Part shown: piece by piece, positions 1 through 25,504 of the stretch | Position numbering within the stretch: position 1 is the stretch's first letter | How the letters are laid out: every line of letters starts with the position of its first letter | From: a virus | Direction: 5' to 3' (one strand) | Virus record (IMG/VR): IMGVR_UViG_3300017751_000198 | Span: 1-25,504 of that record | Length of the DNA: 25,504 nucleotides | The notes under the pieces: generated by a model | The model's database searches: none | What the model was told of the DNA's origin: nothing | The model's input: the letters and a program-made list of their open reading frames with translations, nothing else | Translations under genes and position numbers: made by a program

Positions 1-169
1 CTATACCTTTACAATTGGATCTCCTTTATATATTTCAACAAGTGGAGGTGGTTTAACTGATAATGTTGGTGCTTTTGGAAGTGGAGATTATGTTAGAATA
101 GTAGCTTATCAATTAACAGATAGAGTAATATACTTTAATCCTGATAATACTTGGGTTGAGTTACCTTAA
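1..169 (+). CDS. Virion structural protein, C-terminal end (partial)
   Basis: The frame starting at base 2 is open from the window edge to a TAA at 167-169 and gives 55 residues, ending in NTWVELP. The 5' part lies outside the window. The piece is rich in Gly, Ser, Thr and aromatic residues with short alternating beta-type segments (GGGLTDNVGAFGSGDYVRIV), the texture of phage fibre or decoration proteins. It ends 11 nt before the methyltransferase gene on the same strand, so it is probably the promoter-proximal gene of that small cluster. No enzyme motif is visible. The structural call rests on composition and context only. Confidence 0.6.
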   Translation, partial: YTFTIGSPLYISTSGGGLTDNVGAFGSGDYVRIVAYQLTDRVIYFNPDNTWVELP

Positions 170-180
170 TAATTAACAAT

Positions 181-750
181 ATGGAATATATATCTCAAAG
201 TTTAACATTTGAAGAAAATGAAATAATATTTTCAAATCCAAATTATGAAAATGAAATTTTTGAAGTAATGATGGATTGGGAAGATACTTTAATGTCTGCA
301 TCTGCAGCTTATGTATGTGAAGGAGGAGGAGATATACTTGAAATAGGATTTGGAATGCATATATCAGCTGATTACATTCAATCTCATACAATTAACTCAC
401 ATACTATTATAGAAAACCACCCAGATATAATTCCAAAAGCAAATGAGTGGGCTGCAAATAAACCTAATGTTACTATAGTAGAAGGAGATTGGTATGATGT
501 AAAAGATACTTTAAGTACTTATGATGGGTTATTTTATGATACTTATGGAGATTATAACATACAATACTTTGCAGATATATTACCTTCATTAATGAAAGAA
601 GGTGGAAGAGCAACCTGGTGGAATGGTGTTCCTAGTGGTAGTAACTTTTTTGGGTTATCAAATATTACTTATGATGTATATGATATTAATCCTCCTCAAA
701 ATAGTTATTTTAACCATAATAAATATTATTTACCTAAAAAGCAGTTTTAA
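181..750 (+). CDS. SAM-dependent methyltransferase, GAMT/RMT2 (guanidino/arginine) type
   Basis: A 189-aa class I methyltransferase. The SAM-binding motif I is LEIGFGMHI (about residues 53-61), followed by an acidic motif II region (IIENHP). Three features match the guanidinoacetate N-methyltransferase / arginine N-methyltransferase 2 family rather than generic methyltransferases: VMMDWEDTLM at residues 29-38 (family pattern VM-x2-WE-x3-M), GFGM, and the YDTY motif at 119-122. In that family the Glu after Trp and the Asp of YDTY contact the guanidino group, and both positions (E34, D120) are kept. It is shorter at the C-terminus than animal GAMT (about 236 aa). The gene sits between two virion-protein genes with 3-11 nt gaps. 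The target could be an arginine in a virion protein or a small guanidino compound; the sequence does not say which. The family call is fairly strong, the substrate unknown. Confidence 0.75.
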   Translation: MEYISQSLTFEENEIIFSNPNYENEIFEVMMDWEDTLMSASAAYVCEGGGDILEIGFGMHISADYIQSHTINSHTIIENHPDIIPKANEWAANKPNVTIVEGDWYDVKDTLSTYDGLFYDTYGDYNIQYFADILPSLMKEGGRATWWNGVPSGSNFFGLSNITYDVYDINPPQNSYFNHNKYYLPKKQF

Positions 751-753
751 ATA

Positions 754-1473
754 ATGGCATTATTTACCTACACTATTCCTGTTCAACTTGGTTCTATATA
801 TACCACACCTACAACAGGTGTTTATACTGTATTTTCAGATTGTCATAATGCTCCTAATGGGACAGTTTCTCAACCAGCAGTAGGTACTGCATCATCAGTC
901 ACTAACATTGCAGTACAAGGACTTCCAGGGAGAGGTAGTGTTCAATATCGTATAGCAAGAACATTTGGTTATGCTGATCTTAGTGCATATGCTCCTAATA
1001 TAACATCTATTGGTTTCCGAGTTGATGGGTTAGGTACAATTGGAGGAACCCAATCAGTAATAGTTTGTGCAGCAGATGCTTTTAGTGGTGGTTCTTCTCT
1101 ATTTCTTTCTGGAACAGATATGGATGTTAATGGTGCATGGAATATAAATACCCCCTTCTCCTCAGCAACTACATTTCAAAATTCATCATTTACAATTACT
1201 GGAAATGCTGCAGCCGTCTCAGCGGCCAATAATAATCAAAATATCAATTTTATTATACTTAATTATACTTATGATTATTTAATAGTAGCTCCTCCGGTGG
1301 GAAGAAGTGGGTTTGATCTTACAAGTACAGTTGACTTAACTGCAAATCAACTTGCAGTTACTGGGGTTTATCAATCAGGCTACCCGAATGATGTAAATGG
1401 TGTTGTATCAGGAAATGTAGGTAGTGTCAATGGTATATTATCAAGTAATATTCAATTAATAATTGGAGTATAA
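754..1473 (+). CDS. Probable tail fibre / adhesin-type virion protein
   Basis: A 239-aa protein beginning MALFTYTIPVQLGS, only 3 nt after the methyltransferase stop. It is rich in Gly, Ser, Thr, Asn and Val with many short alternating hydrophobic stretches, so it is probably all-beta. It has no signal peptide, no membrane segment and almost no charged residues; lysine is essentially absent. It has two Cys (about residues 30 and 105). These traits fit a fibre tip, adhesin or decoration protein, and the high Ser/Thr content makes it a possible acceptor for the glycosyltransferases encoded next. I do not recognise a named family. A promoter-like site starts directly after its stop, so it appears to be the last gene of its unit. 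Confidence 0.55.
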   Translation: MALFTYTIPVQLGSIYTTPTTGVYTVFSDCHNAPNGTVSQPAVGTASSVTNIAVQGLPGRGSVQYRIARTFGYADLSAYAPNITSIGFRVDGLGTIGGTQSVIVCAADAFSGGSSLFLSGTDMDVNGAWNINTPFSSATTFQNSSFTITGNAAAVSAANNNQNINFIILNYTYDYLIVAPPVGRSGFDLTSTVDLTANQLAVTGVYQSGYPNDVNGVVSGNVGSVNGILSSNIQLIIGV

Positions 1474-1474
1474 C

Positions 1475-1503
1475 TTGGATATGTAATAATTTATTTTTAT
1501 ATT
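1475..1503 (+). promoter_or_regulatory. Putative sigma70-type promoter for the glycosylation cassette
   Basis: TTGGAT (1475-1480), a 17-nt spacer and TATATT (1498-1503) stand 32 nt before the ATG of the 900-aa glycosyltransferase. The same box pair with the same spacing recurs at 22641 (polymerase) and 24396 (gp32). The bases after TATATT (TATTG) also partly match the late-type element seen elsewhere, so both activities are possible. No transcript data are available. Confidence 0.5.
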
Positions 1504-1535
1504 TATTGAATGGTTATTAAAAGAATACTAGTTAT

Positions 1536-4238
1536 ATGAAAAAAATCTTATTTATTGCCCCCCATTTATCTACAGGAGGATTACCACAATATTTAACTAA
1601 AAAAATAGAACTTATTAAAGATGAATTTGATGTTCATCTTATTGAATGGGTAGATTGTACTGGGGGAAAATTAGTAGTACAACGAAATAAACTTTTAGAT
1701 TTAGTAGATAATCATAAATTCTTTACATTAGAAGAAAATAAAGAAGAATTATTTTCAATAATTGATAAAATCAACCCAGATATTATTCATTTAGAAGAAA
1801 TACCTGAATATTTTATGGATGATGTTATATCAAGAAAACTATATTCAACAGATAGAAATTATTTTTTAATAGAAACATCCCATGACTCATCAATGGATAC
1901 AAATAATAAACTATTCTTCCCAGATAAATTTATGTTTGTATCAAATTGGCAAATTGAGCAGTATAAAAACATAGATATACCTAAAATACTAGTTGAATAT
2001 CCCATTGAATATATCCCCAGACCTAATAGAGAACATGCGTTAAAACGTTTAAATTTAGATCCTTCTAAAAAACATATTTTACATATTGGTTTATTTACTT
2101 CAAGAAAAAACCAAAAAGAATTTTTTGAATATGCTAAAGCTTTACCTGAATATGAATTTCATAGTGTAGGAAATCAAGCAGATAATTTTAAATGGTATTG
2201 GGAACCCTTAATGAAGGAAAAACCTGATAATTTAACATGGTGGGATGAAAGAACGGATGTTGAGAATTTTTATCAATCAATGGATTTATTTTTGTTTACA
2301 TCTAGAGGAACAGCTAATGATAAAGAAACAATGCCTTTGGTTATTAGAGAAGCTTTATCCTACCAAATTCCTCAATTATTATATAATTTAGAAGTTTATC
2401 AAAATTATTTTGAAGATTATGATACAATCAATTATTTAGATTTTAATGATTTTAATGAAAATGTTAAATTAATTAAAGATCAATTTAATAGTTCTGCTGA
2501 AGTTTTTGAAGAAGAAGAAGCATATGTGGTATGTACTTATCCAAAAACACAAGCTGTAATAGATACTACAATTGAATGTATTAAATCTTTAAGAAAAAAT
2601 AGTAATAGAAAAATTATTATATCATCCCATTGCCCCGTACCCAAAGAACTACAGGATATGGTTGATTATGTTTTTTACGAAAAAAATAATTTATTAACAA
2701 AACATACTTTTTATTCTGGATATTGGATGTATGGGGGTCAATATGATACCCATGTTAATTTAAAAGGGGAAGATAATGATAGATATCATGGCCCTGCTTG
2801 TTATACCTCATTTTACAATCCAGCTACATTTGCTAAAGGGTTAGGAATTGAAAAATTATATTATATTAATTTTGATTATCTCCTTAAGGACAGTAGTTAT
2901 ATAGATTACATATCCCAAAAATTAAATACTCATGATACTTTTTTTGGTGAGTTTGAAGCACAAGAAGGCAAATGTTATTATACTTATTTTTTTGCAGCTA
3001 AACCAGAAGCAATTTTAAGACATTGTCATTTTATAGAAACTGAAAACCAATATAATAGTCTTATGAATAAGTATGGGGCTGAATCTAATGGTATAGAAAA
3101 TCTATATTATCATATATTTAAACATAATATTAATAATTATATAGAACCTAGAAAAAAATTCGAATCCGATGCTGAAAAATATTTTGATTTTGAAGATTAT
3201 TCAATGGTTGAATATTATACTATTCTTCCCACAGATGTAAATAATCATTTTTGTCCTTGGATAACTATCTCAAATGCTAAAGAAAGTAAAGATATTTATT
3301 ATACTGTAGAAAAAAATGGGGAAATTATTATTAATAGATTACTAGAAGTTAGAGGAAAATATCATTTTTGGGATTTAGTAAAATATGATTTAGAAGATAT
3401 TTTTACAGTTACTTTTGATGTTAGAGATACAGTAACGGGGGAAACAGTAAAATATCACAAATTTGAATTAAATAAAGAATATTTTTTAAATATAATGCCT
3501 AATAATGGTATGTTTAATTGGAAAGGAGATAGAATTAATTATAATCCTAAAATTAAATTAATGCATTTGGTTACTGAACCCGATACAAATGAAAAAGAAA
3601 TTCGTTCAGTAGAAAATATTAAAGAATTTTGTCAATTAACAGGTATTAAATATGAACAAAGAATAAATAAAATCTGGACTGATTTACCTCCAAAAGATAC
3701 TTGTAATAGACCAGATGATGTTCAAACCAAACCAGGACATTATAAATTAGCTCCAGGACATTATGGGTGTTATAAAGCCCACACAAATGCTATTTTAGCT
3801 AAAGATAATAAAGAATATGATTACATATTAATTTTTGAAGGTGATGTAATTATAGATTCTTCATTTAATGAATTGACAGAATCATTAAATCGTTTTAGTA
3901 AATTAGCTCAAGATTATGACCAAGATATTGTGGGATTTGGAAACCCATATAAAAATAGAAATTTAAATGGTCCTAAAATCGAAGATATATTTACTAATGT
4001 TACCCCATTTATTCCTGCTCAATCTTATTTAATTAATAATAATAAGTTAAATTTAATCCAAAATAAAATAAAAAATACTAAATGGGATGCTTTTGATATG
4101 TGGGTATGTAATGTAGCTCAATTAAAAGTAAGCACTGCTGAGAAAATATACACTAAACATATACCAGGATTTAGTATTATAGAACAAGAATTTAAGGGAA
4201 TGGACGAAAATAGTCCTGAAATTTATACAACAATATGA
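1536..4238 (+). CDS. Three-part glycosyltransferase (GT4-like, unknown middle, GT25-like)
   Basis: A 900-aa cytoplasmic protein with no signal peptide or membrane segment. Residues 1 to about 310 look like a GT-B retaining glycosyltransferase: the start KKILFIAPHLSTGGLPQYL matches the GT4 nucleotide-sugar loop, and ETMPLVIREAL carries an E-x7-E motif at E264 and E272. A middle region (about 325-560) begins VVCTYPKTQAVIDTTIECI and contains YYINFDYLL, resembling a GT-A-like glycosyltransferase fold without a clear family. The C-terminal part (about 675-900) resembles GT25, the LPS glycosyltransferase family: it starts KLMHLVTEPDTNEKEIRS, has GHYGCYKAHTNAILA near 745, and an FEGDV motif near 767 in place of the usual ED-D metal-binding motif. 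One polypeptide may thus add several sugars. Its stop overlaps the next start by 4 nt (ATGA), indicating coupled translation. Confidence 0.75.
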   Translation: MKKILFIAPHLSTGGLPQYLTKKIELIKDEFDVHLIEWVDCTGGKLVVQRNKLLDLVDNHKFFTLEENKEELFSIIDKINPDIIHLEEIPEYFMDDVISRKLYSTDRNYFLIETSHDSSMDTNNKLFFPDKFMFVSNWQIEQYKNIDIPKILVEYPIEYIPRPNREHALKRLNLDPSKKHILHIGLFTSRKNQKEFFEYAKALPEYEFHSVGNQADNFKWYWEPLMKEKPDNLTWWDERTDVENFYQSMDLFLFTSRGTANDKETMPLVIREALSYQIPQLLYNLEVYQNYFEDYDTINYLDFNDFNENVKLIKDQFNSSAEVFEEEEAYVVCTYPKTQAVIDTTIECIKSLRKNSNRKIIISSHCPVPKELQDMVDYVFYEKNNLLTKHTFYSGYWMYGGQYDTHVNLKGEDNDRYHGPACYTSFYNPATFAKGLGIEKLYYINFDYLLKDSSYIDYISQKLNTHDTFFGEFEAQEGKCYYTYFFAAKPEAILRHCHFIETENQYNSLMNKYGAESNGIENLYYHIFKHNINNYIEPRKKFESDAEKYFDFEDYSMVEYYTILPTDVNNHFCPWITISNAKESKDIYYTVEKNGEIIINRLLEVRGKYHFWDLVKYDLEDIFTVTFDVRDTVTGETVKYHKFELNKEYFLNIMPNNGMFNWKGDRINYNPKIKLMHLVTEPDTNEKEIRSVENIKEFCQLTGIKYEQRINKIWTDLPPKDTCNRPDDVQTKPGHYKLAPGHYGCYKAHTNAILAKDNKEYDYILIFEGDVIIDSSFNELTESLNRFSKLAQDYDQDIVGFGNPYKNRNLNGPKIEDIFTNVTPFIPAQSYLINNNKLNLIQNKIKNTKWDAFDMWVCNVAQLKVSTAEKIYTKHIPGFSIIEQEFKGMDENSPEIYTTI

Positions 4239-5191
4239 AAATATGTCATGTAGATCCAGGGTGTGGGTTAACCATACCTCCAAAAGATTGGGGGGCAATT
4301 GAAAAAATTATTTGGGAGTTTGAAGTAAATCAAACTGTACTAGGTCATGATTCAACCCATAAAATGGCAGCTGATATTCAACCTGGAGAATTTGACGTTG
4401 TACACTGCCATGTTGCTAATTTAGCAAATAGTTTAAAAGAAAGAGGTATTCCTTATATTTACCAATTACATGATCATCATGTTTTACATTATGGTAAAGA
4501 TTCTCATGTGTATAAAGAAAATTTAAAAGCAATTGAAGGATCATTAATATCCTTAATGCCTGCTAATTGGTTAGTAGATTATTTTAACCACCCAAAATGT
4601 GTTTATTTTTCCCATGGGGTTAATATTGATGAATTTTATCCTAAAAATATTAAAAAAACCACTCCTTCCAATCCAAAATTATTAATGTTAGCTAATAATG
4701 GTTTAGGTGGAGATCGTGCATTTGATAGAAAAGGATTTCAATTTGGAATAGGATTAGCTATGTTAAATAATTTAGAAATTACTGTAGCTGGACCTTCTAA
4801 TAATAAACACTTTTTTAATAAAAATCTTTGGACATTAAATTATCCAAAATTAAATTTAGTATTTGATACACCAAACACAGAATTATTAGATTTATACCAT
4901 GATCATGATATTTTTATCCATCCTACAATGTTAGAAGCAGGTCATCCTAATTTAACAATGTTAGAAGCTCTATCATCAGGTTTACCTGTTATTGCTGACT
5001 GGGAGATGGAAGTTGATCTATATGGGTGTTGGAGAGCACCCCGTGATGTATTTGAAATGGATAGAGGACTAAAAAATATATTAAATAATTGGGATTTTTA
5101 TTTTCCAAATTGTGTTAAAACAGCTCAAAATTTGTCTTGGTTAAACAGAACAAAAGATTTAATTAAAATTTATAAATTATATGCCTTATAG
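4235..5191 (+). CDS. GT4-family glycosyltransferase
   Basis: A 318-aa GT-B-type glycosyltransferase. The N-terminus MKICHVDPGCGLTIPPKDWG, followed by AIEKIIWEF, corresponds to the GT4 start in which a Gly-rich loop and GGAE-R-type helix contact the acceptor. DVVHCHVANLAN at about 53-64 and YIYQLHDHHVL at about 74-84 match the second Rossmann strands of the N-terminal lobe. The C-terminal signature is IFIHPTMLEAGHPNLTMLEA, then LSSGLPVIAD; the two conserved Glu (E234, E244) are two residues further apart than in the usual E-x7-E motif. It is short for the family (usually 350-400 aa). The start overlaps the previous gene by 4 nt and the end overlaps the next gene by 11 nt, so the three genes are one translationally coupled cassette. 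Sugar and acceptor are unknown. Confidence 0.78.
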   Translation: MKICHVDPGCGLTIPPKDWGAIEKIIWEFEVNQTVLGHDSTHKMAADIQPGEFDVVHCHVANLANSLKERGIPYIYQLHDHHVLHYGKDSHVYKENLKAIEGSLISLMPANWLVDYFNHPKCVYFSHGVNIDEFYPKNIKKTTPSNPKLLMLANNGLGGDRAFDRKGFQFGIGLAMLNNLEITVAGPSNNKHFFNKNLWTLNYPKLNLVFDTPNTELLDLYHDHDIFIHPTMLEAGHPNLTMLEALSSGLPVIADWEMEVDLYGCWRAPRDVFEMDRGLKNILNNWDFYFPNCVKTAQNLSWLNRTKDLIKIYKLYAL

Positions 5192-6887
5192 TTACGGAGA
5201 ATTTAAACAAGAAATAAAAAATCATATATCTTCAATATTACCTCAAACATCAAAAATATTAGATGTAGGTCCAGGTTGTGGTACTTATTCTCATCTACTG
5301 AAAGAATTTGGATATATTGTAGATTGTGTTGAAATATGGGAACCTTATATTCATAAGTTTAATTTAAATCAACATTATGATAATGTTCATTTAAGTAATG
5401 TTATGGATTTTGATATTACCCCTTATGAATATATTATAATGGGAGATATATTGGAACATCTTTCTTCTGAAGATGCTATTTTATTCTTAAAAAAGATAGA
5501 AAAAAATAAACAAAAAGTTTTAGTAGCTGTACCTTATGAATATAAACAAGGAGAACATGAAGGAAATATTTTTGAAACCCACCTTCAACCAGATCTAACC
5601 CCTGAAATAATGAAACTTAGGTATCCTAATTTAAAATTACTTTATGGAGATAATAAATATGGATATTACATTAATTATAATTTAAATATGAAAGATATAT
5701 TAATGCAAGAATATAATAATTTAACAAAAACTTTAAAAATACCACTATTTCCACAAAACCACATATTAATTAATTTTGTTAATGGTGCTAAAGTAGAAGT
5801 AAAAGGAGAAAATTCTAAAAAATATCAAATTCAATTTATTAATAAAAATAATAATAAAATTATTCATGAATCTACTATATCTAATAATATGTGGACTAAA
5901 ACAAATGTTCAATATTTTATAGATTATAAAATAATAGTTAAAGATTTAGAAGAAAATACAATAACAGAACATTATTTTAATGCTAAAGATAAAAAAGTTT
6001 ATATCCATTTTGCTTCAAAGGCATTAGGTGATACTATAGCATGGTTCCCATATGCTGAAGAATTTAGAAAAAAACATCAATGTGAATTAGTAGTATCTAC
6101 TTTCCATAATGAAATGTTTGAAGAAAATTACCCAAATATTAAATTTGTAAAACCCGGGGAAACACAATATGATTTATATGCTATGTATGAAGTTGGATGG
6201 CATTATAATGAAAATCAAGAAATAAATTATAATAAAAATATTTCTAATTTTAGAGAAATAGGATTGCAAGATTGTAGTTCAGAAAGTTTAGGAATTTCTC
6301 CTATAGAAATAAAACCTAAACTAACCTATAAAAATACAGGATCAACAGTAAAAGGTGATTATGTTGTGATAGCACCTCATGGTTCAGCTCATGCTAAATA
6401 TTGGAATTATGAAGGTGGTTGGCAAACTGTAATAGATTATTTAAATAATAAAGGGTATAAAGTAGTAATGATTACACAAGAACCTTTAGGAGATGAATGG
6501 CATGATTCTAAGTTAGGAGGTACTTTAACTGGAGTAATAGATAAAACAGGAAATTATCCTTTAAGTGAAAGAGCTAATGATATGATGAATGCTAAAGCTT
6601 TTATAGGTATTGGGAGTGGTTTAAGTTGGTTAGCTTGGGCTTTAAACACCCCTGTAGTAATGATATCAGGATTTAGTGAAGCTTATAGTGAATTTAAAGA
6701 CTGTGAAAGAATTTCATCTCCTAAAAATAAATGTAGTGGGTGTTTTAATAGAACACAATTGGATGCAGGTGATTGGGAATGGTGTCCTGATCATAAGGGG
6801 ACAAGTAGAATATTTGAATGTACTAAATCAATCACCCCAGATATAGTAATTGCTGCTATAGATCGTCAATTAGAAAAATTTTCCTGA
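5181..6887 (+). CDS. Methyltransferase fused to TibC/BAHT-type protein O-heptosyltransferase
   Basis: A 568-aa fusion. Residues 1 to about 165 are a class I methyltransferase: ILDVGPGCGTYSHLL (from about 24) is motif I, VDCVEIWEPYI is motif II and MGDILEHL precedes the catalytic region. Residues from about 190 match the bacterial autotransporter heptosyltransferase family (TibC, Aah): an N-terminal beta domain (INFVNGAKVEVKG and NNMWTKT), then YIHFASKALGDTIAWFPYAE (about 273), the GT9-like VVIAPHGSAHAKYWNY (about 393), and a four-cysteine cluster C518-x2-C521-x13-C535-x11-C547. In TibC a cysteine cluster of this kind forms an iron-binding finger needed for assembly of the dodecamer. Family members O-glycosylate Ser/Thr of autotransporter adhesins with heptose. 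In a phage the likely acceptor is a virion protein (inference). The start lies inside the previous gene (11-nt overlap). Confidence 0.8.
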   Translation: MPYSYGEFKQEIKNHISSILPQTSKILDVGPGCGTYSHLLKEFGYIVDCVEIWEPYIHKFNLNQHYDNVHLSNVMDFDITPYEYIIMGDILEHLSSEDAILFLKKIEKNKQKVLVAVPYEYKQGEHEGNIFETHLQPDLTPEIMKLRYPNLKLLYGDNKYGYYINYNLNMKDILMQEYNNLTKTLKIPLFPQNHILINFVNGAKVEVKGENSKKYQIQFINKNNNKIIHESTISNNMWTKTNVQYFIDYKIIVKDLEENTITEHYFNAKDKKVYIHFASKALGDTIAWFPYAEEFRKKHQCELVVSTFHNEMFEENYPNIKFVKPGETQYDLYAMYEVGWHYNENQEINYNKNISNFREIGLQDCSSESLGISPIEIKPKLTYKNTGSTVKGDYVVIAPHGSAHAKYWNYEGGWQTVIDYLNNKGYKVVMITQEPLGDEWHDSKLGGTLTGVIDKTGNYPLSERANDMMNAKAFIGIGSGLSWLAWALNTPVVMISGFSEAYSEFKDCERISSPKNKCSGCFNRTQLDAGDWEWCPDHKGTSRIFECTKSITPDIVIAAIDRQLEKFS

Positions 6888-6897
6888 TATTTATAAC
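6886..6897 (+). promoter_or_regulatory. Late-promoter-like element before the long fibre gene
   Basis: GATATTTATAAC overlaps the stop of the heptosyltransferase gene and ends 18 nt before the fibre ATG. It is one of seven related elements found just upstream of structural genes (consensus TAATATTTATAA followed by C or T). No -35 box is visible. Confidence 0.45.
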
Positions 6898-6915
6898 AAA
6901 AATCAATAGTACACT

Positions 6916-8796
6916 ATGGCATTAACTTTATCAAATCAGGGAATAGCAGCAGGTCAAATAGTTAAAGCATCTGAAATATCTCAATCGATAGATGCTTTTA
7001 CTGGAGCAGAAGCATATGATATTACATTATCAGGTTCATTATATCTTCCAGATAATACTCATATGGGTATAGGAGTATTACCCTCAGCTATAGCTGGAAC
7101 TAAAATTCATTTAAAAGGGGGAGATGCTACACAAGATCCTCTAATATTATTAGAAGGATTTAATAACACCGACTCCGCTACTGTTGGATTTAAAAATAAT
7201 CAAGCAAGATGGGATGTAGGTTTAGCTGGTGGAAGTCAAGATTCTTTTATTATAAACAATACAGATGTTTCTATCCCCTCAGCTTTTCTTATAGATTATT
7301 CTTCTTCAAATGCCCTTATAGCTAGAAATCCTAATGGTACAGAGGCTTCACAGCAAGTTGGTATTAATTGGCCTTATGGTCAAATGGCAGGAACCCAAAA
7401 AACCCTTCATGTTAGTGGTTCAATAACAGCTTCCGGTAAGATTTATGGTGAATCATTTACCTTTGCTGATGGAACAGAACAAACTACAGCTGGAGGAGGA
7501 GGAGGAACTCCAGGAGGAGTAAATACACAAGTGCAGTTTAACAATAATGGAAATTTTGATGGCTCTTCCAATTTTTTATTTGATGGAAATAATGTAACAG
7601 CTATTGGTTTCACAGGTAGTCTTGAAGGTACATCTTCTTGGGCAGGAGAAGCATTTACTTCTTCCATTATAAGATTATCTGAAGGTAATATCCCGTTTGG
7701 TAATGCTCAAAATATATCAACTCAACATTCTACTTTAAAATATTTCTTTTCAAGTAATGAATTATATGCCCCTGAAATGTCTGCTAGTGTATTTCAAGGA
7801 GGTCATTTTACAGGATCCGCAATTTCAGCTTCAGAAGCTGGTGTTACTATGCGTATAGATAAAAACAACATATACTCTGATAGACCTAATAGAATGTATA
7901 TTGGTAATGAAAGTACAAATTCAAATGCATCATTAATGTTTGTAGTTGGTGGTACGGGCACATCTGCAAATTCAGCAATTCTTATAAATTCAAACCAGGA
8001 AGTAATGTTTGGTAACCCAGCTACAGCTTATAGCTATCCTTTAGGGTTTAATTCTGGTGAGATAGGTTCCTATGGTCAATTTACAAATAATAATGCCGAC
8101 TCAGCATCATTGTTAGCTATTATGGGAACTAATGGTGATAGTGATGGATTATTATATGTTGGTAGTGATGACTCAAAAGGTGGAGGAATGTCGTTTAGAG
8201 GAGATGCTGCTGGGGGTTATGGAAATTTATTACAATTAAATGCTAATAATATTGAAATATATCGTGCTGATCCAACCACAGAAGATGCAATACCCGTTAT
8301 CTCAATACCAACAAGTGAAGGTAAAAATATAGCAAATATTAATATAAATAGTAGTAATAACTTATCAAATGCCCCTGAATATTTTGGTTTAGCAGCACAC
8401 CCAACTCTCAATACTATTCCATTTAGAAGAACTTACCCAATCCCATCATTTACGCTGGGTCCTGGTAGTGGTAACCCTACAGCTATTGAAATACCTTGCC
8501 AACAAGCAGGTTCTTATGTTATAACATTATATTTAAATGATAATGCAGGTGGTTTTAAATGTCACACTCTTAAAAAAATATTCCTTTATGGTGTTAATAT
8601 ATCAGGTGCTACACCTGTACAAGAAAATGGTTCTCCTACTTCCATATACGACTTTGGTGATGCATCTCTACAAGGTAATGTAACAGCTCAATTAGTTGCA
8701 GCTGTTGCAAAAGTTGAATTAGAAATTATAAACAATGCATTAACAGCAGTAGCCGTAGGGGGTTATGTAGAAGTAGATTTCCTACCAGTACCATAA
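6916..8796 (+). CDS. Long tail fibre protein
   Basis: A 626-aa virion protein. The start MALTLSNQGIAAGQIVKASE, followed by ISQSIDAFTG, is a recurring N-terminus of phage fibres, probably the virion-attachment part. LHVSGSITASGKIYGESFTF and the later FTGSLEGTSSWA are shaft repeats typical of marine and freshwater phage fibres (GS-l-GTaSWA type). A glycine hinge G193-G197 followed by TPGG splits the shaft. The C-terminal 140 residues, from FRRTYPIPSFTLG, form a separate beta-rich domain with two Cys, probably the receptor-binding or trimer-closing tip. There is no chaperone/autocleavage motif that I can see. It follows the glycosylation cassette by 28 nt and has its own late-type element, so it is expressed with structural genes. 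It is a candidate substrate of the heptosyltransferase. Confidence 0.7.
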   Translation: MALTLSNQGIAAGQIVKASEISQSIDAFTGAEAYDITLSGSLYLPDNTHMGIGVLPSAIAGTKIHLKGGDATQDPLILLEGFNNTDSATVGFKNNQARWDVGLAGGSQDSFIINNTDVSIPSAFLIDYSSSNALIARNPNGTEASQQVGINWPYGQMAGTQKTLHVSGSITASGKIYGESFTFADGTEQTTAGGGGGTPGGVNTQVQFNNNGNFDGSSNFLFDGNNVTAIGFTGSLEGTSSWAGEAFTSSIIRLSEGNIPFGNAQNISTQHSTLKYFFSSNELYAPEMSASVFQGGHFTGSAISASEAGVTMRIDKNNIYSDRPNRMYIGNESTNSNASLMFVVGGTGTSANSAILINSNQEVMFGNPATAYSYPLGFNSGEIGSYGQFTNNNADSASLLAIMGTNGDSDGLLYVGSDDSKGGGMSFRGDAAGGYGNLLQLNANNIEIYRADPTTEDAIPVISIPTSEGKNIANININSSNNLSNAPEYFGLAAHPTLNTIPFRRTYPIPSFTLGPGSGNPTAIEIPCQQAGSYVITLYLNDNAGGFKCHTLKKIFLYGVNISGATPVQENGSPTSIYDFGDASLQGNVTAQLVAAVAKVELEIINNALTAVAVGGYVEVDFLPVP

Positions 8797-8828
8797 TCAA
8801 ACAAAAATAGCAATTTTAACAAATAATT

Positions 8829-8841
8829 TAATATTTATAAT
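8829..8841 (+). promoter_or_regulatory. Late-promoter-like element before the 83-aa gene
   Basis: TAATATTTATAAT, an exact consensus copy, ends only 3 nt before the ATG at 8845. If it is a -10 box, transcription would start at or inside the start codon, giving a leaderless or internally started message. This spacing is the main argument against a simple promoter reading. Confidence 0.4.
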
Positions 8842-8844
8842 AAG

Positions 8845-9096
8845 ATGGAAAAAAAAGTTTTAACAAAAGAAGAAATTCAATCTCTAACTGATTTAAAAAC
8901 AAAATATAGTCAGTTAGTAAATGTTTTAGGTGAAATTGAAATTCAAAAAATGGATCTTAATTTAAGAAAAGAGCAAATTAAATCAAATTTAATTTCAATA
9001 AAAGAAGAAGAAATTAAAATAGGAAAAGAATTAGAAGAAAAATATGGGAATGGAACTATTTCATTAGAAAAAGGTGAATTTTCCCCAACAGAATAA
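8845..9096 (+). CDS. Small coiled-coil protein of unknown function
   Basis: An 83-aa highly charged protein. Residues about 8-66 form one long helix with heptad-like hydrophobic spacing (LKTKYSQLVNVLGEIEIQKM and onwards), predicted to be a coiled coil. It ends in a short tail with EKYGNGTISLEKGEFSPTE, where YG-x-G-x-I and a terminal G-x-F are reminiscent of small conserved proteins found beside tail genes in other phages of this type. There are no Cys, Trp or membrane segments. It lies between the fibre and sheath genes, preceded by a late-type element and followed by a 52-nt gap. It may be a chaperone, scaffold or minor virion component; no function can be assigned. Confidence 0.65.
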   Translation: MEKKVLTKEEIQSLTDLKTKYSQLVNVLGEIEIQKMDLNLRKEQIKSNLISIKEEEIKIGKELEEKYGNGTISLEKGEFSPTE

Positions 9097-9115
9097 ATTT
9101 TTAACAGACCCTCAT

Positions 9116-9127
9116 ATATTTATTATC
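9116..9127 (+). promoter_or_regulatory. Variant late-promoter-like element before the sheath gene
   Basis: ATATTTATTATC ends 21 nt before the sheath ATG. It differs from the consensus by TT for TA after TATTTA. It lies in the 52-nt gap after the coiled-coil gene, which otherwise holds nothing recognisable. Confidence 0.35.
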
Positions 9128-9148
9128 AAAATATAACATTTAAACAAC

Positions 9149-11716
9149 ATGGCAGAAACATTAATTTCCCCAGGAGTACTAGCAAGAGAAAATGATCAAT
9201 CTCAGATTACTTCTCAACCTATACAAGCTGGTGCAGCATTAGTAGGACCTACAGTAAAAGGTCAAGTCAATATTCCAAAACTTATAACTACCTACAGTGA
9301 GTATCAAGCTAACTTTGGTACTACTTTTGATAGTGGATCTGACGAATATACATTTTTAACATCAATTTCAGCATACAATTACTTCCAAAACGGAGGTACT
9401 TCGTTAATTGTTACTAGAGTAGCTTCAGGTTCATTTAGTTCAGCTACCTCTTCAACAATTTTCAATGATCAAGAAACTGGAGATGTACTTTTAGGAACTA
9501 ATTTATTAGGATCTTGGACATCAGGTGGTGAAAATGGTGCTGCCTTTGAAAACACAGTAACCCCTTCTACAAGTGGAACTGGAACAGGAATAGTATTAGC
9601 AGTAACAGCTTCAAACGTAAATGGTAAATTAGTTGACACAGCAGATGCTTTATTAGGATCTATTACAACTAATACAACTACTGCAGGAGCCGGTTCTTAC
9701 TCTGTTAATTTAACAAATGGATCCGGAACAGGTGCCGTTGCTACAGTAGTAGTAACAGGAACAACTGCTCCAACAGTTACTGGAATTACTGTAACTACAA
9801 GCGGATCTGGATATATTGCTACAAATGTATTAACAATCCCAGCAGGTGCTTTAGGAACTGGACAGTTAATAACTGGTGATGATATTTTAGCAGAAACCGC
9901 AGCTACTCCAATTGGAAACGTAACAGGTCCATTTACAGTAGCACAATCCTCAACATCAGGAACAGGTACAGGAGCAACAATAGCAATAACGGGTGATGGA
10001 GCCAATGCTTTATCAGCAGTATCCGTTGTAGATATAGGTACTGGGTATGTTGTAAATGACACTATTACAATAACAGCTGCAGATTTGATTACAGCTGGTT
10101 TTGCGGGTGCCGCAGGTGATTTAGTAGTAACAGTTTCTGCAGGAATGTTACAAGACTCAACAGCAGTAGAAATTACATTAATTGCTGATGATATATTTGT
10201 TGAAACAGTAGGAGTACAAGTTACTACAGCTGGATCAGGATATGCAGTAGGAGATACATTAACAGTAGCAGCAGCAGACATGGGTAACCCATCAGCTGCC
10301 TTAGTATTAACATTAGTAGATGCAGATATTTTAGATGCAAATGCTTTCACATTAGAAACAATTGGTGAAGGAATAATTATGAATAGTGATGGTGCTTTAG
10401 CTTCAAACGGAGTTTTAACAAATGGTACATCTGATAATATTAGATGGGAAATTGTTTCACCAAACACATCATCGGGTACATTTAGTGTAATTATTAGACA
10501 AGGTAATGATACTACAAGAGCAAAATCAGTACTTGAAAGCTTTAACAATGTATCATTAGATCCAAAAGCTTCAAATTATATTTCAAGAATAATTGGAGAC
10601 CAAAAACAAGTAGTTAGAGGATCTGGAACGGATGTTTATTTACAAACAAGTGGTTCTTATGCTAATGCTTCAAGATATGTAAGAGTAAAATCAGTAGCAT
10701 ATAAAACACCAGATTATTTAGATAATGCTGGAAATGCTAAATCTGTATACACAGCTTCAATTCCAGTAGCAGCTTCAGGTGCATTTGGAGATGCAGTAGG
10801 TACTATTTTAACAGGAACTGGTAATTATTACCAATACATTGATGGTAATGATACTCAAGGATTAAAAGATGGTAATTATACAACAGCATTTAATTTATTA
10901 GCTAATAAAGATGATTACAAATATAACATTATTTCATCCCCAGGATTATATCAATCAGGATACTCTTCAATATTAAACACTTTAATTTCAAATACTGAAA
11001 ATAGAGGAGATAATATTGTAGTATTAGATCTTGAACCATATGCTTCATCAATAACTGCAGTAACATCAACAGCAACTGCTCAGGATACTTCATATGCAGC
11101 TTCATATTGGCCATGGTGTATGGTAACTGATCCAGATTCAGGACAAAGAGTTTGGGTTCCAGCTTCAACATTAATTCCAGGTGTGTATGCTAATAATGAT
11201 AGAACAGCAGAAGCATGGTTTGCACCAGCAGGTATTAATAGAGGTGGATTAGGTCAAGTACTTCAAGCTGAAAGAAAATTAACCCAAGCTAATAGAGATA
11301 CATTATACACAGGTAAAGTTAACCCAATAGCAACATTCCCAGGTAGAGGAGTTGTAGTATTTGGTCAGAAAACATTACAAAATCAAGCAAGTGCTTTAGA
11401 TAGAGTAAATGTTAGAAGATTATTAATCGCACTTAAAAATTATATTTCACAGATATCTGATAACTTAGTATTTGAACAAAATACAGCAGCTACAAGAAAT
11501 ATATTCTTAAGTCAGGTTAACCCATATTTAGAATCAGTACAACAAAGACAAGGTTTATACGCGTTTAAAGTTGTAATGAACGATTCAAATAATGGACCCG
11601 ATGTAATTGATAGAAATGAATTAAGAGGTGCTATATACATTCAACCAACTAAAACGGCAGAATTTATTTACCTAGATTTCAATATTCTACCAACAGGAGC
11701 TGAATTTCCTGCATAA
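9149..11716 (+). CDS. 18: Contractile tail sheath protein (gp18-like) with a repeat-bearing insertion
   Basis: An 855-aa tail sheath protein, about 200 residues longer than T4 gp18 (659 aa). The start AETLISPGVLARENDQSQIT and the following AALVGPTVKGQ are the classic sheath N-terminus, whose arm hooks the neighbouring subunit. The C-terminal domain is also standard: NPIATFPGRGVVVFGQKTL, then VNVRRLLIALKNYI and RGAIYIQPTKTAEFIYLDF. Residues about 140-395 are an insertion of low-complexity beta-rich sequence with three G-(S/T)-G-Y repeats, probably a domain on the outside of the sheath. The sheath polymer surrounds the tube and contracts at infection. It is followed 53 nt later by the tube gene, the usual order. 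The only unclear point is the role of the insertion. Confidence 0.95.
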   Translation: MAETLISPGVLARENDQSQITSQPIQAGAALVGPTVKGQVNIPKLITTYSEYQANFGTTFDSGSDEYTFLTSISAYNYFQNGGTSLIVTRVASGSFSSATSSTIFNDQETGDVLLGTNLLGSWTSGGENGAAFENTVTPSTSGTGTGIVLAVTASNVNGKLVDTADALLGSITTNTTTAGAGSYSVNLTNGSGTGAVATVVVTGTTAPTVTGITVTTSGSGYIATNVLTIPAGALGTGQLITGDDILAETAATPIGNVTGPFTVAQSSTSGTGTGATIAITGDGANALSAVSVVDIGTGYVVNDTITITAADLITAGFAGAAGDLVVTVSAGMLQDSTAVEITLIADDIFVETVGVQVTTAGSGYAVGDTLTVAAADMGNPSAALVLTLVDADILDANAFTLETIGEGIIMNSDGALASNGVLTNGTSDNIRWEIVSPNTSSGTFSVIIRQGNDTTRAKSVLESFNNVSLDPKASNYISRIIGDQKQVVRGSGTDVYLQTSGSYANASRYVRVKSVAYKTPDYLDNAGNAKSVYTASIPVAASGAFGDAVGTILTGTGNYYQYIDGNDTQGLKDGNYTTAFNLLANKDDYKYNIISSPGLYQSGYSSILNTLISNTENRGDNIVVLDLEPYASSITAVTSTATAQDTSYAASYWPWCMVTDPDSGQRVWVPASTLIPGVYANNDRTAEAWFAPAGINRGGLGQVLQAERKLTQANRDTLYTGKVNPIATFPGRGVVVFGQKTLQNQASALDRVNVRRLLIALKNYISQISDNLVFEQNTAATRNIFLSQVNPYLESVQQRQGLYAFKVVMNDSNNGPDVIDRNELRGAIYIQPTKTAEFIYLDFNILPTGAEFPA
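9571..10330 (+). repeat. Imperfect beta-repeats in the sheath insertion (protein level)
   Basis: Three related units are visible: GSGYIATNVLTIPAGAL (Tyr at residue 222), GTGYVVNDTITITAADL (Tyr 300) and GSGYAVGDTLTVAAADM (Tyr 365), 78 and 65 residues apart. Each is preceded by a Gly/Thr-rich strand and followed by an Asp-rich turn ending D-I-(L/F). The DNA copies have diverged, so this is an old protein-level repeat rather than a recent tandem duplication. Confidence 0.6.
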
Positions 11717-11729
11717 GAATTAGAGAATA

Positions 11730-11742
11730 TAATATTTATAAC
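11730..11742 (+). promoter_or_regulatory. Late-promoter-like element before the tube gene
   Basis: TAATATTTATAAC, an exact consensus copy, ends 27 nt before the tube ATG and is followed by an A-rich leader. It would give extra, sheath-independent transcription of the tube protein, which is needed in large amounts. Confidence 0.5.
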
Positions 11743-11769
11743 TGAATAAAAAAATAAAACAAACATAAA

Positions 11770-12258
11770 ATGGCAGTATTAGATCCAAACGAAATATTTT
11801 TCACAGCATTTGAACCAAAGGTAGCAAATAGATTTGTGATGTATGTTGACGGATTCCCATCATATATCATTAAAGGTGTAAGTGGATTAGGATTCGCACA
11901 AGATGAAATTGTACTTAATCATATCAATACTTATAGAAAAGTAAAAGGTAAATTAAGATGGAATGACATTACAATGCAATTATTTGATCCAATTACTCCT
12001 TCTGGTGCTCAAGCAGTGATGGAATGGGTTAGATTACATTATGAATCAGTAACTGGTAGAGCTGGTTACTCTGATTTCTACAAGAAAGACTTAACTATTG
12101 ATGTATTAGGTCCCGTAGGTGATGTAGTTTCAGAATGGATTATTAAAGGTGCATTTATCAAAGACGGTTCATTTGCTGATATGAACTGGGATTCTGATGG
12201 TGAAGCACAAAACATTGATTTAACAATTGGAATGGATTACTGCGTGTTAAATTTCTAA
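11770..12258 (+). CDS. 19: Tail tube protein (gp19-like)
   Basis: A 162-aa tail tube protein, practically the length of T4 gp19 (163 aa). Family features: the opening NEIFFTAFEPKVANRFVMYV, the segment SYIIKGVSGLGFAQDEIVLN that begins the tube beta-barrel, and KVKGKLRWNDITMQLFDPIT. The C-terminal strand DLTIGMDYCVLNF ends in an aromatic residue as in the family. Hexameric rings of this protein stack inside the sheath and form the DNA channel. It lies 53 nt after the sheath gene and is followed by a strong terminator, so sheath and tube form one unit. Codon use is typical of the highly expressed structural genes here. Confidence 0.93.
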   Translation: MAVLDPNEIFFTAFEPKVANRFVMYVDGFPSYIIKGVSGLGFAQDEIVLNHINTYRKVKGKLRWNDITMQLFDPITPSGAQAVMEWVRLHYESVTGRAGYSDFYKKDLTIDVLGPVGDVVSEWIIKGAFIKDGSFADMNWDSDGEAQNIDLTIGMDYCVLNF

Positions 12259-12283
12259 TAAGAATAAATATTTTTTTAAAAAT

Positions 12284-12310
12284 AGCTTGGCTTCGGTCAA
12301 GCTTTTTTTT
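12284..12310 (+). terminator. Rho-independent terminator with UUCG tetraloop
   Basis: The stem AGCTTGGC (12284-12291) pairs with GTCAAGCT (12296-12303) with one G-T wobble, closing a C(TTCG)G tetraloop, one of the most stable RNA loops. The run TTTTTTTT (12303-12310) follows directly. It sits 26 nt after the tube stop and separates the sheath/tube unit from the chaperone and tape-measure genes, so those can be made at lower levels. Confidence 0.9.
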
Positions 12311-12338
12311 ACATTATGTATGTATACATGACAATTAA

Positions 12339-12346
12339 GTTATAAC
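12339..12346 (+). promoter_or_regulatory. Partial late-promoter-like element before the chaperone gene
   Basis: GTTATAAC followed by TAAATAAA closely resembles the 3' half of the tube-gene element (TTTATAAC then TGAATAAA), but lacks the AATATT half. It ends 14 nt before the ATG at 12361 and could restart transcription after the terminator. An ATGACA / TAAAAT pair with 17-nt spacing overlaps it (12328-12356), but that pair would start transcription at the ATG itself. Confidence 0.3.
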
Positions 12347-12360
12347 TAAATAAAATTTAT

Positions 12361-13107
12361 ATGCAAGAATTAAAATTTCCTACTGAACAAGTAGAATTAC
12401 CTTCAAAAGGTTTAGTCTATCCTAAAGACAATCCTTTATCTTCTGGGGTCATTGAGATGAAATATATGACAGCAAAAGAAGAAGACATCCTTACAAATCA
12501 AAACTACATTAAAGATGGAACTGTTATTGATAGACTATTAAAGGCATTAATTGTAACAAAAATTAATTATGATGATTTAGTAGTTGGAGACAAAAATTCA
12601 ATTATGGTTGCTGCTAGAGTTTTAGGATATGGTAAAGATTATACATTTTCTTATGAAAATGAAACAGTAACAGTAGACCTATCAGAATTAGAACAACGAT
12701 GGATTAATGAAAGTGAATTAATTGAAAAAAATACTAACCAATTTTCATTTACTTTACCTCACTCTAAAGCTGAGATTACTTTTAAACTATTAAATAATAG
12801 AGATGACAGAGCAATTAAATCTGAAGTAAAAGGTTTAAAAAAATTAGATAAAAAATCATCTCCTGAGTTATCAACTCGTTTAAAGCATATGATTACATCT
12901 ATAAATGGGGATAGTGAAGTAAAAATTATTAGAGAATTTGTAGATAATTATATGTTGGCTAGAGACTCTAGAGCATTTAGAGAGCATGTAAAAACATTCC
13001 AACCTGATATTGATTTAACCTTTAACCACGTGAGTAGTGACGGCAGCGAAAGGGATGTTACCCTTCCGATGACCGTCAACTTTTTTTGGCCTGACAGCGA
13101 CTTATAG
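12361..13107 (+). CDS. 26: gp26-like T4_baseplate-family protein; probable tail assembly chaperone (E/G type)
   Basis: A 248-aa protein starting LKFPTEQVELPSKGLVYPKD, then MKYMTAKEEDILTNQNYIKD and RLLKALIV. This is the signature of the T4 base plate protein family PF12322 (T4 gp26 and relatives). It lies between the tube and the tape measure, the position of the E gene of P2 and the G gene of lambda, whose products chaperone the tape measure. Its last codons run through a T7 tract (13081-13087) and stop at TAG 13105-13107. A +1 or -2 shift on that tract would extend it into the frame ending at 13384, giving about 340 residues. The G+C-rich, structured 3' end (13030-13100) contrasts with the rest of the gene. 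The family is fairly certain; the chaperone role is inferred from gene order. Confidence 0.8.
   Translation: MQELKFPTEQVELPSKGLVYPKDNPLSSGVIEMKYMTAKEEDILTNQNYIKDGTVIDRLLKALIVTKINYDDLVVGDKNSIMVAARVLGYGKDYTFSYENETVTVDLSELEQRWINESELIEKNTNQFSFTLPHSKAEITFKLLNNRDDRAIKSEVKGLKKLDKKSSPELSTRLKHMITSINGDSEVKIIREFVDNYMLARDSRAFREHVKTFQPDIDLTFNHVSSDGSERDVTLPMTVNFFWPDSDL
13038..13078 (+). promoter_or_regulatory. Two-part RNA hairpin just upstream of the slippery T7 run
   Basis: Outer stem TGACGG (13038-13043) pairs with CCGTCA (13073-13078). Inner stem CG-A-AAGGG (13047-13054) pairs with CCCTT-C-CG (13061-13068), with one A-C mismatch, around the loop ATGTTA. The structure ends two bases before the T7 run. 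This is unusually G+C-rich for the genome, which points to selection on the RNA as well as on the protein. Confidence 0.55.
13078..13087 (+). other. Putative +1/-2 programmed frameshift site
   Basis: In the gp26 frame the codons are AAC TTT TTT TGG. tRNA-Phe on TTT (13084-13086) can re-pair with TTT at 13085-13087, giving +1 and entry at GGC 13088; a two-base backward slip on the same run gives the same frame. A -1 shift meets TGA at 13092 and is useless. The target frame is open only from 13073, after a TGA at 13070, and the gp26 frame closes at 13105, so the shift must occur in this short overlap. Confidence 0.6.
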
Positions 13108-13384
13108 GATCAATCTCTTCAAAACCATCCATGACATAGTTTATTATGGGCAGGGTGGTTACGATTGGAATACTGTTTACAGTATGCCTATATGGTTGCG
13201 AAGATTTACGTACCAACAGATCTATGAAGCAAGATCTGCAGAAGCAGAAGCAATGAAAAATGCTTCTAAAGGAAAGGGAACTAATTTTGATTTAAATAGT
13301 TCTACAAAAGATAAAATTCCTAAAGAAGCTTTACGATCAAAACCAACTTCCCCCAATTATGTTACGAAGGCATCAAAAAAATGA
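13088..13384 (+). CDS. Frameshifted C-terminal extension of the tail assembly chaperone (E'/T type)
   Basis: The frame is open from 13073 to TGA 13382-13384. Read from GGC 13088 it gives about 98 residues. The part before the first ATG (13184) looks like real protein: TYRINLFKTIHDIVYYGQGG then YDWNTVYSMPIWLRRFTYQQ. A run of aromatic residues followed by an MP-x3-R motif resembles second-frame segments of tail chaperones in other contractile phages. ATG 13184 would cut through this motif, giving a 66-aa product with no ribosome-binding context, so I read the region as the extension of the 248-aa protein. The tail end (about 13235 on) is Lys/Ser-rich and probably disordered. A single-base sequencing error in the T7 run would look the same. 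Confidence 0.65.
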   Translation, partial: GLTATYRINLFKTIHDIVYYGQGGYDWNTVYSMPIWLRRFTYQQIYEARSAEAEAMKNASKGKGTNFDLNSSTKDKIPKEALRSKPTSPNYVTKASKK

Positions 13385-13391
13385 TGCCTTC
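13366..13391 (+). terminator. Perfect 10-bp hairpin before the tape-measure gene (possible weak terminator)
   Basis: GAAGGCATCA (13366-13375) and TGATGCCTTC (13382-13391) form a perfect 10-bp stem with an A6 loop. The stop codon of the frameshifted extension (13382-13384) is inside the stem. No clean T tract follows, only TAATATTTATAA, which is itself a late-type element. It may be a weak terminator, an RNA stability element, or a means of lowering tape-measure expression. Confidence 0.45.
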
Positions 13392-13404
13392 TAATATTTA
13401 TAAT
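13392..13404 (+). promoter_or_regulatory. Late-promoter-like element before the tape-measure gene
   Basis: TAATATTTATAAT, an exact consensus copy, begins on the base after the hairpin and ends 14 nt before the tape-measure ATG. Confidence 0.5.
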
Positions 13405-13418
13405 AAAACATAGTTTAA

Positions 13419-15998
13419 ATGGCTGATCAGAAAGATATTCAAAATCAAAAAGATCTCAATAATGAGATGTCTCAGACTAAAACCCTAGAAGAACAAATTA
13501 TTGATCTTTTAGCGGAAAGAAGAGGTATTAATTCTGATGTACTTACAGATCAACAAAATTTAAATAATGTTCTTGCAGATCAGGTAAAGAACATGAGTTT
13601 TGAAATAGTTCAAAGAAAACAAATTAAAGATTTAAGTGCATCTGTTACTAAAATAGCAAACGATGCTTATTCTGTTAGTAAAGATCAATTAGGTCTTACT
13701 GAGACCAATGTTAAAATTGCAAAACAACAACAAACTTTAACTAAAAATATACTTCTTTTATCTCAACAAAGGGAACAATTATTAGATTCTATTAATGATG
13801 GTACAGCTACTGATGCTAAATTAAATGCTGATATAGCTCAATCAATTGCTGCTCAAGTTACAGAAGCTAAAAATCTTCAAAATCAACTAAAAAAAGTAGC
13901 AAAAAATTCTCAAACAATAAGTAAGAGTTTTGGGGTTAAGAGTTTTGGGGGGTTATCTGAAATTTCAAAAGCTATTCCAGGTTTAAGTAAGTTTAGTGGT
14001 CCTTTTGAAGAAGCTTCAGAAGCAGCTAGAAAACAAGCTCAGTTTAATTTAGAAAATTTTGGTACTACTAAAAAACTTAGTAAAGAAAACCTAAAAGCTT
14101 TAAAAACAGGAAAAGGCTTAGATGCTGATAAAATAAAATCCTTAGGATTAGAAGGAAAATTAATAGGCAAAAATGGAAAAATGCTCCAAGGAGCATCAGC
14201 CGCTGCAAAAGCAAAAACTTTAGGGTTAACTAAATCTATAGCTCCATTCATGGCCGGATTGAAATCTATAGGACCAATGCTTACTAAAGCTCTTGGACCT
14301 GTTGGTTTAATAATAGAAGCTGTAAATGCCTTGAAGGTTATTGACTCTGCATCAGGAACAACAGCAAAATCACTAGGAATATCAGCTGCAGAAGCAAGAG
14401 AATTAAATGCAGAAATGGCTGATGCTGCCTCTATGTCAGGAGACTTATTAGTATCATCTCAAGATGTAGTAAAGGCACAAGTTCAACTAAATAAGTTATT
14501 TGGAACATCTGTAAAGTTTTCAGGTGAATTTGCCGCAGAATTTGCAGAAATATCAGAAAAAACAGGACTATCATCTCATGCTATGGATGTATTTGCTGAA
14601 AAAGCCTTAATGAGTGGAACTTCTATTCAAAAACAACTTGAAAAAGTTCAAGCTGTTACAATGGAATTAAATGCTCAAAATGGTCTTTCAATAAGTGCTA
14701 AAGACATTCAAGAAGGTATTGGCGAAATGTCAGCTGTTCAAATGTTGAATAATAGAATGAATACCAAAGAAATGGCCAAACAGGTATTCAACGCTAAAAT
14801 GTTGGGTATTTCTCAACAACAATTAGAAGCTACCCAAAGTGGTTTATTAGATTTTGAAAGTTCAATTGCAGCTGAAATGGAAGCTGAACTATTAACAGGT
14901 AAACAACTTAATTTAGAAGGAGCTAGAGCAGCAGCATTAGCAGGTGATCAAGCTAAATTAGCAGCTGAATTAAGAAAAGAAGTAGGTACAGCAGCTGAGT
15001 TTGGAGCAATGAATGTAATCCAACAAGAAGCAATGGCCAAAGCATTTAATATGTCTAGAGAAGATATGGCTGCAATGTTAATAGAACAAGAAAAATTAGA
15101 AGCAGTAAAAGCAGCAGGTTTTGCATCAGCTAGTGATGCTCAAAAAATGTATAATAAAGCTTTAAAAGATGGTACTCTTACAGAAGATAAAAAGGCAAAA
15201 TTAGCAGAAGCAGGATTATTAGCCCAGTTTGAATCCGCAACTCAACAAGAAAAAATGGCGGCTGCTATGGATAAACTTCAAGATATATTTATACAATTAA
15301 TGGATGGTCTAGCTCCTATATTTGATGTTGTAATGGACGTTTTAGAACCAATATTTGCAATTTTAGGACCAATAGCTAAATTAATAGGTGATGTAATAGG
15401 GTTAGTTATGGGTGTATTACAACCTGCTTTAACAGCACTCTCAAATGCTTTTCAAAACATAGCAGATGGATTTACGGAGATTTTTGGGGGTATTGCAGAT
15501 GTAATTGTAGGTATTCTAACTTTTGATTTTAGTATGTTATTAGATGGTTTTAAATCTCTAATTAGAGGAGTATTAAAATTAGTGTTAATGCCTTTCCAAG
15601 CAATAACAGATTTAGTAGTAGGTGCCATTAATATGGTAATAAGAGGGGTGAATTACATCCCAGGAGTTGATATAACTGAAATTGAATCCCCAGATTTATC
15701 ATCAGAAGTAAATTCTTTAGTTGGTTTAGCAGATGGTGGTATCGTTCCTGCAACCCCTGGGGGTATTCCTGCCATTATTGGTGAAGGAGGTGAAGATGAA
15801 GTAGTAATGCCTTTAAGCAAACTCCCGGGTTTATTAGAAGGTGAAGGATCAAATAGGAATGGATCTAATACAAATAATGCTCAAATAGTAGGCTTATTAA
15901 AAGAATTAATATCTGCCGTGAAAGAAGGTGGTGATGTGATACTTGATGGAAATAAAGTAGGTAAATCACTAGCATTAGCAACTTCCAAAATGGGTTAA
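13419..15998 (+). CDS. Tail tape measure protein
   Basis: An 859-aa tape measure. Residues 1 to about 160 are a charged coiled coil (QKDLNNEMSQTKTLEEQIID onwards). A long Ala-rich helical region with Gly-rich breaks follows (about 165-620). A hydrophobic segment at about 628-750 (FDVVMDVLEPIFAILGPIAK and following) is probably the part that inserts into the host membrane. The C-terminal GLADGGIVPATPGGIPAIIG, then EGGEDEVVMPL, is the motif seen near the end of many tape measures. It fixes tail length; at the usual 1.5 angstrom per residue the tail would be at most about 130 nm. It follows the chaperone pair, as expected. No peptidase or lysozyme domain is visible inside it; that function is in the hub protein downstream. 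Confidence 0.9.
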   Translation: MADQKDIQNQKDLNNEMSQTKTLEEQIIDLLAERRGINSDVLTDQQNLNNVLADQVKNMSFEIVQRKQIKDLSASVTKIANDAYSVSKDQLGLTETNVKIAKQQQTLTKNILLLSQQREQLLDSINDGTATDAKLNADIAQSIAAQVTEAKNLQNQLKKVAKNSQTISKSFGVKSFGGLSEISKAIPGLSKFSGPFEEASEAARKQAQFNLENFGTTKKLSKENLKALKTGKGLDADKIKSLGLEGKLIGKNGKMLQGASAAAKAKTLGLTKSIAPFMAGLKSIGPMLTKALGPVGLIIEAVNALKVIDSASGTTAKSLGISAAEARELNAEMADAASMSGDLLVSSQDVVKAQVQLNKLFGTSVKFSGEFAAEFAEISEKTGLSSHAMDVFAEKALMSGTSIQKQLEKVQAVTMELNAQNGLSISAKDIQEGIGEMSAVQMLNNRMNTKEMAKQVFNAKMLGISQQQLEATQSGLLDFESSIAAEMEAELLTGKQLNLEGARAAALAGDQAKLAAELRKEVGTAAEFGAMNVIQQEAMAKAFNMSREDMAAMLIEQEKLEAVKAAGFASASDAQKMYNKALKDGTLTEDKKAKLAEAGLLAQFESATQQEKMAAAMDKLQDIFIQLMDGLAPIFDVVMDVLEPIFAILGPIAKLIGDVIGLVMGVLQPALTALSNAFQNIADGFTEIFGGIADVIVGILTFDFSMLLDGFKSLIRGVLKLVLMPFQAITDLVVGAINMVIRGVNYIPGVDITEIESPDLSSEVNSLVGLADGGIVPATPGGIPAIIGEGGEDEVVMPLSKLPGLLEGEGSNRNGSNTNNAQIVGLLKELISAVKEGGDVILDGNKVGKSLALATSKMG

Positions 15999-16008
15999 TA
16001 TTTATAAC
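15996..16008 (+). promoter_or_regulatory. Late-promoter-like element after the tape measure
   Basis: TAATATTTATAAC, an exact consensus copy, begins with the TAA stop of the tape measure and ends 25 nt before the ATG at 16034. It would drive the baseplate genes from 16034 to 22609, which have only 4-35 nt gaps and no other clear element. Confidence 0.5.
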
Positions 16009-16033
16009 AAAATAACAATTAAAATATAAAATT

Positions 16034-16336
16034 ATGTCAAATTCAATTGAAAATATGTTTAACACAGATGGATCTCCTTTAGGGGTTCCAGTATCACCTA
16101 ACACTAATCCTCTTACAGATCCTGCTGTTAGTATTGTAGGTAATTCCCAACTTCACAATCAATACTCTAATATAGGAAATCCTACATTAAACAACCCAGC
16201 TTATCAAAATTTTGGAGCAGGTGCTTTGGGTTACACAAATCCACCTACTTCACAATTAGGTGAAACAGCCGATTCATACCAAGAACCAGTAAATAGATAC
16301 GCAAATAATTTACCTCCTGGAGCAGCAGGACTTTAA
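16034..16336 (+). CDS. Small Asn/Pro-rich protein of unknown function, tail module
   Basis: A 100-aa protein, rich in Asn, Pro, Gly, Ser and Tyr and almost without Lys or Arg. It begins MSNSIENMFNTDGSPLGVPV and continues with short N-P turns (NTNPLTDP, GNPTLNNPAYQNFG). No helix, signal peptide or membrane segment is evident, so it is probably extended or disordered on its own. It is the first gene behind a late-type element and is followed after 9 nt by the 717-aa gene, so it is likely co-translated with the baseplate genes. A virion peptide or a linker between tape measure and baseplate would fit. I recognise no family. Confidence 0.6.
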   Translation: MSNSIENMFNTDGSPLGVPVSPNTNPLTDPAVSIVGNSQLHNQYSNIGNPTLNNPAYQNFGAGALGYTNPPTSQLGETADSYQEPVNRYANNLPPGAAGL

Positions 16337-16345
16337 TATTAATAT

Positions 16346-18499
16346 ATGCCTTTAATTAACTTCCAAACAGATTTAACTAATCTACCTTGGGGGAAAGATA
16401 GACGTGATGGGGGTAGTAGTAAACAACCTTACATTACTAAAGATATCCCCCAGGGACTAGAATCTGACGACCTTCCAGTAAGATCAGGACCTGATTTTAT
16501 TGTTAGAGGAGGATTAAAGGTAGTATCCAATACTATAGATGATGTAAGTCGATTAACACAAATGTTTTTCGATACAAAATCCCCAAAAGGATTTTTATTT
16601 ATAGCAAAGGAAAATGTGTTATCTCGCACATCTGTTAAAACACAAGCTGGTGGGTTAGGTTATGGTGGAGCTAATTCTCAACAAACTCTAGGTCAAGGAT
16701 CATTTTCTCCTGCAGGGGGAGGAGATCCAAATCTATTCCAAAGTGTAGGTAATTTTATAAGTAATGCATTAGGGGCTTCTGGTGGAAATGAGTTAGTATT
16801 AGGTGGTGGTGGTGGAGTTAATCAAGGTATTTATTTACCAACATCAACATTATTACAAACTGCTGGGAGTGCTTTTGGGTCTCATTTAAATCTTTTAGGT
16901 TTAGACCCAACAGCAAATGGAGAGGGTGGGTTATTCCCTTCTGCGGGTTTAACTACTTACTATGGAATAACTAAAGATCAAAGAACCCAAGAGGGTGAAA
17001 ATCAAAATAGATTAAATGAGTTGTATAAATTTCATGTAGATACTACTTCTGAAAATTCTATTAATGTATATTCATACTCAGGAGGACCAGGATCAATATT
17101 AGGTATAGGAAATACAAATCTATTATTTGCAGATCAAAGAACAGGAAATCAAAATCTTGCATCAAAATCAGATCCTAATTATTTTTATGTAGGGAGTAGA
17201 CCTAATAATAGAACTACTTCAAGTTTTATTTCTCCATTAACTGGAGGAGCTTCTGGTAAATATGAAGATTATACTAATAGTATAGGATCATTAATATTTC
17301 CTGACGGTACACCAGTTATAAATGCTGATAATGGGTTTTCATATACTCAAAATTTTCTAACTTCTGTTTCTCAACCCAATTCTTTTTTACCAAACCCCGA
17401 GGTTTTATATAGGAATGACTCTATAACTTATGATCAACAACAATTAATAAGTAAAGATAATGTTATTCAAGGAGGAGAAGCTGGTTTATATCCTACTGAT
17501 TTTAGAAAACAATTATATACTTACCCAGACAGTGGAAGTGCTCCTACAAACAATCCTCAAAACCCAACAGAAGGAGGTACACAAAATTCATCAATAATTT
17601 CAATATCTCCTAATTATAGAGTTAAAAATATAGATGAAAGACTTAACATGGGCCACCCAGGAAATAATGGAGGTAGGCTAAGAGATTCTCCATCTACATC
17701 CCCACTTAAAAATGTTTGGAATTATGGCATAAATGCAACTGAGTTAGAAGCTTTGGATAAAATCACAGCGATGCCTATGTATACAAAAACTTCTGTTGAT
17801 ACAAACCAACCTGTCAATGATTTAGTTAAGTTTAGAATAGCAGCTATTAATAATAATAAAACAAATGATGAAGCTGTTTATATGCATTTTAGAGCATTTA
17901 TAGATTCATTTGATGATAGTTATTCATCTACTTGGAATTCTGTTAATTATGTTGGTAGAGGTGATACATTATACAATTATGGAGGATTTACTAGAAATAT
18001 TAGCTTATCATTTACAGTGGCTGCTCAATCAAAAGCAGAGCTAATCCCAATGTATAAAAAATTAAATTATTTAGCCTCCCAATTAACCCCGGATTATAAT
18101 GGAGCTGGGTTTATGAGAGGAAATTTAGTTAGATTAACTTTAGGTGGTTATTTATATGAACAACCTGGATTTATTACTTCTTTAACATATACAGTCCCTC
18201 AGGAATCTAATTGGGAAATTGGAATTGATCAAAAAGGTGGTTCTGATCATAGTGTTAAAGAACTCCCACACGTTATTCAAGTAAGCGGGTTTTCCTTTAC
18301 CCCTATTCATAAATTCCTACCAGAAAAACCAGGTAATGCTAATAATCCTAATAGTAGATTTATTGCCTTATCTAATAAAAAAGATAGTAGAGGAAATTAT
18401 GCGGATGAATATAAAACATACCAACCCACAAAAGGAAGTGGGGGAGATAATAATGAAGAAACTAATGAACCATTTCGCCAACCTCAAAATTTAAGTTAA
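16346..18499 (+). CDS. Baseplate / tail-terminus structural protein (position of P2 gpU)
   Basis: A 717-aa protein. The first 500 residues are Gly/Ser/Asn-rich with a polyglycine stretch (LVLGGGGGVNQG, about residues 151-162) and several loop-like segments, and match nothing I know. The last 200 are better structured: YVGRGDTLYNYGGFTRNISL, then PMYKKLNYLASQLTPDY, LGGYLYEQPGFITSLTYTVP and QVSGFSFTPIHKFLPEKP. That pattern (a ring-forming beta domain, a helix with LN-LA, then 'G-x-I-sLtyt' and a final 'FTPIHK') is typical of contractile-tail proteins that begin the tube at the baseplate. The gene is followed after 4 nt by a LysM/X-like gene and then the hub, which matches the U-X-D order of P2. 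The equivalence to gpU or to T4 gp48/gp54 is inference. Confidence 0.6.
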   Translation: MPLINFQTDLTNLPWGKDRRDGGSSKQPYITKDIPQGLESDDLPVRSGPDFIVRGGLKVVSNTIDDVSRLTQMFFDTKSPKGFLFIAKENVLSRTSVKTQAGGLGYGGANSQQTLGQGSFSPAGGGDPNLFQSVGNFISNALGASGGNELVLGGGGGVNQGIYLPTSTLLQTAGSAFGSHLNLLGLDPTANGEGGLFPSAGLTTYYGITKDQRTQEGENQNRLNELYKFHVDTTSENSINVYSYSGGPGSILGIGNTNLLFADQRTGNQNLASKSDPNYFYVGSRPNNRTTSSFISPLTGGASGKYEDYTNSIGSLIFPDGTPVINADNGFSYTQNFLTSVSQPNSFLPNPEVLYRNDSITYDQQQLISKDNVIQGGEAGLYPTDFRKQLYTYPDSGSAPTNNPQNPTEGGTQNSSIISISPNYRVKNIDERLNMGHPGNNGGRLRDSPSTSPLKNVWNYGINATELEALDKITAMPMYTKTSVDTNQPVNDLVKFRIAAINNNKTNDEAVYMHFRAFIDSFDDSYSSTWNSVNYVGRGDTLYNYGGFTRNISLSFTVAAQSKAELIPMYKKLNYLASQLTPDYNGAGFMRGNLVRLTLGGYLYEQPGFITSLTYTVPQESNWEIGIDQKGGSDHSVKELPHVIQVSGFSFTPIHKFLPEKPGNANNPNSRFIALSNKKDSRGNYADEYKTYQPTKGSGGDNNEETNEPFRQPQNLS

Positions 18500-18503
18500 G
18501 TTA

Positions 18504-18824
18504 ATGAATAGATACTCTGAAATAAAAATCCTAAGAAATGAAAATGAGTTTGTAGGAACAATAGGCACCCAATATTATGGGGATGTCATTTATCCTGAAA
18601 TTCCTATTTTAGAAACTGACATTTGGGTTGAAACTGAATTTGGGGATAGATTAGATTTATTATCAAATCAATTTTATGATGATGTTACTTTATATTGGAT
18701 TATAGCTATTGCAAATCCTAATAAAGTTAATATGGGTTCTTTATTTTTACCTCCAGGGACACAAATTAGAATACCTGTAGGTGTAACAAGTATAGTTGAT
18801 AGTTATAATATTTTAAATAAATAA
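18504..18824 (+). CDS. LysM-like baseplate protein (gpX / gp53 type)
   Basis: A 106-aa protein. The core is GDRLDLLSNQFYDDVTLYWI, then IAIANPNKVNMGSLFLPPGT and QIRIPVG, a clear LysM-like fold: GD-x-LD-iA-x-k-yy-D-x-tlyW-iia-aN, followed by the PG-t-iRiP ending. Proteins of this type are P2 gpX and the LysM domain of T4 gp53, small baseplate components that help join the tube to the hub. The N-terminal 40 residues (ILRNENEFVGTIGTQYYGDV) form an extra beta segment. Gaps of 4 nt on both sides put it in one transcript with the U-like and hub genes. The peptidoglycan-binding ability typical of true LysM is not implied. Confidence 0.78.
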   Translation: MNRYSEIKILRNENEFVGTIGTQYYGDVIYPEIPILETDIWVETEFGDRLDLLSNQFYDDVTLYWIIAIANPNKVNMGSLFLPPGTQIRIPVGVTSIVDSYNILNK

Positions 18825-18828
18825 AGTT

Positions 18829-21807
18829 ATGAGTAATTTTTTGGGAAAACCATTTGATCCTTGGGTTAAAGAACAAATAGAATTAAGACAAGAATCTTTA
18901 GGAAAATATACTAATATCCCATCAAAAGATATCCAAAATTATACTACCAAAGCCCCTTTTTTGAGATTAGCTAGTTCTGTAAATTTAACTAATAAAGGAT
19001 CTGAAGGAAATGAGATAGATGATTCTGTACTTCAAAAATTAATAAGCTCTGGTATCAATAAAGATTTAATTTCAGGGGATCAATTAGCTAAAAATTTTAT
19101 TTTACAAGGAGGAGTAACTAATAGTGAAGGTAAAATACAGTCAGGATTAAATAAAGGTGGAATATTTGAAGGTGCTTATGGGTGGGGGGGAGTATCTAAT
19201 AATTCAAGAGGATATGTACCTATGCCTGGTATTACTGACGCTGACATAACTTACTATAATAATGGGGCACTAAGTAAAACTACTATTAATATAAAATGTT
19301 TTAGTAAAGAACAATTTCAACTAATAGATGTTTTATATTTAAGACCAGGCTATACTTTATTATTAGAGTTTGGGCATAGTCAATATTTAAAAAAAGATAA
19401 ACAAGGTAAGGTACAATTAGAGAATTTTCCAAATTTTTTAACTGACCCTATGAGTTTGATGCTTAAAGGAGAAACCAGTCAATATGATTTAATTACATCA
19501 ATTAATAAAACAAAATACCAACATAGCGGAAATTATGGGGGTATTTTTGGAAAAATTACTAAATTTAATTGGCAATTCAATCCTGATGGAAGTTATGACT
19601 GTCAAGTACAATTAACTTCTGTAGGTGATGTAGTAGAATCATTAAAAATTAATCTTACTACTCCTAAGTCTGTTGAAAAATCATTAGGGGAAACTATTGG
19701 TGGAGCTTTTAAAAAATTTTGGAATGTATTGACGACTGGAGGAGGAGGATCTTCTGTTTTAATAACAAATGCAGATAAAACAATAATTAATACTTTTTTA
19801 TTTGGAATATTTCAAGGTACCTCAAAATCTATTACCACTCCTCTTTCTAAAAAAAATGCAGGTTTTCAAGAATTAGAAATAAGCAATTTTAGGGATCATA
19901 AAGGTAAACCACCCCAACCTATTAAATATCCAAAAGGTCTTCTTTACAGAACTGGTATTACTTACCCCGAAGAAGAAAAATCTAGTAATCCTTTAATTTA
20001 TATTAAGTATGGAGCTTTTTTAGCTTTTATTCAATCTAATTTATTACTATATAACACAAAATTAAATACTCCTCAATTTACTTTTGATATGGATTTTCAG
20101 GATTTAGCTAACGATGACAATGTTATTCTTAGAATCCCAGGACAATTATCAACTGATCCTAGAGTATGTTTAATACCATATGAAAATTTTTCAATTGTTA
20201 GTGGAGGTGGGGGTACTATTGGGATGAGAGATGTTATAATTAATAGTTTATTAAAACAAACTGACTTTTTTTACAAAAATGAGCAATATTTAGGAAGACT
20301 AGGTAATATTATGGTTAGTACTACATATATTGCTGAAGTTTTGGATAGCATGAATACAGATGAAGAAGGAAGTATTTTATTATTTGAGTTTTTAAAAACC
20401 CTACAAAAAGGAATGATTGAAGCTACCGGGGGAATAAATAAATATGATTTAAGGATGAATCAAGAAGGTACAAAAGTACAATTTATTGAAGAAATCCCAC
20501 AAAGACTATCAAACCCACCTTCATCAACTGAGTACACTAGATTTAATGTTTTTGGGGTTAAAAGAGGAATAGAGGGTAGTTTTATTAGAGAAATTAATTT
20601 AACAGCTGATTTATCTAATGATTTTGCTACTATGATATCTATAGGAGCCCAATCTGATAGCAATCAACTTGGGGGAAATGCTACTTCATTTTCAAATTAT
20701 AACGCTGGATTAATAGATCGAATTATTCCAGAAAAAGTATCTTCTCCAGATATTGAAGAAAAACAAACAACCCAAAAAGTTTTTAAACCAGACCAATTAG
20801 CAAAAATTGTAAGTAAAGAAAAAAGTAATTATGATTCAATATACATGGATACTCAATTTAATTCTGAAGATATTTCTTCCTATAAATCAAACATGACTAC
20901 AGCTATTACTTTAGCTTTAGGTATACTAACTGATAGAAAATCTAAAAAACAAGCACAATTACAAGCCCCATTCTTCCTTCCTTTTAATTTATCTCTTACT
21001 ATGGATGGGTTAACAGGGATGAAATTATATCAAAAATTTCTCATGACAGATGATATACTCCCTCCTTCATATGAAAAAGATGGGGTTGACCTTCAATTAA
21101 AAGGTATAAACCATAAAATTGATACTAATGGATGGATAACATCTCTAGAAACTCTCTCAGTACCTGCAAATTCTTTAGCTCCAATTACACGACCACCCCA
21201 AATGGTAGCAGAAGATAAAGATGAAACAGCAACTTCATCACCCCTCCCATCTAGATCAATTACACCATCTGCAACTACTTTCCCTCAATCTGCTACAAGG
21301 GAAAATGCTATGTTAAAATCTTATAATCAAGTATTTGCTAGAGATCCTCAAGTGCCTAAGATGTGTGCTAGATGGACATACAATTTAGCTTTAAATTACG
21401 TTAGTTTCTTAAAAGGAGGACAACTAAAAAATCCTCAAACAGCTGCAGGTGGTAATGCAAAAGTGGATGTAAAATTTCACCTTAATTTAACTAAATTAGG
21501 TTATAAAAAAACAACTAGTACAGGTTTATCAAGAACAGAAGTTGGTAATTTAATCAAAAATGGAACGTGGGGTTATGGAGATGTAGTAGTTTATTGGGCT
21601 AATGATAAACCCACAAGTGGTAAAGATACCCATTATGTATATGGTCATACACAGATTTACACAGGAAAAATTAACAACTCAGGATGGGCATCATCAATGC
21701 AAGAGAATTATAATGCAAAAACAGGATTTGTGTATGGGAATCGAAAAAGTAATAACTGGAACCTATTAGTATTTAGAGCTCCATATGACGAAAAAGGAAA
21801 TGCTTAA
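18829..21807 (+). CDS. Baseplate hub protein (gp27/gpD-like) with C-terminal CHAP peptidase
   Basis: A 992-aa protein. Residues about 135-700 resemble the gp27/gpD hub fold: PMPGITDADITYYNNGALSK and TTINIKCFSKEQFQLIDVLY are followed by LRPGYTLLLEFGHS, the barrel pattern of the trimeric hub. A Pro/Ser/Thr-rich linker (about 780-830) precedes a C-terminal domain (about 835-992) with CHAP or NlpC/P60-type features: MCARWTYNLALNY with candidate nucleophile C846, GDVVVYW (917-923) and YGHTQIYTG with H940. T4 carries a lysozyme domain in gp5 at the needle; here a cysteine peptidase/amidase fused to the hub would open the peptidoglycan of the host. The third catalytic residue is not certain. It lies 4 nt after the LysM-like gene. 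Confidence 0.78.
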   Translation: MSNFLGKPFDPWVKEQIELRQESLGKYTNIPSKDIQNYTTKAPFLRLASSVNLTNKGSEGNEIDDSVLQKLISSGINKDLISGDQLAKNFILQGGVTNSEGKIQSGLNKGGIFEGAYGWGGVSNNSRGYVPMPGITDADITYYNNGALSKTTINIKCFSKEQFQLIDVLYLRPGYTLLLEFGHSQYLKKDKQGKVQLENFPNFLTDPMSLMLKGETSQYDLITSINKTKYQHSGNYGGIFGKITKFNWQFNPDGSYDCQVQLTSVGDVVESLKINLTTPKSVEKSLGETIGGAFKKFWNVLTTGGGGSSVLITNADKTIINTFLFGIFQGTSKSITTPLSKKNAGFQELEISNFRDHKGKPPQPIKYPKGLLYRTGITYPEEEKSSNPLIYIKYGAFLAFIQSNLLLYNTKLNTPQFTFDMDFQDLANDDNVILRIPGQLSTDPRVCLIPYENFSIVSGGGGTIGMRDVIINSLLKQTDFFYKNEQYLGRLGNIMVSTTYIAEVLDSMNTDEEGSILLFEFLKTLQKGMIEATGGINKYDLRMNQEGTKVQFIEEIPQRLSNPPSSTEYTRFNVFGVKRGIEGSFIREINLTADLSNDFATMISIGAQSDSNQLGGNATSFSNYNAGLIDRIIPEKVSSPDIEEKQTTQKVFKPDQLAKIVSKEKSNYDSIYMDTQFNSEDISSYKSNMTTAITLALGILTDRKSKKQAQLQAPFFLPFNLSLTMDGLTGMKLYQKFLMTDDILPPSYEKDGVDLQLKGINHKIDTNGWITSLETLSVPANSLAPITRPPQMVAEDKDETATSSPLPSRSITPSATTFPQSATRENAMLKSYNQVFARDPQVPKMCARWTYNLALNYVSFLKGGQLKNPQTAAGGNAKVDVKFHLNLTKLGYKKTTSTGLSRTEVGNLIKNGTWGYGDVVVYWANDKPTSGKDTHYVYGHTQIYTGKINNSGWASSMQENYNAKTGFVYGNRKSNNWNLLVFRAPYDEKGNA

Positions 21808-21820
21808 AAATATTTAAATA

Positions 21821-22609
21821 ATGTATACACCTAAAAATAGAATATTAACTAACCAATATAGTAGAGGTACTAAATTAGTATATATTAGTTCTGGAGAATA
21901 TTATACTGGATTTTACCATAAAACATTTGAAGGAAAATATTTTACAGGTAAAACTCCTAATGATCCCCCTTTAGTTGAATTAGAATTAGCTAAAGTTACA
22001 TCAACAAATTATACAGCAAGTTTACCACAAAACGAAATTGCATACGCAGACGCACCTACAATATTTGATGATCTCGAAACCCCAGGTTATGATGAAGGTA
22101 TGATAGTAGATTATGCTCGTGTTAATGATATTAATCTTTTAAAACAAGAAAAAACTATTATTCCTTACTCACATTACCCAAAACCAACAAAAAACGATTA
22201 TAAATTAGGAGTATTTACTAGGTATTTTGTAGTTAAAACAAATGAAAATAGATATATAGAGGTAAGTGAAGAAATGTATAAAAATATTACAAATGAATCC
22301 CCTCAATATTTGTGGCAGCCTTATACTGCTTTTAAACTTCAATGGACTTTAGCAGGTGATGAAAGTTATGTAGCTACCACAAATAGAAATTCAATACTTT
22401 TAGCTGAAAAAGAAATTAAAAGAAAAGGTTTAATTGAATTTTTAAGAGGAAATTATTTAAAATTCTACATAACAGAAGAAATGGATTTTTTAGTTAATTT
22501 AAAACCAACGGATTTATCAATTTCTAGATCTCCTCAACAACCACAAAGAAATCAATCCCAATCCTCACCAATTACGGGGTCATCTTTCACATCAAACCTT
22601 TATGGTTAA
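21821..22609 (+). CDS. Probable baseplate/virion protein of unknown function
   Basis: A 262-aa protein. The N-terminal 45 residues (MYTPKNRILTNQYSRGTKLV, then SGEYYTGFYHKTFEGKYFTG) contain the Y-x-G-x-YH / G-x-yfTG pattern that I have seen in structural proteins of Bacteroidota phages. The middle is Tyr-rich and mixed alpha/beta, with YKLGVFTRYFVVKTNENRYI followed by an amphipathic helix. The C-terminus is disordered and Gln/Ser/Pro-rich. There is no signal peptide or membrane segment. It follows the hub gene by 13 nt and is the last gene before a non-coding gap with a new promoter-like site, so it probably closes the baseplate transcript. No specific function can be given. Confidence 0.6.
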   Translation: MYTPKNRILTNQYSRGTKLVYISSGEYYTGFYHKTFEGKYFTGKTPNDPPLVELELAKVTSTNYTASLPQNEIAYADAPTIFDDLETPGYDEGMIVDYARVNDINLLKQEKTIIPYSHYPKPTKNDYKLGVFTRYFVVKTNENRYIEVSEEMYKNITNESPQYLWQPYTAFKLQWTLAGDESYVATTNRNSILLAEKEIKRKGLIEFLRGNYLKFYITEEMDFLVNLKPTDLSISRSPQQPQRNQSQSSPITGSSFTSNLYG

Positions 22610-22640
22610 AAACCTAAAGTAAAATAATTTAAATTCTAAT

Positions 22641-22669
22641 TTGGATACTTAGTCTAGATTTTTTATATT
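22641..22669 (+). promoter_or_regulatory. Putative early/middle promoter for the DNA polymerase gene
   Basis: TTGGAT (22641-22646), a 17-nt spacer and TATATT (22664-22669, followed by G) lie 17 nt before the ATG. Read as a Bacteroidota promoter, TTG is the -33 box and TATATTG is close to TAnnTTTG. It shares an AGTCT in the spacer with the gp32 site. It stands in the 77-nt gap that separates late tail genes from replication genes. Confidence 0.55.
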
Positions 22670-22686
22670 GAACCAAAATAATAGTT

Positions 22687-23946
22687 ATGTTTTGGTTAGT
22701 AGAGTCTGAAGACCAATTTAATAGGTTTTGTAATTCAAATTATAAGGAAGCTTTTATTGAAGTTATACCTTATGATAATAGGACTCACCCAACTAAAAAT
22801 AAAATTTGTGCGGTTTATATTCGTCCGTTATTAGCGACAAAAGGTTTTATTGTACCCATTTCCCATAGTGAAACTTTAAATATTAATATAGACAATATAA
22901 TGCGCGTGTTATCACAATATAATAAGTTATATGTACGCGATAAGAAAGAATTTTTACATTATTTTCCACTAAAAACTCTTTTTGACATCACCCTCACATC
23001 TAATACGTATATACAAGAATACACACAAACCCACTCCTACTTCTATAGCAAAAAAGGAGATAGAAAAGATTTAAACCGCATTATTCCGATAGTAAAACAT
23101 TATGAATATTGTGAAAATACATTTAACATTTTAAAAGATAAAATCAATGAGCCAATCAATGAATTCAACAACACAAAAACTACAGTGGTATTCAACGCCT
23201 TGGAGCGAAGTGGTTTACGAATTGACAGAGAAAAATTCGAATCGTACTTTCACCCTATCGATGGAGAATACACCCACACGCAATACAACTTTAAAACCCT
23301 TACAGGACGACCAAGTAATAAATTCAAAGGAGTAAATTATGCCGCACTTAATAAAGACAACGGATCAAGAGAGTGTTTTATCCCTCGTAATAACAGTTTT
23401 ATTGAGTTTGATATTGGTGCTTATCATCCTACTTTGTTGGCTAAGTTGGTGGGTTATGATTTTGGTGATCAAGACATTCACATGGCCTTTGCGAAAATGT
23501 ATGGTGTGGATTACAAAAAGGCTAAAGAATTAACATTTAAACAACTATACGGAGGAGTTTTCGACCAATATAAAGATCTGGAATTCTTTAAAAAAGTACA
23601 AGTATATACTGACGATTTGTGGACTAAATTCCAAAATGAAGGCTTCATTGAGTGTCCTATTTCAAAACATCGTTTTGAAAAATCTAAGTTAGAAGATATG
23701 AAACCACAAAAACTGTTGAATTATTTACTCCAAAACTTGGAGACATCATACAACGTTTGTATATTGTGGGAAATAATAAAGTTATTAAAAAACAAAAAAA
23801 CAAAATTAATACTTTATACTTATGATAGTTTCCTTTTCGACTTTAGTAAGGAAGAAAAAGAATTATATAAAAGTATTATGAGTTTATTTAAAAAATATAA
23901 ATTACAAATAAAATCAAGTTATGGAGATACCTACAATTTCAAATAG
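22687..23946 (+). CDS. Compact family-A DNA polymerase with degenerate exonuclease-like domain
   Basis: A 419-aa polymerase of the PolA family. The TGRPS motif and following GVNYAAL (about 214-225) match TGR-lSS-x-NlQNiP. Motif A is FDIGAYHPTLLAKL with D242; motif B is K280-x3-F284-x3-Y288-GG; motif C is TYDSFLF with D380. Both metal-binding Asp are present. The usual His-Asp-Glu of motif C is Tyr-Asp-Ser, and the Arg normally four residues before the motif B Lys is Tyr276. The N-terminal 150 residues look like a 3'-5' exonuclease fold that has lost its DxE motif (EAFIEVIPYDN) and has HYEYCENT in place of Y-x3-D. It is far shorter than a Klenow fragment (about 605 aa). Arg codons of the CGN type are much more common than in the tail genes. 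Most T4-like phages use a family-B polymerase (gp43) instead. Confidence 0.8.
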   Translation: MFWLVESEDQFNRFCNSNYKEAFIEVIPYDNRTHPTKNKICAVYIRPLLATKGFIVPISHSETLNINIDNIMRVLSQYNKLYVRDKKEFLHYFPLKTLFDITLTSNTYIQEYTQTHSYFYSKKGDRKDLNRIIPIVKHYEYCENTFNILKDKINEPINEFNNTKTTVVFNALERSGLRIDREKFESYFHPIDGEYTHTQYNFKTLTGRPSNKFKGVNYAALNKDNGSRECFIPRNNSFIEFDIGAYHPTLLAKLVGYDFGDQDIHMAFAKMYGVDYKKAKELTFKQLYGGVFDQYKDLEFFKKVQVYTDDLWTKFQNEGFIECPISKHRFEKSKLEDMKPQKLLNYLLQNLETSYNVCILWEIIKLLKNKKTKLILYTYDSFLFDFSKEEKELYKSIMSLFKKYKLQIKSSYGDTYNFK

Positions 23947-23956
23947 ATCTGTTAAT

Positions 23957-24394
23957 ATGTATACAGTAGATGACTTTCAGGAGTTTGAAAACTTAAACAT
24001 AACAGATTTGAATAATAAATTATTTTGCACATTTACAACATTAGATGACTTAGATGAGTTACTCAATCGTATTACCACCAGTTATCAAGTAATGTACAAC
24101 AAAATATTTGTATTGCATATTAAAAGCAATAATGAATATGTTTGTACTTACAATATTGAGCAAGGTAATACTGAAGGACTACCAGCTAATACAATAATGG
24201 TGCACAGAAAAAAAGATACAAATACATTATATACTATAAATGCTTTAAATGAGCTAATTAAAAAATTAAATGGGGGTGTTGTTGATACGCGATTCCCAAT
24301 TGATTGGCAGCATTATAGAAATACAGTTCTACTTACTCAACATGATGAGTTAAAACAATTAAAAACAAAAATTCACAAGATTATTGAACTTTAG
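23957..24394 (+). CDS. Protein of unknown function between polymerase and gp32
   Basis: I chose ATG 23957, giving 145 residues starting MYTVDDFQEFENLNITDLNN. An upstream ATG at 23921 is in frame and would add 12 residues, but would overlap the end of the polymerase gene by 26 nt. The N-terminal part is acidic and helical; the middle (VMYNKIFVLHIKSNNEYVCT, then YNIEQG) is a small beta region. After that, INALNELIKKLNGGVVDTRF and a Lys-rich C-terminal helix suggest an alpha/beta fold. No Cys cluster or nucleotide-binding motif is visible. Its place between polymerase and gp32 suggests a role in replication, such as a loader or gp32 partner (by position only, as with T4 gp59 and gp33). I see no sequence evidence for either. 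Confidence 0.65.
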   Translation: MYTVDDFQEFENLNITDLNNKLFCTFTTLDDLDELLNRITTSYQVMYNKIFVLHIKSNNEYVCTYNIEQGNTEGLPANTIMVHRKKDTNTLYTINALNELIKKLNGGVVDTRFPIDWQHYRNTVLLTQHDELKQLKTKIHKIIEL

Positions 24395-24395
24395 T

Positions 24396-24424
24396 TTGGT
24401 AGTCTGAAGAAAAGTTCTTATATT
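24396..24424 (+). promoter_or_regulatory. Putative early/middle promoter for gp32
   Basis: TTGGTA (24396-24401), a 17-nt spacer and TATATT (24419-24424) stand in the 68-nt gap before the gp32 ATG, predicting a leader of roughly 30 nt that is almost pure A/T. The box pair is the same as at 1475 and 22641. gp32 is needed in stoichiometric amounts, so its own promoter makes sense. Confidence 0.55.
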
Positions 24425-24462
24425 AACAGAGTTATTAAATTTAAAATTAAAAAGTTATAAAC

Positions 24463-25299
24463 ATGGATTTAAACGCAATTAAAAAACGTCTAGGTGAGAT
24501 GCAAAGCCAGACAAACAACAATGGTGGTAATTCAAAACAGTTATTTTGGAAACCCTCAGTAGGTAAACAAGTCGTAAGAGTTGTTCCTAACAAGTACAAC
24601 AAAGAATTCCCTTTTACAGAAATGAAATTCTACTATGGAATTGGTAGTAAACGAGTAATGGCTTCTCCTTCAAATTGGGGTGAGAAAGATCCAATTATGG
24701 AATTTGCTAAACAACTTCGTGGAACTAATGATAAAGAAAATTGGAGATTAGCTAAAAAGTTAGACCCAAAAACACGTATCTTTGCTCCTGTAGTAGTTCG
24801 TGGTGAAGAAAGTGAAGGAGTTAAACTATGGCAATTCGGTAAAGAAGTTTACCAAGAATTTCTAAATATGGCTGCTGATGATGAAATTGGAGATTATACA
24901 GATATGGCTCAAGGTAGAGATATCAAATTAACTACTGTAGGACCAGAATCAACAGGTACTCCTTATAATAAAACATCAATTGGACCATCATTAAAAACAT
25001 CTCCTATTGCAGAAGATTCTGCTATGGTAGAAACATTATTAAATGATCAAGCTGATCCTATGAAAGTATTTAAACCACTTTCTTATGATGAAATGAAATC
25101 AGCACTTCAAGAATGGTTAGCTCCAGAAGGAAGTGATGAAGAAGGATCAATCGTCTCAGAACCTGCTGTTGCTTTTGATAGTGATGTTAAAAAATCTAAT
25201 TATTCATTAGATACTACAGCAACAACAGTTAAAAAGTCAAAAGCAGCTCAATTTGATGATTTGTTTAATGATGATAAAACAGACGATTTACCGTTTTAA
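24463..25299 (+). CDS. 32: Single-stranded DNA-binding protein (gp32-like)
   Basis: A 278-aa gp32-type SSB. The N-terminal MDLNAIKKRLGEMQSQ resembles the gp32 basic B-domain that makes binding cooperative. The core contains QLFWKPSVGKQVVRVVPNKY then EFPFTEMKFYYGIG, and the family segment KLWQFGKEVYQEFLNMAADD. The loop where T4 gp32 has its zinc-binding His and Cys reads SKRVMASPSNWGEKDPIMEF, and the entire protein has no Cys or His, so zinc binding is impossible. The C-terminal 50 residues are acidic and Ser/Thr-rich, and the protein ends DDKTDDLPF, strikingly like the D-D-D-I-P-F tip of bacterial SSB. It coats ssDNA during replication and recombination and is followed after 10 nt by uvsX. 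Confidence 0.88.
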   Translation: MDLNAIKKRLGEMQSQTNNNGGNSKQLFWKPSVGKQVVRVVPNKYNKEFPFTEMKFYYGIGSKRVMASPSNWGEKDPIMEFAKQLRGTNDKENWRLAKKLDPKTRIFAPVVVRGEESEGVKLWQFGKEVYQEFLNMAADDEIGDYTDMAQGRDIKLTTVGPESTGTPYNKTSIGPSLKTSPIAEDSAMVETLLNDQADPMKVFKPLSYDEMKSALQEWLAPEGSDEEGSIVSEPAVAFDSDVKKSNYSLDTTATTVKKSKAAQFDDLFNDDKTDDLPF

Positions 25300-25309
25300 T
25301 TAAAACTAC

Positions 25310-25504
25310 ATGGCAAGAAAGAAAAAATCACTATCGGAGGCAGTCTCCTCAGAAATTAAAGCAAATTTTAATTTAGATGGATTTAAATCTAAAAAAGGTT
25401 TAACATCAAAAGCTAAATTTAAAGAACAAGAATGGATTCCTCTTTCTGATGCTTATCAAGAAATTACTTCGGTTCCTGGAATTCCAATGGGGCATATTGT
25501 TTTA
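25310..25504 (+). CDS. uvsX: UvsX/RecA-like recombinase, N-terminal part (partial)
   Basis: An ATG at 25310, 10 nt after the gp32 stop, opens a frame that runs off the window edge after 65 codons. The start ARKKKSLSEAVSSEIKANFN is basic and helical, and is followed by EWIPLSDAYQEITSVPGIPM then GHIVL. The W-(I/V)-P-L-S-x-A / lPGiP-x-G-h-v-l pattern is that of phage UvsX recombinases just before the Walker A loop, which would lie beyond the window. UvsX forms filaments on ssDNA, displacing gp32, and drives recombination-dependent replication; adjacency to gp32 fits. The ATPase motifs cannot be checked here. Confidence 0.8.
   Translation, partial: MARKKKSLSEAVSSEIKANFNLDGFKSKKGLTSKAKFKEQEWIPLSDAYQEITSVPGIPMGHIVL

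Follow-up and report, generated by a model that had tools for sequence, protein, structure and literature searches.

A TibC-type heptosyltransferase domain in a phage tail-gene block and its candidate collagen-like acceptor

What would an enzyme related to the O-heptosyltransferases of bacterial autotransporters act on when its gene lies among the tail genes of a phage? The question is raised by IMG/VR virus record IMGVR_UViG_3300017751_000198, of which positions 1 to 25,504 (25,504 nucleotides; hereafter the window) were analysed. The favoured answer, to which a probability of roughly 0.6 is attached, is a virion-glycosylation cassette of the phage, in which the enzyme would O-glycosylate, starting with heptose, serine residues of a proline-free collagen-like tail fibre. 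This answer starts from family, fold, residue conservation, synteny and co-occurrence, which were established, and from there we infer acceptor, donor, glycan extension, methyl target and purpose. The enzyme is not of a new kind; what is new is the setting in which a variant of a known family occurs. Among the open-access papers searched, none was found that connects phage or collagen-like proteins to this family (TIGR04414).

Family, residues and fold of the enzyme

The ORF at 5181..6887 (+ strand) encodes a protein of 568 amino acids, the C-terminal part of which (residues 192–568; 5754..6884, +) was assigned as a TibC/Aah-type heptosyltransferase domain by profile, PDB match, alignment and structural model. 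In an NCBIfam profile search the protein scored 312.9 bits over residues 193–562 with TIGR04414 (hepto_Aah_TibC, the autotransporter strand-loop-strand O-heptosyltransferase model), above the curated equivalog cut-off of 200 bits. The models for the LPS heptosyltransferases WaaC, WaaF and WaaQ gave 22–42 bits against cut-offs of 170–467, by which an identity as LPS heptosyltransferase was ruled out. A phmmer search of the PDB returned TibC (4rap/4rb4, E~1e-57) as the sole match.

Residues were mapped by an alignment of 76 viral proteins with TibC, and the key positions were taken from the TibC paper (PMC4358343). There, D110 is catalytic, T226, K230, R286 and W305 are donor residues (R286 contacts adenine, K230 and W305 the sugar), four Cys residues form an iron finger, and P300, a Ser in AAH, is a stereoselectivity residue (PMC4358343). 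D284, K406, R464 and W483 of the window protein correspond to D110, K230, R286 and W305; the Asp, Lys and Trp are invariant in the 76 viral relatives, and the Arg is kept in 75 of them. The four Cys residues had been foreseen at exactly the right positions: C518, C521, C535 and C547 align with C339, C342, C358 and C370 of the TibC iron finger and are invariant in the 76 viral proteins. Two donor-site positions differ: T226 is replaced by Ser402, a conservative change found in 76/76 viral proteins, and the position of P300 holds Gly in the window protein and in 75/76 viral proteins.

The AlphaFold model, built from 25 alignment rows, has a mean pLDDT of 82.4, mostly above 90 from residue 190. 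Residues 192–568 of this model superpose on TibC 21–391 with Z 39.2 and an rmsd of 2.5 Å, as against Z 20.9 for 3tov, 18.6 for 1psw and 17.6–18.0 for WaaC among the other GT-9 proteins (WaaC/WaaF range 17.6–18.6). The β strands at 194–265 are modelled as a barrel, followed by a GT-B catalytic domain in a TibC-like arrangement. Taken together, family, fold and residues make the C-terminal domain a likely protein O-heptosyltransferase, as predicted from sequence and model; the TibC/BAHT-type domain of the original prediction is upheld by the TIGR04414 score, the PDB match and the superposition, and a placement among LPS heptosyltransferases only, the outcome set against it, was not what the profiles gave (LPS models at most 42 bits).

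The label BAHT fits less closely. TibC has a β-hairpin thumb, the hydrophobic tip of which (F265/V266) is needed for the dodecamer contact (PMC4358343). In the window protein this pair is replaced by the polar D438/E439, and no hydrophobic thumb-tip pair occurs among the 76 viral proteins aligned, in which D438 is invariant; the model has a short helix (439–444) at the thumb site where TibC has the hairpin, so a TibC-like dodecamer is not to be assumed. In the window proteins that were compared with NCBIfam and Pfam, no AIDA-type (strand-loop-strand) repeat partner was detected. In a tree of 83 proteins, made by a quick method and containing some long branches, TibC groups with proteobacterial and selenomonad enzymes (99 SH-aLRT); a mixed set of 61, with most viral proteins, contigs from Bacteroidota MAGs, Methylobacter and Nitrosotalea, stands apart from the TibC clade. 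On this tree the phage proteins fall outside the clade of the proteobacterial autotransporter enzymes. By its profile the window protein is thus a TIGR04414 member, and it is not a canonical BAHT because the thumb-tip dodecamer residues are missing; of the earlier label the family assignment stands, whereas thumb tip, repeat partner and clade speak against the rest.

Methyltransferase-like fusion and tail-gene cassette

The N-terminal part of the same protein (residues 1 to ~180; 5181..5720, +) was assigned by motif, Pfam and model to a class-I SAM methyltransferase-like domain. It carries motif I (ILDVGPGCG) and scores 22.1 bits with Methyltransf_23, below the Pfam cut-off of 27. Its structural neighbours are class-I methyltransferases (TylM1, Z 9.8; WbdD, Z 9.7; 3dli, Z 9.6); neighbours below about Z 10 were interpreted solely for the class-I fold of this domain. 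With motif I and a Rossmann-like fold in the model, the domain is class-I methyltransferase-like. TylM1 and WbdD are enzymes of sugar pathways.

A scan of IMG/VR with the window protein found 198 relatives, of which 80 were kept. The same fusion is present in contig L002, the DNA of which is 99.95% identical to window positions 1–14884, and a methyltransferase fusion recurs in L087 (578 aa) and L168 (576 aa). Because these three contigs carry it too, a chimera made during assembly was ruled out as the source of the fusion. Fusions of other kinds also occur: another methyltransferase is joined to the enzyme in L174, a phage-like contig of a Bacteroidota MAG, and a glycosyltransferase in L015, Microcystis phage Mel-JY01 and others. 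Nearly all relatives match residues ~170–566 alone since the enzyme is usually a separate gene of ~400 amino acids. The predicted fusion to a methyltransferase is therefore genuine and recurrent but exceptional among the viral relatives, most of which stand alone; loci without it often have an FkbM methyltransferase, a carbamoyltransferase or an epimerase within the cassette.

Gene order was counted by ORF clustering of the window and the 80 loci, many of which are contig fragments. The typical order is GT4/GT25 – GT1 – heptosyltransferase – sheath – tube, with the GT4/GT25 protein in 48 loci, GT1 in 71, the heptosyltransferase in 80, a small conserved protein in 64, the sheath in 79, the tube in 78, the hub in 64 and the tape measure in 46. 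In the window (all on the + strand), the cassette of this lineage begins with a 189-aa weakly methyltransferase-like protein (181..750; scores below cut-offs) and a 239-aa probable structural protein that has no family match (754..1473). These are followed by a 900-aa multi-domain glycosyltransferase (1536..4238), assigned by Pfam as GT4 (PF00534) in its N-terminal and GT25-like (PF01755) in its C-terminal part; the latter scores 20.8 bits here, and 26.7 and 24.6 bits in the homologues from L006 and L052 (cut-off 24). The 318-aa GT group-1 glycosyltransferase (4235..5191; Pfam), the member of the cluster counted in 71 loci, precedes the enzyme.

Downstream lie a 626-aa fibre-like protein (6916..8796), an 83-aa conserved protein ahead of the sheath (8845..9096), both recognised by ORF clustering, the 855-aa tail sheath (9149..11716; profile searches and ORF clustering) and the tail tube (11770..12258; profile and sequence comparison). 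The tube, used as lineage marker, is 61% identical to that of Flavobacterium phage immuto (NC_055915), by this measure the closest cultured relative. A Bacteroidota host is likely for the enzyme-carrying phages because two of their contigs belong to Flavobacteriales and Winogradskyella MAGs. The enzyme sits within the tail-gene block, and sheath and tube come after it in nearly all complete loci. The phage origin proposed for the gene is supported.

The same neighbourhood offers other candidate acceptors: the sheath, the tube or the 626-aa protein could be the protein that is glycosylated. Besides their position, the large Ser/Thr/Gly-rich insert of the window sheath and the frequent presence of fibre-like genes with a common N-terminus between enzyme and sheath are in favour of such an acceptor. 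Sheath and tube, however, are core genes that are found with or without the enzyme, many enzyme-carrying phages have short sheaths (~570 aa), homologues of the 626-aa protein are limited to 10 of about 80 loci, and in other contigs, where neither sheath nor tube was recognised in the vicinity, the enzyme lies beside collagen-like genes. We consider an acceptor among these neighbours rather unlikely. The sheath insert was also tried as an acceptor hallmark and rejected: sheath length ranges from about 568 to 900 aa among enzyme-carrying phages and does not track the enzyme.

The collagen-like fibre as candidate acceptor

The preferred acceptor lies upstream. Positions 1..169 (+) of the window are the 3′ end of a tail fibre gene, the translation of 2–169 being the C-terminus of the fibre; the remaining gene was found in contig L540, which is 100% identical to window positions 1–1603 and holds the entire gene. 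The fibre has 2,291 amino acids. Counted in runs of no fewer than four, its Gly-X-Y triplets number at least 563, and Ser occupies the Y position in 377 of the 563 (67%). The repeat region is nearly proline-free (2 Pro in 1,960 residues); by comparison, bacterial collagens have 19–31% Pro at X (review PMC8968730). PF01391 (Collagen) matches the fibre in 18 stretches with 627 bits, and PHROGs families named tail fiber match it as well. By its Gly-X-Y runs and PF01391 this neighbouring gene product is classed from sequence as collagen-like. Related loci have a large ORF with Ser/Thr-rich Gly-X-Y repeats upstream of the cassette, and in loci with the enzyme the Y position of the repeat is 63–74% Ser and Pro stays below 0.7%.

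Within the tail lineage, this type of fibre was present in 39/41 loci with the enzyme versus 1/15 without it (p=3e-10, uncorrected for relatedness, and with less upstream DNA in the enzyme-less loci). The repeat motif likewise occurs in three near-complete genomes with the enzyme (G001–G003), as against zero occurrences in two without it, G004 and phage immuto.

For a comparison that ignored tail type, IMG/VR was scanned for Gly-Thr-Ser and for Gly-Ile/Leu-Gln, each repeated four times, and contigs of at least 20 kb among the matches listed, selected solely on length, were used. TIGR04414 was found in 20/50 Gly-Thr-Ser versus 1/48 Gly-Ile/Leu-Gln contigs among the matches listed (Fisher p=2.5e-6, uncorrected for kinship and host phylum), and the p value was 1.3e-5 among the matches listed when two previously known contigs were left out. 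Host phylum could confound the association of enzyme and repeat; this and shared ancestry, for which none of the comparisons given here is corrected, are the chief weaknesses of the statistics. When only contigs with any PF00534 glycosyltransferase were counted (among the matches listed), the enzyme was present in 19/21 versus 0/7 (p=3e-5). All 20 enzyme-carrying contigs among the matches listed have at least 31 triplets, and none of the eight contigs with fewer than 30 has the enzyme (p 0.015); in 13 of the 20 (again among the matches listed) repeat and enzyme are no more than ~9 kb apart, versus 6–7 expected (p 0.0004–0.004). The enzyme was undetected in 30 of the 50 Gly-Thr-Ser contigs among the matches listed, and contig fragmentation may explain some of these, not necessarily all. 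The pairing of enzyme and collagen-like protein is also found in Microcystis phage Mel-JY01, in a 735-kb megaphage and in Methylobacter, where the enzyme gene adjoins that of a PF01391 collagen-like protein and gives a cellular instance.

These statistics across viral contigs suggest the collagen-like fibre as the target on which the cluster places sugars, often methylated ones. It had been proposed that the phage glycosylates its own fibre: a role on its own fibre is likely, and the generic fibre of that proposal gives way to a collagen-like, Ser/Thr-rich one.

The cassette could instead modify the host surface (adhesin, LPS or capsule) during infection, for example by blocking superinfection or adsorption to debris. 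Phage glycosyltransferases that alter host surface sugars are known. The natural substrates of TibC and AAH are bacterial surface adhesins (PMC4358343). The location of the cassette genes within the tail-gene block and a profile that places the enzyme in protein-modifying, not LPS, families argue against such a role, which would also leave the association with collagen unexplained; we regard it as improbable, and for the modification of a host adhesin, the other option of the original prediction, no support was found in this analysis. Still less probable is a transfer of glycans to modified phage DNA by these glycosyltransferases. DNA-hypermodifying phage glycosyltransferases are on record (literature as cited in PMC12619734), but the nearest relatives here in sequence and structure are protein or LPS heptosyltransferases, and tail-gene location and association with a fibre type speak against DNA as target.

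Sugar donor, proposed mechanism and known systems

Heptose, probably taken from ADP-heptose, is the likely donor sugar to judge from sequence comparison. In G001–G003, enzyme-carrying phages of ~160 kb of which two are very similar, there is a gene for a 134–136-aa HldE-II-like protein with TIGR02199, the heptose-1-phosphate adenylyltransferase model, as best match (102–113 bits, under the cut-off of 181.5); the glycerol-phosphate cytidylyltransferase model scores lower (65–66 bits). In G032, an enzyme-carrying phage of 147 kb, an HldE-II-like gene reaches 183.2 bits, above the cut-off. Among the matches listed, the adenylyltransferase was found in 4/20 Gly-Thr-Ser contigs with the enzyme versus 0/30 without it (p 0.02, two of the matches being weak at 40 and 59 bits), and four of five bacterial genomes with enzyme loci have it above cut-off. 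The adenylyltransferase was not found in many phage records, GmhA was absent from all 16 phage records searched, the Winogradskyella MAG that holds one enzyme-carrying contig gave no HldE-II match, and the cytidylyltransferase-like gene of Mel-JY01 gave no NCBIfam match. The search for a heptose-nucleotide pathway thus brought up no complete one in any phage searched; the adenylyltransferase step was the most that was found.

Because the adenylyltransferase is often missing, GmhA was never found and the Winogradskyella MAG lacks an HldE-II match, the donor is perhaps not heptose everywhere. An enzyme that acts on the collagen-like fibre with a sugar other than heptose is possible, if unlikely; the replacements of P300 by Gly and T226 by Ser point the same way, and it is opposed by the conservation of the residues equivalent to adenine-contacting R286 and sugar-contacting K230 and W305 and by the HldE-II-like genes of several enzyme-carrying phages.

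In the mechanism proposed for the heptose-based cassette, the C-terminal domain would take heptose, probably from ADP-heptose, and attach it through oxygen to Ser, or possibly Thr, within the fibre's Gly-X-Ser repeats, an acceptor suggested by context. By analogy with TibC, D284 would serve as base and the iron finger would be structural. From gene context, the sugar may be extended by the neighbouring GT4/GT25 and GT1 enzymes and then capped or otherwise modified by the fused methyltransferase domain, or in relatives by a separate FkbM methyltransferase or carbamoyltransferase. TibC modified Ser, not Thr, in the peptide studied, with which the dominance of Ser at Y is consistent; the substrate Ser of TibC lies in a β-helical passenger, not in collagen repeats. 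A dense coat of sugar may lend stability or stiffness to a triple helix without the proline and hydroxyproline used by most collagens, and it may shield the fibre. More tentatively, and at somewhat less than even odds, the phage enzymes would form a mainly phage-borne, collagen-directed branch of TibC-type enzymes that glycosylate Ser at Y of proline-free Gly-X-Ser repeats, the sugar replacing proline and hydroxyproline in giant tail fibres; the branch would also serve secreted collagen-like proteins in a small number of bacteria, Methylobacter among them.

Long Gly-X-Y fibres that are rich in Ser/Thr and have almost no proline are a recurring feature of phage contigs, and TibC-type glycosylation would offer a concrete, testable account of their stability. 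With the cassette, uncultured aquatic phages probably have a system for protein O-glycosylation, and its enzymes suggest a modular set with which glycosylated collagen-like material could be produced.

Among known systems, TibC/AAH (BAHT; PDB 4RAP, 4RB4; PMC4358343) share with the phage enzyme the domain order, the fold (Z 39), the catalytic Asp, the Lys, Arg and Trp and the four Cys residues. The phage enzyme differs in lying outside the TibC clade, in a polar thumb tip that has no hairpin in the model, in the Ser and Gly at the positions of T226 and P300 and, in the window, in its fusion to a methyltransferase-like domain; instead of an autotransporter repeat partner, a collagen-like phage fibre was found. 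Phage immuto shares the tail module, and neither a TibC-type enzyme nor the Gly-Thr/Ser-Ser repeat motif was detected in its genome. Mycobacteriophages, in which the C-termini of capsid and tail-tube proteins are reported to be glycosylated (Freeman et al. 2023, as cited in PMC12619734), resemble the proposed system, as far as that citation describes them, in phage-encoded placement of sugars on the phage's own virion proteins; here, by contrast, the candidate enzyme is of TibC type and the candidate acceptor a collagen-like fibre. BclA of Bacillus spores is a collagen-like glycoprotein for which a stabilising effect of the sugar via hydration has been suggested, and mimivirus collagen is modified and also hydroxylated (review PMC8968730). 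Both have sugar on Gly-X-Y repeat proteins, as proposed for the phage fibre, whereas the phage repeats are almost proline-free and carry Ser at Y, and a TibC-type enzyme is implicated in their modification.

Fibre-like, sheath and other genes of the window

The fibre-like protein encoded at window 6916-8796 belongs to a family with members at the compared loci L016:9274-10089, L022:1723-4128, L031:1901-2539 and L033:2193-4454. An N-terminal stretch (...SQSxDAFTGxxAYDIxxSGSL) is common to these proteins, the rest is variable, and their genes are frequently positioned between those for the TibC-type enzyme and the sheath; the family perhaps represents exchangeable fibres on one virion anchor. 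The 855-aa tail sheath (window 9149-11716) carries a Ser/Thr/Gly-rich insert made of repeats, and its relatives are ∼568 to 900 aa long. A 419-aa protein (window 22687-23946) gave a very weak likeness to DNA polymerase DpoZ (13.2 bits, far below the cut-off).

Alternative glycosylation cassettes

The site of the usual cassette, ahead of the sheath, is occupied at two loci by alternative glycosylation cassettes, which include genes for carbamoyltransferases and, in L131, a UDP-galactopyranose mutase (L131:377-2044 and 3158-4261; L047:6401-8038).

Related genes in other genomes

A heptose-1-phosphate adenylyltransferase domain scoring above the curated cut-off was found in the 147-kb enzyme-positive viral contig G032 (C1:144669-145088; L542). 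Megaphage LR756501.1 (735 kb) encodes a GT1 and heptosyltransferase pair, as well as 1,248 Gly-Thr/Ser-Ser repeat motif matches, around 103,561-105,026 and elsewhere. In Methylobacter genomes (L170:4944-5807; L171), a collagen-like protein gene adjoins that of a TibC-type enzyme belonging to the phage-associated branch.

What the first reader, a model, noticed from the sequence alone, without database searches (positions are those of the whole stretch)
13073..13384. Probable +1 or -2 programmed frameshift joining a gp26-like protein to a downstream frame (E/E', G/T type)
The 248-aa gene ends at 13107, while a second frame opens at 13073 (after TGA 13070) and runs to 13384 with convincing protein sequence upstream of its first ATG (Y-rich segment, then SMPIWLRRFTYQQ). 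The overlap holds a T7 run, codons TTT TTT T. Only +1 or -2 reaches the second frame; -1 stops at TGA 13092. The pair lies between tube and tape measure, exactly where lambda G/GT and P2 E/E' use frameshifting, but those use -1. This gives the PF12322 (gp26-like) family a direct chaperone interpretation in this phage.
Basis: partly seen in the sequence, partly recalled or inferred. Interest (0 to 1): 0.82.

Follow-up and report, generated by a model that had tools for sequence, protein, structure and literature searches.

The report
Frameshifted tail-assembly chaperone, +1 type
A gene of this phage makes a short protein and, when some ribosomes skip one base at a fixed run of T, a longer one; this looks like the helper pair that builds phage tails, and the unusual part is that the skip is forward (+1), at the same codons where cyanophage relatives slip backward (-1) and where T4 instead uses two separate genes.

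Summary
ORF A (12361-13107) is followed by a conserved extension (13088-13384) that is open only in the +1 frame and has no start codon before 13184. Of 254 loci carrying ORF A, 253 carry the extension: 245 in the +1 frame and 8 in the -1 frame. The site is C/G_TTT_TTT_T. The second Phe codon is TTT in essentially all +1 loci with Phe-Phe, and the base before the run is C or G in 114 of 127 loci (24.6 expected). Variants (TTC_TTT_T, TTT_C, TTC_TTT_CGT) fit only a +1 slip of P-site tRNA-Phe on UUU_Y. They do not fit -2, nor transcriptional slippage on a long T run.

ORF A belongs to the T4 gp26/gp51 family (phrog_150; PF12322 in 35 of 45 relatives). The extension is homologous, through the cyanophage extension (-1 frame, T_TTT_TTC in 80 of 80), to the C-terminal part of T4 gp51. 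Best reading: a tail assembly chaperone, TAC-N/TAC-NC (G/GT-like), expressed by +1 programmed ribosomal frameshifting. TAC frameshifting is known, and T4's two-gene solution is published (Vladimirov 2022, not readable here). The new parts are the +1 site, its conserved motif, and the switch of direction within one family. No frameshift was measured.

The parts
12361..13107 (+). ORF A: short form (TAC-N / G-like), gp26/gp51 family, 248 aa
   Evidence: phrog_150 E=4.5e-10; 35 of 45 aligned relatives match PF12322; AF2 pLDDT 94, highest-probability PDB neighbour among rows shown is HK97 tail assembly chaperone 2ob9 (prob 0.38, E 1.7, not significant)
13080..13087 (+). shift site C_TTT_TTT_T; P-site codon most likely TTT 13084-13086 slipping to 13085-13087
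   Evidence: conserved in 200+ loci; second TTT essentially invariant in +1 loci; base before the run C/G in 114/127
13087..13089 (+). A-site sense codon TGG (TGG 88%, TAC 12% among +1 loci with TTTTTT)
13088..13384 (+). extension B in the +1 frame (T-like), 98 codons plus stop, read only after the shift
   Evidence: B HMM hit in 253/254 loci; no start codon before 13184; three-helix model, pLDDT 80; homologous to the cyanophage extension (E 1.8e-6) and through it to the T4 gp51 C-terminus (6.4e-10)
13092..13094 (+). TGA that closes the -1 frame just after the site
   Evidence: sequence
11770..12258 (+). tail tube protein (gp19-like), upstream neighbour
   Evidence: phrog_4542 1e-21, PF06841 1.6e-4
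13419..15998 (+). tape measure protein, downstream neighbour
   Evidence: phrog_34082 4.7e-8, phrog_6090 2.8e-6

Best explanation
This is the tail assembly chaperone locus of a contractile-tailed phage of the Flavobacterium phage immuto kind. Most ribosomes end at 13107 and make the short chaperone (TAC-N, 248 aa). A fraction slip one base forward while tRNA-Phe sits in the P site on TTT 13084-13086 and TGG waits in the A site. The tRNA re-pairs with TTT 13085-13087 and reading continues at GGC 13088. The product is a 340-aa form (TAC-NC) with a C-terminal helical domain. By analogy with lambda G/GT, the short form would coat the tape measure protein and the extension would bring in tube subunits; neither form should remain in the virion. 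Shown here: the frames, their conservation, the site motif and its variants, the homologies and the gene position. Inferred: that slippage occurs, its frequency, and the protein roles.
For: 245 of 253 loci have the extension in the +1 frame. Selection on the sequence changes phase exactly at the site: second-codon-position conservation moves from frame 0 to frame +1. FF at the site is TTTTTT in 128 of 133 +1 or near-+1 cases against 71 of 211 FF pairs elsewhere. The codon before the run ends in C/G in 114/127 (24.6 expected) and in T in only 3 (59 expected), which removes the extra T that a -1 tandem slip needs. A +1 re-pairing to UUU/UUC is possible at every +1 locus, while -2 is impossible in 13 and also in Streptococcus phage GXN1 (TTC TTT CGT). 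UUU_CGU is a proven +1 site in influenza PA-X (PMC3498833). Homologues with the extension in -1 (S-PM2 and 80 cyanophage-type loci, Atu_ph07, the LR756511 group) carry the canonical T_TTT_TTC at the same FF. The fusion profile aligns collinearly with T4 gp51 (E 1.5e-5).
Against: No protein or reporter data. No strong downstream RNA structure (mean z -0.4 to -0.8, control -0.5), so the stimulator is unknown. The same T7 in-frame motif also occurs elsewhere in the window without an obvious role (GAC TTT TTT TAC at 20266), so the motif alone is not sufficient. One relative (L267) has the extension in the -1 frame without a good -1 site. B alone does not match T4 gp51 directly (E 0.19-0.43), only through the cyanophage intermediate.
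Confidence: 0.88

Rival explanations
1. The same pair of products is made by a -2 ribosomal shift on the T run, as in phage Mu, giving one extra Phe.
For: T7 sites allow P-site re-pairing two bases back in 230 of 245 loci. The literature names phage Mu as a natural -2 case in the same kind of gene.
Against: TTC_TTT_TGG, TTC_TTT_TAC, TTT_CTA and TTC_TTT_CGT sites keep the extension in the same frame but do not allow -2 re-pairing of tRNA-Phe.
Confidence: 0.06
2. RNA polymerase slips on the T run and part of the mRNA has one base fewer or two more; ribosomes then read a fused frame normally.
For: Seven T's, eight in a few loci.
Against: The run is broken (TTTC, TTC, T3-T4 only) in at least 13 loci and in several isolate phages with the same architecture. 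An eighth T is strongly avoided (3 seen, 59 expected), the opposite of selection for polymerase slippage.
Confidence: 0.03
3. Two separate overlapping genes: the second ORF is translated from its own start.
For: In many relatives a start codon exists somewhere in the open +1 frame near or upstream of the site (86 of 139 dereplicated loci have ATG, GTG or TTG). Annotators call a short separate ORF in immuto and SP-15.
Against: 53 of 139 dereplicated loci, the window included, have no start codon before the conserved part. Homology of the extension begins exactly at the site. T4 gp51 is a single continuous protein containing both parts.
Confidence: 0.04
4. Assembly or sequencing error that split one gene.
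For: Homopolymer runs are error-prone.
Against: Same sequence in independent contigs L001-L003 and the same architecture in hundreds of records, including isolate genomes.
Confidence: 0.005

Closest known systems
Lambda G/GT and P2 E/E' tail assembly chaperones
   Same: Position between tube and tape measure; short form plus rarer C-terminally extended form; [quoted passage not shown]
   Different: Those use -1. No sequence relation to lambda or P2 proteins was tested here; the fold neighbour HK97 chaperone (2ob9) is only a weak hit.
T4 gp26 and gp51 (PF12322, phrog_150)
   Same: ORF A is homologous to both; the fusion A+B aligns over its length with gp51, and gp26 ends just after an FF at the same alignment position.
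   Different: T4 has two separate genes; here one gene would make both forms by frameshifting. The TAC reading of T4-like genes is published (Vladimirov, Gautam & Davidson 2022, known here only by title and citing papers).
Cyanophage S-PM2 gp26 with its 57-codon 'gp51' ORF
   Same: Same family, same position of the site, homologous extension.
   Different: Extension in the -1 frame with T_TTT_TTC; 80 of 80 related loci.
Influenza PA-X UCC_UUU_CGU and prfB CUU_UGA +1 sites
   Same: P-site UUU_Y (or CUU_U) +1 slip with a slow A-site codon.
   Different: Different genes; here the A site holds TGG or TAC, not a stop or a rare Arg codon (GXN1 has exactly UUU_CGU).
HSTV-2 (haloarchaeal myovirus) and phage Mu tail chaperone shifts
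   Same: Tail chaperone extension reached in the +1 frame (HSTV-2 'very likely +1'; Mu by -2; PMC5009743).
   Different: Not compared by sequence; no T7 site reported in the passages read.

Membership tests
T4 gp26/gp51 family (PF12322 / phrog_150) | Profile match | tested here: met
   phrog_150 E=4.5e-10 for the window; PF12322 in 35/45 relatives, not the window itself
Tail assembly chaperone with frameshift (G/GT type) | Gene lies between tube and tape measure genes | tested here: met
   same order in immuto, SP-15 and LIS04
Tail assembly chaperone with frameshift (G/GT type) | Two overlapping ORFs, second lacking its own start, conserved slippery site | tested here: met
Tail assembly chaperone with frameshift (G/GT type) | Direction -1 (lambda, P2) | tested here: not met
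   +1 frame in 245 loci; -1 frame closed at TGA 13092 in the window. Direction is known to vary among tail chaperones (-1, -2, +1), so it is not a defining feature of the wider class
Tail assembly chaperone with frameshift (G/GT type) | Both products made in a fixed ratio and absent from the virion | not testable with these tools
   needs proteomics
Tail assembly chaperone with frameshift (G/GT type) | Fold of known chaperones (HK97 chaperone, 2ob9) | tested here: inconclusive
   Foldseek rank 3, highest probability of the rows shown (0.38), E=1.7
T4 gp51 C-terminal part | Homology of extension B | tested here: met
   through the cyanophage extension: E 1.8e-6 and 6.4e-10; direct comparison not significant, 0.19-0.43; fusion match to phrog_150 extends past the site

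The most novel reading that the evidence does not exclude
A very old tail-chaperone gene has kept one Phe-Phe slip point while changing how its long form is made: backward slip at T_TTT_TTC in cyanophages and some jumbo phages, forward slip at C/G_TTT_TTT_T (or TTT_C) in the immuto-like clade and in Bacillus, Listeria and Streptococcus phages, and no slip but a separate long gene in T4. The forward site would work with a sense codon in the A site and no strong RNA structure, with the strict C/G before the run tuning direction.
Probability: 0.55. Interest if true: 0.65.

Novelty: new variant of a known kind. Interest (0 to 1): 0.5.

Why it matters
It gives a large natural series (245 +1 loci, 80+ -1 loci) in which the same codon pair appears to slip in opposite directions depending on one flanking base and the wobble positions. 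The control of shift direction can therefore be tested directly. It also links T4, once named as the exception for tail-chaperone frameshifting (PMC5009743), to the general scheme, and it corrects annotations: 'baseplate hub' plus 'hypothetical protein' in immuto, SP-15 and similar genomes is probably one chaperone locus.

Tried and rejected
Downstream or upstream RNA structure as stimulator: no clear signal against controls. Rfam over the window: nothing. PDB sequence search with A and B profiles: nothing convincing. Foldseek of the B model: nothing. SP-15 as query found only itself in viral contigs; an all-family alignment was too diverse to scan. My script picked a later TTT as the slip codon in L086 and L043; these are artefacts, their real sites being TTC TTT CGT and TTT TTT TGG. 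Papers: Vladimirov 2022 is not held. No paper describing the +1 site in Flavobacterium phages was found, but most subscription papers are missing from the library.

Full report
Observation. The frames, stops and T run are exactly as described. ORF A, 12361-13107, ends ...MTVNFFWPDSDL. In the +1 frame, open from 13073, GLTATYRINLFKTIHDIVYYGQGGYDWNTVYSMPIWLRRF... runs to the stop ending at 13384, with no ATG, GTG or TTG before 13184. Neighbours are a gp19-like tube protein and a tape measure protein.

Conservation. A first scan of IMG/VR gave 80 relatives of ORF A (60-100% identity). Seventy-nine contain a downstream second frame, always +1; L060 is cut off. After further scans 254 loci were compared: 253 had a hit to an HMM of the extension, 245 in the +1 frame and 8 in the -1 frame. 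The hits of the SP-15, GXN1 and LR756511 types to that HMM are weak (E 0.1-0.6), so their frames rest also on reading the sequence. Isolate phages with the +1 arrangement are Flavobacterium immuto, Microcystis Mel-JY01, Bacillus SP-15, Listeria LIS04, Streptococcus GXN1 and, by reading of the frames only (no HMM hit), Rhodothermus RM378.

Site. Among loci dereplicated at 80%, Phe-Phe at the site is TTTTTT in 128 of 133 cases outside the TTC TTC group, against 71 of 211 Phe-Phe pairs elsewhere in the same loci. The codon before the run ends in C or G in 114 of 127 (24.6 expected from codon usage for the same residues) and in T in 3 (59 expected). The next codon is TGG or, in about 12%, TAC. Counts are over related sequences, so they are not independent trials.

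Coding phase. Information content peaks at second codon positions of frame 0 upstream (-26, -20, -14, -8) and at second codon positions of frame +1 downstream (+20, +32, +44), changing at the site. Synonymous conservation is raised at the two Phe codons and in the dual-coding stretch after them.

Direction. Sites with TTC TTT TGG (L190, L194, L238), TTC TTT TAC (L193), TTT CTA TTC (L083), TTT CTT TGG (L018, L072, L081, L107, L108, L192, L197, L198) and TTC TTT CGT (GXN1) keep the +1 extension. All allow tRNA-Phe on UUU to re-pair one base downstream with UUU or UUC; 13 of the scored loci plus GXN1 do not allow -2. The same variants exclude transcriptional slippage on a long run as the common mechanism. 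UUU_CGU is the demonstrated +1 site of influenza PA-X (PMC3498833).

Homology and function. ORF A matches phrog_150, which also contains both T4 gp26 and T4 gp51; T4 gp51 is longer by a C-terminal part. The A+B fusion profile aligns with gp51 over its length (E 1.5e-5), and the PHROG match of the fusion runs past the site (43.7 against 40.4 bits for the window). Extension B against gp51 alone is not significant. Against the cyanophage extension it is (E 1.8e-6), and the cyanophage extension matches gp51 (E 6.4e-10). In S-PM2 that extension is annotated as a separate 57-codon gp51 and lies in the -1 frame after T_TTT_TTC; all 80 related loci share this. The LR756511 group and Agrobacterium Atu_ph07 are also -1 with T_TTT_TTC. 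A tree clusters the directions, with long branches making the deep order unsure.

Structure. ORF A folds with high confidence (pLDDT 94). In the PDB the hit with the highest probability among the rows shown is the HK97 tail assembly chaperone, but without significance. The extension is predicted as three helices.

Literature. A review states that tail chaperones use -1, -2 or +1 in different phages and names T4 as the exception (PMC5009743). PRFect (PMC10885494) reports, citing Vladimirov et al. 2022, that some T4-like phages carry a short gene and a separate long fusion gene. PMC12846349 mentions poly-T -1 signals in T4-like chaperone genes. I could not read the 2022 paper, so I cannot say whether this +1 group is in it.

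Verdict. It is a new variant of a known kind. The frameshift is inferred from conservation and has not been measured.

Noticed in passing
window 20266 and 2940: The same kind of in-frame run occurs elsewhere: GAC TTT TTT TAC at 20266 inside the 992-aa ORF and ACT TTT TTT GGT at 2940 inside a glycosyltransferase ORF. No second frame was looked for in detail; the motif alone is therefore not proof of shifting.
   Followed up: partly
L267 around 2690-2960: Relative with the extension in the -1 frame at AAT TTC TTT TGG CCC, where neither a good -1 heptamer nor the +1 frame fits; either a contig error or another way of reading.
   Followed up: partly
window 1536-6887: Three large ORFs with glycosyltransferase domains (group 1, family 25 and family 9) lie upstream of the tail genes; unusual cargo next to a tail module.
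   Followed up: no
window 9149-11716: Tail sheath protein of 855 aa, longer than usual, with a repetitive-looking stretch in the middle; the Pfam sheath domains match only in the C-terminal part.
   Followed up: no
L081, L084, L272: Public annotations split this locus: 'baseplate hub' plus a short hypothetical or 'gp51' ORF; these are probably one frameshifted gene.
   Followed up: yes
L083, L084, L086, L228 ORF A: Several relatives have two CxxC pairs (zinc-ribbon-like) in ORF A, which the window protein lacks.
   Followed up: no
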